From: Collinsella aerofaciens
GTDB taxonomy: Bacteria > Actinomycetota > Coriobacteriia > Coriobacteriales > Coriobacteriaceae
Direction: 5' to 3'
Length of the DNA: 46,727 nucleotides
Assembly (NCBI RefSeq): GCF_015557435.1
Contig: NZ_JADNOH010000001.1
Coordinates: 1 to 46,727 of the forward strand
Below, in pieces: positions 1 through 46,727 of the stretch (positions within the stretch are counted from its first letter, which is position 1; every line of letters starts with the position of its first letter). The notes beneath the pieces are model-generated. The model saw only the letters and a program-made list of their open reading frames with translations. It was not told the DNA's origin and made no database searches. A program made the translations under genes and the position numbers.

Positions 1-24
1 CCCGTGGGTTATACCCTAAGAGCA

Positions 25-47
25 AACCACCCTTTTTAAGGGTGGTT
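25..47 (+). terminator. Perfect 10-bp hairpin, possible terminator of an upstream gene
   Basis: AACCACCCTT at 25-34 pairs perfectly with AAGGGTGGTT at 38-47 around a TTT loop. No strong T-run follows on either strand, so intrinsic termination is uncertain. It would mark the end of whatever gene lies to the left of the window. Confidence 0.35.
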
Positions 48-63
48 CTGATTGCACAAAAAG

Positions 64-185
64 GTACAGGTTTTTGTAGAGGGGTATGGAGATGTATCTA
101 CTGGCAGTACATTTCGCGTAATCTGGGCAAACGCGGAATAATTGCTCGTATAAAGGCCTATGTCGAAAGATACAAAAACCTGTAC
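64..185. repeat. 122-bp inverted-repeat element upstream of the antiterminator gene
   Basis: GTACAGGTTTTTGTA at 64-78 is the exact reverse complement of TACAAAAACCTGTAC at 171-185, with 92 bp between the arms. Overall size is close to the palindromic elements at 26860, 31543, 31678 and 44241, but the arm sequence is different. It fills most of the non-coding stretch before the polysaccharide operon, so it could be a mobile MITE-like element or part of the operon leader. I see no convincing gene in 1-277. Confidence 0.6.
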
Positions 186-277
186 TTTTGCGACTGCGCC
201 TACTTGCGAGCGAGAAGCCTGTTCTAAACGCCCCTGCATTTGCGTGTGCCGCAAAGCAAGAAAAAGGGGGCGAGAAC

Positions 278-868
278 ATGGAGCAGACGGCACGGCGCCA
301 AGAAAAGCTGCCGGGCGCATTTAACGGCGTAACTACCAACAGCCAGCACGGCCGCGTCCGCTGGTATCTGGTTCACACCCCCAATGGAAAAGAGCGCGAG
401 ACCTGCGAAAAGGTCCGCTGCATCATCCCGCATAGCCTAATGCAGGACGCTTTTGTGCTGCAAAAGGAGTTCTGGTTTAAGCGGGACGGCGCCTGGTCGC
501 TCCAAACCAAACCCATGTACAAGGAATATTTCTTCGTCGCCACGCACGATGCCGCCGCGCTCGATAGGGCCTTGGCCCAGCTGAGCTTTGGCTGTCGTAT
601 CGCCGGCAGTAGGGAGCGGGCGTACATGCCCATGCCGGACGACGCGCAGGACTGGTACCGCAGCGTGCTGGACGACGACGGCGTGGTGCGCAACAGCGTC
701 GCCCGCATAGAAGACGGCGTGCTGCACATAGAACAGGGGCCCTTGGTGGGGCAAGAGGCCCGTGTAAAGAAGATAGACCGTCATAAGCGCTGGTGCCTGG
801 TAGACGTGGGCGATGGCGACTCCGCTTTTAGGGAGCTGCTTCCGTTGGACGTGCCCAGTAAGACGTAA
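278..868 (+). CDS. NusG-like specialised transcription antiterminator (LoaP/UpxY type)
   Basis: This 196-residue protein has a NusG N-terminal-type domain (opening WYLVHTPNGKE near residue 29; MYKEYFFV in the middle) and a C-terminal KOW-like part (GPLVGQEARVKKIDRHKRWCLVDV, about residues 155-180). It is therefore a NusG paralogue. Such paralogues at the head of polysaccharide operons (LoaP in Gram-positives, UpxY in Bacteroides, RfaH in enterics) let RNA polymerase read through long clusters. The ATG at 278 is chosen over an in-frame upstream start at 188 because AAGGGGGCG lies just before it and the 30 extra residues do not look like NusG. The gene precedes the sugar transferase by 69 bp in the same direction. 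Assignment to the NusG family is firm; the LoaP-like role is inferred from position. Confidence 0.85.
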   Translation: MEQTARRQEKLPGAFNGVTTNSQHGRVRWYLVHTPNGKERETCEKVRCIIPHSLMQDAFVLQKEFWFKRDGAWSLQTKPMYKEYFFVATHDAAALDRALAQLSFGCRIAGSRERAYMPMPDDAQDWYRSVLDDDGVVRNSVARIEDGVLHIEQGPLVGQEARVKKIDRHKRWCLVDVGDGDSAFRELLPLDVPSKT

Positions 869-920
869 GGGAGACGTGCGCCGGCAATTCATTCGCAATT
901 TGAATTCATCGATTGGGGGA

Positions 921-936
921 TCCCTGGAATCAGGGA
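921..936 (+). promoter_or_regulatory. Small leader hairpin before the sugar transferase gene
   Basis: TCCCTG at 921-926 pairs with CAGGGA at 931-936 around a GAAT loop, directly in front of the GTG at 938. In LoaP-type systems the antiterminator recognises an RNA hairpin in the leader of its target operon, and this one has the right place. It would also cover the region where a ribosome-binding site for GTG 938 must lie. With only 6 bp it could be chance. Confidence 0.35.
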
Positions 937-937
937 C

Positions 938-1651
938 GTGGATTTGAACGTGACTACTAAAGAGATAACTGAGAGTGGCGCATCCATGGGGGAGACGCTG
1001 GCTATTCAGAAGATACAACCGAGCGGCACGCTGGCCTACCGCTTTTTGAAGAGGCTGTTCGATTTTGTGTTCAGCCTTTGCGTGAGTGTGGTGCTGTGTA
1101 TTCCTATTGCCGTTGTGTGCGCGTTTATTTGCTTCGAGTCTTCTGGAAGTCCTGTGTATGCGCAGGAGCGTGTGGGCAAAGGCGGTAAGACCATCAAGAT
1201 TCTTAAGCTTCGCAGCATGGTCACCGACGCCGGCAACGTGCAGAAATATCTGAGTCCCGAGCAGCTGCATCAGTGGGAGGTCGAGCGCAAGGTCGACGAC
1301 GACCCACGCATTACCAAGGTTGGTCAGTTCATCCGCAAGTGCTCCATCGATGAGATACCGCAGTTCCTTAACGTGCTGAATGGTGACCTTTCCGTCATCG
1401 GTCCGCGTCCCATTACAAGAGATGAGCTCGAGCAGCACTTTTCCGACGAGGAAAAGGCAGAACTTTTGTCTGTCCAGCCTGGCATTACGGGCCTTTGGCA
1501 GGCGACCGATCGCAACGCCGCCACCTTCGAGAGCGGTTTGCGACAGAAAATCGAGCTCAACTACGTGCGCAACCGTTGCTTCCGAATGGACTGGAAATGC
1601 TTTACCGGCACCTTTGGTGCCATGTTCGGCAAGAAGAGGACGGGGCGTTAG
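938..1651 (+). CDS. Initiating sugar-phosphate transferase (bacterial sugar transferase family)
   Basis: This family loads the first sugar-1-phosphate onto undecaprenyl phosphate at the cytoplasmic membrane, starting repeat-unit synthesis. The 237-residue protein has one hydrophobic segment (about residues 40-65, DFVFSLCVSVVLCIPIAVVC). The catalytic domain follows, with the hallmarks FRSM-like KLRSMVTDA, RKCSIDEIPQFLNVLNGDLSVIGPRP, and PGITGLWQ. It is the short, single-helix form, like WcaJ C-terminal halves or PglC. The start is uncertain: GTG 938, or ATG 986 (16 codons later) preceded by GAGAGTGG. The leader hairpin at 921-936 would hinder initiation at 938. It is the first structural gene of the operon and abuts the next gene with no gap. 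Confidence 0.9.
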   Translation: MDLNVTTKEITESGASMGETLAIQKIQPSGTLAYRFLKRLFDFVFSLCVSVVLCIPIAVVCAFICFESSGSPVYAQERVGKGGKTIKILKLRSMVTDAGNVQKYLSPEQLHQWEVERKVDDDPRITKVGQFIRKCSIDEIPQFLNVLNGDLSVIGPRPITRDELEQHFSDEEKAELLSVQPGITGLWQATDRNAATFESGLRQKIELNYVRNRCFRMDWKCFTGTFGAMFGKKRTGR

Positions 1652-2764
1652 ATGACTAATCCAATTCGTGTCGCGCAGATAGTCGGAAAAATGAATGGCG
1701 GCGGCGTTGAGGCCGTCGTCATGAATTACTACAGTCATATTGATCGTAGCAAAGTGCAGTTTGATTTCCTTATCGATTCCGATTCGTCGCTTGTCCCTCG
1801 CGAGGAGATTGAATCACTCGGTGGCAGAGTTTTCGAGATTCCGCCCTACCAGCACGTAATTGAATACCAGCGAGAGCTTCAGCGCCTCTTTAGGGAAGAG
1901 GGCTGGAAGATCGTACACAGTCACATCAATGCGCTTTCGGTTTTTCCACTTCGCGCTGCGAAGAAGGCGGGTGTCCCCGTGCGTATCGCCCATAGCCACT
2001 CTACGAGCGGTAAGGGTGAGTATGCCAAGAATGCTCTTAAGGCTGTGCTGAAAACGCAATCAAACCGATATCCGACGTATCGCTTTGCATGTAGCCGGTT
2101 TGCCGGTGAGTGGCTTTTCGGCAAAGATGCTAACTTCGAGGTTGTATACAACGCTATTGATTTGAACAGCTTCCGCTTCAATGCAGAGGCTCGCGAACAA
2201 GCACGAGCCGACCTGGGCCTTGTTGGCGGTCAGTTTGTAATTGGGCATGTTGGTCGGTTTATGGCGCAGAAGAATCATCCGTTCTTGATCGATGTTTTCG
2301 CCGAAGTCGCAAAACGCCGCGACGACGCTGTTCTGTTGCTTGTCGGCTCCGGTGAAGACGAGGATTCAATAAAGGCATTGGTGGATGAACGCGGCCTTTC
2401 AGACTGCGTTAAATTCTTGGGACAGAGAAACGATGTAAATCGACTATACCAGGCATTTGATGTGTTCGTTCTTCCAAGCCTTTATGAAGGCCTGGGCCTC
2501 GTTGATGTCGAGGCTCAGGTGTCTGGTTTGCCATGTCTGCTAAGTGATGTTATTCCGCGTGAGGTGGATGTAACAGGGGAATGTACGTTTCTGCCCATTG
2601 ATACTCCTGTCGAATGGGCTGATGCGATTTGCTCTCTTTCAAAAAAGTCTTATGAGGGACGTAAATCCAACTCTCTTGATTCATTTGCAAATTACAACAT
2701 TGATCAACAGGCTGATTGGCTTTCAAGGCGATATTTGCAGCTAGCAAACGGAGATATAATTTGA
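1652..2764 (+). CDS. Glycosyltransferase, GT4-type (GT-B fold)
   Basis: This 370-residue retaining glycosyltransferase probably adds a sugar to the lipid-linked repeat unit on the inner face of the membrane. Its N-terminal Rossmann half begins with VAQIVGKMNGGGVE, the glycine-rich acceptor/donor loop typical of EpsF/CapM-like enzymes. HSHINALS and IAHSHST follow. The C-terminal half has GHVGRFMAQKNH, LLLVGSGED and the donor-binding E-x7-E motif (SLYEGLGLVDVEAQ). Length is normal for the family. It begins immediately after the stop of the sugar transferase, and its own stop overlaps the next start by one base (TGATG), so translation is probably coupled. The sugar specificity cannot be read from sequence. 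The gene is more AT-rich than the flanking regions. Confidence 0.9.
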   Translation: MTNPIRVAQIVGKMNGGGVEAVVMNYYSHIDRSKVQFDFLIDSDSSLVPREEIESLGGRVFEIPPYQHVIEYQRELQRLFREEGWKIVHSHINALSVFPLRAAKKAGVPVRIAHSHSTSGKGEYAKNALKAVLKTQSNRYPTYRFACSRFAGEWLFGKDANFEVVYNAIDLNSFRFNAEAREQARADLGLVGGQFVIGHVGRFMAQKNHPFLIDVFAEVAKRRDDAVLLLVGSGEDEDSIKALVDERGLSDCVKFLGQRNDVNRLYQAFDVFVLPSLYEGLGLVDVEAQVSGLPCLLSDVIPREVDVTGECTFLPIDTPVEWADAICSLSKKSYEGRKSNSLDSFANYNIDQQADWLSRRYLQLANGDII

Positions 2765-3990
2765 TGGACAAAAGAGTCAAAAACGTCATTATTGTTGATG
2801 ACACTGCTGATAATTTTGGTGGAACTGCCCAAATCGCCTATATCACTGCCGTGGTTCTTCGTGACAGCGGATATAACGTTGTTTACTTTGCTGGTTGCGG
2901 GCCAATACATAGCCGCCTTAACGGTTTTAGGGTTGTTGTCGCAAATGAGAGGCCGTTTCTCGAATCGACTAATAAGGTTTCCGGTGCCATTAATGGGCTG
3001 CACAGCGGTAAAACTTATAAGAAGTTTTGCTCTCTATTAAACGAATATAATCCTGATGACACTGTCGTGCATGTCCATTCATGGACTCATGCGCTTTCAT
3101 CTTCAATTTTTGATGCTATCGCCGATTTAGGCTTTAACGTGCTCGTTACACTCCATGAATATTTTCTTGTATGCCCTAATGGTGGGTTTTATGATTTTAA
3201 GAAGCATGAAATCTGCCATTTGAAACCATGTTCCGCAAAGTGCATCCAATGCAATTGTGATAAGAGAAGCTATGGACAGAAGCTGTATCGAGTGGCTCGC
3301 ATCGCTCTTCAAAATCGCTCAATCAGGCGTGCTCATCCAAAGTTCTGTTACCTTTCGGATTTTACCTACGATATTATGCGCGGGAGTGAATTCGATGATG
3401 GCATGCCGTGCATTCTCCCCAATCCTATTTCTGTTGAAGGAGAGTTTTCGCCTGGTATACCGTCTGAAAAGAGCGGTTACTTGTTTGTGGGTCGTTTCGA
3501 TAAGGAGAAGAACCCCGAGTTGTTTTGCAGGGCTCTCACATCGTTGGGCTTGCCAGGAACGTTATGTGGATCTGGTCCTGAGTTCGAGAGGCTAAGAGAC
3601 GCTTATCCAAATCTAAATTTTTTGGGTTGGTGTGATAAGGATGTTCTCGCTGAACAGTTCAAAACAACTAAAGCCTTGGTGATGACTTCATCTTGGTATG
3701 AAGCTTCGCCTTTGGTGTGCCTTGAAGCCATGCTCACCGCTGGTATTCCATCAATCGTTCCGGATACCTGTGGAGCTATTGCATATATCAAGGATGGTGA
3801 AAATGGTCTCCTATTTAAAAATGGTGATGCTTCCTCTCTTTGCGAGGCGATTTCCAAGCTAGAAGACAGCAGATATTACGAAAAGCTTTGTGAATCAACC
3901 AGCCTCTCGGTGCCTTCTCTCCAAGAAGACCGAAGCTATGAGACTTACGCAAAGAGGGTTATCAATCTTTACGAGGGGTTATATGTTTAA
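2764..3990 (+). CDS. Glycosyltransferase, GT4-like
   Basis: A 408-residue GT-B glycosyltransferase. The N-terminal half contains NFGGTAQIAYITAVVL and TLHEYFLVCPNGG. A cysteine-rich stretch follows (CHLKPCSAKCIQCNC, about residues 158-172), which recurs in some capsule glycosyltransferases and may hold a metal. The C-terminal half has SGYLFVGRFDKEKN and the E-x7-E donor motif (SWYEASPLVCLEAM). The ATG at 2764 is chosen because it overlaps the preceding stop by one base and follows CGGAGAT. An earlier in-frame ATG at 2716 lies inside the previous gene. The stop overlaps the next gene by 8 bases (ATGTTTAA). It is likely a repeat-unit transferase of unknown donor and acceptor. Confidence 0.87.
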   Translation: MDKRVKNVIIVDDTADNFGGTAQIAYITAVVLRDSGYNVVYFAGCGPIHSRLNGFRVVVANERPFLESTNKVSGAINGLHSGKTYKKFCSLLNEYNPDDTVVHVHSWTHALSSSIFDAIADLGFNVLVTLHEYFLVCPNGGFYDFKKHEICHLKPCSAKCIQCNCDKRSYGQKLYRVARIALQNRSIRRAHPKFCYLSDFTYDIMRGSEFDDGMPCILPNPISVEGEFSPGIPSEKSGYLFVGRFDKEKNPELFCRALTSLGLPGTLCGSGPEFERLRDAYPNLNFLGWCDKDVLAEQFKTTKALVMTSSWYEASPLVCLEAMLTAGIPSIVPDTCGAIAYIKDGENGLLFKNGDASSLCEAISKLEDSRYYEKLCESTSLSVPSLQEDRSYETYAKRVINLYEGLYV

Positions 3991-5092
3991 GAGGATTATA
4001 TATATCGTTAAGTCGGACTTAGCGTTCTATCCCCCCTGCATGTCACAAATAAGAATGATTAAAGATTTGGGCGTGCAGATTGAAGTCTGGTTTGGTTCCA
4101 GCAAGGATACGGCTAAGGAAATTCTAAAAAGCGAGGGCATTCCTTTTACGGAGCTCGTTGATCCGCATCTGAGCGTTGGCGGAAAACTGGATACATTGAA
4201 TAACTGGACTCATTTCCGCAAAGCCGTTCTCACTCGCCTAAAAAAAGAGCCAATGGATTATCTTATCTGGTTTGGAACTGCTGAATCCGCGCTTCCGCTT
4301 TACGGGGCACTTTCCGGTATTCCCTATGTGGCCACGGCGCTTGAGCTGTGTGATGATCAACCGACAAAAGAACGACTATTTGCGGCGGTTTGTCGCAAGG
4401 CTCTTGCAGTTACGTGTTGCGAGTTAAATCGTGCCTACTATATGAAAATTAAATGGGGGCTGAATTCGCTTCCCTCAGTTTTCCCGAATAAGCCATACGG
4501 GCTCAAATCGGGTGAAATCCCCTCTGTTTCGACAAACGTCACAAAGCAGATCTTGGATGAGCTTGACGGAAGAAAGATCCTTCTTTACCAGGGGCTATTC
4601 CAGCGTCCTGAATATGTTGCGCCCATCGCTGAGGCTCTTCGTATGATGGAGTCTGATTACGCTTTCGTTCTTATGGGAAAAGATCGCTACGGTACGACTG
4701 AACGAATGAAGGAGATTTACCCGGATACTTTTGTGTATGGTTTTGTTCCAGCGCCAAAGCATTTGGAAATTACTGCAAGGTCGCGAATTGGCGTCGTGCT
4801 TTATGATGACACATCGCTTAATAAGGCCTTTTGCGCGCCTAATAAAATATATGAGTATGCAGCATTTGGTCTCCCCACGCTTGCTAATCGTTTGCCTGGT
4901 TTGGTTTCAACTGTTGAGGCTAGCGGTAGCGGTATGTGTGTTGACTTTCAGCCAGACAAAATCGCTGATGCAATTTTGCAATTCGATCAGAATTATGAAA
5001 AATATTCGGCATCTGCTTTTAATTTCTTCAATTCGACTGATAACACGCAGACTATGCGCTCGCTGCTTGTAAAGTTGGGCTGTGTAAAATAG
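3983..5092 (+). CDS. Glycosyltransferase-like protein (GT-B fold)
   Basis: A 369-residue protein with a GT-B-like layout but weak family motifs. It has an N-terminal Rossmann segment (MFKRIIYIVKSDLAF), a central KILLYQGLFQRPEY, YAFVLMGKDRYG, and a C-terminal APNKIYEYAAFGLPTLAN that corresponds to the nucleotide-sugar-binding region. The ATG at 3983 has GAGGGG before it and overlaps the previous stop by 8 bases. The longer frame from 3890 would lie inside the upstream gene. The stop TAG shares its last base with the next GTG. Role inferred as the third transferase of the repeat unit; donor unknown. Confidence 0.8.
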   Translation: MFKRIIYIVKSDLAFYPPCMSQIRMIKDLGVQIEVWFGSSKDTAKEILKSEGIPFTELVDPHLSVGGKLDTLNNWTHFRKAVLTRLKKEPMDYLIWFGTAESALPLYGALSGIPYVATALELCDDQPTKERLFAAVCRKALAVTCCELNRAYYMKIKWGLNSLPSVFPNKPYGLKSGEIPSVSTNVTKQILDELDGRKILLYQGLFQRPEYVAPIAEALRMMESDYAFVLMGKDRYGTTERMKEIYPDTFVYGFVPAPKHLEITARSRIGVVLYDDTSLNKAFCAPNKIYEYAAFGLPTLANRLPGLVSTVEASGSGMCVDFQPDKIADAILQFDQNYEKYSASAFNFFNSTDNTQTMRSLLVKLGCVK

Positions 5093-6336
5093 TGGAAAAA
5101 TGTTTTAAGAAGAGCCTGAGTTATGCTAAAGCAAATACGCATCTTAAGGCTAGTGAAATAAAACTTTCAGATCTTTGTATTTACATTGGTATTCTGTATG
5201 TTTTTAAGCTGGGCTCAATCTCATATTTAATTCCGAAATTTGGCGTAATTTACTATGGTCTTGCCGTAATTCAATTACTGCTCGCTCTGTTTGTTTATGC
5301 TCGGGGCGATGTTCGGCTGAATAAGGTGCATTTTGGAATTGCTGGATATTGTGCCACTCTATTATTTTCAACATACGTAAATGATGCATCGATGCAGATA
5401 TCACTCAATGAGGTGTTTTGTTTGTTGCCTCTATTGGTGACAGCAGACATGTTGTTTTATAGAAGAGATATAGAGGTAGTTCGACGTGTATCAAGATTTT
5501 CAATATTAATGATTTCGCTCAATACCCTCACTGCCCTTATTTTCCGAAATGCAATGTTTCGAGATGTGACTGGCGCTCCCACGATATTTCTACTGGGTGC
5601 GGACAACTCTCTTATCCCCATTTATATGGTTTCCTCTGTTTTGGAAATGTATAAAAGAAATCTAGAGGATGCGGCTTGTTGCATTCCAGTCGTTTCGCTC
5701 AGCAATTTGCTCCTCTTTTCAATGCTAAGGGATATTGCGTCTGGCAAGTTGGTGGGTGTTTTACTAGTTCTCCTTCTAACTCTAGCTTTCTTCAATAAGT
5801 CTTTTAAGTTCTCTTTTTCGCTTGCTCTAGGTATTAATATCGCCTTTTTTGCGATTTTCGTTTATGGACAAAGCACAATTAGTGGCTTAACTGGGATTTT
5901 TGAATTATTGGGGAGAAATTCAACCTTTACCGAGCGTTCATTTTTATGGGCATTTGGTTTTAGGCTATTTTCCATGAGTCCTTTGCTCGGCTTAGGCAGC
6001 TACAGCGCTGTTAGTTTCAATAATCTTGTTAGGGCGCTAACAATTACTGGACTGTTTAATACTGGTAATCCTCATAACAGCTATTTGTCTATATTAATTT
6101 CCGGCGGGTTGCTTGCATTTTCCTTTGTTGTATTTACTGTCCTTCAGGCGAGGGTTAAACCTTCGGATCCTTTTTTTAACATTTTTTTATTCACCTTTTT
6201 ATTGCATGCGCAAGTGGAGGGACGCGATATCGTCTATATCTTCTTCATCGTGATTGTCATTTATAGATTTTTCCATTCTGATAATCAGCTTTCGTTGCGA
6301 GAAGATAGCCGGGCTGCAATTCAATCGTTTATATAG
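5092..6336 (+). CDS. Wzy-like polysaccharide polymerase (O-antigen ligase/polymerase family)
   Basis: This 414-residue, strongly hydrophobic protein has about ten to eleven predicted membrane spans. It has a large loop in the second half (GRNSTFTERSFLWAFGFRLF, followed by LGLGSYSAVSFNN), as in Wzy-type polymerases that join lipid-linked repeat units on the outer face of the membrane. NPHNSYLSILISGGLL near residue 330 is the familiar H-N-x-Y/F motif of the Wzy_C/O-antigen ligase family. The start is a GTG overlapping the previous stop. It is very AT-rich compared with the genes at either end, as is common for polymerases. The sole Wzy candidate in the operon. Confidence 0.85.
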   Translation: MEKCFKKSLSYAKANTHLKASEIKLSDLCIYIGILYVFKLGSISYLIPKFGVIYYGLAVIQLLLALFVYARGDVRLNKVHFGIAGYCATLLFSTYVNDASMQISLNEVFCLLPLLVTADMLFYRRDIEVVRRVSRFSILMISLNTLTALIFRNAMFRDVTGAPTIFLLGADNSLIPIYMVSSVLEMYKRNLEDAACCIPVVSLSNLLLFSMLRDIASGKLVGVLLVLLLTLAFFNKSFKFSFSLALGINIAFFAIFVYGQSTISGLTGIFELLGRNSTFTERSFLWAFGFRLFSMSPLLGLGSYSAVSFNNLVRALTITGLFNTGNPHNSYLSILISGGLLAFSFVVFTVLQARVKPSDPFFNIFLFTFLLHAQVEGRDIVYIFFIVIVIYRFFHSDNQLSLREDSRAAIQSFI

Positions 6337-6352
6337 GATATCGATAATTAGG

Positions 6353-7336
6353 ATGGTTAAAGTGAAAGATCTTTGGGCCGTAAAGCTAATATACAACCGC
6401 TTGAGGCGTGCTTTGCTTGCTTCGAGAATAAATCGTCTACTGGGAAATGAAGATCAGAAGAACTTGAATACGCTATATCGCGATGCTCTTCTTATTGCTC
6501 ATTCATTTGAGAAAGCTCTTTGTATTGAAGGCTGTCGCGATGATTTTGGAATACAAAAGGCCGACCGTCTCCTTGATTATTTAACGCTTGCAGCAAAAGA
6601 TCCTTCTTTTGATAATCATTCATATGCTTTTACCGAGTCCATGGCGGCACTTGAGAACTGGCTTGTTCGTCGAGCTCAGCTTGGACTTGATTGCTCTAAA
6701 TGGCAGCCTGGTTTTGAATCGCTCGCTGAACAAACTTCATATGAAGTTGGCCGAATTGACTTGAGTGATAGGGCTGGAATTGTTTCCGATTCTTTTGCTT
6801 CTGCCTCTGATTGCGATAAGAATGCGATCAATTTTATTAACGGGAGACATAGTGTTCGGTCATTTGATTCAGCCCCTGTTCCTCAGGAAACGCTGACGCA
6901 AGTTGTTGAGCTTGCGCAGAGCGCGCCTTCGGCGTGCAACCGCCAACCAAGCCGCGTGTATTTTTCCGGAACAAAATCTGCTCAGGTTGTCTCCGCTGCC
7001 GTGCGTGGCAATAAAGGGTTTGAGCAATCAATTTTCCAATGGGCAGTTATTACTGCCGACACTTCTCTGTTTTCATGCGCCGAATATAACCAATGGTTTA
7101 TCAACGGCGGCATCTATCTCCAGTCCTTTGTTTTGGCTTTAAAGGCTTATGGGATTGGTTCATGTATTTTCCAGTGGGTTGTTGGTGACTCGGGAAAAGA
7201 GATGCGCTCGTCCTTAGGCATTTCAGCAAATGAAGTGATCATTGCGGTCGTCGGATTTGGCTATCCAAAAGAAACGTTCGCGAGACCCGTTGCTCGGAGA
7301 ATGCCTGTTTCCGAAGTCGCGTGTTGGGCAGATTAA
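6353..7336 (+). CDS. Nitroreductase-family protein of a polysaccharide operon
   Basis: A 327-residue protein. The C-terminal half (about 160-327) is an FMN nitroreductase domain: RHSVRSFDSAPVPQETL, then QSAPSACNRQPSRVYF, and later ALKAYGIGSCIFQW. The N-terminal 150 residues are helical (IAHSFEKALCIEGC) and match the extra domain seen in nitroreductase-like proteins that sit beside polysaccharide pyruvyl transferases. The ATG at 6353 follows TTAGG; earlier in-frame ATGs lie inside the polymerase gene. The reaction is unknown. Context suggests modification of the glycan or redox support for pyruvylation, but this is inference. Confidence 0.8.
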   Translation: MVKVKDLWAVKLIYNRLRRALLASRINRLLGNEDQKNLNTLYRDALLIAHSFEKALCIEGCRDDFGIQKADRLLDYLTLAAKDPSFDNHSYAFTESMAALENWLVRRAQLGLDCSKWQPGFESLAEQTSYEVGRIDLSDRAGIVSDSFASASDCDKNAINFINGRHSVRSFDSAPVPQETLTQVVELAQSAPSACNRQPSRVYFSGTKSAQVVSAAVRGNKGFEQSIFQWAVITADTSLFSCAEYNQWFINGGIYLQSFVLALKAYGIGSCIFQWVVGDSGKEMRSSLGISANEVIIAVVGFGYPKETFARPVARRMPVSEVACWAD

Positions 7337-7380
7337 CGTTGGGATGCTCGCTAGAGTATTATTTGATTGGGAATTATTAA

Positions 7381-8496
7381 ATGAAAATTGGAATCATTAC
7401 CTACCATTTTGCCCGCAACTACGGTGCGATCTTGCAGTGCTACGCACTGCAAGATCAGCTTTGCTCCATGGGTCATGATGTTTGGGTGCTTAACTATCAA
7501 AATGTTCGTCAGGAGCGCAATAATTCCCTTCACCACAAAAGGGATGGTTTTCTATCAAATTTAGCGGTTAATGTCGCGTTGCTTCCTTTTGAAGGCAAAA
7601 GGCGTTCTAAGGAGCGCAAATTTGCTGAATATGAGTCGCGTTACCTTCATCTGACGCCTCGGTTTTATTCAATTGACGAGATACGCGATTTTGTTAATGA
7701 AGAAAGTTTCGATCTCCTTATCTCTGGTAGCGACCAGGTTTTCAATCCTAATATTGCCGATTTCGATGAAGCTTTCCTTTTTCCCTTTGAAACGTCGGCT
7801 CGTAAGGGCAGTTTTGCGGCAAGTCTCGGCAGCGCTACTGAAACTGAATTAGTTCCTTTTTCAGATGACCTAGCTTCCTTCGATGTCCTCTGTGTAAGAG
7901 AGAATACTGATGCACCCGTGGTTAATAGCTTATGCGGGCGGTCTCCCGAGGTGGTTGACGACCCTGTTTTCCTTTTGGATTCAAAGCGTTGGGCGCAAGC
8001 TGTCGATACTTCGGTTGAAGACCGTGGGTATGTTTTGGGCTACTACATTAATAAAGAGGCTTCTGCGCGATATTTGGAGCTTACTGAGCAGGCTGCATCT
8101 GAGCTTGGATTGCCCTTGAAGGTTATAAATGTGCGTTTTGGGCGTGACTCATTTAAGCCCGAGATGATTACTGATGCTGGCCCTGAGGATTTCCTTAAGC
8201 TATTCGCGGGCGCTTCTTTTGTCTGTACGGACTCTTTCCATGGAACGGCGTTTTCACTGCTATTCGGAAAGCGTTTTGTGTCTTTTGAACCAAAATCAAA
8301 TTCTAGTGACTTCCGCAAGAGGGATCTTTTAAGCAAGGTTGGAGAACCTTGGAGAAGCGTTGCGGTCGATTCTACTTCTGCGAGCGCCCTTGTCAGTGAG
8401 TTATGTGGGCGTTCTGCTCCCGCTGCTCAGGAAGGAATCGGGCGTGTTCGCGAGGCACAACTGCTGTTCCTCGAGAAGATGACGAAGGAGAATTAG
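7381..8496 (+). CDS. Polysaccharide pyruvyl transferase family protein
   Basis: This family transfers pyruvate from phosphoenolpyruvate to a sugar as a ketal, adding negative charge to the polymer. The 371-residue protein starts with KIGIITYHFARNYGAILQ, a near-perfect family N terminus. It then has LLISGSDQVFNPN (the S-G-S-D-Q motif), VVDDPVFLLD, and CTDSFHGTAFSLLFGK with the conserved S-F-H-G. Full length for the family. A 44-bp gap separates it from the nitroreductase gene, and one base separates it from the flippase start. A 29-bp palindrome lies inside its first 26 codons (see 7428-7456). Confidence 0.9.
   Translation: MKIGIITYHFARNYGAILQCYALQDQLCSMGHDVWVLNYQNVRQERNNSLHHKRDGFLSNLAVNVALLPFEGKRRSKERKFAEYESRYLHLTPRFYSIDEIRDFVNEESFDLLISGSDQVFNPNIADFDEAFLFPFETSARKGSFAASLGSATETELVPFSDDLASFDVLCVRENTDAPVVNSLCGRSPEVVDDPVFLLDSKRWAQAVDTSVEDRGYVLGYYINKEASARYLELTEQAASELGLPLKVINVRFGRDSFKPEMITDAGPEDFLKLFAGASFVCTDSFHGTAFSLLFGKRFVSFEPKSNSSDFRKRDLLSKVGEPWRSVAVDSTSASALVSELCGRSAPAAQEGIGRVREAQLLFLEKMTKEN
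7428..7456. repeat. Perfect 13-bp-arm palindrome inside the pyruvyl transferase gene
   Basis: GATCTTGCAGTGC at 7428-7440 and GCACTGCAAGATC at 7444-7456 flank TAC. The hairpin lies 47 bases after the start codon and encodes part of the conserved AILQCYALQD segment. The palindrome could be a by-product of that amino-acid pattern, or an RNA structure that slows ribosomes or polymerase. Confidence 0.6.
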
Positions 8497-8497
8497 T

Positions 8498-9796
8498 TTG
8501 GCTTTTAAAGAGAAAAAGCTTCTTCAGAATACTGGCTGGCTGCTTGCGTTGCAGGCAATAAATATTGTGTTGCCTTTTGTTACGGTGCCTTACGTTACCC
8601 GTGTCTTCGGTGCTGAACGGTACGGCGTGTTCTCTATTGCTCTTAATTGGATAACTTATTTTCAGCTTGTTGTCGAGTTTGGTTTCAACCTGAGCGCAAC
8701 GAAAAAGGTCGTTGAGGTTAAAGATGGGGAAGAGCTTAACGACCTCGTGTCCGCTGTCGTTATTGCTCGACTAGGACTTGTTGCCGCCTGCTTTGTCGTA
8801 GTAATAATTCTCGGTATTACGTCGGCCGCAACCGGGGACCAGCTATCCTGTATGCTTGCGTTGTTTTCTATGCTTGTTGGCATTGCTTTACAGCTTAACT
8901 GGCTTTTTCAGGGTTTGCAGGACATGAAGGTCATCACTATAGCCACGGCGGCTGCGCGAGGGCTTTCTGTCATTCTGATTTTCCTCCTTATAAATAACCC
9001 CGGTCAATTGATGCTTTACTCGTTCCTGTATTCAATTACTTTCCTTGCTTCGGGTGTTATTACTCATGTATTTGCTTGGAAGCGCTATGGGATCAAAATG
9101 GGTTTTGCATCTATAAAGCAGATACTCGGTGAGATGCGAGACGGAATGCCGATTTTTCTTTCATCTGCCGCCGGCAAGATCATTGGAAATGTTGGCGTTA
9201 CGGTGCTCGGCGGTTGTCAGCCAAGCGCGGTCGTTGGCTCGTATGCTGCCATTTTGAAGGTGCCGCAAATGGCGAGCCTGATGTTTACTCCTGTTGGCCA
9301 AGCGCTGTATCCGCGCGTAAACGAAGAACGAATGAAATCTCGGCGCTCCGCGGCGCGGCTTGTTGCTAAGTTTGGTATTCCCGTGGTCGTATTGTTTGCG
9401 GCTGGTTTATTTGGTATGGCGATCCTTCGCAATCCTGTAGTCGAGATTCTCTATGGCAAAGAGTATCTAGTTTGCGCTGATACACTCATTCCGCTTGCTA
9501 TTTGGGTGTTGCTGGGCATCGTAAACAATTTTCTCGGTGTTCAGCTTCTCATTCCTTTTGGATATCAGTCCCTATATAGCTTGCTTATGATTGTCGATTC
9601 CGTTCTTTCGTTGGTGCTTAACGTTTGGCTTGGCCATGCTTGGGGCGCCATGGGTGTTGCGTCAGCTATTGCGATATCCGAGGCTGTCCTTACGGTAGCT
9701 TTGTTTTTGGCTCTTCTTTCTGTAGTTAGGCAATCGTCCGCTGTTTCTTATAGCTCTCATGCCCATAAGGCTCAGCACATGAGAAAGGACCGATAA
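8498..9796 (+). CDS. Wzx-type oligosaccharide flippase
   Basis: A 432-residue membrane protein of the MATE/MOP superfamily with about twelve predicted spans. It moves undecaprenyl-linked repeat units across the membrane. The N terminus (NTGWLLALQAINIVLPFVTVPYVTRVFGAERYGVFS) is characteristic of RfbX/Wzx flippases; DGMPIFLSSAAGKIIGNVGV in the middle is also family-typical. The start is a TTG at 8498, one base after the previous stop, preceded by AAGGAG. Its stop overlaps the wecB start (TAATG). Together with the Wzy-like protein it defines a Wzx/Wzy-dependent pathway. Confidence 0.9.
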   Translation: MAFKEKKLLQNTGWLLALQAINIVLPFVTVPYVTRVFGAERYGVFSIALNWITYFQLVVEFGFNLSATKKVVEVKDGEELNDLVSAVVIARLGLVAACFVVVIILGITSAATGDQLSCMLALFSMLVGIALQLNWLFQGLQDMKVITIATAAARGLSVILIFLLINNPGQLMLYSFLYSITFLASGVITHVFAWKRYGIKMGFASIKQILGEMRDGMPIFLSSAAGKIIGNVGVTVLGGCQPSAVVGSYAAILKVPQMASLMFTPVGQALYPRVNEERMKSRRSAARLVAKFGIPVVVLFAAGLFGMAILRNPVVEILYGKEYLVCADTLIPLAIWVLLGIVNNFLGVQLLIPFGYQSLYSLLMIVDSVLSLVLNVWLGHAWGAMGVASAIAISEAVLTVALFLALLSVVRQSSAVSYSSHAHKAQHMRKDR

Positions 9797-10890
9797 TGAA
9801 AAAAATCATGCTCGTCTTCGGCACGCGCCCGGAGGCAATCAAGATGTGCCCGCTCGTCAACGAGCTGAAGGCGCGCAAGGAGGAGTTCGAGACCGTCGTG
9901 ACCGTGACGGGTCAGCACCGCGAGATGCTCGACCAGGTGCTGCGCGTCTTCGGTGTGGCTCCCGACCACGACCTGGCGATCATGAGGCCGGGCCAGACGC
10001 TATTCGACGTGACATGCGACGTGCTGCTCAAGCTCAAGGCGGTCCTCGAGGACGAGAAGCCCGACGTCGTCCTGGTCCACGGCGACACCACGACCAGCTT
10101 CGCCGCTGCGCTCGCGTGCTTCTACCTGCAGATCCCGGTGGGCCACGTAGAGGCGGGCCTGCGCACGCACGACATCTACAGCCCCTGGCCGGAGGAGTTC
10201 AACCGCCAGGCGGTCGACATCGTGAGCGAGTACTACTTCGCCCCCACGGAGGCCAGCAAGCAGAACCTGCTCGACGAGGGCAAGCCCGAGTCCAAGATCT
10301 GGGTCACCGGCAACACCGGCATCGACGCCCTGCGCACCACCGTACGCGAGGGATATTCCCACACCGAGCTCGCCTGGGCGGAGGGCTCCCGCCTCATCCT
10401 CATCACGGCGCACCGCCGCGAGAACCTGGGCGAGCCCATGCACCGCATGTTCCGCGCCATCCGCCGCGTGATGGAGGAGCATCCCGATACCAAGGCGATC
10501 TACCCCATCCACATGAACCCGCTCGTCCGCAAGGCAGCGCACGAGGAGCTCGACGGCTTCGACAGGCTCCACATCATCGACCCGCTCGAGGTGCTCGACT
10601 TCCACAACTTCATGGCGGCGAGCCATCTCATCCTCACTGACTCCGGCGGTATCCAGGAGGAGGCCCCTAGCCTGGGTAAGCCGGTGCTCGTCATGCGCGA
10701 CACCACCGAGCGCCCCGAGGGCGTGGCGGCCGGCACGCTGAAGCTCGTCGGCACCGAGGAGGACGTCATCTACCGCGAGTTCAGTCGCCTTCTCTCCGAT
10801 CAGGCCGAGTACGAGGCCATGAGCCACGCTTCGAACCCCTACGGTGACGGACATGCGAGCGAGCGCATCGCGGACGTGCTGGCGCAGTAG
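9796..10890 (+). CDS. wecB: UDP-N-acetylglucosamine 2-epimerase (non-hydrolysing)
   Basis: The enzyme interconverts UDP-GlcNAc and UDP-ManNAc in the cytoplasm, supplying ManNAc-type sugars for the polymer or for wall glycopolymers. The 364-residue protein carries the full set of family signatures: VFGTRPEAIKMCPL at the N terminus, VHGDTTTSFAAAL, VGHVEAGLRTHD, WPEEFNRQ, TAHRRENLG, and TDSGGIQEEAPSLGKP. Length is normal. It overlaps the flippase stop by one base. The codon usage is strikingly GC3-rich, in sharp contrast to the AT-rich genes before it, so it probably belongs to the conserved border of the locus rather than the exchanged core. Confidence 0.97.
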   Translation: MKKIMLVFGTRPEAIKMCPLVNELKARKEEFETVVTVTGQHREMLDQVLRVFGVAPDHDLAIMRPGQTLFDVTCDVLLKLKAVLEDEKPDVVLVHGDTTTSFAAALACFYLQIPVGHVEAGLRTHDIYSPWPEEFNRQAVDIVSEYYFAPTEASKQNLLDEGKPESKIWVTGNTGIDALRTTVREGYSHTELAWAEGSRLILITAHRRENLGEPMHRMFRAIRRVMEEHPDTKAIYPIHMNPLVRKAAHEELDGFDRLHIIDPLEVLDFHNFMAASHLILTDSGGIQEEAPSLGKPVLVMRDTTERPEGVAAGTLKLVGTEEDVIYREFSRLLSDQAEYEAMSHASNPYGDGHASERIADVLAQ

Positions 10891-10944
10891 TTTTCTCTGA
10901 GCTGTTTTATGAAGCTGCTCTTTTGGAACATAAACAAGAAAGAC

Positions 10945-10992
10945 AATGCCGACCTTGTCGTCACGCGCATGCGAGGGGATGAGGTCGGCATT
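10945..10992 (+). terminator. Hairpin after wecB, possible operon terminator
   Basis: AATGCCGACCT at 10945-10955 pairs perfectly with AGGTCGGCATT at 10982-10992. The 26-base loop itself contains the palindrome CGCATGCG. GCTGCTTTTGC follows, a weak T-run. It lies 54 bp after the wecB stop. The loop is long for an intrinsic terminator, so this is tentative. Confidence 0.4.
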
Positions 10993-11084
10993 GCTGCTTT
11001 TGCTGAGTTTTTGGAACTGACTTTTCAAATGAGCTGTTAAATAGAACTGGTTGAGGTGCCGTCAAAAATCTTTCGCAAATTGAT

Positions 11085-11569
11085 TTAACCGGCCTCGGCC
11101 CCGTCTTCTTTTAGCCCTCCGTCTTTCCCTTCAGTTCGTCCATCTCCTCCAGCTTCGACATATCCAGGTACTCCCTCTTGCTTCACTTTGTGCTTCAGCC
11201 TCGCCGTCACCAGCATGAGGACCGAGTTGCCGTCCGGGAAGATCCCGACGACCCTCGTCCTCCTCCTGATTTCGCGGTTGATGCGCTCGATCCCGTTGTT
11301 CGTCCTGATTTGGCGCCAGTGCTCAGACGGGAATTCCGTGTAGGCAAGCGTCTCGGCGAACCCGTCGCGTATCGTTCTCGCGGCCGTTCCGCAGAGCTTC
11401 GGCACGCTGAGATCGACTTCCCCGACGACCGTGATGAGTTTTCTCGCGTAGCGGCCGCCGTGGTAGCCATCCCGGCCCGCCGTCCTCTCGTAGCGCTCGG
11501 CCCCCCGACAAGCTCGGACGCCTCCTTGTCGAGCAGCGCGTTAAGCGCTTCCTCGACGGTCTTCCTCAT
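11085..11569 (-). pseudogene. Decayed IS256-family transposase with deleted catalytic core
   Basis: Reading leftward, the N-terminal piece (MRKTVEEALNALLDKEASELVGG) is intact to a run of G residues near 11501-11507. A one-base frame change there is needed to continue with AERYERTAGRDGYHGGRYARK and VDLSVPKLCGT. The text then jumps directly to TLAYTEFPSEHWRQIRTNN and REIRRRTRVVGIFPDG, the C-terminal signature of IS256-type transposases. About 200 residues between these parts, including the DDE core, are missing, so the gene cannot transpose itself. The sequence at about 11055-11080, just past the stop, resembles an IS256-type terminal repeat. It marks the left edge of the accessory island. Confidence 0.85.
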
Positions 11570-12145
11570 CAGGTTCTATATGTCATTGCGCAGCAACTCC
11601 CCGTCGACTGATAACGATATTCACAGACACGGCCCGCGCCCTTTCGTCAATGATTTGTTGTTTGGCCGCTGGAAATCATATGACGGGGTGCGGGCCGTGT
11701 TCCGCTATGCGGTTGTCAATTTATAAAAGATATTATGCGTCACCACCGTTTGACGAAAAACTAATAAACAATGGTTCTGCTGCACGTGCATGGGGGTAAT
11801 ATCTACTCAGACGTTCAGTGTCTGGAGCATGACGTTTTATGTCCGCACGTTGACCTTTCTATGAGGTTAACTGATTGCTGGGGGTTGTCATGCTGCTATA
11901 CGATGAGGCATTTCTACATGCTAATAATTTTTGCGAGATGACGCTTAGGTCATCTCGCTGATTGCTGCAGATTGATATCTATTTCCGTGCCGCGATGGCG
12001 TTTCATGTTCTGAGGTTAGGCTTCCTGCTTTGGCCTGCGCCATTCAGCATCTCACTATCTTCGTTTATCAAACTGAATGGGTTGGATAAAGGCCATTTGT
12101 CCGTCGCCCATTGGAGGTATATCTGCGAATTAGATTGGAGCAGAA
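11570..12145. other. Gene-free stretch with several hairpins
   Basis: I see no convincing gene here. ACACGGCCCGC at 11627-11637 pairs with GCGGGCCGTGT at 11690-11700. TTTCGTCAA at 11642-11650 pairs with TTGACGAAA at 11750-11758, partly interleaved with it. GCGAGATGAC at 11933-11942 pairs with GTCATCTCGC at 11949-11958 without a T-run on either strand. The promoter of the following cassette must lie in this stretch, but no strong -35/-10 pair is evident. Confidence 0.5.
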
Positions 12146-13192
12146 ATGCAAAGGAAGATGTACACCGCATTTGTATCCTCCGTATCTTCTCTTAAAGAGG
12201 AGCGCAGAGCAACGCTCGACGTTCTTCTTGATTTGGACGTATTTCCAGTGGCAACTGAGCATTTCGTTATCCAGTCAAAGGATGGGATAAATGATATCGA
12301 GCGTCTTATAGACGACTCTGATTTCTTTATCCTTCTTATGGGTAGCGAATACGGTCCTAAGACCAAGATTGGCGATTTTACCGGTAGCTGGACGGAATAT
12401 GAGCTTGTGTACGCACTGGAACATGCTCGAAGTAACAACACTAAGATCATTATTATTGAGCTGCCGGAACTAAAACGCATCTCGTCGCTGTCTTCTTCGG
12501 AAAAGGAGACTTTGAAGACTTCGGAAAAGAATCAGCTTGGTTTCTTGGATCGCCTTAATGGAAACACCATCTGCCAGGTTGCAGATATTAGTTCTCTGAA
12601 ATCGACCCTATCTACCTTTATTGAGGGCAATCGTCGCGCAAATTCGGCTTCAGGTTGGGTGCGAGCATTGTCCGCGCAGGGCTGTTTTGGTATTGAGTTT
12701 GGACGGACCTATCGTCAAGTTCATCTTTCGCCGAATGATGATACGTATATCCGAGTCGGGACCGCAGTTTTTAGCTGCAGTAAGCAATCGGCTACGATGG
12801 TTCATGTCGATGGAGTCAACCATAAGGCGAGTCTTGACGCTAACGGAAATATTATCCCTCGCAACGGTAGGAGCAAGACGGAATGGCAAGGCGAATACTC
12901 TTGCCAAGACGGAAGACTGTGCGGTGTCTATGAGGCATATAGACGGGACAACGGTGCGTTTGGCGGTAAATCTGTGACTGCGGGACATCGTCGTGGCGTC
13001 CATGAATTTGCAATTTCCGATGGCTCGGAGGCGTTTATGGATGGAACATTTCAAGATGCTGTTGGCAGAAACAATATAAACATAGCCTGCAAGTCTGGCG
13101 AGATTTACTTCTTTGAGAGCGAGGAGCTTATGAATCGTTTCCTCAAGCGCGAATGTCCTGAATTGTTTTGTACGTTGCCGGCGGAGGGGTAA
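12146..13192 (+). CDS. DUF4062 domain protein, putative sensor/TIR-like partner of a defence cassette
   Basis: Residues 1 to about 120 match the DUF4062 domain: KMYTAFVSSVSSLKEERRA, then IERLIDDSDFFILLMGSEYG, and SWTEYELVYALEH. This is a Rossmann-like domain found at the N terminus of many prokaryotic conflict proteins and reminiscent of TIR in its strand-helix order and its Trp-x2-Glu-like patch. Residues about 165-348 are an unrecognised, probably beta-rich domain (GTAVFSCSKQSATMVHVDG). The total is 348 residues. The ATG at 12146 has GGAG five bases upstream. It is the first gene of a closely spaced rightward series (phosphatase, TIR, small protein, membrane protein, caspase); only two bases separate it from the next start. 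Function is inferred from context only. Confidence 0.75.
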   Translation: MQRKMYTAFVSSVSSLKEERRATLDVLLDLDVFPVATEHFVIQSKDGINDIERLIDDSDFFILLMGSEYGPKTKIGDFTGSWTEYELVYALEHARSNNTKIIIIELPELKRISSLSSSEKETLKTSEKNQLGFLDRLNGNTICQVADISSLKSTLSTFIEGNRRANSASGWVRALSAQGCFGIEFGRTYRQVHLSPNDDTYIRVGTAVFSCSKQSATMVHVDGVNHKASLDANGNIIPRNGRSKTEWQGEYSCQDGRLCGVYEAYRRDNGAFGGKSVTAGHRRGVHEFAISDGSEAFMDGTFQDAVGRNNINIACKSGEIYFFESEELMNRFLKRECPELFCTLPAEG

Positions 13193-13194
13193 AA

Positions 13195-13950
13195 ATGGAC
13201 TATCAAGCGATTATTGATGTTGTTAAGTCTGTCAAACCGCTTTTCTTTGATAACGATCTGAGGTCTCAGTCCTCAATGAAGGGTGACGCTGACTTTGTTA
13301 CGCAAGTCGATCTAAAGATTAGCTCGTATGTTAAGTCTGCACTTGCTGAGTTAACGCCTGAAATAGGTTTTATGAGTGAGGAGGAAGACCCTGGCGAGGT
13401 GAAGCCCACTCGTTGGATTCTTGATCCTGTTGACGGTACTACAAATCTTGTTTTTGACTATCGTGCAAGCACTATTTCGCTAGCACTTGTCCGTGATGAA
13501 AAGCCTATATTTGGCATTGTTTACAATCCTTATAGCGATGAATTATTTACTGCTAAAAAGGGCTTAGGGGCTTTTTTGAATGGTAATAAAATTCAAACAT
13601 CCGACCGTGAGCTCGCTAATTGCCTTATCGAGTTTGGTGCTGGTTCAACGCATAAAGACGGCGCTCATGAGATTTTCGGTATCGCCGAAAAAGTATTTTG
13701 CGACTGCCTGGATTTGCGTCGCATGTGTTCTTCTGCGCTGGCAATCTGCTATATAGCCTGCGGAAGGACTAATGGCTATTTCGAAAAGAGGCTGAAGCCT
13801 TGGGATTATGCCGCTGCCGCACTCATCTTGGATGAGGCGGGAGGACTCTCTTCGGAGTGGAATGGACAGCCTCTTCAGTATAAATCTGCTTGCAGCTTTA
13901 TTTGCGGGTCGCAGACGGCGTTTGAATATTTAAAGGGAGTTGTTTCTTAA
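13195..13950 (+). CDS. Inositol-monophosphatase-family (IMPase/CysQ-like) phosphatase in a defence cassette
   Basis: A 251-residue member of the Mg-dependent, Li-sensitive phosphatase superfamily, which removes phosphate from inositol phosphates, fructose bisphosphate or 3'-phosphoadenosine nucleotides. All metal-site motifs are visible: ADFVTQVDLK (D36/D39 region), MSEEED (E62-E64), WILDPVDGTTN (D77, D80, G-T-T), and KPWDYAAAALILDEAGG (W203-D204). Length is normal and the active site looks complete. The ATG at 13195 follows GGAGGGG; it begins two bases after the DUF4062 stop. The location between DUF4062 and TIR genes is unusual. It could process a phosphorylated nucleotide signal, or be a housekeeping gene caught in the cassette. 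Confidence 0.85.
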   Translation: MDYQAIIDVVKSVKPLFFDNDLRSQSSMKGDADFVTQVDLKISSYVKSALAELTPEIGFMSEEEDPGEVKPTRWILDPVDGTTNLVFDYRASTISLALVRDEKPIFGIVYNPYSDELFTAKKGLGAFLNGNKIQTSDRELANCLIEFGAGSTHKDGAHEIFGIAEKVFCDCLDLRRMCSSALAICYIACGRTNGYFEKRLKPWDYAAAALILDEAGGLSSEWNGQPLQYKSACSFICGSQTAFEYLKGVVS

Positions 13951-14034
13951 CTCTGACTAATTGATTGACGACGATTGCCATGGCGATTACTCGTACAAAC
14001 TATTAGATCACGCTTTGAAAGAGGGGAGCGTTAT

Positions 14035-14442
14035 ATGAGTCTTCGTGATTATCACATTCTTATTAGCCATTCGTGGGATTACAGCGATGACTATAGGACG
14101 ATAAAGAGCTGGCTTGATTCAGCCGGCTACTTTAAGTGGTCGGACTATTCTGTTCCTATCGAGAATCCGATTGACGCTAAGAGCAAAGCTGAGCTTAAGC
14201 AGAGGATCGCGAATCGAATCTCTTGCTGTAGCTGCGTAATTGTTCTCTCTGGAATGTATGTCGCCTACAGCGAGTGGATCGACTTTGAGATCGAAACTGC
14301 TTTGAAGTATAACAAACCCATTATCGGGGTTAGGCCGCGGGGCCAGTTGCGTGTCCCTGATGAAGTGTCCTCTAATGCCGACATTATGGTTGGTTGGACG
14401 AGGGACGGTATTGTTAACGCTGTTCGCCAATATGCACTTTAG
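14035..14442 (+). CDS. TIR-like protein (ThsB type)
   Basis: A 135-residue single-domain protein. The opening RDYHILISHSWDYSDDYRTIKSWLD is typical of the ThsB/TIR-like family (once DUF1863). CVIVLSGMYVAYSEWIDFEIETALKYNKPIIGV follows, with the candidate catalytic Glu at about residue 85. Family TIR proteins of Thoeris turn NAD+ into cyclic ADP-ribose-type signals upon phage infection and activate a partner effector. The ATG at 14035 has GAGGGGAG upstream; a longer frame from 13975 lacks such a site. It lies 84 bp after the phosphatase and 7 bp before the small protein gene. The caspase-like gene 800 bp downstream is the probable effector. Confidence 0.85.
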   Translation: MSLRDYHILISHSWDYSDDYRTIKSWLDSAGYFKWSDYSVPIENPIDAKSKAELKQRIANRISCCSCVIVLSGMYVAYSEWIDFEIETALKYNKPIIGVRPRGQLRVPDEVSSNADIMVGWTRDGIVNAVRQYAL

Positions 14443-14449
14443 GAGAACT

Positions 14450-14638
14450 ATGTTTTTTAAGAAGCGAAAACCCGACTCGAGTCCTTCCGAGAAGTCATAC
14501 AACAAACAACTGCCGAAAGATCATCCCAATCCGCCTATTAGGGTTGTTCGTGGGAACACGGAGGAAATACCCGACTTCCCTTGTGCAGGATCTCCCTGCC
14601 CTGGATTCCCTTCGCCTCGTCCGAAAAAGAAGAATTAA
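14450..14638 (+). CDS. Small basic, proline-rich protein (62 aa)
   Basis: A 62-residue open frame whose ATG at 14450 is preceded by AGGAG eight bases after the TIR stop; its stop is directly followed by the next start. The product begins FFKKRKPDSS, is rich in Pro, Lys and Arg, ends SPRPKKKN and has two Cys in PCAGSPCPG. No membrane span or known family. The good ribosome-binding site and perfect packing in the operon argue that it is real. It might be a regulator or a proteolytic substrate of the caspase-like protein, but nothing in the sequence proves this. Confidence 0.65.
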   Translation: MFFKKRKPDSSPSEKSYNKQLPKDHPNPPIRVVRGNTEEIPDFPCAGSPCPGFPSPRPKKKN

Positions 14639-15250
14639 ATGGGTAAACGCAGCCGAAAGCAAATAGAGGGCGAGGGTGCAGTCCCGGGTTTCGATTCAGT
14701 TGACTATTCTGCCGAATATCTTTCATGGATGACCGAGCTGTCTTATCAGACAGAACTTAGTCGGCGTGATTCATATGAACATTTGTCTAACTGTTTGCTA
14801 AGCTGCGTCTCCATTATTTCCGTCGCTTTATTGACGGTGGCCCCGCTGTTATTTGAGAGATATAGCTACAACGACAACGGGGCTGCCGCGTCTGTTCTGC
14901 TGGCGAGTGGCTATGTTGTCGTCATGCTGCTGCTAGGTGCTTCATTTCTGCTGTCGTTGCTTAGTCAAGTCAGGCTCAAGATGAGCGTTCTCGCATCACC
15001 GATGGATTTGAATGATTTCGTTGCGGGCGAGATTAATCGTGGTGCGCCTTTTGCCTCTCCGATGGAAGTTGCCGAAGGTAAGGTAGGGGCGGTGCAGTCC
15101 CACTTTGAATCGCTTAATCGCAAGAACGAGTACATGAGAAAGTGCCTAATGGCATCGATGGTTCTGCTGATCGTGGCTGTTTCGGTATGCTTGTTCTTGG
15201 TTTGTCTTTTTTCGTTATTTGAGTTTTTATTGCCACCGTTTTGGAGTTGA
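14639..15250 (+). CDS. Membrane protein, SLATT/S-4TM-like candidate effector
   Basis: A 203-residue protein. A soluble N-terminal helix region (SAEYLSWMTELSYQTELSRRDSYEHLSN) leads into two spans (about residues 52-72 and 83-107). A soluble stretch of roughly 55 residues follows, then a last long hydrophobic segment (about 168-195, MASMVLLIVAVSVCLFLV) close to the C terminus. The layout resembles the SLATT and related few-TM families that accompany nucleotide-signal immune systems and are thought to breach the membrane. The sequence match is only by architecture. It starts at the base after the small-protein stop and ends 4 bases before the caspase gene. Confidence 0.55.
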   Translation: MGKRSRKQIEGEGAVPGFDSVDYSAEYLSWMTELSYQTELSRRDSYEHLSNCLLSCVSIISVALLTVAPLLFERYSYNDNGAAASVLLASGYVVVMLLLGASFLLSLLSQVRLKMSVLASPMDLNDFVAGEINRGAPFASPMEVAEGKVGAVQSHFESLNRKNEYMRKCLMASMVLLIVAVSVCLFLVCLFSLFEFLLPPFWS

Positions 15251-15254
15251 TGTA

Positions 15255-16235
15255 ATGCAAGGTCGCAAGGCACTTGTTGTCGGTATTGATGAGTATGCGT
15301 CGTCTCCGCTATATGGTTGTGTTGCCGATGCCAATGCGGTGGCCGAAGTATTAGGGAAAAATGGCGACGGCTCTCCTAATTTCTCCATTCATCTTGAGAG
15401 AAACGTTGAGTGTCCTTTTGAATTGAAGCGGATGATCGAAGACTGTTTCTCCGGGGATCCTGAGATTGCGCTGCTATATTTTGCTGGACATGGTGGAAGA
15501 TGCGACGTCACTAAAAATGGTTTCATCTTATCTGGCAAGGGCTATCCAGGGGGACAACTTTCCCTCGACGAGATCCTGGCGATAGCAAATAGCTCCAAAG
15601 CGAAAAATCGCGTAATTCTTCTCGATAGCTGTAATTCTGGGTGCATGGGGACTCCTGGAGTGCTTGGTGGGACATCCTGCTTGCTTGGTGAGGGTCTAAC
15701 AATTCTGAGCGCATGCTGTTCTAACGAATGTGCGGAGGAGCTTAACGGGCGCGGGACATTTACGTCGCTTCTGGTGGATGCGCTAAATGGCGGTGCAGCA
15801 GACGTGATGGGGCATGTTACTCCCGGTGGGGTCTATGCGTATATTGATAAGGCTCTCGGGCCATGGGATCAGCGGCCTGTGTTTAGGACTAATGTCAACT
15901 CGTTTATTTCGCTAAGAAAAGTCGTTTCGCAGGTTCCGGATAGTGTCTTGCGGCAGCTGCCGTCTTTGTTTGATGCGCCCGGTGCTCAACTGTCCTTGGA
16001 TCCGTCTTTTGAGCCCACCAACAATCCCGATTGGGAAGAGCATCGAATTGTTGAGCCCTATGCGACTAAGGATAATATGGAGAAGTTCAAGATCCTTCAG
16101 CAGCTGGAGGGTATTGGCCTTGTCCGTCCAGTGGGGGCCGAGCATATGTATTTTGCTGCCATGGAATCTAAGTCGTGCGAACTGACGGCTCTGGGCAAGC
16201 AGTATTGGCGCCTTGCCGATACGGGGAAGATTTAG
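15255..16235 (+). CDS. Caspase-like (C14) protease, candidate TIR-activated effector
   Basis: A 326-residue protein with a complete caspase-like domain (about 1-235). The first strand is KALVVGIDEYASSPLYGCVADA, the catalytic His is in LLYFAGHGG (H79), and the catalytic Cys is in ILLDSCNSG (C126). STLL-type core strands follow (LTILSACCSNECAEE). The last 90 residues (about 235-326) form a separate domain with a helix-rich, winged-helix-like end (EKFKILQQLEGIGLVRPVG); this is a plausible ligand-binding or substrate-binding module. In type IV Thoeris a TIR-made signal activates such a caspase, which then cleaves host proteins. The ATG at 15255 comes four bases after the membrane-protein stop. 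The dyad is intact, so it should be active. Confidence 0.87.
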   Translation: MQGRKALVVGIDEYASSPLYGCVADANAVAEVLGKNGDGSPNFSIHLERNVECPFELKRMIEDCFSGDPEIALLYFAGHGGRCDVTKNGFILSGKGYPGGQLSLDEILAIANSSKAKNRVILLDSCNSGCMGTPGVLGGTSCLLGEGLTILSACCSNECAEELNGRGTFTSLLVDALNGGAADVMGHVTPGGVYAYIDKALGPWDQRPVFRTNVNSFISLRKVVSQVPDSVLRQLPSLFDAPGAQLSLDPSFEPTNNPDWEEHRIVEPYATKDNMEKFKILQQLEGIGLVRPVGAEHMYFAAMESKSCELTALGKQYWRLADTGKI

Positions 16236-16655
16236 GCGATTGCGTCGAAAACGTTAATGTAGGGGCAACACCTTGATTTCCGTATAACGATGAACGGACT
16301 TCGTCTTGGAATCTGAAATCAGCACAACAACAGGTTCTAAGAATGAATGATGGCTATTACAGAATTCTTATTAGACCTGGCGTACGACACAGCCTCCTTG
16401 TTGCACGGGGTCGTGGGAAAGGCTTTAAGCGTCGTGGCGGACGCTGAGACCGAGCTGCTGTACGGTGACGGGGTGAACTTGGACGGGTGCTGTGAGAGGG
16501 CAATCGCCACCTTCGGTGACATGCTGTTGTTGCGCCTCCTGCAGTTTTGCTCGGGCAGCAAGCGACCGTTAAGAACATGTGAAGCATTACGCTGCGCGCG
16601 TTATTTGACGGTCACACATGATTGGGGAAGTGAAAGCGGTTTAAGGGAGAACGGA
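16236..16655. other. Spacer between the caspase gene and the tail-anchored protein gene
   Basis: An open frame runs from an ATG at 16347 into the next gene, adding 103 residues (LLHGVVGKALSVVADAETE and so on). That upstream start has no ribosome-binding site, its composition is more GC-rich than the rest of the frame, and I recognise no domain in it. I treat the stretch as leader DNA or a remnant of an unrelated gene. Confidence 0.4.
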
Positions 16656-17585
16656 ATGGCGCAGCGTGAGTACGATAGTTTTGCTATTGGAGTGTTTAAT
16701 TGCGGCAACGCAGCAGCACACGTTGATTTGTCAATTAACGTGTGGGCCGATATTGGGCGTTCTTCTGAAATTGATTTCGGTGTTCAAATCCCATGCAAGG
16801 ACGAAATTACGGGGCTCTTTATCTTTGTTCCTTTCAGAATAGATGAGAACGATGTTGTTGATCTTTCCCCCTCGTTTCGTGATAACGAGTTCAATCAAGT
16901 TTTGTTCAATCGGGATTGCAAAACCACGTGCTGCGGCAGTCAAACAATTGTTATTGATGACTGTGGAAATTCATTATTGGTCCTGCCTTTTGCGTGGGAT
17001 GAAGGGTTGACTGTTGATTATTTGGAGGGAGGGTCCTTACTTTCGCTTTCCTACGGCGTCTCGGCTCTTTCGCGTAAAACCTCATCTTTGTATTTCAGAA
17101 TGCGAATTCCTTTCACGTCACTTGGTGACCTGCTATCTGGCCCCGCTGATATGAGAGAGGTTATTACTGGACCTATTGTTCCGTTTCGTACCATGATTTC
17201 ACTTCCGGTCAATCAGGTTAGGGGTCTTCCGAATTCGGTCGTACGTAGGCTTGTTGATTCTAAAACCGATGTTGGAGAAACGCATATTGCGGTAATCGCT
17301 TCGCGACAATGGGAAGTGAATTCCGTTTTTACTCCGTATAGGGTTAGGCTTTTGGAAACTGTTGCTTGGGAACAATATCAGCCTAGAGTAAGGTGCAGTA
17401 ATGCTGTCCTGTTTCCAAAAGACCGCGACATGTTTGTATATCAGTGGCTTATATCTGACTGCAGCACTTCGTTACAACTAGAATTTTCACGTAAGCGTAT
17501 TACTGTCCTTACCTTGCTTTTTTATCTCGTCATCCTTTTTTTAATAAACTTGTTGAGCGAAGTTTTGATTCGTTTGGTTTTGTGA
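16656..17585 (+). CDS. Hypothetical protein with C-terminal membrane anchor
   Basis: A 309-residue protein that I do not recognise. The first 280 residues are soluble and strand-rich (SFAIGVFNCGNAAAHVDLSINVW and ITGLFIFVPFRID). The last 26 are a single hydrophobic span (VLTLLFYLVILFLINLL) with almost nothing after it, so it is probably tail-anchored with the bulk in the cytoplasm. The ATG at 16656 has AGGGAG six bases upstream, a strong reason to prefer it over 16347. A good terminator follows at 17729. It reads in the same direction as the caspase cassette but after a 420-bp gap, so membership in that system is possible, not shown. Confidence 0.6.
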   Translation: MAQREYDSFAIGVFNCGNAAAHVDLSINVWADIGRSSEIDFGVQIPCKDEITGLFIFVPFRIDENDVVDLSPSFRDNEFNQVLFNRDCKTTCCGSQTIVIDDCGNSLLVLPFAWDEGLTVDYLEGGSLLSLSYGVSALSRKTSSLYFRMRIPFTSLGDLLSGPADMREVITGPIVPFRTMISLPVNQVRGLPNSVVRRLVDSKTDVGETHIAVIASRQWEVNSVFTPYRVRLLETVAWEQYQPRVRCSNAVLFPKDRDMFVYQWLISDCSTSLQLEFSRKRITVLTLLFYLVILFLINLLSEVLIRLVL

Positions 17586-17728
17586 ACGCCAAAAATGTCG
17601 TTCGGGTATTTACTTAGTAGGGCACCATCTTCTGGTTTATAGGACAAAAAGTGTGTCTACTTTAGGGGCGTCGGCGCAGGTCGATTCCTAGCTTGTATTA
17701 CGAAATCGTACCGTCGCTATTGCGCGTG

Positions 17729-17763
17729 GGCACTAGGGTCAACTTGGCCCCCAGTGCCTTTTT
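17729..17763 (+). terminator. Rho-independent terminator
   Basis: GGCACTAGGG at 17729-17738 pairs with CCCCAGTGCC at 17749-17758 with one mismatch, followed by TTTTT. It ends rightward transcription of the tail-anchored gene and separates it from the convergent AAA+ gene, which ends 4 bases further on. Confidence 0.75.
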
Positions 17764-17766
17764 ATG

Positions 17767-18951
17767 CTAGGAGTTTACCTTGTTTCGTTCTGCGATGTAG
17801 TCCGCGAACCATTTGCGCGCGTTGTTCTTGAGGATACGGATGTTGTCTTCGTTTGTGGTGCTGATCTCCTGAAGCGCTCGTTCGGCGATAACGTTCTGAT
17901 CTTCAAGAGACTCGTCGACGCTTGAACGGTATTTTTCAGCGACCGATGCTATGTACCTGCTTACGAAGGTCTTTTTCTCCTTATCGCTCAGGGCCGCGAA
18001 ATCTACTTTGAGATTGAGCCTCGAGAGCAGTTCCGGTGGGAACTTGTCCTGCACCTCGGTTCTCGGTGTGTTCGAGGTGAATACTATGGTATAGCCGTTA
18101 AGGTCGTGTTCTTCGCCCTGGGAATCCGTGAACTTGCCGTTCTCGAGCAGGTCTAGGAAGAAGCTCCAGACTGCGGAATCTCCCTTTTCGAACTCGTCGA
18201 TGAGAATGACGCCCGACTTACTGCGTTCTATCTTCATTGTTAGCTCGCCCTCTTCGCTGCCCATGTAGCCACGCGGGCTGCCGATGAGTGAATTGAGCGA
18301 GTCCTTGCTGCTGTAGTTGCCGAAGTTGATCTTTGCTAACGATTCTCCCGGCGCGAGAAGGCTACTGAGGATCCTTGCAGTCTCGGTTTTGCCCACGCCG
18401 GAGGGGCCGATCAGGAACAGGGAGAGAATCGGCTGTTCTCCGATGCTGTTAAACAGCCTGAAAATTTCGACCTGTTTACGGAAATCATCTTTGAATTTAT
18501 CCTGCCCGATGAGGTTGTGTACGAACTGGTCGAGTAACTCTTTTGTCTCTGAGTCGTCTAGGTCTATCAGGCGTTTTGGTTTCTCTTCAGTTGGCATGGC
18601 TTGATCTTCGGTATCTCCTTCGATATCGCATTGTCGTACGGTGTCAAATATGGTGCGCATTTCGTATGCGTATCTGCCTGCTGTTGTTTCATCGGCGATG
18701 AACACCGTGTTTTCAGGCATTTGATAGAGAAGACCTTCAAATGTTGCGGCCATGCTTCCTTTGCCGACAGTGGGATCGAGTAGGGATAAAAGCGATGAAA
18801 CATCGAGTGCCATTTCACCCTCTCCAGCTTGCAGCGCAATTTGTGCCGTGCTAGAAAGAGATAACGCCGAGGTGTAGGCATAGCCTTCGCTTTCGAGCCA
18901 GTTTCTAAGACGGGCGAACTGGTCCTTTCTGTATGTGATTAAGTTCAGCAT
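17767..18951 (-). CDS. AAA+ ATPase with ClpA/ClpB-type (AAA_2) domain
   Basis: A 394-residue protein. The N-terminal 120 residues are of unknown type. The AAA+ domain (about 135-330) has Walker A LIGPSGVGKTET, Walker B GVILIDEFEKG, sensor-1 region TIVFTSNTP, and an arginine-finger region PPELLSRLN. This is the second-domain signature of Clp/Hsp100 unfoldases, but only a single ATPase module is present and no protease-docking loop is evident. It is the second gene of a leftward pair, starting 3 bases after the stop of the partner at 18955. In an island of this kind such a pair is a candidate defence or stress module; its function is not known. Confidence 0.85.
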   Translation of the reverse strand: MLNLITYRKDQFARLRNWLESEGYAYTSALSLSSTAQIALQAGEGEMALDVSSLLSLLDPTVGKGSMAATFEGLLYQMPENTVFIADETTAGRYAYEMRTIFDTVRQCDIEGDTEDQAMPTEEKPKRLIDLDDSETKELLDQFVHNLIGQDKFKDDFRKQVEIFRLFNSIGEQPILSLFLIGPSGVGKTETARILSSLLAPGESLAKINFGNYSSKDSLNSLIGSPRGYMGSEEGELTMKIERSKSGVILIDEFEKGDSAVWSFFLDLLENGKFTDSQGEEHDLNGYTIVFTSNTPRTEVQDKFPPELLSRLNLKVDFAALSDKEKKTFVSRYIASVAEKYRSSVDESLEDQNVIAERALQEISTTNEDNIRILKNNARKWFADYIAERNKVNS

Positions 18952-18954
18952 AGA

Positions 18955-19815
18955 TTATTCACTCTTTTTATTGACTGCCTGGATGACGGCGATGACATCG
19001 ATGTAGGTTGCTTCGGTCTCATCTTCTTCTATTGCCTGATTGTCAACTTGATCTTCCGTTCGTTCTTTGGATGAGCCATTAATGAAGCCGTCGTCCTCCG
19101 GTTCAGTCGTCTTTCCTTTTGTTTGATAGTATTCGTACGAGCTGCGAAGGTCCGATGGTTTAACTTTTCCCTTGCAGATTCCGATGATTCCGACTTTGCC
19201 GATGAGAAGGTCATCGACTGAGTAGCCGCTCTCGAAGAGATCCGCTCCATCAATAGGGATCTTCAAGATAATGTTGCTGCTTTCCTCGTCACCAATTCTC
19301 CCGATAAGCTTGAACGACGTGCCCGACTTGATGAAGGACTGAAATAGGTGCCCCACATCGAGGCCGCCAGCCTCCGGGATTGTAATCCCATCGAACGTTC
19401 CCGACATGACTGTTATGAGGGTACGCACTTCATCCTCGTTGAGTAGCGAGAGGCGTACGTTATCGATGTAAACAAGGTCGCCCTCCGATCTCTCTTCTTT
19501 GCCAAAATCGAGGCAGTTTCTTTTGATATCGGCTAGCATGCGGCTCACTGTGTTTATGTACTCGAACGTATCGATCATCTTTGTTCGCTTCTCATGTCCG
19601 AGGTTTCCGTTTGCCTGCGCGGTAAATTTTGGAAATATCGGAACCTTGGTTTCGCCTTTTGCGTGGATTTCAGCGTTTCCAGAGGTAGCCTTGTCTTTTT
19701 CATTCGAGCTATCTTTCCAAAGTGTGTTGTCTAGCAACATGCGCATCTCATAAACCTTGGAATGGTTCATGTAGTACACCGTGAAGAGGTCTGTGGCCTT
19801 GGTTTTATTCGACAT
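18955..19815 (-). CDS. Hypothetical protein, partner of the AAA+ ATPase
   Basis: A 286-residue soluble protein of no family I can name with confidence. It begins KATDLFTVYYMNHSKVYEMRMLLDN and contains LVYIDNVRLSLLNEDE. The arrangement is reminiscent of DUF6414-type proteins, but that is a weak impression. The last 60 residues are acidic and probably disordered. It is the first gene of the leftward pair. A TTGACA on the minus strand at 19855-19850 could be its -35, though no good -10 follows. The ribosome-binding site is a weak GGA. Confidence 0.5.
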   Translation of the reverse strand: MSNKTKATDLFTVYYMNHSKVYEMRMLLDNTLWKDSSNEKDKATSGNAEIHAKGETKVPIFPKFTAQANGNLGHEKRTKMIDTFEYINTVSRMLADIKRNCLDFGKEERSEGDLVYIDNVRLSLLNEDEVRTLITVMSGTFDGITIPEAGGLDVGHLFQSFIKSGTSFKLIGRIGDEESSNIILKIPIDGADLFESGYSVDDLLIGKVGIIGICKGKVKPSDLRSSYEYYQTKGKTTEPEDDGFINGSSKERTEDQVDNQAIEEDETEATYIDVIAVIQAVNKKSE

Positions 19816-20131
19816 AGCGTTCCAATCTATTTGATTCGTACATCTGTTCTGTCAATTATACCTAAGGGTACGGTGTCTTGAAGATGCGCGGCGACTTGAA
19901 GCTGGGAAAGACCCGGCCACCTTCGATTGCTGCATGTCCCGAAAGGGGTTAATCGGCGTGGTGCGTACTGCGAACTGTACATATCAATCGATTTCATTTT
20001 GGCTGCAATTAAATAGTGAATCATGTGACATAGTTTGATGGACTTAAATTGCCTTAGCCCCTCCGTCATGCGAGTTAAATGACTACGGTGGAGTAGAATT
20101 GTTTTAATTAGTGACTTTATGGCGGTGTGAT
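19816..20131. other. Divergent promoter region, no gene
   Basis: About 316 bp separate the leftward AAA+ pair from the rightward three-gene operon. I see no coding frame. Candidate elements are TTGACA (minus strand, 19855-19850) and a TAGAAT at 20094-20099 on the plus strand, neither with a fully convincing partner box. Confidence 0.4.
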
Positions 20132-21244
20132 ATGGATCTATCAGGAATACTCTCGCAAGCAGGTTTTGCTTTCCAGATGAAAGTGTTTCTGAAGCAGGTG
20201 ACAGAGTTAAACCCTAATACAGTTGCCAGCTATGAATATCTTGATGACATCTCAGCTTCTACCAGCCTTGACGAATTAAGCGGGCGGATTGGACTTTGTG
20301 AATCTCGGCTTATTCAGGTAAAAAACACCAATGTTGCTAAACGAGATGTTGTCCAAATTTATACGAACTGGATTCTTGCCGTTAGCAAGCACGAGTCGAT
20401 TTCTTCCCTCTGGCTCCTTTATTCGGATGATAAAAGCCTTTCCGCACATTTTGATGCCATTACCGCCAATCAATTCATTGAGAGTCTTGCTGAAAGGGCT
20501 AAGAAGTTCAGTAGGTCAAATGCCGCGAAGCTAAAGGCCTCTTTAAATGATGACGACATTGTCAGACTCTTTTCTTGTGTCAAAGAGAAGGCGAGTGCTT
20601 ACGCCATTAACGAGAATGCAATTAATGCTGAGATTAGGGATAATCTTTCAAGTATTTTTCACCTTACTTCGAACGTTGATTTATTTGATGAGCGAGTTGC
20701 TGAGTTGAGGAGAAGAATTCAGTTTAATGTGTCCGAAGCGATGCTAAAAGCAATTCCTTATAAAATCGACTATGAGTCATTTATGCAACTTTGCGAGCAG
20801 ATATGCGCAAAAATTTCTTCAAAACGATTTGAGCCAGATTACTCAGCATGGATGGCTGCTGCTGATGGCGATTTGCTTGACGTCAGGGAGTCGTCGCGTG
20901 AATATCGACAACTGCACTCCTGTCGGGAAGATGCTTTATTTATTACGCAACATCTGTATTTCTGTGAATACTATCGCTCTATAAATTATGAGAGACTTGC
21001 AAAGTGTCAGGCTGACACTGTTGCTAGTTTGGAAAACGCTACATTTAATAACTTTTGCGATTCGTGTAACCTGCTAAAGCTTGATGGCAAAGACGAACCA
21101 ATCCGACGGCTAATAGAAACTAAGCGCTGCCAAAATAGCTATGCGTATAACGATCATGAAAAATGGGGGTCATGCATTTGGCTTACGAGGGAAGAAACAC
21201 CTACTGAGAAAAGAATTTCATGGAAAGACGAAACCAATGATTAG
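20132..21244 (+). CDS. Putative nuclease effector of an ABC three-component-type system
   Basis: A 370-residue protein. The N terminus (GILSQAGFAFQMKVFLKQ, then YEYLDDIS and SRLIQVKNTNV) has the order of a DUF4297/Cap4-like PD-(D/E)xK nuclease. The Q-V-K at about residue 64-66 would be the catalytic core and the preceding Asp/Glu the metal ligands. The remainder is helical, with a Cys-rich region near the C terminus (NFCDSCNLLKLD). The ATG at 20132 is preferred over a GTG at 20111. The stop overlaps the next start by 8 bases (ATGATTAG), and the same kind of overlap joins the next two genes, so the three form one translationally coupled operon. The nuclease call is inference from motif spacing. 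Confidence 0.6.
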   Translation: MDLSGILSQAGFAFQMKVFLKQVTELNPNTVASYEYLDDISASTSLDELSGRIGLCESRLIQVKNTNVAKRDVVQIYTNWILAVSKHESISSLWLLYSDDKSLSAHFDAITANQFIESLAERAKKFSRSNAAKLKASLNDDDIVRLFSCVKEKASAYAINENAINAEIRDNLSSIFHLTSNVDLFDERVAELRRRIQFNVSEAMLKAIPYKIDYESFMQLCEQICAKISSKRFEPDYSAWMAAADGDLLDVRESSREYRQLHSCREDALFITQHLYFCEYYRSINYERLAKCQADTVASLENATFNNFCDSCNLLKLDGKDEPIRRLIETKRCQNSYAYNDHEKWGSCIWLTREETPTEKRISWKDETND

Positions 21245-21683
21245 CTATTCAAATGATCTTTTTCTCCGCCAAAGAGCAATAGTAGACAGCATTTATGTTG
21301 ACTATTTGCTTGCCATTCTTTCTTGCGCTGACAGCATGAGCGTTACTAAATTATTGGTTTTAACATTCTTGTCGAAATCAATCGAATCTCATGGAAACGA
21401 GCTGTTGAACGGTAGGTGCTCAAAAAATCTAATCGAGAGAGCTGCCTGCGCGGTTTCTGGTTCTTATAGCTCTTTCTTATATGAGCTTCAATATTCAGTT
21501 GAAGCCATCGAGATAGCCAATGTGGGCGGTCTCATTGCTATTGAAGATGCTTTTGTCCGCCTCACTAACGAGGGACGAACTCAGGGCTGCAGGGTGAATA
21601 ATTCGTTTATCTCAAAATTGATAAGAGAAGTCGCTTCTCTAGACGATAAATATGTTCTGTCGGAGATGATTCGTAATGTTTAG
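21237..21683 (+). CDS. Middle component of an ABC three-component-type system
   Basis: A 148-residue, mostly helical protein (VDYLLAILSCADSMSVTKLLVLTFLSK) without recognisable catalytic motif. Size, position between an effector-like gene and an SMC-like ATPase gene, and 8-base overlaps on both sides fit the 'middle component' of ABC-3C systems. These are small, fast-evolving helical proteins that link sensor ATPase and effector. The ATG at 21237 lies within the stop of the preceding gene. A longer frame from 21141 would overlap it by about 100 bases. Confidence 0.55.
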   Translation: MISYSNDLFLRQRAIVDSIYVDYLLAILSCADSMSVTKLLVLTFLSKSIESHGNELLNGRCSKNLIERAACAVSGSYSSFLYELQYSVEAIEIANVGGLIAIEDAFVRLTNEGRTQGCRVNNSFISKLIREVASLDDKYVLSEMIRNV

Positions 21684-23397
21684 CATTGAGTGCTTGGAAC
21701 TAATCTCTTGTTCTGGGGAGTCGTTTAGATACTCCTTTTCGAGCGGAGTTAATTACATTCAGGGTCCTAATAGCTCTGGAAAAACCGAATTTTACAATTT
21801 TCTTGACTATATGCTCGGGGCTGAGAAGAAGAAACTATCCGAGTCGCCTTGGTTCAAGGGGTCGTTACAGGCGGCCAAGATGCAGATCTCTTTTAATGGT
21901 CATGGTTTTTCCTTGTATCGCGATTTGGCTGGCGATGAGTTTGGACTAGTAATAGATGGAATACCTTATAAGGTATCTGATCTCGCGGAATATAGAAATT
22001 ACCTCAATACGCTGTTTCTGGAATCGGCGGATGACCCTACCAACCTCTCTGAATATGTCGGCCAAGAGCTGACATATAGGACGTTCACCTTATTTTCTTT
22101 TCTAAGCGAAGCTACGGTCGGCCGAATTAGTGGCTTTTTCAGCAAACTTCTTGAAACAAAATATCGAGTAAAACAGAGACCCTTATTTGATTATTTGTTT
22201 AGCATCAATCCGGATCGAATCGCGTTCCTTCAGCGCAAGATAACCGAACTTGGCAAGCGAGCTCGCGAGCTAGAATCTCAACGTGACTTTTTCAATCATT
22301 ATTTAGACGCAGTTAATCAAGAGCTTGCAAAGCTCGGAATCGTCGAGCGTTTCGATGGCAGCAATGCTGCTGTCATATCTGAATTGATTGAGACGGCTGC
22401 TATCTCCATTAATCTTGATTCTTCTTCGAGCTTGATGGCAAACGATGTTGTTGAGGCGGATCAGCTAAGAAACGATATCAAGGCGCAGAAGCAAATGATT
22501 CGCGAGCTTAGGGGGACAAAGGCTCAGGACGAGAAACGGTATCGCCTTCTGGATAGGTTGAACTCATTGATTGCTGACGATGATTCTAGGGCTGATCTTT
22601 TGGGCCAAACTTGCAATCTGCTTGGTGAAATTGAAGCGTCGATACCCAGAAAAGACCTTGATTTTCAAAAGGAATTACTTGCTCGCAAAGTGAGCAGATT
22701 AACTCAACTTGAAGCTAAGTTAACGGCTGCAAACGTGGTGTTTAATCCATTAGACTTTAATGAAAAAAGCAAGGCTGTTTTGGTGTCAAATGAGTATTTA
22801 TCCCAGTATTTGGCGCTCTACAAGCCCGATGATCTTGATGATATAAAAAAGGAGATTTCTCGTCTAAAAAAGGAGCTTCTAAACCTTAAGCATTCTGATG
22901 ATGATATTTCTATCTATTCAATTTCTGATACCGTAACCGATCTGTACCACTCGGCTTCTCAGGTGTCCTCCTTTGTTGAATCTGATTTTAAGCAACTTGA
23001 TTTTCATATCAAGTTTCAAAAGGAAGGAGTGGGGCTTCAACCCACCTTTTCCGAAGGGGACGATAGCGTTGACGTGTTTACTGGAAGTCGCGCTCGTCAT
23101 ACTTTGATGCAGATCTGCGGTTATCTCGCCTTCATGCGTTACTTACTTCAAAAGCGTAACGTTCCGTTTGTTCCCCTCCTTGCATTCGATCATGTCTCGT
23201 CGCCATTTGATGACGGAAGCTGTAGGGCGATAGGAGCGATAATCTCGAAGTTTTATTCGCTTGTGGATAAAAAAGAAGTACAGCTATTTTTGTTTGAGAC
23301 TGAAGAGCCGGATGCTTTGGGCGTTGATGTAGATAAGTATATTTCTCTTGTTTCAAACGGAAGAACTGGTTTCAACCCATTCTACAAAGCTGACTAA
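21676..23397 (+). CDS. SMC/Rad50-like ATPase of an ABC three-component-type system
   Basis: A 573-residue ABC-type ATPase. Walker A is at residues 30-38 (GPNSSGKTE). The central region of about 200 to 430 is a long coiled coil (ELGKRARELESQRDF, KKEISRLKKELLNLK). The C-terminal ATPase half contains SRARHTLMQICGYLAF in the signature region and a Walker B-like LLAFDHVSSPFDD. The residue after the Walker B Asp is His, where most family members have Glu, so hydrolysis may be slow or the Glu may come from elsewhere. It is the last gene of the operon and overlaps the middle component by 8 bases. Likely a DNA- or phage-structure sensor. Confidence 0.75.
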   Translation: MFSIECLELISCSGESFRYSFSSGVNYIQGPNSSGKTEFYNFLDYMLGAEKKKLSESPWFKGSLQAAKMQISFNGHGFSLYRDLAGDEFGLVIDGIPYKVSDLAEYRNYLNTLFLESADDPTNLSEYVGQELTYRTFTLFSFLSEATVGRISGFFSKLLETKYRVKQRPLFDYLFSINPDRIAFLQRKITELGKRARELESQRDFFNHYLDAVNQELAKLGIVERFDGSNAAVISELIETAAISINLDSSSSLMANDVVEADQLRNDIKAQKQMIRELRGTKAQDEKRYRLLDRLNSLIADDDSRADLLGQTCNLLGEIEASIPRKDLDFQKELLARKVSRLTQLEAKLTAANVVFNPLDFNEKSKAVLVSNEYLSQYLALYKPDDLDDIKKEISRLKKELLNLKHSDDDISIYSISDTVTDLYHSASQVSSFVESDFKQLDFHIKFQKEGVGLQPTFSEGDDSVDVFTGSRARHTLMQICGYLAFMRYLLQKRNVPFVPLLAFDHVSSPFDDGSCRAIGAIISKFYSLVDKKEVQLFLFETEEPDALGVDVDKYISLVSNGRTGFNPFYKAD

Positions 23398-23421
23398 AGT
23401 AATCTGTTTTCCGGTGGGGGT

Positions 23422-23643
23422 GTGAACGTGCCCGGAGTTAAGAATCAGCATTATGTGCCGCGTTTTTATCTCAAGTTGTTTACCAATGAATTGGGCTACC
23501 TCAGCGTTGTAAGGCGCGATAATATTGTATTGAAGCCCATCTTCCGATCGAAACCCTGGGCATTTGCCCACATGAGCACCGCTGCTCGAAAAGCTTCGGG
23601 TATAGTTTATTGTTTATACCTGCACCAAATAGATGGCTGCTAA
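23422..23643 (+). pseudogene. Truncated DUF4238 protein gene
   Basis: From a GTG at 23422 the frame encodes 73 residues beginning NVPGVKNQHYVPRFYLKLFTNELGYLSVV. This is a clear DUF4238 N terminus (KxQHYVPxxYL). Full-length family members have roughly 250 to 350 residues; here the match fades after about 50 and the frame stops at the retron ncRNA. It is therefore a remnant, probably cut when the retron moved in. It follows the ATPase by 24 bp. Confidence 0.7.
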
Positions 23644-23654
23644 AATATGAAACA

Positions 23655-23760
23655 TAGCCGGTTCGAATTAGCGTTTGCGTATCGCAAACGGAAGTGCATT
23701 GTCTGCGCATTATATTCTGCTACGTGCCTATCAGGTGCGACTCTACGGAGGAACCGGCTA
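23655..23760 (+). ncRNA. Retron msr-msd noncoding RNA
   Basis: TAGCCGGTTC at 23655-23664 (a1) is the exact complement of GAACCGGCTA at 23751-23760 (a2). Just inside a1, TTAGC at 23668-23672 has the form of the conserved retron branch-point motif, with the priming G probably at 23671. An msr stem-loop follows at once (GTTTGCG 23673-23679 with CGCAAAC 23683-23689). The msd part (about 23690-23750) shows only short wobble-containing hairpins, so the reverse-transcribed ends cannot be fixed by eye. The RNA ends 19 bases before the RT gene, as is usual. Confidence 0.85.
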
Positions 23761-23779
23761 ACAGCTTTAAGGATCTCCG

Positions 23780-25405
23780 ATGCTCAATGGATTTCAGTCG
23801 AAAGCGGATCTGGCTGGGTTTCTTGACCTGTCCTTGGAAAAACTTGACCTCTTTGTAAATCCAACTTCCATGTATCAGCTATATAGAAGTAGATTGGTGC
23901 CAAAAAGATGCGGTGGCTATCGAGAGCTATTGATTCCAAGGTCTGATCTAAAAAAGGCTCAAAGAATTATCGCCTGTGAGCTTGAAAAAAGCTACAGCCC
24001 ATTGCCTTGTGTGCACGGTTTCGTTAAAGGTCGGTCAATTAAAACAAATGCCGAAACTCATGTTGGCTCACAAGTAATTGTCGGCTTGGATATTAAGGAT
24101 TTCTTTCCTTCAATTTCGTCAAAACGAGTATACGGCCTTCTTATTTCCAAGAGGCTGGGTCTAACCCCTGAGGTTGCATTCTGTATTTCGAGACTTGTTG
24201 CGACGCCGAAAGGGCTTCCCCAGGGCGCCCCCTCATCTCCTGTTATTTCGAACATGATTTGCCTCGGTATGGACAAGCAGCTCATGCATCTATTCCATGA
24301 GTATCATTACCAATATTCACGATATGCGGATGATCTTACGTTCTCATTTAGAAGTTCCTTCTTCTTTTACCGACACTTTTATTCAGGCGGAAAGCTCAGA
24401 TTGCCTAATAAGCTACGAAACGCAATTACTAACTTCCATGGGATTGCGTCATTCGAGCTCAACGAAGATAAATCTTTTTATAGTTTCAGTTTTTCAAGAC
24501 AGCTAGTCACGGGCGTTGTCTGCAATAAAAAGACGAATATAAAACGTGAACAATATCGTCGTCTTCGCTCAACGCTGCATCGACTAAGTGTCGGTGATTG
24601 TAATGGCGCAATGGGTTGCTATTACGGAAAATCCGTTGGCGAGATAACCGACGCAGAGATTAGAATGTTCGAACCATCTCTCCGGGGAAGTCTAGATTAT
24701 TACAAGTCCCTTATTAAGGACCCATGGACATCGGGGCCACTCATGCGTTTGGGCAGTTTGTACAACAATTCAAAACCAGAAGACGCACCCGTTTTCCCAG
24801 TCGCACTTCATCAAGACTCGATTCTGTATCTTGAAGGAGTAGATTGCGAACAAAACCCATTTGAGGGACTGGGGTTTTACTTAACCGGCTACGGTCTTGT
24901 AACGGCATGGCATGTGATATGCGATGCCGTTTCCCGCGATATGGAAAGCGGGGAAATAAGAATTTTTAGCTCAAACAAGACACCGCTTGCTAGGTTTATA
25001 TATAGCAACGACCTACTTCAGGAGAATAAACGCGATGCTGCGATACTAAAAGATGTACCCTCTGAAATGATAAAGAACACTCCTCAGCTTTCGCCAAATA
25101 TTGATTTACCTACAAAGGGGGAGAAGATTACTGCCTACCAGCATCATTTTTCCGAATCTGGATTCAGCTTTGAACTTCACGGTGGGGAACTGCTCAGATT
25201 GGGAGACCCAAATGAAGAGGGTACGCTCTGTTATACGAATTGTTCATTTATGCACGGAATGAGTGGCGGGCCAGTGTTTAATGGTATCGGGCAGGTAATC
25301 GGCATAGTACATAGCGCGACCGAGCAGGGAAAACTGGGATCATTTCTTCCTTTAAGGGATTGCTTTCGTTCAACTGACGTTTATGGAAAGTGGATTATCT
25401 TCTAA
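23780..25405 (+). CDS. Retron reverse transcriptase fused to trypsin-like serine protease
   Basis: A 541-residue two-domain protein. Residues 1 to about 315 are a retron RT with NAETH (90-94, the NAxxH signature), LDIKDFF (Asp at 104 and 107), LPQGAPSSP, the YADD active site (182-185) and VTG (243-245, hallmark of retrons). Residues about 335-541 are a trypsin-like protease: His378 in LVTAWHVI, Asp419 in NKRDAAIL, and Ser495 in MHGMSGGPVF, so the triad is complete. The ATG at 23780 is preceded by AAGGAT. The RT copies part of the upstream ncRNA into msDNA; the protease is presumably the toxic effector, held in check until phage infection disturbs the msDNA complex. The role split is inferred from other retrons. 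Confidence 0.93.
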   Translation: MLNGFQSKADLAGFLDLSLEKLDLFVNPTSMYQLYRSRLVPKRCGGYRELLIPRSDLKKAQRIIACELEKSYSPLPCVHGFVKGRSIKTNAETHVGSQVIVGLDIKDFFPSISSKRVYGLLISKRLGLTPEVAFCISRLVATPKGLPQGAPSSPVISNMICLGMDKQLMHLFHEYHYQYSRYADDLTFSFRSSFFFYRHFYSGGKLRLPNKLRNAITNFHGIASFELNEDKSFYSFSFSRQLVTGVVCNKKTNIKREQYRRLRSTLHRLSVGDCNGAMGCYYGKSVGEITDAEIRMFEPSLRGSLDYYKSLIKDPWTSGPLMRLGSLYNNSKPEDAPVFPVALHQDSILYLEGVDCEQNPFEGLGFYLTGYGLVTAWHVICDAVSRDMESGEIRIFSSNKTPLARFIYSNDLLQENKRDAAILKDVPSEMIKNTPQLSPNIDLPTKGEKITAYQHHFSESGFSFELHGGELLRLGDPNEEGTLCYTNCSFMHGMSGGPVFNGIGQVIGIVHSATEQGKLGSFLPLRDCFRSTDVYGKWIIF

Positions 25406-25647
25406 AGAGATCATGTGCGGCTCTCTTAATCAGGCTGGCTCTCGTCCTTCTGCAGAACTCCGCGAGGTTGCATGCCTGCGGGTCGAACCCGCCGCCCTCC
25501 TCCGTGGCTGTGTTTCGTCAAGAGGAATTGAGCAAAAAGAGCATCGGAAATTGAGCAGCCTGAGCATCGGGAAGCGGGTAGTGTCGAGAAAGTTTGTGTA
25601 AGGGCCCTTGCGGCCCCTGTGTCCGATATCCGGAATCAGTTGATATC

Positions 25648-26345
25648 CTAGGCCGCCTCCACGCTGTCGGTAAGTTCCAGGCTGGATTCGATCATCTTCC
25701 TGGCCGTCTTCTCTAGCTCCGCCCAGTCGTGCTCGCCCGCGGCACCCATCCTGAACGCGGCGTCATGCATCTCGGCCATCTTCATCTCCGAGAAGCACCT
25801 CGATGTCGACCACGTCTCCGCCTGGTCGCACATGACGGCGCCCACGAGCCTGAGCAGCGAGCTCTCCGACGGGAAGACCTGCACCACGCGCGATTGGCGC
25901 TTTATCTCCCTCTTGGCGCGCTCCTGCACGTTGTTGGTGCGCAGGCGCTTCCAGTGCGACGGCGGGAAGTCCAGGTACGCGAGTGCGTCGGGCTCCGCCT
26001 CCTCGAGCATCCTCGCCGCCCTCGGGCAGCACCCCTCCAGCATCTCGCACGCCGCGTGGTACATAGCCACGGCGGTGGCGGCGTCCCCGGCGCGGAAGAC
26101 CGACGAGACGATGCGGCCCACGCGGCGCCTCAGCTGCCAGGAGCCGGCCTCGCGCATGCAGTCGCGCATCAGGTGCACGGCGCATCGCTGCCAGGCCGCC
26201 CCCTGGAAGACCTCGCCTATGGTCCTGACCAGGCCCCCGTGGGCATCGGAGACGACGAGTTCGGTGCCGATCGCGCCGCGGTCGCGCAGCTTCCGCAGGA
26301 AACCGAGCCACGATTCTTAGGACTCCGTGTCCACCACGGATGAGG
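25648..26345 (-). pseudogene. Truncated IS256-family transposase gene with nonsense codon
   Basis: Read leftward, the preserved part contains ESWLGFLRKLRDRG, TELVVSDAHGGLVRTIGEVF, GAAWQRCAVHLMRDCM, DFPPSHWKRLRTNN and REIKRQSRVVQVFPSESS, the C-terminal half of an IS256/mutator transposase. Upstream of ESWLGF the text VVDTES is followed by a TAA exactly where related proteins have Tyr, a nonsense change. A little further the match is lost, so the first half of the gene is gone. The sequence GTGTCGAGAAAGTTTGTGTA at 25581-25600, beyond the stop, looks like the terminal repeat of this family. About 220 bp to the right of the relic (26346-26570) hold no recognisable gene. Confidence 0.88.
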
Positions 26346-26570
26346 CGTATTTGTCCTGGCGTTATGTTCCGCGCTTATTGGGCTATGCGCAATACGGCGG
26401 CTTCAGTATGAGGCCGGCTTGCGCTTCTTCGGGATCCCACACTGACACCTTCCAAGTCCGATTTATGTCCGCGCCGGTATTTATGCTTTAAGCAAAGCGG
26501 CACGAGTGAACTTGCTACAAGCCTCATGCTGCAAGCACGTTAACCAATCGGTCGTGAAGGCGAGGTGAGT

Positions 26571-26798
26571 ATGAAAGGTAGAAACCAGCACGTTACGAAG
26601 CGGGCGGATGGCAAATGGCAGGTTAAGGGTGAGGGGGCGCGTCGCGCTTCCTTTGTTACGACGACCCAGGGCGAAGCTATAAAGCGCGGTCGTCAAATTA
26701 GTTCTAATCAGCACTCTGAGCTAATCACCCATCGTCCCGATGGCAGAATCCGCGCAAAGGATTCCCATGGGCACGATCCCTTCCCGCCGAGAGGATAG
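26571..26798 (+). CDS. DUF2188 family protein
   Basis: A 75-residue protein with the DUF2188 pattern from end to end: GRNQHVTKRADGKWQVKGEG, then the A-x-S-F-V-T-T-T-Q-G-E-A-I middle, HRPDGRIRAKDSHGHDPFPP at the end. Members are small, widespread and of unknown function, often next to mobile or accessory genes. The ATG at 26571 follows GAGGTGAG. It stands alone between the transposase relic and the first palindromic element. Confidence 0.88.
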   Translation: MKGRNQHVTKRADGKWQVKGEGARRASFVTTTQGEAIKRGRQISSNQHSELITHRPDGRIRAKDSHGHDPFPPRG

Positions 26799-26859
26799 GG
26801 GCTTGACGCCATTGTGGCTGCGGGCATGGATTGGCGTGTCCGCAGCCGCAAGCGCCTTC

Positions 26860-26984
26860 CGGAAGTATGCGGCAAATTCTGGAATCCCCGAGCACAACGG
26901 CTTTTCCACATATAGGATCCGCAGGTAGAAGCATTGCGGCATTCCGGAGCGCTCGGCACGCCAGGGATTTGCCGCATACTTCCG
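26860..26984. repeat. 125-bp palindromic repeat element, copy A
   Basis: The ends are CGGAAGTATGCGGCAAAT (26860-26877) and its exact reverse complement (26967-26984). The interior shares CCGAGCAC and CCGCAGGTAGA with copies B (31543) and C (31678). The unit has no coding frame of note. Size, terminal inverted repeats and multiple copies suggest a MITE or REP-like element. Confidence 0.85.
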
Positions 26985-27026
26985 AGTTTTTGGCCTTGTG
27001 CCCTTTGTTCTAGATGCTGCAAACAC

Positions 27027-27054
27027 TTGATTGATGCTATTTAAGGTCTATAAT
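27027..27054 (+). promoter_or_regulatory. Promoter of the first AAA/RloB pair
   Basis: TTGATT (27027-27032) and TATAAT (27049-27054) are 16 bp apart. Transcription would begin near 27061, leaving about 48 bases of leader before the ATG at 27109 and ruling out the in-frame ATG at 27031 as the start. Confidence 0.65.
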
Positions 27055-27108
27055 CAAATAAAAACTCTGAAATATCTTTTCAAAACAATGAAAGGAATTT
27101 TGAGGACG

Positions 27109-28326
27109 ATGCTTTGCCAGTTTACCTTCAGGAACTATAGATCCTATCGCGACGAAACTGAGCTTTCCATGCAGGCAACATCGATGAGGGAGTTCGAGCG
27201 CTCCCTTATAGAGTGCCCTGACGGGCAGAGCTTCCTTCCGGTGGCTGCGGTTTACGGGCCTAACGCTGGCGGCAAGTCTAACCTGCTCGAGGCTCTTGAC
27301 TATATTCGTTCGGCGGTGGCAAGGCCGATCAGATTGTTGTCTGCCAGCACTGATGCGCCAGAAGGTAACCGATCTTCAATACCCCGTTGCTCTGCGTTTG
27401 AGTTCGATGACGTGTCGGCTGCTAAGCCCACCGAGTTCGAGCTCTACTATCGCGCGGGTGAGCATGAGTACCGCTATGCCCTGTCCGTGCATGCGGACGA
27501 GATCGTGTCCGAAGGCCTTTGGCGACGAAAATTGGGAGCATCACGCACGGCGATGCTGTTCGAGCGTGAGGGCGCAGAGGTTGAACTCGGTCCCACGCTG
27601 AGTAAGCTCGTGACGGCTGCGAGATTCAACCCGAGGCTGCCGTACCTGTCGTTTCTCTGCATCAACTTTGACGTGCCGGTGGTCAAGGAGGCTGCCAGCT
27701 GGTTTCTTGACGGGGTGTTCCTGAACTATAACAGCTCCTATCTGGAGCAGATGCTCGAACAATTGCTCGATGAGGATGACTCACCCGAGGTCACGCGTTT
27801 TTTGCGCGCCGTTGATGTACGTATTGATGGCTTCAGAGTGGAGAGGGCGCCGGAGTGGCGCGGCCAGCGCGTCTTCGTGAGGCACGAGGTGGGCGGCAAG
27901 GCGTACGAGCTGCGTTTATCCGAGGAATCTGCCGGAACCCAGAAGCTCATGGGGTTGGCTGCGTATCTGATGACAGCGCTTGAGCGTGGTGGCACCGTTG
28001 TGGTAGACGAGCTCGACGCCAAACTGCACCCGAAGCTTCTTCGCTATGTGATTCTGCTGTTTAAGGATCCTGGGGTCAACAAGAGTGGCGCGCAGCTCAT
28101 CTTCTCGTCCCAGGATGTGTCAACCATGCGAAACGATGTGTTCCGCCGTGACGAGATATGGTTCGCTGCGCGCGGCGAGGGGGAGGCGAGCCAACTGTGG
28201 TCTCTCGCCGACATCCACGAGGCAAACGGTAATCTGGTAAGCAAGAACGCGGCTTTCGACAAGCAATACCTTTCCGGTCGCTACGGCGCCGATCCGTATC
28301 TCACCCGCATCGAGGAGTGGGATTAG
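27109..28326 (+). CDS. AAA-family ATPase, RloA/AbiLi-like
   Basis: A 405-residue ABC/OLD-type ATPase. The N terminus (LCQFTFRNYRSYRDETELSM) is typical of AAA_21/AAA_15 family members. Walker A is at 50-57 (GPNAGGKS), the signature region reads RLSEESAGTQKLM, Walker B is at about 293-300 (TVVVDELDAKLHP), and SSQDVSTM follows where a His switch is often found. ATG 27109 has GAGG just upstream. The next gene starts one base after the stop and encodes an RloB protein. The pair matches RloA/RloB, known as AbiL (AbiLi/AbiLii) in abortive infection. High GC compared with the ATPase gene at 29597. Confidence 0.85.
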   Translation: MLCQFTFRNYRSYRDETELSMQATSMREFERSLIECPDGQSFLPVAAVYGPNAGGKSNLLEALDYIRSAVARPIRLLSASTDAPEGNRSSIPRCSAFEFDDVSAAKPTEFELYYRAGEHEYRYALSVHADEIVSEGLWRRKLGASRTAMLFEREGAEVELGPTLSKLVTAARFNPRLPYLSFLCINFDVPVVKEAASWFLDGVFLNYNSSYLEQMLEQLLDEDDSPEVTRFLRAVDVRIDGFRVERAPEWRGQRVFVRHEVGGKAYELRLSEESAGTQKLMGLAAYLMTALERGGTVVVDELDAKLHPKLLRYVILLFKDPGVNKSGAQLIFSSQDVSTMRNDVFRRDEIWFAARGEGEASQLWSLADIHEANGNLVSKNAAFDKQYLSGRYGADPYLTRIEEWD

Positions 28327-28327
28327 C

Positions 28328-28996
28328 ATGGTGGCGAAGAAGTCGAAGGGCTGGCGTAGCGGCAAACGAGAGGGCCGCTCGCGCATGGTTCAGATGACGC
28401 GTCATCTTGTAGTGAGCGAGGGCAAGGAGACCGAGCCTCGCTACTTTGAGGGTGTGCGTGCGGCGTTGGGTGCGGCGAACGAGCGTAAGGTTGCCATTGT
28501 CGTTAAGGGGACCGGCAAACACACACTTGACCTACTTGACTTTGCCGTCGAACATTGCCGCTATGCGCCCGAGACATTCGACCATGTGTGGCTCGTGTAT
28601 GACAAGGATGACTTTCCTGCGTCCGACTTTGACGCGATGGAGCGCAAATGCGACGAGCTCTCCGATGGTTCGAGGACCTTCCATGCGTTGTGGTCGAACC
28701 CCTGCTTCGAGCTGTGGCTGCTTCTGCACTTTCGCTACACGACCGCGCATATGTCCGCGTCCGACTGCCAGCATGCCCTCGCGCAGGAGATGTCGAAGAA
28801 CTTGGGCATCGAGTACCGCAAGAACCTTGACGGGATGTTTTGGGCAGTGGATGATAGGCGAGGCGAAGCATTGCAGCGTGCTGGGCGCCTCGCCGCGTAC
28901 CATAGGGAACTGGGTAACATTAAGCCATCTGCGCAAAACCCTTCAACTAAGATTGGCGAGATATTCGATGTGATTGGGCCGTATCTGGTTGGATAG
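28328..28996 (+). CDS. RloB family protein (TOPRIM-like), AbiLii-like
   Basis: A 222-residue RloB-family protein. The basic start is followed by the family signature LVVSEGKETEPRYFEGV (Glu at residue 31), then HVWLVYDKDDFP with the acidic pair, and SNPCFELWLLLHF. The S-E-G and D-K-D-D elements correspond to the metal-binding acids of a TOPRIM fold, as found in OLD-type nucleases. It is presumably the nuclease or RNase arm controlled by the ATPase encoded just before it. About 540 gene-free bases follow. Confidence 0.88.
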   Translation: MVAKKSKGWRSGKREGRSRMVQMTRHLVVSEGKETEPRYFEGVRAALGAANERKVAIVVKGTGKHTLDLLDFAVEHCRYAPETFDHVWLVYDKDDFPASDFDAMERKCDELSDGSRTFHALWSNPCFELWLLLHFRYTTAHMSASDCQHALAQEMSKNLGIEYRKNLDGMFWAVDDRRGEALQRAGRLAAYHRELGNIKPSAQNPSTKIGEIFDVIGPYLVG

Positions 28997-29539
28997 TCGA
29001 GTTCGATCAGGCTTGCTAGAGCATGGGTCCACGAAAGAGGCTGCATGCAGGGTTGCTTTCTGCCTTGGATTGGATTGGCCTTTTGGGGCACGAATAGGAT
29101 ACTAGCGTGAATTAGCGGTATTGACGCAGCCAACCTACGGGCTTGCGTCCTGCGGAGAGGCGGCTGTTCTCTGGACGGCCGTCTCTCTCTTTGCGTCCAT
29201 GATGAGAAGAATATTTCGCCAAGTTTGGCGGTCTCGATCGTGTGGTTTCGACTTGTGGTCGAGTTTGTAGGCAAACGGAGGATATCGACAAAAAAGAGTC
29301 AATTGCGGTGGGAGCCTTCGGGCGATACCTGAAGAGGGTGGATGTGTCGGCCCTCTTTTTTGGATGTAAGATTCGACCTGTCAAAACTTACATCTCAATT
29401 GGGTAAAGACGAAATTACGGGTGTTTTTCTGCCCGCATGTAATTTTACTGACGCGTGGTCGCTTGGCCTTAATTCGCGGCGGGTTTTCATGGCTCGCATG
29501 GACTTTGGTCACATTACTTTTCTCGTAATGGAGTATTTG
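28997..29539. other. Gene-free stretch between the two ATPase systems
   Basis: No convincing coding frame on either strand. It holds a small palindrome CGCCAAGTTTGGCG near 29219-29232 and a terminator-like hairpin at 29332-29361. Its right edge is the long palindrome that covers the next start codon. Confidence 0.5.
29332..29361 (+). terminator. Rho-independent terminator-like hairpin
   Basis: AAGAGGG (29332-29338) pairs with CCCTCTT (29351-29357) across a 12-base loop and continues into TTTT. It would end transcripts entering from the RloB gene and insulate the following ATPase gene. Confidence 0.55.
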
Positions 29540-29598
29540 ATTAGACTCTCCTATCTCTTGCCGTAATATAATTACGGCAAGAGATAGGAGAGTCTAAT
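29540..29598. promoter_or_regulatory. 59-bp perfect palindrome over promoter, ribosome-binding site and start codon
   Basis: Two 28-base arms (29540-29567 and 29571-29598) are exact reverse complements around ATA. The right arm includes the ribosome-binding site (ATAGGAG) and the first two bases of the ATG at 29597. TAGACT (29542-29547) and TAATAT (29564-29569), 16 bp apart, could be the -35 and -10. In that case the palindrome is an operator and the normal mRNA starts within the right arm. Any longer read-through transcript would fold into a 28-bp hairpin that hides the start. Regulation by either means is inference. Confidence 0.8.
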
Positions 29599-30697
29599 GC
29601 TTAAGTGTTTTACTGTTGATGGCTATAGGAATTTTCCGAATCCGGTTACATTTAATTTTGCGGCTTCTCGTGATTACCAGTTTGCAGAAAATAACGTTAA
29701 AAACGGAACCGTGAAAACCGCGCTTTTGATCGGCAGAAATGCGTCTGGTAAATCAAATTTTGGTTCAGCTTTATTCGACATTACGCTCGGCTTTCCAAAG
29801 GCATTCGATTATCCTGACCAGGATGATCGTCTATTTTTGAATGCTGATTGCGGGCGAGGCACAGCACGGTTCACCTATGTCTTTGAATTTGACGGTCGCG
29901 AAATCAATTACAGCTATGAAAAGACTTCTCCCACTACTTGGTTTCACGAGAGCCTATCGATTGATGAGAGCCTCATTTTCGATTTCAATAACGCGCGCGG
30001 CGTTTTCGTAGAGAACCACCTTGAACGAATCGGTGCAGCTGGGATCAATTTTGAATTCTCCGATACTTCGCTGAGCCTTCTTTCTTATATAACGAGTAGC
30101 CTTCCAACCAATGTTTTAGGCATCTTGGCTGAATTACGCCGATTTGTCTCGCACATGAGGCTGATTCGCATGGAAGGATTTCGATTAAAGGGGTTTGAAA
30201 CAAGAAAGGTGGTCGACAAAATCATACGCGAGAACAAAGTTGCGGAATTCGAGTCATTTATTCGCAATTTTGGAGTCGATGAGTCTCTGATCGTTATTAA
30301 AGAGTCCGACGGCTCGCCTGTTTTGTATTTCAATCATCCCATGCGATGCATCCCGTTTGTCGAGGCATGTTCTAGCGGTACAAGAACTCTGGTTAAGTTA
30401 TTCTCTGAGCTTGAGCTTAACGAGTCTGCCAGCTTTTTGTTCATAGATGAGTTTGACGCTTTTTGTCACTTTGAGATGGCGGAGAGCCTTTTGAAGCTCT
30501 TTGCTTCCAAGGCATCTTGTCAGATACTGTGTTCCACTCACAACACTTCGCTTGTTAAGAATGGCGTTATGCGGCCTGACTGCGTATATCAAATCTCTGC
30601 AAAAAATGGCATTCGAACCTTGGCCGATTCCACCGATCGTGAGTTGAGGCTCGGCAACAACATTGAAAAGCTCCTCCGTGCCGGAGAGTTTGAGTAG
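29597..30697 (+). CDS. AAA-family ATPase of a second ATPase/TOPRIM pair
   Basis: A 366-residue OLD/AAA_21-type ATPase. KCFTVDGYRNFPNPVTFNF is the usual N-terminal strand pair. Walker A is at 46-54 (GRNASGKSN), the signature region EACSSGTRTLVKLF, Walker B ASFLFIDEFDAF, and the switch CSTHN. Its start codon is buried in the 59-bp palindrome. The stop is two bases before the next gene. It is more AT-rich than the RloA-like gene and only distantly similar to it, so the two pairs are separate acquisitions and not a duplication. Confidence 0.87.
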   Translation: MLKCFTVDGYRNFPNPVTFNFAASRDYQFAENNVKNGTVKTALLIGRNASGKSNFGSALFDITLGFPKAFDYPDQDDRLFLNADCGRGTARFTYVFEFDGREINYSYEKTSPTTWFHESLSIDESLIFDFNNARGVFVENHLERIGAAGINFEFSDTSLSLLSYITSSLPTNVLGILAELRRFVSHMRLIRMEGFRLKGFETRKVVDKIIRENKVAEFESFIRNFGVDESLIVIKESDGSPVLYFNHPMRCIPFVEACSSGTRTLVKLFSELELNESASFLFIDEFDAFCHFEMAESLLKLFASKASCQILCSTHNTSLVKNGVMRPDCVYQISAKNGIRTLADSTDRELRLGNNIEKLLRAGEFE

Positions 30698-30699
30698 TC

Positions 30700-31518
30700 A
30701 TGAATAGAGCGTCTGAAAAGAACGTCCTGCTTATTGTTGAAGGGGCTAAGCGCGAGCCTCAGTTGATGGAGCGATTGTTTGAATCATTTGACCTTTCAGA
30801 CAATTTTCAAATTGTTCCAGTCAAGATCAACGTTCACGATTTTCTAAATAAGCTCTTTCAAGAATACGGTTGCGATTTTGAGGCCGTTGATCTTAAGCCC
30901 TTTGTTGCTGAGCTTCTTTCGGACAAAGATGATGCGGCTCAGCTTCTCGAATCAAGCTTCACGGACACTCTGCTCATATTTGACTTAGATCCTCAGGACA
31001 ATCGGCTCGATTTTAAACGGCTTGAGCTAATGCAAGACTATTACTGCGATAGCACTGATATGGGCCAGCTATATCTAAGCTATCCATCGGTTGAAGCGTA
31101 TCGTGATTTCGATACCTTTGGATATTCGTCGCTAGATGACGCCCTCGTTCCTTCAGATGTGATTTTTGGTCAACGTTCGTACAAGGAGTGGGTTGCCAGA
31201 AGGGGAGATTCGCTTGCGGATATCGATCGCATTGATGGCTATACATTTGCCTGCATTGTTGCCGTTCATGCCCTGAGATCGCTTTGGTTAACTAATGAGC
31301 AGGTGACGCAAAATGCAAAAGAGTCTTTGGTCGATTTAGCCGGGACTGTGATGAACATTAATCATTCGGAGCTATTGCTCAATGAGATTGACCGTCTGAA
31401 CAATGATTCATTTTGCGCCTGCTGCACCTGCTTATTCTTCATTGCAAATTGGCCTAAGCGGCTTTACGACATTTTGAACAAGGCGATTAAGAGGGGGTTG
31501 GGTATTCGTTTGTTCTAA
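30700..31518 (+). CDS. TOPRIM-like partner of the second AAA ATPase
   Basis: A 272-residue protein whose N terminus NVLLIVEGAKREPQLMERLF gives the V-E-G-x3-E element of a TOPRIM or RloB/AbiL-type fold. TLLIFDLDPQDNRLD provides the D-x-D acids, and LYLSYPSVEAYRDF a further family-like patch. The C-terminal 100 residues are helical with a short cysteine cluster (CACCTC). Not RloB by length or end sequence, so it is best called a TOPRIM-like effector of an AbiL/PARIS-style system. It is translated two bases after the ATPase stop. Confidence 0.65.
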   Translation: MNRASEKNVLLIVEGAKREPQLMERLFESFDLSDNFQIVPVKINVHDFLNKLFQEYGCDFEAVDLKPFVAELLSDKDDAAQLLESSFTDTLLIFDLDPQDNRLDFKRLELMQDYYCDSTDMGQLYLSYPSVEAYRDFDTFGYSSLDDALVPSDVIFGQRSYKEWVARRGDSLADIDRIDGYTFACIVAVHALRSLWLTNEQVTQNAKESLVDLAGTVMNINHSELLLNEIDRLNNDSFCACCTCLFFIANWPKRLYDILNKAIKRGLGIRLF

Positions 31519-31542
31519 AGAGTCTCCTTCGCCCTTTATTTT

Positions 31543-31666
31543 CGGAAGTGCGGGGAAAAATTGAAAACCGCCGAGCACAACCTGATTTTTTGCAACAAAA
31601 CCGCAGGTCGCGGAAGCACAAAGCAGGGGTCTGGCCGGCTGATCTCGGCTTTACCCCGCACTTCCG
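31543..31666. repeat. About 124-bp palindromic repeat element, copy B
   Basis: CGGAAGTGCGGGG at the left end pairs with CCCCGCACTTCCG at the right; two more flanking bases also pair. The interior shares CCGAGCACAAC and CCGCAGGT with copies A and C. Both arms differ from copies A and C at the same positions, yet stay complementary to each other. It lies 24 bp after the TOPRIM-like gene. Confidence 0.85.
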
Positions 31667-31677
31667 AAATCGCCCGT

Positions 31678-31802
31678 CGGAAGTATGCGGCAAATTCTGG
31701 AACCACCGAGCACGCCGCCATTTTTGCGCAAAGAAACCGCAGGTAGACGCGTTGGCGCTACTCGGCATGGTCGGCCAGCTCTGATTTTGCCGCATACTTC
31801 CG
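31678..31802. repeat. 125-bp palindromic repeat element, copy C
   Basis: CGGAAGTATGCGGCAAA at 31678-31694 pairs with TTTGCCGCATACTTCCG at 31786-31802. The ends and first 25 bases are almost identical to copy A, 4.8 kb away. It sits in tandem with copy B, 11 bp apart, before the pel promoter. Confidence 0.85.
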
Positions 31803-31875
31803 GATTTGATGCCTTTTATCCTATTTTGGCGCGTTCGCACACTCTAAAGATGTTCTTAAATCGCCCTTAAAGATT

Positions 31876-31903
31876 TTGGACATATGCACAGGCAGCGTAC
31901 AAT
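31876..31903 (+). promoter_or_regulatory. Probable promoter of the pel operon
   Basis: TTGGAC (31876-31881) and TACAAT (31898-31903) with 16 bp between them, about 45 bp before the GTG start of the PelD gene. A strong AAGGGAGGGG ribosome-binding site follows at 31931-31940. Confidence 0.5.
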
Positions 31904-31948
31904 ACGCATGTTTGGCATGATTGAGATCTAAAGGGAGGGGAGCACGCG

Positions 31949-34087
31949 GTGGAAGTGCTGGTTGTTGGCAATACTTCGTATGTCGATGATGACTTTTGTG
32001 CCAAGGCGTTCCCTGGGGACCATGTTCAGGTTGTAGCTGCGAGCGATGCGCAGCGCGATGGGGCGTCGGCTCCCTCGTCTTGGAACGAGCTGCTGCAGCA
32101 TCTGGACCAGGCCTACGAGTTCGATCGCGTGGTCTACCTTTCCACCTACCTTACGCCGCATACCGAGACCTTTGGCGACATCGAGCTGCTACGCTCGGTC
32201 TTTCGCGCCTGCATGGACCGCCAGATCCAGCTGCTGTTTGTGACGGGGCCGGCGGGCGCCGATGGCGACGTCGATGCCGCCGGCCAAACCGGCAAGGGCA
32301 TCATTGCCCACGCGGCCAACGACCTGTGCCGCTACTATGCTGGCCGCGACGGCATCCAAGCCAAGATCTTGCGCGTGCCCTATCTGTACACCGCTTCGCC
32401 GGCCCTCGACGACCCGTTTTTGGTGCCGTTGTTCCAAGCTTGCTCGCACGGCTCGCTCGTGCTCAAGAACAGCGCGGATGCTTCACTCCAGGCCCTGTGC
32501 GCCGAGGAACTCGCCGTCTTGGTGAGCCGCATCTTCGATAGCTGGGACCCCGTGTTTGAGGAGCTCGGCGTTGCGGATAGCTTTGCGCACACAATGGGCA
32601 ATCTGGGCGAGGCCCTAAAGCGGCTGTTCCCGGGGCTCCAGGTAACCTATGGCGACGACTCGGAAACCCCCGTGGTGCCGAGTGATACCGTTCGCATGCG
32701 CTACGGCTGGTTCCAGCGCTACGACGTTCTCACTGACCTTTCGACCATTCATGCCCGCTGGGAGCAGTCCCGCGCGGGCAGGCGCCATCCGCTGCGCCGT
32801 GCCATCGACCGCATGCGCGAGCACACGTTGCCCGTCATATGCGCGGAGACCGCGCTCGCCTGGGTGCTCTTTGAGTGCCTAGAGCGGGTGTTTTCCCAAT
32901 CGGCGCAGCTTAACGTACTCGACTATCGCCTGCTGTATGTGGTGCTGATTGGCACGCTCTACGGGCTCGATTTTGGTCTGGTCGCGGCGCTGCTGGCCTC
33001 GATTGGCCTGGCTGCGAGCTACTTTACCCAGTATGGCTATACCTTCCAGGGCCTGTTCTACGAGCCCTCTAACTGGCTGCCGTTTATCGCCTACTTTGTG
33101 GTGGGCGCCGTGTGCGGCTATGTGCAGCTGCGCAACCGCGAGGCGCTCAAGGCCGAGCGCGCCGAGAACGAGCTCGTGCGTAACCGCAACGACTTTTTGG
33201 GCCGGCTCTACCACGACGCCATCGAGGATAAACAGGCATACAAGCGCCAGATCGTGGGTCGCCACGACAGCTTTGGCAAGATCTTTGCCGTGACGCAGGA
33301 GCTCGACGTGCTCAACCCGCGCGATATCTACCGCAAGTGCTGCGAGCTGCTCGGCGAGATTTTGGAAAACGACTCGGTGACGATCTACCACGTTTCGGGC
33401 GGGGCGTTTACCCGTTTGGTCGCCGCGAGCCCGGCAATTTCGGCCGATGCGCTGCGTTCGTTGGCGCTCGACGATCTTAAGGCCATGATGGAGGGCGTGG
33501 ACCATTCGGGCCTGTGGGTGAACCGCAAGCTGGTGCCGGGTCTGCCCATGTTCGCCTACGTGATGGAGCGCGACGGGGTACCGGCAATCTTTGTCTTTGT
33601 GCGACGCGTGGCCGAGAGCCAAATGACTCTCTATTACCAAAACCTGTTCCGCATTTTGTGCGGTCTGGTGGAAAGCGCGTTGGGTCGCGCCTTCGATTAC
33701 GAGGCCGTGGCGCAGGACAAACGCTGCATTGCGGGCTCGCGTGTGCTTAAACAGGATGCCTTCGGTCGCGAGCTTGCCGCCGAGCAGGCGCTTGCAGACA
33801 GCAAGATGGGAAGCTATTTGCTCTTGCGCGTGGTGCCGGGGATGGAGCCCGTCGGCGAGCTGGTCGGGGCGATTGGGTCGGCGATCCGCGAGAGCGACGC
33901 CGCGGGCCTGGTCGACGACACGCTTTATCTGCTCATGCGTCAGGCCACCGAGGCCGACCTGCCCGTCATTTGCAAGCGCATGGCCTCTAAGCAGATTATC
34001 ATTGAGCATGTCGACGGCGAGGGCGTTGTGGCGCTGCTGCGGCAGATTGCTTCCGCCAGCACCGACGACGAGGGGGATGCCGCTTGA
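31949..34087 (+). CDS. pelD: PelD-like c-di-GMP receptor with N-terminal SDR domain
   Basis: A 712-residue inner-membrane regulator of Pel polysaccharide synthesis. Order of parts: an NAD-epimerase/SDR-like domain (1 to about 230, DRVVYLSTYLTPHTETFGDIELLRSV); three to four membrane spans (about 288-395, including LLYVVLIGTLYGLDFGLVAALLASIGLA); a coiled linker (ALKAERAENELVRNRND); a GAF domain (about 430-560, with LENDSVTIYHVSGG); and a GGDEF-derived end domain (580-712). In the last, RESD at 647-650 keeps the R-x-x-D c-di-GMP site. The catalytic GGDEF is replaced by LVDDT, so it should bind c-di-GMP but not make it. GTG start with a strong ribosome-binding site. First gene of the pel operon, overlapping PelE by four bases. 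Confidence 0.88.
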   Translation: MEVLVVGNTSYVDDDFCAKAFPGDHVQVVAASDAQRDGASAPSSWNELLQHLDQAYEFDRVVYLSTYLTPHTETFGDIELLRSVFRACMDRQIQLLFVTGPAGADGDVDAAGQTGKGIIAHAANDLCRYYAGRDGIQAKILRVPYLYTASPALDDPFLVPLFQACSHGSLVLKNSADASLQALCAEELAVLVSRIFDSWDPVFEELGVADSFAHTMGNLGEALKRLFPGLQVTYGDDSETPVVPSDTVRMRYGWFQRYDVLTDLSTIHARWEQSRAGRRHPLRRAIDRMREHTLPVICAETALAWVLFECLERVFSQSAQLNVLDYRLLYVVLIGTLYGLDFGLVAALLASIGLAASYFTQYGYTFQGLFYEPSNWLPFIAYFVVGAVCGYVQLRNREALKAERAENELVRNRNDFLGRLYHDAIEDKQAYKRQIVGRHDSFGKIFAVTQELDVLNPRDIYRKCCELLGEILENDSVTIYHVSGGAFTRLVAASPAISADALRSLALDDLKAMMEGVDHSGLWVNRKLVPGLPMFAYVMERDGVPAIFVFVRRVAESQMTLYYQNLFRILCGLVESALGRAFDYEAVAQDKRCIAGSRVLKQDAFGRELAAEQALADSKMGSYLLLRVVPGMEPVGELVGAIGSAIRESDAAGLVDDTLYLLMRQATEADLPVICKRMASKQIIIEHVDGEGVVALLRQIASASTDDEGDAA

Positions 34088-34989
34088 TCTCGCTTGTTGT
34101 TGCCGTGCTCTTATTGATAATCCACGCGCTGGTGTGCCTGGTGCTCTGGACGCTCATGAAGTTGGGCCTGCTCCCGGTCCGCGGGCACATGCTTGCCGTA
34201 ATAGTGCTCGTTCCGCTGTGGGGTCCCTTGCTGGTGCTGCTGCTCTGCGCGCGTAGCCGGACTTTTGGCGATGCGTCTTGTGCTGGCACGTTGGAATCGC
34301 TGCGCTTAAAGGACGACATGCGTCGCGGCGTGCAGGTTCAGCGCCGCGAGGCCGATGCCGGCGTGGTGCCGCTCGAGGAGGCGCTCATCGTCAATGACGC
34401 GGGCGACCGCCGGCGCCTTATGCTCTCCATGCTCACCGAGGACCCGGGTGCCTATCTGGCGCAGCTCCAGGCCGCTAAACTCAACGATGACGTTGAGGTC
34501 GCACACTATGCCGCGACGGCTGTGGCGCAGATCTCCAAGGAGTCCGACCTTAAGCTGCAGCAGCTGGAGCGGGCGTTTAAGGCCGATCCGAGCGCGCAAA
34601 ACCTGGATGATTACTGCGACTACCTTGGCGACTATTTGGCCTCTGGCCTGGCTGAGGGCCGTGTGGCGCAGATCCAGCGTCAGCAGTATGCTCGCCTGCT
34701 CGCGCGTCGTTGCGAGCGCGAAGACGGGACGGCGCTGCGTGTTCGCTTCGCCACGGCGCTGGCCGATGCCGGCGAGTTGGACGAGGCCGAGGCCGTGACC
34801 ACGCAGCTTGTGGCGAATGCGCCGGACGAACAGGAGGCCTGGATGCTCTGCCTGCGCCTTGCTGTGACGCGCCACGATGGCGAGGGCGTGCAGCAGGTGA
34901 TTGACGCGATTGACAACCAGCATGTGTATTTGAGCGCCGACAACCGCGAGAAGTTGGCATTTTGGCGCGATGGGGAGGAGGCCCGATGA
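34084..34989 (+). CDS. pelE: PelE-like membrane protein with TPR repeats
   Basis: A 301-residue protein: two membrane spans in the first 58 residues (LVVAVLLLIIHALVCLVLW and MLAVIVLVPLWGPLLVLLL), then a helical repeat domain typical of TPR proteins (DLKLQQLERAFKADPSAQNLDD, ADAGELDEAEAVTTQLVANAPDEQEAW). PelE has exactly this layout and holds the Pel synthase complex together in the membrane. The TTG at 34084 overlaps the PelD stop. The last bases overlap the next ATG. The call is based on architecture plus position between PelD and the deacetylase. Confidence 0.8.
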   Translation: MISLVVAVLLLIIHALVCLVLWTLMKLGLLPVRGHMLAVIVLVPLWGPLLVLLLCARSRTFGDASCAGTLESLRLKDDMRRGVQVQRREADAGVVPLEEALIVNDAGDRRRLMLSMLTEDPGAYLAQLQAAKLNDDVEVAHYAATAVAQISKESDLKLQQLERAFKADPSAQNLDDYCDYLGDYLASGLAEGRVAQIQRQQYARLLARRCEREDGTALRVRFATALADAGELDEAEAVTTQLVANAPDEQEAWMLCLRLAVTRHDGEGVQQVIDAIDNQHVYLSADNREKLAFWRDGEEAR

Positions 34990-36866
34990 GCGTGGTGCAG
35001 CATGTCCGCGACCGTGCGGGCCATTTTCGCTGGATGGGGCTGCTCGTGGTGTGGGCGGTCTTTATCGCCATGGCCGCCGTGCTGCTGATCGAGCGCGCCG
35101 GCGTGCAGTATAGCGCCGGGCAGCACAAGCTGGGCATGCTTGCCGCTACCGATGCCATGCCCGCAAGCTCGGCGATCTTTGGCCAAAAGCCTACGTGTCT
35201 GGTCATTAGCGACTCGGACCAGGATGGCGTCGAGGACGTCAAGGACCAGTTTGACCAGATTCTGCTCGACATGAAGATCGCGCACCGTGATATCGATATT
35301 GCCACCGATGGCGCGGATGCGATTCCCTCGCTCGCGTCTTTTGACCGCGTGATCGTGCTGATGCCCTCGCTCGATGCGCTGGGCACGCACCTCACCGACC
35401 TTATGAGCTGGGTGAGCGCCGGCGGTTCGCTGATGCTGGGCATGACCCCGGAGAGCTCTGGTTACTTGCAGGCGATTGCGCCCAAGCTGGGTATCGATAC
35501 CGTGGGGTATGAGTACACCACGGCCGAGAGCATCGTCCCAAGCAAGGACTTTATGATTGGCGGGGGCCAACGCTACGAGTTCTCGGATCCCTTTAAATCG
35601 TCGCTGCTGGTTTCGTTGCGCGAGACGGCGCATGTGTGGGCCAAAACCGGCGATACGGAGGCCCCGCTCATTTGGTCGAGCGATTGCGGCAGCGGTCGCA
35701 CCGTAGTGTGCAACATTGGCATTTACAGCAAGGTCATGCGTGGCTTTTACGCTGCGGCGATTAGCTTGCTGGGCGGTGCTACGGCCTATCCGGTTATCAA
35801 CAGCGCCGTGTTCTACTTGGACGACTTTCCGAGTCCCGTGCCCTCGGGCGACGGCACCTACATCAAGCGCGACTACGGCCTTTCCATTGCCGATTTTTAC
35901 ACCAGGGTGTGGTGGCCCGATCTGCAAAAGCTCGCGCAGAAGTACGACATTCGCTACACGGGCGTGATGATCGAGAACTACGAGGACGTTGTCAATCAGG
36001 TCGAGCCGGTGCGTCAGGCGGATACCACGCAGTTTCGCTACTTTGGCGGCATGTTGCTGCAAATGGGCGGTGAGTTGGGTTTCCATGGTTACAACCATCA
36101 GCCGCTTGCCCTCTCGGACACCGACTACGGCACGATGTACGACTATAAAACCTGGAAGAACAGGGAGACGCTCGTCGCAGCGCTCAACGAGCTCATCGCG
36201 TTCCAAGACGAGGTCCTGCCCAATGCACATGGCACGGTGTATGTGCCACCGTCGAATATCCTTTCGGCCCGCGCGCGCAAGATCATCGGCAAAGACGAGC
36301 CACGCATCAAAACCATCGCCAGCACGTATTTTGAGGATGGCACCGACCTGCCCTACGTGCAGGAGTTTGGCGTTGCCAGCGATGGCATCGTGGAGCAACC
36401 GCGCATTGTCTCGGGCGGCATGGTCGACGATACCTACATGCGTCTGGCTGCGGTGTCCGAGCTTAACATGCACTACGTGAGTACGCACTTTTTGCACCCC
36501 GACGACCTGCTGGATCCCGACCGCGGTGCCAAGGAGGGCTGGGAGGTCTACAAAGGAGGCCTGACCGACTACCTGGATTGGCTGACCACGTCGGCGCCCG
36601 ACCTGCGTCATCAGACGGGCTCGGAGTGCTCGGGCGCCATCCAACGTTTTTCGTCCGTGACGGTGAGCGTGGATACGAGCGACGATGCCTGGACGCTCAG
36701 CCTGGGCAACTTCCACGACGAGGCATGGCTCATGTTCCGTGCCAATAACGGCGAGCCGGGCGCGGTGTCCGGTGGCGAGATAACGCATCTGACGGGCAAC
36801 CTGTACCTGGTCAAAGCGACGGACAAAACGGTGACGATCGAGCGCAAGGAAGGTGGCGACCGATGA
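34986..36866 (+). CDS. PelA-type polysaccharide deacetylase (DUF2194 family)
   Basis: A 626-residue protein anchored by one N-terminal span (about 12-38, MGLLVVWAVFIAMAAVLLIE), with the rest outside. The first outer half (VIVLMPSLDALGTHLTDLMSW) is a flavodoxin/GATase-like segment. The second half carries the deacetylase core: FYLDDFPSPVP with the D-D pair and GFHGYNHQP with H-x3-H metal ligands. GTVYVPPSNILS follows, and the C-terminal 80 residues look like a small beta domain. In Gram-positive pel clusters PelA consists of the deacetylase part only, which matches. ATG 34986 overlaps the PelE stop and follows GGAGGAGG. It deacetylates the GalNAc/GlcNAc polymer at the cell surface. Confidence 0.83.
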   Translation: MSVVQHVRDRAGHFRWMGLLVVWAVFIAMAAVLLIERAGVQYSAGQHKLGMLAATDAMPASSAIFGQKPTCLVISDSDQDGVEDVKDQFDQILLDMKIAHRDIDIATDGADAIPSLASFDRVIVLMPSLDALGTHLTDLMSWVSAGGSLMLGMTPESSGYLQAIAPKLGIDTVGYEYTTAESIVPSKDFMIGGGQRYEFSDPFKSSLLVSLRETAHVWAKTGDTEAPLIWSSDCGSGRTVVCNIGIYSKVMRGFYAAAISLLGGATAYPVINSAVFYLDDFPSPVPSGDGTYIKRDYGLSIADFYTRVWWPDLQKLAQKYDIRYTGVMIENYEDVVNQVEPVRQADTTQFRYFGGMLLQMGGELGFHGYNHQPLALSDTDYGTMYDYKTWKNRETLVAALNELIAFQDEVLPNAHGTVYVPPSNILSARARKIIGKDEPRIKTIASTYFEDGTDLPYVQEFGVASDGIVEQPRIVSGGMVDDTYMRLAAVSELNMHYVSTHFLHPDDLLDPDRGAKEGWEVYKGGLTDYLDWLTTSAPDLRHQTGSECSGAIQRFSSVTVSVDTSDDAWTLSLGNFHDEAWLMFRANNGEPGAVSGGEITHLTGNLYLVKATDKTVTIERKEGGDR

Positions 36867-38290
36867 GAATCTGCTTGGTGCTCGAGGGTTGCTACCCCTA
36901 TGTGCACGGCGGCGTATCTACCTGGATGCACGGCTACATCCAATCCATGCCCGAGCACGAGTTTGTGCTGTGGGTGATTGGCGCGCATGCTGGCGACCGC
37001 GGCAAGTTTGTCTACGAGCTGCCCGACAACGTCGTCGAGGTACACGAGGTATTTCTGGACGATGCCTTGCGTCTTACGGGCGAACAGCACGAAGCCGGCT
37101 TTAACGACCGCGAGCGCGAGGCGTTGCGCCGCCTGGTGTCGCTCTCCAACCCGGATTGGGATGTGCTGTTCGACATCTTTCATCACCGTCGCGTGCATCC
37201 GCTCTCGTTTTTGCAGAGCCGTACGTTTATGGACATCTTCCGCGACGTGTGCCTGGCCGAGTACCCCTACGTTCCGTTTGCCGACGCCTTCCACACCATG
37301 CGCTCCATGCTGCTGCCGGTGCTGTACCTGCTGGGCAGCGAGGTTCCCGTGGCCGATGTGTATCACGCGATCTCGACCGGCTACGGCGGCTTGCTTGCCT
37401 GTCTGGGAGCGAGCGTCCACAACGCTCCGGTGCTGCTGACCGAGCACGGCATCTACACGCGCGAGCGCGAGGAGGAGATCATTCGCGCCGACTGGGTGGT
37501 GCCGTCGTTTAAGGACCGCTGGATTCGCTTTTTCTACCTGCTTTCGGAGGAGATCTACCGCCGCGCCTTTCGCGTGACGAGCTTGTTTCATAACGCCCGC
37601 AAGACGCAGATCGATATGGGCTGCGATGCGGACAAATGCCTGGTCATCCCCAACGGCATTCAGTTCGACCGCTTTAAGGACATTCCCTTAAAGCCCGATG
37701 ACGGCTGGGTGGACATTGGCGCGGTGGTGCGCCTGGCGCCCATCAAGGACGTCAAGACCATGATCTATGCCTTCTTTGAGCTGCACGAGCGCCTGCCCAA
37801 GGTGCGCCTGCACATTATGGGCGGCGTGGACGACGAGGAGTACGGCGCTGAGTGCCACGCGCTGGTCGATACCCTGGGCGTGCGCGACCTGATCTTTACC
37901 GGCCGCGTCAACGTGGTCGAGTACATGGAAAAGCTCGACTTTACCATTTTGACGAGCATCTCCGAGGGCCAGCCGCTCAGCGTGCTGGAGTCGCTTGCAG
38001 CGCGCCGTCCCTGCGTGACGACCGAGGTGGGCTGCTGTCGCGAGCTGCTCGAAGGCGCCCCGGGCGACGACTTTGGCGTGGCAGGTTTTGTGACGCCGCC
38101 CATGTATCGCAAGGGCTTGGCCGATGCCATGGAGCGCATGTGCACAAGCCGCACCCGCCGCATTGAGATGGGGGAGCGCGGCCAGCGTCGCGTTGCCACG
38201 TACTTTTTGCACGAGCAGATGCTCGCCAACTATCGCGAGCTGTACGACGAGACAGCGCGTGCGTTTGACCTGCCCAGAGAGGGGGAGTAG
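36863..38290 (+). CDS. pelF: PelF glycosyltransferase (Pel polymer synthase)
   Basis: A 475-residue GT4 enzyme that extends the Pel polymer from UDP-sugar on the cytoplasmic side of PelG. The start MRICLVLEGCYPYVHGGVSTWMHG is the PelF hallmark, followed by PSFKDRWIRFFYLLSEEIYRRA, NGIQFDRF, GAVVRLAPIKDVKTMIYAF, MGGVDDEEYG and the donor motif SEGQPLSVLESLAARRP. Length is right for PelF. It overlaps the deacetylase stop by four bases (ATGA) and is followed after three bases by PelG. Confidence 0.95.
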   Translation: MRICLVLEGCYPYVHGGVSTWMHGYIQSMPEHEFVLWVIGAHAGDRGKFVYELPDNVVEVHEVFLDDALRLTGEQHEAGFNDREREALRRLVSLSNPDWDVLFDIFHHRRVHPLSFLQSRTFMDIFRDVCLAEYPYVPFADAFHTMRSMLLPVLYLLGSEVPVADVYHAISTGYGGLLACLGASVHNAPVLLTEHGIYTREREEEIIRADWVVPSFKDRWIRFFYLLSEEIYRRAFRVTSLFHNARKTQIDMGCDADKCLVIPNGIQFDRFKDIPLKPDDGWVDIGAVVRLAPIKDVKTMIYAFFELHERLPKVRLHIMGGVDDEEYGAECHALVDTLGVRDLIFTGRVNVVEYMEKLDFTILTSISEGQPLSVLESLAARRPCVTTEVGCCRELLEGAPGDDFGVAGFVTPPMYRKGLADAMERMCTSRTRRIEMGERGQRRVATYFLHEQMLANYRELYDETARAFDLPREGE

Positions 38291-38293
38291 CCG

Positions 38294-39838
38294 GTGGCCG
38301 GAATCGGTTTTGAGCTCAAACGCCTGTTTAGGCGCAAGGGTCTGTTTGCCACGATGCGCGCCTATGGCTACGCCGGCATTGTGTGCACGGGCCCCATGCT
38401 GCTGGGCGTGCTACTCCAGGTGGGTATCTTGGTGCTGTGCGGTTTGTGGGGTGTGGGGCGCGCCAACCAGGATCTGCTGGTGTGCATGGTGACCTATACG
38501 CTGCTGGCATCACTTACGCTCACGAGTTTTTTCTCCATGCCGGTCACGCGCTTTTTGGCCGACATGCTCTTTGCCGAGCGCGAGGATGAGATCCTGCCTT
38601 CGTTTTGGGGATCTAATGCCATCATGCTCGTTGCGGGCATGGTGCTCTACGGCGTCTTTTTGCTGTTCTCGGGCGCCACGCTGCTGCAGGGGCTGCTGTG
38701 CCTGTGGCTGTTCAACATTATGATTGTCAACTGGAACGGCATGAGCTATCTCACGGCCATCAAGGATTATCGTGGCATTCTGTGCAGCTTTGCGGCCGCC
38801 ATTGGCGTGGCGTGCCTGTGCGCCCTGGCAGCGCTGGCGCTGGGACTGCCGCCGGTCGAGGGCCTGTTGGCGTCAATCGGCCTAGGCTACGGCGTCATGC
38901 TCGCCTGGGATGTGGTACTGCTGTACCGGTATTTTCCACGGAGTGACCGGAGTCCCTGGCGTTTTTTGCGCTGGCTCGACCAATTTATGCCGCTTGCGCT
39001 TACGGGGCTGTTTACCAACTTGGGGCTTTTCGCACACCTGGTTATTATCTGGGCGGGCCCTATTGGCGTGCAGATCAAAGGCCTGTTTTACGGGGCTCCT
39101 TACCATGACGTTCCGGCACTCATTGCGTTTTTGACCACACTCGTCACGACCGTCAACTTTGTGGTGTCGGTCGAGGTCAATTTCTATCCGCGCTACCGTG
39201 ACTACTACAGCCTGTTTAACGACGGCGGTGTGGTGGGCGATATTGTGGTGGCTGAGGAGGAGATGCTCTCCACGCTCAACAGCGAACTGCGCTTTTGCGC
39301 GCTCAAGCAGCTGTTTGTGACCGCGGCGGTCATTTCGCTCGAGACCACAGTGCTCTCGGCCCTGCCGCTGGGCTTTAACAACCTTATGCACGGGTATTTT
39401 CGCACGTTATGCGTAGGCTACGGCCTGTATGCCGTGGGCAACACGATTCTGCTTATCTTGCTGTACTTTACCGACTACAAGGGAGCCGTTCTGGCCTCGG
39501 GCCTGTTTGCCGGTGTGGCAGAGCTGGCGACCGCCGTGTCGTTGCTTTTGCCGCAGCAGTTTTACGGCTTTGGCTTTTTGTTGGGTGCGGTGGTGTTTTT
39601 TATCGTGGCCCTGCTGCGGCTCGATACCTATACCGCCAACTTGCCGTATCGTATCCTGAGCCAGCAGCCCATTGTGGCGACCGACAAAACGGGTCGCTTT
39701 ACACAGCTGGGCCGCTTGCTCGACCGTGCCGAGCAGCGCTATGAGGAGTGCCGCCGCAAGGGCGTGCCGCACGGCGCGTTTCAGCGCGCAGTAGTTCGCG
39801 TGTATCGCAACCATTGGGGAGGTTCTGATGATCGATAA
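38294..39838 (+). CDS. pelG: PelG membrane exporter
   Basis: A 514-residue membrane protein with about twelve spans of the MOP/Wzx-like fold. The opening AGIGFELKRLFRRKGLFATMRAYGYAG is a PelG signature, as are MTYTLLASLTLTSFFSMPVTRFLAD-type text near residue 70 and FVVSVEVNFYPRYRDYYSLFN. It forms with PelF the synthase-transporter of the polymer. GTG start at 38294. The CotH gene begins inside its last codons (11-base overlap), which ties the following three genes to the pel operon. Confidence 0.93.
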   Translation: MAGIGFELKRLFRRKGLFATMRAYGYAGIVCTGPMLLGVLLQVGILVLCGLWGVGRANQDLLVCMVTYTLLASLTLTSFFSMPVTRFLADMLFAEREDEILPSFWGSNAIMLVAGMVLYGVFLLFSGATLLQGLLCLWLFNIMIVNWNGMSYLTAIKDYRGILCSFAAAIGVACLCALAALALGLPPVEGLLASIGLGYGVMLAWDVVLLYRYFPRSDRSPWRFLRWLDQFMPLALTGLFTNLGLFAHLVIIWAGPIGVQIKGLFYGAPYHDVPALIAFLTTLVTTVNFVVSVEVNFYPRYRDYYSLFNDGGVVGDIVVAEEEMLSTLNSELRFCALKQLFVTAAVISLETTVLSALPLGFNNLMHGYFRTLCVGYGLYAVGNTILLILLYFTDYKGAVLASGLFAGVAELATAVSLLLPQQFYGFGFLLGAVVFFIVALLRLDTYTANLPYRILSQQPIVATDKTGRFTQLGRLLDRAEQRYEECRRKGVPHGAFQRAVVRVYRNHWGGSDDR

Positions 39839-41597
39839 GTTGATGTCTCGCCGCTGTCTGATCGAGGCGGCTACCGGCGCGCTGCTGCTTTCGGGCTGCT
39901 CATCTCAGGACGAATCCTCGACAAATAAGGTAAAAAAGCAGGACAAGATTAAAAAGGCCGAGGCCTCCGACCAGTCCAAGCATCTGCGCGATAAGGACGA
40001 GCTGTACGAGGTCTACGACGACTCGGACATTGTGACCATGTACCTGACGGTCTCGCGCGGCAACAGCTCCGAGAACACCGACCACAGCTGGGCCGAGATC
40101 AACACGTACTCGGTGTATGACTATGCCGACATGGGCGTGACGCGCTATCAGGTTATGGGCCTGCTGCAGCCGGGCGACGAAGACGGCCCGGTGGCCGGCG
40201 AGGTTGGCTATGGCGAGGAAGCGCCCAATGCCACCGTGCAGGTGCGCGGCCAGACGTCGAGCTCCTACACGCAAAAGAATTACAAGGTGGAGCTCAAAAA
40301 AGGCAAGGGCACCTGGCGCCAACAGCGCGCGATTGCGCTCAACAAGCACATGGGCGAGGGTATGCGTTTTCGCAACAAGATGGCCTACGACCTTATCCGC
40401 GGGATTCCCCAGATGATGGGCCTGCGCACGCAGTTTGTGCATCTGTGGGTGTGCGACCAGACCGAAAAGTCCAACGATACCTTTGAGGACTACGGCCTGT
40501 ATACGCAGGTGGAGCAGCTCAACAAGACGGCGCTTAAGGCACATGGCCTGGATAAGAGCGGGCACCTGTACAAGGTGAACAGCTTTGATTTCCATCGCTA
40601 CGAGGACACCATTAAGCTTGCCGACGATCCCGACTACAACCAGGCAAGCTTTGAGGGCATGCTCGAGATTAAGGGCGATTCAGACCACACCAAGCTCATC
40701 GAGATGCTCGATGCGCTCAACGACGAATCGCACAAGATCGATGACGTGCTCGACACCTACTTTGATACCGAGAACCTGGTCTATTGGCTGGCGTTTCAGA
40801 TTCTGACGGGCAACTGCGATACTCAGAACCGTAACTGCTATCTGTATAGCCCGCTCAACTCCAATACGTGGTACATCCTCGATTGGGATAACGACGGCAT
40901 GCTGCGTAAGCTTGAGCTGAGCCTGAAGGGGTTCTCGGACTATGCGAGCTGGGAGCGCGGCGTAAGCAACTACTGGGGCAACGTGCTATTCAATCGTGCG
41001 CTGCGCAGTAAGGCGTTTCGCGGTGAGCTCGACCGCGCCGTCAAGGATCTGCGCTCGTATTTGACCGAGGCGCGCCTGGCCAAGATGATTAGACATTATC
41101 GCGAGGTTACCGAATCGCTGGTCTTTGCTTCGCCCGATATCGACCATCTGCCTGTCACCAAGGAACAATACGAGCAAATCGCCGCGGCGATTCCCTCCGA
41201 GATCGAGGAGAACTACAAGAGCTTTCGCGAGAGCTATAATAAGCCCATGCCGTTCTACATTGGCGTGCCACAGATCGATAACGGTAAGCTGCGCATTAAC
41301 TGGGATGCGTCTTACGACTTTAAGGCGCGTGACATTCGCTATACCGTGGAGCTGGCGCGCGACTATGCCATAAGCGATGTGCTTTTTAAGGCCGAGGACG
41401 TGCTACTTCCCGAGGTGACCTGTGATGCGCCCGATGCCGGCCAGTATTTTGTGCGCGTGCGCGCCACCAACTCCGACGGCTATACGCAAGATGCGTTTGA
41501 CTACTATGTGACCGACGACGGCAAGCACTACGGCATGAAGTGTTTTTACGTGCAGGACGGCGGTAAGGTCGTGGAGGATGCGTATGAGGAGGGCTAG
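39828..41597 (+). CDS. CotH-kinase-family lipoprotein
   Basis: A 589-residue surface lipoprotein: signal peptide ending in LLLSGC (lipid-anchored Cys at residue 24), a Lys-rich linker, and then a CotH kinase-like domain (about 60-440). VQVRGQTSSSYTQKNYKVELK is the Arg/Lys nucleotide-binding patch, ALNKHMGEGMRFRNKMAYDL follows, DYGLYTQVEQLNK, and WYILDWDNDG near residue 351 gives the metal-binding D-x-D. The end (about 470-570) is a fibronectin-III-like domain (YTVELARDYAISD). CotH proteins phosphorylate surface proteins in spore formers; here the substrate is unknown. The ATG follows GGGGAGG and overlaps PelG. It overlaps the next gene by 14 bases. Confidence 0.88.
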   Translation: MIDKLMSRRCLIEAATGALLLSGCSSQDESSTNKVKKQDKIKKAEASDQSKHLRDKDELYEVYDDSDIVTMYLTVSRGNSSENTDHSWAEINTYSVYDYADMGVTRYQVMGLLQPGDEDGPVAGEVGYGEEAPNATVQVRGQTSSSYTQKNYKVELKKGKGTWRQQRAIALNKHMGEGMRFRNKMAYDLIRGIPQMMGLRTQFVHLWVCDQTEKSNDTFEDYGLYTQVEQLNKTALKAHGLDKSGHLYKVNSFDFHRYEDTIKLADDPDYNQASFEGMLEIKGDSDHTKLIEMLDALNDESHKIDDVLDTYFDTENLVYWLAFQILTGNCDTQNRNCYLYSPLNSNTWYILDWDNDGMLRKLELSLKGFSDYASWERGVSNYWGNVLFNRALRSKAFRGELDRAVKDLRSYLTEARLAKMIRHYREVTESLVFASPDIDHLPVTKEQYEQIAAAIPSEIEENYKSFRESYNKPMPFYIGVPQIDNGKLRINWDASYDFKARDIRYTVELARDYAISDVLFKAEDVLLPEVTCDAPDAGQYFVRVRATNSDGYTQDAFDYYVTDDGKHYGMKCFYVQDGGKVVEDAYEEG

Positions 41598-42375
41598 CGC
41601 GCTGCTTGAGCGCTTGGCAGCTCCGCCTGTGCGTGCCACGCAGGAGCGTTACCGCCACGAGCTCAAATATCTCATTAACGAGGGCGAGCACGCCGCGCTT
41701 GCCTGTCGCATGGCGCCGGTGTTTAAACTGGACAAGCATGCGCGGGCGGGTGGTTACACCATTCGCAGCCTGTACTTTGACGACTACTGCAACTCGGCCT
41801 ACGAGGAAAAAGACGCTGGTATTCTCATGCGCAAAAAGTATCGCGTGCGCATCTATAACGGCAGCGACAAGGTGATTAAGCTCGAGCGCAAAAAGAAGTA
41901 CGGTAGCTGGATCTACAAGGAGGACGCGCCGCTCACGCGCGGCGAGTTTGAGCAGATCCTTGCTGGCGACTACGACTTTTTGCTGAGGAGCCCCTATCCG
42001 CTCTGTCGCGAGTTCTACATCGAGTGCATCTGCAATATGATGCGCCCGCGGACCATCGTGGACTACGAGCGCGAGCCGTGGGTGATGGACGAGGGTACCG
42101 TGCGCATTACCTTTGATAGCAACGTGTGTGCGGCGGTGGGGAGCTTTGACATCTTTGACGCGACGTTGCCCGCGTTGCCCGTGCTGGAGCCCGGCAAGCT
42201 GGTGATGGAGGTCAAGTTTACCGAGTTTTGTCCGCAGCTGGTGCGCGATATGGTGCCGCCAGGTGCGGCCGAACTCACGGCGGTCTCTAAGTACTGCCTG
42301 TGTTATGACAAGACCGCCTACCTGCGCGGTTTTAACTACTGGGAATCGGATTTTGGGAACCGAGGGGATATTTAG
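41584..42375 (+). CDS. VTC-domain protein (polyphosphate polymerase-like)
   Basis: A 263-residue protein of the VTC/CYTH-type tunnel fold. Visible elements are RYRHELKYLINEGE, TIRSLYFDDYCNSAYEEK, KYRVRIYNGS, KLERKKKYGSWIYKE with basic residues for phosphate binding, and KLVMEVKFTEFCPQL. VTC domains polymerise or bind polyphosphate/nucleotide in eukaryotes; the bacterial role is unsettled. ATG 41584 lies six bases after GGAGG; another ATG at 41578 would leave no spacing. The trio CotH, VTC and DUF4956 recurs as a block in many bacteria. Three bases separate it from DUF4956. Confidence 0.9.
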   Translation: MRRASALLERLAAPPVRATQERYRHELKYLINEGEHAALACRMAPVFKLDKHARAGGYTIRSLYFDDYCNSAYEEKDAGILMRKKYRVRIYNGSDKVIKLERKKKYGSWIYKEDAPLTRGEFEQILAGDYDFLLRSPYPLCREFYIECICNMMRPRTIVDYEREPWVMDEGTVRITFDSNVCAAVGSFDIFDATLPALPVLEPGKLVMEVKFTEFCPQLVRDMVPPGAAELTAVSKYCLCYDKTAYLRGFNYWESDFGNRGDI

Positions 42376-42378
42376 ACC

Positions 42379-43044
42379 ATGAGCACTAGGGACTTTTTTA
42401 AGAACTCCGTCTTGGAGGCGTTTGGTCAGGTCGACCCCGCCAAGATTGGCCTGTCGCTGCTCGTGGCGCTCGCCATGGGCATCCTGATCTACTACGTGTA
42501 CAAGCGCTTTTTTACCGGCGTGGTCTATTCGCGCAGTTTTGCCGTGACGCTCGTGGGCATGTGCGTGCTCACCTGCATGGTCACGCTCGCGATCTCGACA
42601 AACGTGGTCATCTCGCTTGGTATGGTCGGTGCTCTGTCTATCGTCCGCTACCGTACGGCGGTCAAGGACCCGCTCGACCTGCTGTATCTGTTTTGGTCCA
42701 TTACCACGGGCATTACGGCGGGAGCCGGTATGTATGCGCTCGTGGGGCTCACGGCTGTGGTGATCGTGGTGATGATCGCCAGTTTTGCGAGCCACCAGGA
42801 CAAGGCGCGCATGTACATGATGGTCATCCACTACACGGGTCAGACCACCGGCGACGATATCGTGCGCGCGTTTGGGCGCACCAAGTTTTCCGTCAAGTCC
42901 AAGACCATGCGCGGTGACAAGGTCGAGATGGCCGTCGAGGTTTTCTCGGACGGTGTGGATATGCCCTATGCCGACGCCATCCGCGCACTCGATGGCGTGG
43001 AAGATCTAACGCTCATCCAGTACAACGGTGAATACCACGGCTAA
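42379..43044 (+). CDS. DUF4956 membrane protein
   Basis: A 221-residue protein with about four hydrophobic segments in the first 140 residues (IGLSLLVALAMGILIYYVY, FAVTLVGMCVLTCMVTLAI, ITAGAGMYALVGLTAVVIVVMI). The family signature SLGMVGALSIVRYRTAVKDPLDLLYLFWSI lies around 75-105. The C-terminal 80 residues form a soluble ACT-like domain (VEVFSDGVDMPYADAIRALDGVEDL). Function unknown; it always travels with VTC-domain proteins. Last gene of the pel-CotH operon. Confidence 0.92.
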   Translation: MSTRDFFKNSVLEAFGQVDPAKIGLSLLVALAMGILIYYVYKRFFTGVVYSRSFAVTLVGMCVLTCMVTLAISTNVVISLGMVGALSIVRYRTAVKDPLDLLYLFWSITTGITAGAGMYALVGLTAVVIVVMIASFASHQDKARMYMMVIHYTGQTTGDDIVRAFGRTKFSVKSKTMRGDKVEMAVEVFSDGVDMPYADAIRALDGVEDLTLIQYNGEYHG

Positions 43045-43050
43045 TTTTGT

Positions 43051-43074
43051 TCCGGCGTTCTAACGAACGCCGGA
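43051..43074 (+). terminator. Strong hairpin at the end of the pel operon
   Basis: TCCGGCGTTC (43051-43060) and GAACGCCGGA (43065-43074) pair perfectly around TAAC, six bases after the DUF4956 stop. No T-run follows, so it may act as a pause or 3' stabiliser, or work with Rho. Confidence 0.5.
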
Positions 43075-43156
43075 CCGCTCGACGCTGCTTGCGCTGACGT
43101 TTTCTCGACCTGGGTGGGCTGGTCTTGGTTTGGTTTTATGTAAAGGATGGTGCCGC

Positions 43157-44149
43157 GTGGACGTGCAACAGCTAGAAGAGTCCTGGGCTGCAAGGGCCGG
43201 CGCGCGTGAGGCGCGTCTTGTTGCGGCCTCGCACGTGCCGGTGGCGCTGTCGCTGCTGGGGATTGTGCGTCCCAGCGATCGCCTGGTCGTGTTTGCCGAT
43301 GACTTTGCCGATGCGTTTGCGCGCGGCTTTGATGCCTGCGACGTTGTGCTCGTGGGGGAGCCGTCGGTTGCGGCGTTTACCGCCGCGTCCGAGGGTTTTG
43401 CCACCGCGTTTGATGCCGAGGTGCCGCACCTGTGGTGGTTTGTGAATTCAATCGGCGGCTTTGGCCTGCGTGTTCCCGATTTGCGCGCGCTGGGTCGGGC
43501 GGCGCGTGAGGCTCATGCGCTGCTGGTTGTGGACAACACCGTGGCGTCGGCTTTTGGCTGCGATTCGCTGCGGCTGGGTGCCGCGCTGTCGCTCGAGGCA
43601 CTCGACCGTGTGTGTGCCGGCGAAGCTCCGCGCAAGCTCGTCGCCGTCTCGGTGGCGCGCTCGCAGCTCAAGCGCCATCGTGTGGATGCAGCTGCCGAGT
43701 GCACGCATGCCCTGCTTGAGGGCTGCGGCTTGGCCAAGCTTGATTTGACTGCTGACGAGGCCGACGTGCTGGAGCGCGGTCTGGACTCGCTCGATGCTCG
43801 CATGCAGGCTCACTTCGACCGCGCACGTGCACTGGCCGAGTATCTGGCTGCCAACGAGATGGTGCGCAACGTGCGCTATCCAGGGCTGGGTTCGCATCCC
43901 GATCATGCGGTTGCAACGGGAATCCTCGAGCACGGCTTTGGCCCGGCAGTTGAGTTTGACCTTATCGAGCGAAGTGCGGGTGAGCTGTTCGACACATTGC
44001 CGGGGGAGTTCCGCACGTCGCCCGCCGGCGGCGCAACGACACGCCTTTCGGCCCCACGCGGCAAGCAGGGGGGAGCCATCCGCCTCTTCGCCGGCACCGA
44101 CGACCCCCTAACCGTAGCCGGCGCCCTAGACAACGCCCTCCGCAACTAG
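43157..44149 (+). CDS. Divergent PLP trans-sulfuration-family (Cys/Met metabolism) protein
   Basis: A 330-residue relative of cystathionine gamma-synthase/lyase enzymes. Recognisable are LLVVDNTVASAFG (V-D-N-T of the PLP-aspartate strand), MVRNVRYPGLGSHPDH, FGPAVEFDL, and GGAIRLFAGTDDP at the end. However, the S-x-T-K-Y-x-G-G-H-S stretch with the PLP lysine is not visible. The equivalent place reads VAVSVARSQLKRHRVD, and the N-terminal Y-S-R patch is also missing. It is shorter than the usual 380-400 residues. GTG 43157 has AAGGATGG before it; a TTG at 43130 is the alternative. It may be an altered or non-catalytic paralogue. Confidence 0.65.
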   Translation: MDVQQLEESWAARAGAREARLVAASHVPVALSLLGIVRPSDRLVVFADDFADAFARGFDACDVVLVGEPSVAAFTAASEGFATAFDAEVPHLWWFVNSIGGFGLRVPDLRALGRAAREAHALLVVDNTVASAFGCDSLRLGAALSLEALDRVCAGEAPRKLVAVSVARSQLKRHRVDAAAECTHALLEGCGLAKLDLTADEADVLERGLDSLDARMQAHFDRARALAEYLAANEMVRNVRYPGLGSHPDHAVATGILEHGFGPAVEFDLIERSAGELFDTLPGEFRTSPAGGATTRLSAPRGKQGGAIRLFAGTDDPLTVAGALDNALRN

Positions 44150-44437
44150 CTATTTTGGGGCTTGTCTCGGGGTAGTCTTTTTGGGACGGGCTTTTTAGCT
44201 ACTTTGGGACTGGGCCGTGGGGGACTGTGCCACGAAAGCGGCCTATCTACTACGTTTAACCCTTAGGGGGCGACCTTACCTGCCTTTTTTGAAAACTGGC
44301 AAGCTGTCTACCAGCGGTTTTGTTTTCAAGAAATCTGGGGTGGTCGAGGGTGTTCAACTAAACGTAGTAGATAGGCCCATTTTATGGCGCGCGTCTTAAT
44401 TAGTTCGTGCGGCGGATCAATAATCAGACCAAATAGA
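44150..44437. repeat. Inverted-repeat element (arms 44241-44258 and 44359-44376) in a gene-free stretch
   Basis: GCCTATCTACTACGTTTA and its exact reverse complement bound a 136-bp unit. To the left, 44150-44240 contains near-repeats of a T-T-T-G-G-G-A-C pattern. No gene is seen. The 18-bp arms and overall size recall the 122-bp element at 64-185 and the 125-bp elements at 26860, 31543 and 31678, although the sequences differ. Confidence 0.75.
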
Positions 44438-44785
44438 CTACTTTGCGTTGATGCTGGCTATGAGGGCGTCGGCTTTGGTGGCGATGACGATGTTGATGTC
44501 GGCCTGCAGCTCCTCGTAGACCACTATGGCTCGCTCGCCGGCGGGGGTGAGCGTGGATCCGCGGGCGCCGTCGCGCTCGATGAGCTTACAGCCTAGCTGG
44601 CCTTCCGCTTCGTTTACAATACGCCACGCTTTGGAATAGGCCATGCCCATGCTCTTGGCGGCGCGGTTGAGCGAGTGCTCGCGGGCAATACCCTGCAGCA
44701 GTAAGACGCAGCCGTGGCCGAACACGCCCGGCAGATCCTTGTCGCACGCTTGAATGACCAACTTTGCCGTCGTCTTGTACTCCAT
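44438..44785 (-). CDS. ModE/LysR-type winged-helix DNA-binding protein
   Basis: A 115-residue, single-domain protein similar to the N-terminal DNA-binding part of ModE: HGCVLLLQGIAREHSLNRAAKSMGMAYSKAWRIVNEAE is the helix-turn-helix, and GGxGS-like DGARGSTLTPAGERAI the wing. There is no molybdate-binding or other sensor domain. Such stand-alone proteins control molybdate transport or molybdoenzyme genes, but nothing nearby supports that here. ATG 44785 (after GTGGAG) is preferred over the GTG at 44794. It is divergent from guaB, sharing a 190-bp intergenic region. Confidence 0.85.
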   Translation of the reverse strand: MEYKTTAKLVIQACDKDLPGVFGHGCVLLLQGIAREHSLNRAAKSMGMAYSKAWRIVNEAEGQLGCKLIERDGARGSTLTPAGERAIVVYEELQADINIVIATKADALIASINAK

Positions 44786-44978
44786 GTGCTCCACGTCTCC
44801 CCGCTAAAGTGTTTGCTGGGCAAACGCAAAGCCTGCGTCAAACCCTCGTGTGCTCTTCTTAAATCATGCATTGTAGCAGTCAAAGTGCGTTAAGATACTT
44901 CCCCAGTATTGGGCGCCCAAGGTTGGGCTGGGTCCTACGAGGCCTGCAGCCGACCGGTCGCATGGATAAAGGAGAAAC

Positions 44979-46490
44979 ATGGCTACGTTCTTTCCCGGTG
45001 AGTCCCACACGTTTTCGGAGTATCTGCTGGTCCCTGGTTACTCGTCCTCGCAGTGCATCCCCAACAACGTCTCTCTTAAGACGCCGCTAACCCGCTTCAA
45101 GCGCGGTGAGAAGCCGGCAATCACCCTGAACATCCCCATGGTTTCCGCCATCATGCAGTCCGTCTCGGGCGTCGACATGGGTGTCGCGCTCGCTACCGAG
45201 GGTGGCCTGTCCTTCATTTACGGTTCCCAGACCCCCGAGTCCGAGGCCGCTATGGTCAAGGCCGTCAAGGATCACAAGGCCGGCTTTGTTCAGTCCGATT
45301 CCACGCTGACCCCCGACATGACCATGGAGCAGGTCATCGAGCTCAAGGAGAAGACCGGTCACTCCACCATGCCGGTCACCGACGACGGCACTCCCAAGGG
45401 CAAGCTCCTGGGTATCGTCACCAGCCGTGACTATCGCCCCAGCCGCGATGACCACCAGAAGAAGGTCTCCGAGTTCATGACCCCGCGTGAGCAGCTCATC
45501 GTGGGCGACAAGAACATCAGCCTTAAGGTTGCCAACGACGTCATCTGGGACAACAAGCTCAACGCTCTGCCCATCGTCGACGACAACGATCACCTCATGG
45601 GCATCGTCTTCCGCAAGGACTACGACAGCCACAAGACCAACCCCAACGAGCTGCTCGATAACGACAAGCGCTACATGGTCGGCGCCGGTATCAATACCCG
45701 CGATTATGCCGAGCGCGTGCCGCTGCTCATCGAGGCTGGTGCCGATGTCCTGTGCATCGACTCTTCCGAGGGCTTCAGCGAATGGCAGAAGCGCACCATC
45801 GAGTGGATCCGCGCCAACTACGGCGAGGACGTCAAGGTCGGTGCCGGCAACGTCGTCGACGCTGAGGGCTTCCGCTTCCTGGCCGACTGCGGTGCCGACT
45901 TCATCAAGGTCGGTATCGGCGGCGGTTCCATCTGCATTACCCGTGAGACCAAGGGTATCGGCCGTGGCCAGGCCACCGCGCTGATTGACGTCTGCCGCGC
46001 TCGCGACGAGTACTACGAGGAGACCGGCGTCTACGTGCCCGTGTGCTCCGACGGCGGTATCGTCTACGACTACCACATGACGCTCGCCCTTGCCATGGGT
46101 GCCGACTTTATGATGCTGGGCCGTTACTTCGCCCGCTTTGACGAGAGCCCGACCGAGCGCGTCAACGTCAATGGTCAGTACATGAAGGAGTACTGGGGCG
46201 AGGGTTCTGCGCGTGCCCGCAACTGGCAGCGCTACGACCTGGGCGGCGCCGCGAAGCTCAGCTTCGTCGAGGGCGTCGACTCCTACGTTCCCTACGCCGG
46301 CTCCCTCAAGGACGGTGTGGGCGGCACGCTCTACAAGGTCAAGTCCACGATGTGCAACTGCGGCGCCCTCTCGATCCCCGAGCTCCAGGAAAAGGCACGC
46401 CTGACCCTGGTCAGCTCCACCTCCATCGTCGAAGGCGGAGCCCACGACGTTGTCGTAAAGGATTCTCAGCAGTCCGTGTCTTATCGATAG
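44979..46490 (+). CDS. guaB: IMP dehydrogenase
   Basis: Converts IMP to XMP with NAD+, the first step of GMP synthesis in the cytoplasm. The 503-residue protein has the (beta/alpha)8 barrel in two parts with a CBS pair inserted (about 100-225, [11 protein letters not shown] and [15 protein letters not shown]). The active-site loop is [20 protein letters not shown], in which Cys attacks [29 protein letters not shown] binds the phosphate, and the flap region holds [23 protein letters not shown] precedes the ATG. A terminator follows at 46597. The gene shows the codon usage of highly expressed core genes. The rather divergent N terminus and flap suggest the type II group found in many anaerobic bacteria. 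Confidence 0.96.
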
Positions 46491-46596
46491 GCCTGCACTC
46501 ATAATCGATCTTTCGCCGATTGGTGCCGCCCACTTGGTTGATTTCCGATCCCAGCCGAACACATTGAGCGAATAGGCCGTTCCCGCAGCTAGCCGA

Positions 46597-46636
46597 ACGC
46601 CCCCGAGGCCCAATTCAGGTCCCGGGGGCGTCGTTT
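46597..46636 (+). terminator. Rho-independent terminator of guaB
   Basis: ACGCCCCCG (46597-46605) pairs with CGGGGGCGT (46623-46631), followed by CGTTTT. It lies about 100 bases after the guaB stop. The remaining 90 bases of the window hold nothing I can identify. Confidence 0.75.
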
Positions 46637-46727
46637 TCCCAGTTGAAGGAACGGTGGAGATGTGTTTCGATAGGTCCGGTGGCCATGCTCCGCCCGCCGC
46701 CCGGCACCTCTTCCCAGACTCAGCCGG

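What the first reader, a model, noticed from the sequence alone, without database searches (positions are those of the whole stretch)
12146..16235. TIR/caspase cassette with DUF4062, phosphatase, small protein and membrane protein: possible new Thoeris-type variant
Seen: six genes in one direction with gaps of 0-84 bp, a ThsB-like TIR (SEWIDFEIETAL) and a caspase-like protease with H79 and C126 plus a 90-residue C-terminal domain. Known: in type IV Thoeris a TIR-made NAD-derived signal activates a caspase-like effector. Inferred: the DUF4062 protein would be a second sensor or signal enzyme, and the membrane protein a second effector or a protease target. The set of TIR, caspase, DUF4062, IMPase, small basic protein and 3-TM protein is one I have not met.
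Basis: partly seen in the sequence, partly recalled or inferred. Interest (0 to 1): 0.88.

Follow-up and report, generated by a model that had tools for sequence, protein, structure and literature searches.

The report
TIR-caspase defence with membrane-peptide add-on
A gut bacterium carries a known kind of two-gene anti-virus alarm (a TIR enzyme and a caspase-like protease) with an unusual add-on tucked between the two genes, a membrane protein and a tiny proline-rich protein, and similar pairs turn up in other bacteria and their viruses.

Summary
The six genes are real, in one direction, with the stated active-site residues. They are not one system. In Collinsella aerofaciens the TIR-to-caspase block (window 14021-16235) is 83% identical and the upstream transposase remnant is also shared, but DUF4062 and the IMPase are missing and similarity stops at the block's edges. 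The conserved unit is four genes: TIR, small protein, 3-TM protein, caspase. TIR plus caspase is the known type IV Thoeris arrangement: 72 of 80 homologous caspase loci hold a TIR. DUF4062 resembles KpSwz of the Swarozyc system and with its IMPase is a separate acquisition. What is new is the small/membrane pair. Membrane genes beside TIR-caspase often have a proline-rich mini-protein next to them (12 of 23, against 1 of 24 membrane genes elsewhere in the loci). A second membrane family, in prophages, has such peptides in 11 of 11 further loci, and most share a PPxRxVR[G/D]-type motif with the window's protein. Best guess: a membrane effector restrained by a disordered peptide that the caspase destroys. 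The pair is well supported; the mechanism is inference.

The parts
14035..14442 (+). TIR protein (ThsB_TIR family), predicted NAD-derived signal maker; catalytic Glu85
   Evidence: PF08937 2.6e-19; PADLOC ThsB; E85; block conserved in C. aerofaciens
14450..14638 (+). Small proline-rich basic protein (62 aa) with motif PPIRVVRGN
   Evidence: Codon-position pattern and shared ribosome-binding site; motif shared with poly-proline peptides of other loci
14639..15250 (+). 3-TM membrane protein (203 aa), no Pfam family above cut-off; besides C. aerofaciens, relatives at 35% (G063, same family) and 28% (G100, G097, same order) identity
   Evidence: helices 25-75, 81-119, 149-197 in a low-confidence model
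15255..16235 (+). Caspase-like protease (326 aa), H79/C126, type IV Thoeris-like effector
   Evidence: PF00656 1e-10; full-length homologues on plasmids and in genomes; residues
14021..16235 (+). Block shared at 83% identity with the C. aerofaciens contig (G002:C17, NZ_JADMOP010000025.1): the four-gene unit
   Evidence: blastn; record name
12146..13192 (+). DUF4062 (TIR-like NADase family) protein, Swarozyc-like N-terminal domain; separate acquisition
   Evidence: PF13271; PDB KpSwz 10wc E=1.6e-9 over residues 4-175; absent from sister locus
13195..13950 (+). Inositol-monophosphatase-family phosphatase, 2 bases after DUF4062; the only PF00459 gene found in this genome
   Evidence: PF00459
11055..11767 (.). 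Transposase-like remnant (my reading of the sequence), shared with the C. aerofaciens locus; marks the same site

Best explanation
The TIR and caspase form a type IV Thoeris-like anti-phage system: on infection the TIR turns NAD into a signal that switches on the caspase. Embedded between them is an accessory pair, a disordered proline-rich mini-protein and a 3-TM membrane protein. I propose that the mini-protein holds the membrane protein inactive through its PPxRxVRG motif, and that the activated caspase destroys the mini-protein, so that proteolysis is joined by membrane damage. DUF4062 and IMPase are a separate neighbour, a Swarozyc-like NADase with a linked phosphatase. Shown here: gene content, block boundaries, recurrence of the pair, the motif. 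Inferred: NAD signal, inhibition, cleavage, membrane damage.
For: TIR in 72 of 80 caspase loci. Block 14021-16235 conserved, similarity ending at its edges. 12 of 23 membrane genes near TIR/caspase have an adjacent proline-rich hydrophilic short ORF with a ribosome-binding site, against 1 of 24 membrane genes elsewhere in the loci, 0 of 45 near non-membrane genes and 2 of 188 far ones (exploratory rule). The 174-aa membrane family has such peptides in 11 of 11 further viral loci (looser rule) and in both plasmid relatives that I fetched, out of four hits. Strict motif in 11 of 15 of those peptides, 0.03 expected from shuffles; the window protein matches it, as do 0.0015 of its own shuffles. 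A looser look finds a hydrophilic small ORF directly upstream of the g5 relatives in G063 and G100. The caspase profile aligns with metacaspases through the LxGCxNDA segment, whose Asp I recall as the pocket residue for basic P1.
Against: The motif persists in 11 of 11 loci of the 174-aa family in which no TIR or caspase was detected (peptides of L202/L203 partly), so it cannot have evolved only as a caspase site. Most TIR-caspase loci have no such pair: in 0 of 10 further plasmid loci does a gene of 150-260 aa with at least two predicted TM segments lie beside the pair (L186 is cut at the record start). With the rule the three distant g5 relatives (L105, L109, L110) show no peptide, and the small ORFs of G063 and G100 lack the strict motif. 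The window's own pair is known from two genomes. Homology of its membrane protein to the 174-aa family is unproven (hhalign probability 17.6, E 0.0014). Under the loose form of the motif the window protein is unremarkable (0.19 of its shuffles match), and 7 of the 9 test peptides lack the strict motif. The characterised type IV proteins were not available for comparison.
Confidence: 0.45

Rival explanations
1. The small/membrane pair is an independent defence or toxin-antitoxin-like module that merely landed between TIR and caspase; no functional link.
For: The 174-aa family with its peptides occurs with no TIR or caspase detected in 11 viral loci: behind HTH genes weakly similar to CapH (L193, L194), beside an AbiJ-like gene (L198), near an S-type pyocin gene (L199), or beside phage portal genes (L200, L202). 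DUF6338 genes with proline-rich peptides also occur on plasmids with no TIR or caspase annotated within 3 kb (L141-L145).
Against: In Collinsella the pair lies inside the gene row, 7, 0 and 4 bases from its neighbours, and the four genes are conserved as one block. The association with TIR-caspase recurs with several membrane families.
Confidence: 0.3
2. All six genes are one new Thoeris type.
For: Same direction, short gaps; DUF4062 and TIR both belong to NAD-consuming families (PMC13174449).
Against: DUF4062 and IMPase absent from the sister locus and not detected in the other fetched caspase loci. The 84-base gap before the TIR coincides with the edge of the conserved block.
Confidence: 0.08
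3. The RxVR-G motif of the small protein is a dedicated caspase cleavage site (basic P1, Gly at P1').
For: PPIRVVRGN against PPTRNVRGD, PPTRNVRGN and PPTRAVRGN next to TIR-caspase in L149-L152 and L077. Caspase profile aligned with metacaspases including the LxGCxNDA Asp (its role is recalled).
Against: The same motif stands in loci without a detected caspase; in several of these the Gly is Asp, Glu or His.
Confidence: 0.12
4. The proline-rich peptides are themselves the killing agents (like proline-rich antimicrobial peptides that block ribosomes) and the membrane protein is immunity or transport.
For: Arg/Pro-rich short peptides, sometimes two or three in tandem. One locus lies near an S-type pyocin gene (L199). 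The P. stutzeri proteomics paper raises an antimicrobial role for its proline-rich small proteins (PMC10433244, one passage seen).
Against: No export signal seen by eye (not tested with a tool); the conserved part is one short motif.
Confidence: 0.07

Closest known systems
Type IV Thoeris (TIR-caspase; Rousset et al. 2025, Science, not held; known here through passages of PMC12847820)
   Same: Adjacent TIR and caspase-like protease with H/C dyad and catalytic Glu; the pairing recurs in 72 of 80 loci
   Different: Two extra genes between TIR and caspase in both Collinsella copies; the signal was not tested
Swarozyc (DUF4062 NADase; PMC13174449, preprint, abstract, part 1 of 6 and passages seen; PDB 10wc)
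   Same: Residues 4-175 of the DUF4062 protein match KpSwz; Glu86 aligns with a position that is Ala in the deposited chain, which fits the reported E97A construct (inference)
   Different: The match stops at residue 175 of 348; a phosphatase gene follows; not part of the Thoeris-like unit
DUF6338 membrane proteins with proline-rich, mostly GYQP-bearing peptides (Proteus, Photobacterium, Acinetobacter and others)
   Same: Membrane protein of about 200 aa plus proline-rich small proteins; DUF6338 lies near TIR-caspase in 7 of the 85 loci L015-L099 (peptides); proline-rich small proteins in a predicted operon with a DUF6338 gene were detected in P. stutzeri (one passage)
   Different: Membrane protein shows no convincing similarity to the window's (weak phmmer match L020-L065 only, E 0.003-0.009 among 17 sequences); different peptide motif
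PycTM / SLATT / 8xMP membrane effectors of Pycsar, DRT and related systems
   Same: Small helical membrane proteins in defence gene rows; weak hit of the L071 protein to PycTM, 1.4e-4
   Different: The window protein's best hit among these is RTasSLATT at 0.32; none in Pfam

Membership tests
Type IV Thoeris | TIR gene adjacent to a caspase-like protease gene | tested here: met
   Both in one gene row, with two genes between them; conserved in C. aerofaciens
Type IV Thoeris | Caspase His/Cys dyad and TIR catalytic Glu | tested here: met
   H79, C126, E85; H79 and C126 invariant in the 8 sequences of A2
Type IV Thoeris | Full-length homology to the characterised type IV caspase and TIR | not tested
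   Paper not held, so no reference sequence. Full-length homology to TIR-linked plasmid caspases shown
Type IV Thoeris | TIR makes N7-cADPR, which activates the caspase | not testable with these tools
   Needs biochemistry
Swarozyc (DUF4062 protein only) | DUF4062 domain with catalytic Glu | tested here: met
   PF13271 6.6e-12; Glu86 aligned to the position that is Ala in the deposited chain (that this is residue 97 is inference)
Swarozyc (DUF4062 protein only) | C-terminal auxiliary domain related to KpSwz | tested here: inconclusive
   phmmer match ends at residue 175; structure model useless (pLDDT 36)
Swarozyc (DUF4062 protein only) | Portal-activated NADase | not testable with these tools
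   Needs biochemistry
3-TM membrane protein plus PPxRxVR[G/D] peptide module (174-aa family) | Adjacent short proline-rich protein with the motif | tested here: met
   Strict motif in the window and C. aerofaciens proteins
3-TM membrane protein plus PPxRxVR[G/D] peptide module (174-aa family) | Membrane protein homologous to the 174-aa family | tested here: inconclusive
   hhalign E=0.0014, probability 17.6; phmmer not significant

The most novel reading that the evidence does not exclude
There is a widespread, largely unannotated class of two-part modules in bacteria and prophages: a small membrane protein kept in check by one or more disordered proline-rich mini-proteins carrying an RxVR[G/D]-type motif (or GYQP in another branch). 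TIR-caspase immunity has captured such modules several times, so that the signal-activated caspase degrades the mini-protein and releases a membrane-damaging effector, a bacterial analogue of protease-triggered membrane killing built from a separable inhibitor.
Probability: 0.3. Interest if true: 0.75.

Novelty: new variant of a known kind. Interest (0 to 1): 0.52.

Why it matters
If the caspase acts on the small protein, TIR-caspase immunity would have a specific target besides general proteolysis, and the link between caspases and membrane killing known from animal gasdermins (recalled) would have a bacterial counterpart with a separate inhibitor. Even without that, the recurring membrane-protein/proline-rich-peptide pair is easy to miss: its second gene encodes some 35-75 residues, and the window's small protein matched no family in Pfam, PADLOC, NCBIfam or PHROGs. 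The sister-locus comparison gives a clean four-gene construct to test.

Tried and rejected
Six-gene unit: rejected from the sister locus and the absence of DUF4062/IMPase in other fetched TIR-caspase loci. DUF4062-IMPase as a recurrent pair: no IMPase found near 29 other DUF4062 loci, two of them below the family's cut-off; but neither gene has a strong homologue in the other 64 genomes of the family (DUF4062 only a weak domain match in G058, E=1.5e-4; the IMPase none), so they may have arrived together. Relatives of the DUF4062 protein in plasmids, phages and viral contigs: none (the viral scan finds close relatives only). Membrane protein in plasmids and viral contigs: none. Structure of the DUF4062 protein: pLDDT 36, unusable. 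Structure of the membrane protein: pLDDT 58.5; Foldseek found nothing at E<=0.001. Promoter scan: 2 sites against 6.6 in shuffles; 8 terminator-like sites against 4.8, 7 of the 8 inside genes. RNA families: none in 10800-18000. GYQP peptides as members of the same motif family: rejected, no strict-motif match. Literature for polyproline or proline-rich defence pairs: no paper held all terms; DUF6338: one paper; DUF4062 with inositol monophosphatase: none.

Limits of the counts. The rule was set after I had read some of the peptides, so it is exploratory; stretches without a TIR/caspase label were skipped and their number was not printed. L077 was missed by it but has the peptide; L065 and L092, read by eye, also fell outside it. 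One search applied the same rule elsewhere: peptides for L141, L142, L144, L145, L188 and L189, none for L143 (an annotated peptide there is), L147, L181, L105, L109 and L110. One search used a looser rule (22-90 aa, at least 14% proline, no ribosome-binding site required). Many rows are near-duplicates: L193-L197 are one cluster and L202/L203 are near-identical, so 11 loci are about 6 independent cases; L020 and the window, and L149-L152, are related. L190-L192 and L151 repeat L149-L152 and were dropped before the count of 11. The motif was read from the peptides before it was counted, and the window protein had already been compared with L150.
Full report
What is there. The window region holds six same-strand genes as described: DUF4062 12146-13192, IMPase 13195-13950, TIR 14035-14442, small protein 14450-14638, membrane protein 14639-15250, caspase 15255-16235. 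The organism is a Collinsella: genome G002, listed as the same genus, holds its best match on contig C17 of 16,557 bases, and the Collinsella aerofaciens record NZ_JADMOP010000025.1, also 16,557 bases, gives the same 87% match.

Where the unit begins and ends. blastn of the window against that C. aerofaciens contig gives 83.5% identity over 14021-16235 and 83.9% over the upstream remnant 11055-11767, and nothing between them. In C. aerofaciens the interval is about 570 bases without similarity to the window beyond chance-level matches (best E 0.27), so without DUF4062 or IMPase. Downstream, similarity stops at the caspase's stop codon and a different gene follows. Both genomes thus keep the four genes TIR, small, membrane, caspase, while the adjoining sequence differs on both sides. 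This is one comparison of two genomes, so I cannot say whether DUF4062-IMPase was gained in one or lost in the other.

TIR plus caspase. In 72 of these 80 a TIR related to one of my TIR queries lies in the fetched locus, nearly always directly beside the caspase. L023 (TIR 2.3 kb away) and L076 (TIR beside a second caspase) are included; eight loci (L041, L062, L078, L084, L088, L090, L093, L098) gave none. On plasmids 56 records match, 43 over at least 80% of the caspase. Of the 15 of these that I opened, 14 have an annotated TIR next to the caspase; the other (Listeria) has an unlabelled gene that I took as a TIR from its sequence. In other Collinsella-family genomes the pair occurs without the small and membrane genes: G014 and G045 (TIR of another type plus caspase) and G046 (split caspase plus TIR). 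This is the arrangement called type IV Thoeris; the primary paper is not held, and the statement that N7-cADPR activates the caspase comes from passages of PMC12847820.

DUF4062 and IMPase. The DUF4062 protein matches PDB entry 10wc (KpSwz) at 1.6e-9 over residues 4-175. The preprint PMC13174449 (abstract, part 1 of 6 and passages seen) reports DUF4062 as a TIR-like NADase defence family. Neither DUF4062 nor IMPase was detected in any of the 80 fetched caspase loci. Of the 30 PF13271 loci fetched, the 29 besides the window show no IMPase within about 1.5 kb. In the 65 genomes of the family only the window's genome has a strong match to either gene; G058 has a weak DUF4062-domain match (E=1.5e-4) and no other genome has the IMPase. 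The IMPase is the only PF00459 gene found in the genome. I read them as a separate pair: a Swarozyc-like NADase with a phosphatase that might supply NAD from NADP or clean up a nucleotide (inference).

The small/membrane pair. The small gene behaves as coding (changes by codon position 11/11/28, an in-frame indel of five codons, the same TAGGAG site in both Collinsella copies), and its longest identical stretch is HPNPPIRVVRGNTE. Membrane-protein relatives are rare: 3 of 65 family genomes including the window's and 3 of 396 phylum genomes including the window's. The G063 relative lies in what looks to me like a BREX-type locus (my reading, untested) behind a SIR2-like gene. Under the rule none of the three distant relatives (L105, L109, L110) has a proline-rich neighbour. 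A looser look shows a hydrophilic small ORF directly upstream of the G063 relative, with a ribosome-binding site, and a 45-codon hydrophilic ORF overlapping the start of the G100 relative by four bases. Neither matches the strict motif, and I saw none of this kind for G097.

Recurrence. I gave 104 TIR-caspase stretches (L015-L099, L148-L165 and the window) to a script that counts short (30-85 aa), proline-rich (at least 12%), hydrophilic ORFs with a ribosome-binding site next to genes of 150-260 aa. They lie beside 12 of 23 membrane genes near TIR/caspase, 1 of 24 membrane genes farther away, 0 of 45 non-membrane genes near and 2 of 188 far. The rule was fixed after seeing some cases and rows are not all independent. 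The 12 fall into five membrane families (DUF6338, the 174-aa family, L071, L073, Collinsella), between which phmmer sees no convincing similarity. As an out-of-sample look I searched viral contigs with the 174-aa family: all 11 new loci, none with a detected TIR or caspase, have one to three such peptides just downstream under a looser rule. The two plasmid relatives that I fetched, of four hits, have them under the original rule. In ten further TIR-caspase plasmid loci no gene of that size with two TM segments lies beside the pair, so the accessory is a minority feature.

The motif. Of 15 peptides of the 174-aa family, 11 match PP..R.[VILM][RKF][GDEH] against 0.03 expected from shuffles, and 15 match a loose form against 1.5 expected. 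Of nine other peptides tested, the window's and C. aerofaciens' match the strict form (0.0015 and 0.00075 of their own shuffles do); the seven others (L015, L026, L063, L065, L071, L073, L091) do not. The loose form is uninformative for the window protein (0.19 of shuffles). Of 18,630 short ORFs in all loci, 33 match motif and proline content; 30 of these are the genes discussed here, several being one gene in overlapping loci, and 3 are unrelated. In ungapped comparison of the window protein with nine peptides, the score with L150 was reached by 0 of 2000 shuffles, with L077 by 5, with L149 by 14; the six others were not significant.

How it probably works. Shown: genes, boundaries, pairings, motif. 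From known families: TIR makes an NAD-derived signal, the caspase is the effector. Inferred: the mini-protein binds and restrains the membrane protein, and the caspase, whose profile aligns with metacaspases through the LxGCxNDA segment (that this Asp selects basic residues is recalled), removes it. Against this, the motif is kept where no caspase is detected, so its first role is likelier to be with the membrane protein; a purely independent module remains a strong rival.

Verdict. The core is a new member of a known system; the embedded pair makes it a variant, and the pair itself is the part worth following.

Noticed in passing
17767-19815: Two minus-strand genes matching PADLOC candidate system PDC-M37 (A and B), with lower-scoring hits to DolA and DolB.
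   Followed up: no
20111-23397: Three genes, the third matching LmuB (Lamassu; 4.6e-30); the first two have no family above cut-off in Pfam or PADLOC.
   Followed up: no
23780-25405: Reverse transcriptase fused to a trypsin-like protease; PADLOC RT-Protease_XI, 2.5e-100.
   Followed up: no
27031-31518: AbiL-like pair (AAA_21 plus RloB) and a PDC-M12 A/B pair; the window from about 12 kb to 31 kb looks like a defence island.
   Followed up: no
16347-17585: 412-aa protein with a C-terminal hydrophobic segment right after the caspase; no hit above cut-off in Pfam and none in PADLOC, NCBIfam or PHROGs; outside the conserved block.
   Followed up: partly
L193-L203, L077, L149-L152, L188, L189: 174-aa-type membrane proteins, most with a Y/FEKIYF-like start, each followed by 1-3 poly-proline mini-proteins; some in viral contigs beside portal or regulator genes, some with TIR-caspase.
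   Followed up: yes
L141-L145, L015, L026, L063, L065, L091, L092: DUF6338 membrane proteins paired with small, mostly GYQP-bearing proline-rich proteins, with or without TIR-caspase; such small proteins were detected in P. stutzeri according to one passage of PMC10433244.
   Followed up: partly
L017, L074, L094, L096, L158, L178, L180, L184, L185, L187: Several TIR-caspase pairs are followed by a roughly 95-aa protein; in Paenarthrobacter (L017) it has a weak RyR-domain match (0.0022), with relatives in L074, L094, L096 and L158. In L178, L180, L184, L185 and L187 I saw only a gene of that size. Possible signal-binding or signal-degrading partner.
   Followed up: no
G000:C80:27997-28260 (L008, L013): Remnant of a second caspase C-terminus of this type elsewhere in the same genome.
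   Followed up: no
L012 (G046): Caspase split into two reading frames next to an intact ThsB-type TIR: a decayed copy or a sequencing error.
   Followed up: no
L145 (Acinetobacter baumannii plasmid pA52-2): A DUF6338/peptide pair lies next to an annotated DUF4062 gene on the other strand.
   Followed up: no

Follow-up and report, generated by a model that had tools for sequence, protein, structure and literature searches.

The perfect palindrome at the start of the PDC-M12 operon probably derives by over-extension from a 17-bp operator, 5′-CCGTAA-W5-TTACGG-3′, which travels with this operon; a complex encoded by the operon would bind it and, most likely, repress its own transcription. The element was analyzed within the whole 46,727-nucleotide stretch of DNA (hereafter the window) and in homologous loci of other genomes. 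It reads ATTAGACTCTCCTATCTCTTGCCGTAAT-ATA-ATTACGGCAAGAGATAGGAGAGTCTAAT, with all 28 arm pairs matching around a 3-nt centre, as the first-pass annotation had described. Its length is indeed far beyond chance: simple arithmetic gives an expectation of about 6e-13 per 46.7 kb for two perfect 28-bp arms with the spacing fixed, and the window contains no other perfect inverted repeat of such size, the next close ones being 70-87% complementary. A ribosome-binding site lies in the right arm, as do the first two bases of the start codon (ATG), again in agreement with the annotation. Candidate -35/-10 boxes had also been placed in the left arm and centre. A TATAAT sequence is present at the centre, but a promoter scan of the window recognised no sigma-70-type -35/-10 pair around the palindrome. 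Positions are given in Table 1.

Table 1. Positions of the palindrome, its parts and the two operon genes in the window
Feature	Position	Strand	Remarks
59-bp perfect palindrome	29540-29598		left arm 29540-29567, centre 29568-29570, right arm 29571-29598
Conserved core CCGTAA-TATAA-TTACGG (candidate operator)	29561-29577		single exact copy in the genome; conserved 5′ of PDC-M12A homologues
TATAAT, centre of palindrome	29567-29572	+	possible -10 box, putative; from sequence
Ribosome-binding site AGGAGAG in right arm	29586-29592	+	from sequence; paired in RNA fold
PDC-M12A, 366-aa ABC-type (Rad50/PtuA/AriA-like) ATPase	29597-30697	+	first gene; PADLOC 8.6e-89; candidate operator binder
PDC-M12B, 272-aa TOPRIM/RloB-like candidate nuclease	30700-31518	+	second gene; PADLOC 4.5e-28; candidate co-binder

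The palindrome is not an assembly artefact, because three other genomes of the genus (G043, G033 and G009) carry it with arms of 22 bp, and one of them, G043, is a single-contig assembly. An artefact, which had been named beforehand as grounds for rejecting the element, is thus ruled out by its presence in independent assemblies, with the exception of the exact arm length in the window's own assembly. Long perfect palindromes are common at the ends of mobile elements as well as in chimeric assemblies, and a recombination end had been among the meanings suggested at the outset. The element, however, is present as a single perfect site in each genome, lies 5′ of the same gene in every case and has no partner at the 3′ end. 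Together with the independent assemblies, these observations leave only a negligible probability that the palindrome is an artefact, a recombination end or a transposon end. In two relatives with about 40% protein identity the palindromes differ in sequence, and the core 5′-CCGTAA-N5-TTACGG-3′ is common to both.

A search of homologous ATPase loci for the palindrome had been set in advance as a test, and the homologues proved to have the core. The dyad was scored over 12 positions in the 200-260 bp before the PDC-M12A gene in 103 loci, which were gathered by similarity to the query and from genome and viral collections; the counts are not independent. A best dyad of at least 10/12 was found in 98 of the 103 loci, with a gap of 5 bp in every case, and 64 loci have a perfect core. 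For comparison, such a dyad was detected in one of 103 stretches taken from inside the gene and in 4 of 880 shuffles; other upstream regions in these loci had it in 5 of 417 cases. The core is absent from five of the 103 loci (L042, L044, L059, L069 and L106). It is located farther from the gene, at -227, in L060, and two tandem cores (offsets -19 and -73) were seen 5′ of PDC-M12A in L064 and L060. Hosts of the core-bearing loci belong to at least six bacterial phyla (Actinomycetota, Bacillota, Fusobacteriota, Pseudomonadota, Spirochaetota and Acholeplasma/Izimaplasma-type bacteria) and to archaea of the Methanomassiliicoccales/Thermoplasmata group. The core also precedes homologues on Acinetobacter and Pectobacterium plasmids, on a Fusobacterium replicon and in Vibrio filamentous phages and, in a weaker form, on small E. 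coli plasmids.

As the 103 loci had been picked by similarity to the query, a reverse test was run on an unbiased sample comprising 345 genomes from a single order. Five of these have PDC-M12A, and in all five a perfect core lies directly 5′ of the gene (hypergeometric P 6e-9). A perfect core was found in ten of the 345 genomes; the five without PDC-M12A equal the number obtained with a reversed control pattern (five), so that perfect sites away from the gene occur at chance level. Among 23 genomes chosen for carrying PDC-M12A, 13 of 14 perfect sites adjoin the gene, and in the window's genome 5′-CCGTAAN5TTACGG-3′ occurs exactly once. We also considered the core as a general phage element. The exact 17-mer is present in 69 viral contigs, in five of them next to PDC-M12A; many of the others have it inside reading frames, and it was treated as a chance occurrence there. 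The site has the two properties sought in a self-regulated operator: it is symmetric and positioned at the operon's own promoter, and it is found essentially only with the PDC-M12 operon.

Position relative to promoters was analyzed in 88 distinct loci. In 49 of them the core ends 6-7 bp 5′ of a TTG[AC] sequence, mostly followed by N17-TATAAT; a TTG[AC] anywhere 3-10 bp past the core is found in 66% of loci versus 8% in shuffles. The core in those 49 loci would span approximately -58 to -42. Since it is located 6-7 bp upstream of a near-consensus -35 box, it is not transcribed from that promoter. The arrangement upstream of -35 is that of Bacillota. In Vibrio phages the core overlaps the presumed -35, and its right half could itself serve as -35, while in Coriobacteriia 19-34 bp separate its end from the start codon, and in two cases it comes just past a TATACT box. 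The centre is A5 in 38 loci and T5 in 31, i.e. it is strand-neutral, and the two strands are thus equivalent. The half-sites are 11 bp apart. Second, weaker sites (score of at least 9) are present at offset -22 in 6 of the 88 loci, some of the six being related to one another; every other offset within ±60 bp is represented by at most two loci. The phasing to -35, the A5/T5 centre and the helical spacing are marks of a symmetric protein sitting on one face of the helix, and fit an operator read as double-stranded DNA.

These data bear on the operator reading of the first-pass annotation, which is strongly supported by conservation, promoter placement and specificity for the 17-bp core, but not for the 59 bp as such. 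The core could instead be an activator site, at which the defence complex or another factor, bound around -58 to -42, makes contact with RNA polymerase and turns the operon on, for example during infection. The tight 6-7-bp phasing to -35 in Bacillota is typical of polymerase contact and would suit activation too. However, the promoters downstream of the core already come close to consensus (TTGAC-N17-TATAAT), and the positions in Coriobacteriia and over the presumed -35 of the Vibrio phages suit repression; an activator encoded by the host would, moreover, give no account of conservation across bacteria and archaea. The varied positions of the core fit promoter blocking better than activation, and we regard an activator site as unlikely. 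The mechanism we propose is that a symmetric complex of operon-encoded protein (M12A, M12B or both) binds the core as double-stranded DNA at or next to the promoter, contacting two half-sites one helical turn apart. The bound complex would most likely repress its own transcription, so that a potentially toxic ATPase-nuclease pair is kept low until needed.

The long arms appear to have a different origin from the core. Arms reach at least 4 bp past the core in 22% of loci, versus 1.5% in a null in which left and right flanks were mixed between loci, and the copied flank often holds -35 or, in Coriobacteriia, the ribosome-binding site. Comparison of the window's left arm with its relatives revealed five adjacent substitutions, GCAGG to TAGAC, every one of them matching the right arm. 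Template switching at quasi-palindromes, which is known in E. coli (PMC7202029) and in yeast (PMC8604942), leaves clustered, complementary changes of this kind. The clustered complementary changes in the left arm thus point to template switching as the origin of the long arms: a hairpin-templated replication error would have copied the ribosome-binding-site side of the core to the other side, giving the 28-bp arms. The 59-bp length therefore looks like a local template-switch extension, mainly a mutational outcome over a selected core.

Folded as RNA, the full palindrome pairs its ribosome-binding site and reaches -53.2 kcal/mol (z -9.75); a very stable hairpin enclosing the ribosome-binding site is also predicted for G010/L043. 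Such hairpins, together with covariation of the extended arms, would speak for an RNA element, acting either as a 5′-leader hairpin in which the ribosome-binding site is concealed or as a substrate for the TOPRIM-like nuclease. However, in most Bacillota loci the core is 5′ of -35 and hence outside the mRNA, its centre is A5 or T5 equally, and the spacing of half-sites, like that of second sites, corresponds to whole turns of the helix. The arms of L008 do not include the ribosome-binding site, and Rfam returned no family at gathering score for the palindrome; its matches, miRNA-like or to other hairpins, fell far short of that score. Judged from this geometry, an RNA role could not be the common function of the core, and an RNA element is an improbable explanation overall. 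The distance from core to -35 and the strand-neutral centre speak against a phage-sensing RNA switch. The idea of a shield silencing read-through mRNA fares better in part: it cannot be a general function, given the 49 of 88 loci in which the core is 5′ of -35, and it is possible in the Coriobacteriia copies only. Under the operator reading, mRNA started upstream may hide its start site in the long arms as a by-product or a second safeguard, and silencing of such mRNA is plausible as a side effect in the window's lineage.

The first gene of the operon had been annotated as an AAA-ATPase defence gene. The Pfam name stands (AAA_21, 1.1e-18), although the protein is better described as ABC-type (Rad50/SMC/PtuA/AriA-like), and defence is a candidate role: by its PADLOC assignment, PDC-M12 is a candidate phage-defence system, on which our search of the open-licence literature found no paper. 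M12A matches the PADLOC PDC-M12A profile over its full length and far better than the AriA profile (1.9e-18); the former profile is also matched by 61 of 61 aligned homologues. Structure prediction used inputs without plasmid-derived rows, and the M12A model has a mean pLDDT of 91. PtuA of retron complexes gave the best alignment with this model (Z 18.7); the heads of Rad50 and SMC proteins and the PARIS protein AriA (VIA, Z 16.7) align with it as well. The M12B gene begins 3 nt past the M12A stop codon. Its product has VEG and FDxDPQ motifs, and RloB-like Pfam matches were obtained in 23 of 51 homologues; DUF4435 was matched by none of the 51 M12B proteins. No significant solved relative of M12B was found by sequence, and Foldseek gave no match to its model at E ≤ 0.001. 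A second structural comparison retrieved OLD and AriB TOPRIM chains weakly (Z 3.6-4.2), among unrelated folds.

PDC-M12 operons were observed on several kinds of replicon. They are the main cargo of approximately 4-kb plasmids of E. coli and Raoultella (L027, which is the E. coli plasmid pYZLc4-1_4k, L028 and L029); in E. coli they were found in 9 of 5426 genomes, on plasmids only. Three Vibrio filamentous (Tubulavirales) phages (L032, L128 and L129) have PDC-M12 and the core as cargo, with the deposited annotation 'Paris_II AAA_21'. In the window itself an AbiL system (AbiLi/AbiLii) is located at 27031-28996. A 125-bp inverted-repeat element with ends CGGAAGTATGCGGCAAATT, copies of which at 26860-26984 and 31678-31802 bracket the AbiL and PDC-M12 segment, looks like a MITE-type repeat; further copies of this length were found on contigs C46 and C62, and C76 and C80 have single ends. 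A related stretch, TGCCGCATACTTCTG, was seen 5′ of PDC-M12A in two other loci (L004 and L005). Right after PDC-M12B, at 31540-31669, there is an imperfect inverted repeat with 54-nt arms that are 70% complementary. Farther upstream, a gene for a reverse transcriptase fused to a trypsin-like protease domain (23780-25405; PADLOC RT-Protease_XI, 2.5e-100) adjoins that of an LmuB-like ATPase of a Lamassu-type family (21676-23397; 4.6e-30).

The neighbourhoods of the core were analyzed for a protein that could read it. Apart from M12A and M12B, no gene family is shared by more than four neighbourhoods, the larger ones lying within one phage group, and a dedicated regulator beside the operon was therefore rejected for want of a recurring third gene. 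Because the core is conserved from Clostridia to archaea, its reader must be inherited with the site. Only M12A and M12B recur beside it, and they are therefore the likely binders: M12A, M12B or their complex is the best candidate, which would amount to autoregulation without a recognisable regulator gene. No helix-turn-helix family is among the Pfam and PADLOC matches of the operon proteins, whose folds are an ABC ATPase and, weakly, a TOPRIM-like one, and the M12A model has no added helix-turn-helix. Core loci seemingly without M12B were considered as a pointer to binding by M12A and proved uninformative. In one of them (L103:3001-4131) an M12A with an M12B-like C-terminal end is a natural fusion by internal deletion, with the core retained; another, L068, has a truncated M12B, and L127 probably does too.

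We know of no sequence-specific binding as a trait of Rad50/PtuA-like ATPases. It is a tentative proposal, and one that we consider somewhat less likely than not, that here such an ATPase with its TOPRIM-like partner acts as a sequence-specific regulator. A symmetric ATPase dimer would clamp the 17-bp dyad with its A-tract centre, and the DNA-bound state would couple promoter control to phage sensing, one complex being effector, repressor and sensor from bacteria to archaea. A related explanation is that the core is a docking or sensing site and not a transcription operator, where the complex rests inhibited until freed by phage factors such as DNA mimics. The single site per genome would agree with this, as would the inclusion of PARIS among the nearest relatives with known triggers: there the DNA mimic Ocr binds AriA (structure 8v45; PMC12409363). 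Strict promoter placement is, however, explained more simply by transcription control, the support for docking is by analogy, and we consider it very unlikely.

Since regulatory sites normally diverge fast, it is unusual for one cis-element to remain readable in several bacterial phyla as well as in archaea. Such readability implies that the reader travels with the operon, though the operon contains no recognisable regulator. The prediction is that the ATPase/TOPRIM pair binds 5′-CCGTAA-W5-TTACGG-3′, for which the natural 4-kb E. coli plasmids with the operon offer an easy test system. The core may also be used as a tag in sequence searches for PDC-M12 operons and as a route to studying how ATPase-nuclease defence systems spare their host.

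Among the first 12 papers listed by a broad search of the open-licence literature, none was relevant to the core motif, and the open-licence literature searched yielded neither a conserved PDC-M12 operator nor sequence-specific autoregulation by an ATPase/TOPRIM defence pair. PARIS (AriA/AriB; PMC9122126, PMC12409363) is likewise an ATPase and TOPRIM nuclease pair, and AriA is a structural relative of M12A. M12A has the AAA_21 domain, one of the two (AAA_15/AAA_21) by which a PARIS ATPase is defined, but the DUF4435 (PF14491) partner required for PARIS (PMC9122126) has no match in M12B, and the two PARIS papers do not contain any palindrome or inverted repeat. AbiL also combines an ATPase with an RloB-like protein and differs in that the core is absent, being found in 0 of 11 AbiL loci. 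Type II toxin-antitoxin systems, for example MazE6 on an 18-bp operator (PMC9477884) and yefM-yoeB (PMC7730913), are autoregulated and resemble PDC-M12 as toxic two-gene modules with an operator of similar size at their own promoter. In those systems the antitoxin has a DNA-binding domain, whereas no such domain was recognised in the two PDC-M12 candidates, the ABC ATPase and its TOPRIM-like partner. Repressor control of phage-defence operons is likewise described for BrxR of BREX (PMC9122589) and RptR of a restriction-modification island (PMC12255303). Those are dedicated regulators with genes of their own, whereas no such gene recurs beside the PDC-M12 core, which is conserved across phyla and archaea. 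Dedicated repressors of defence operons and antitoxin-mediated self-regulation are thus already known; what appears to be new is a conserved candidate operator of the PDC-M12 operon.
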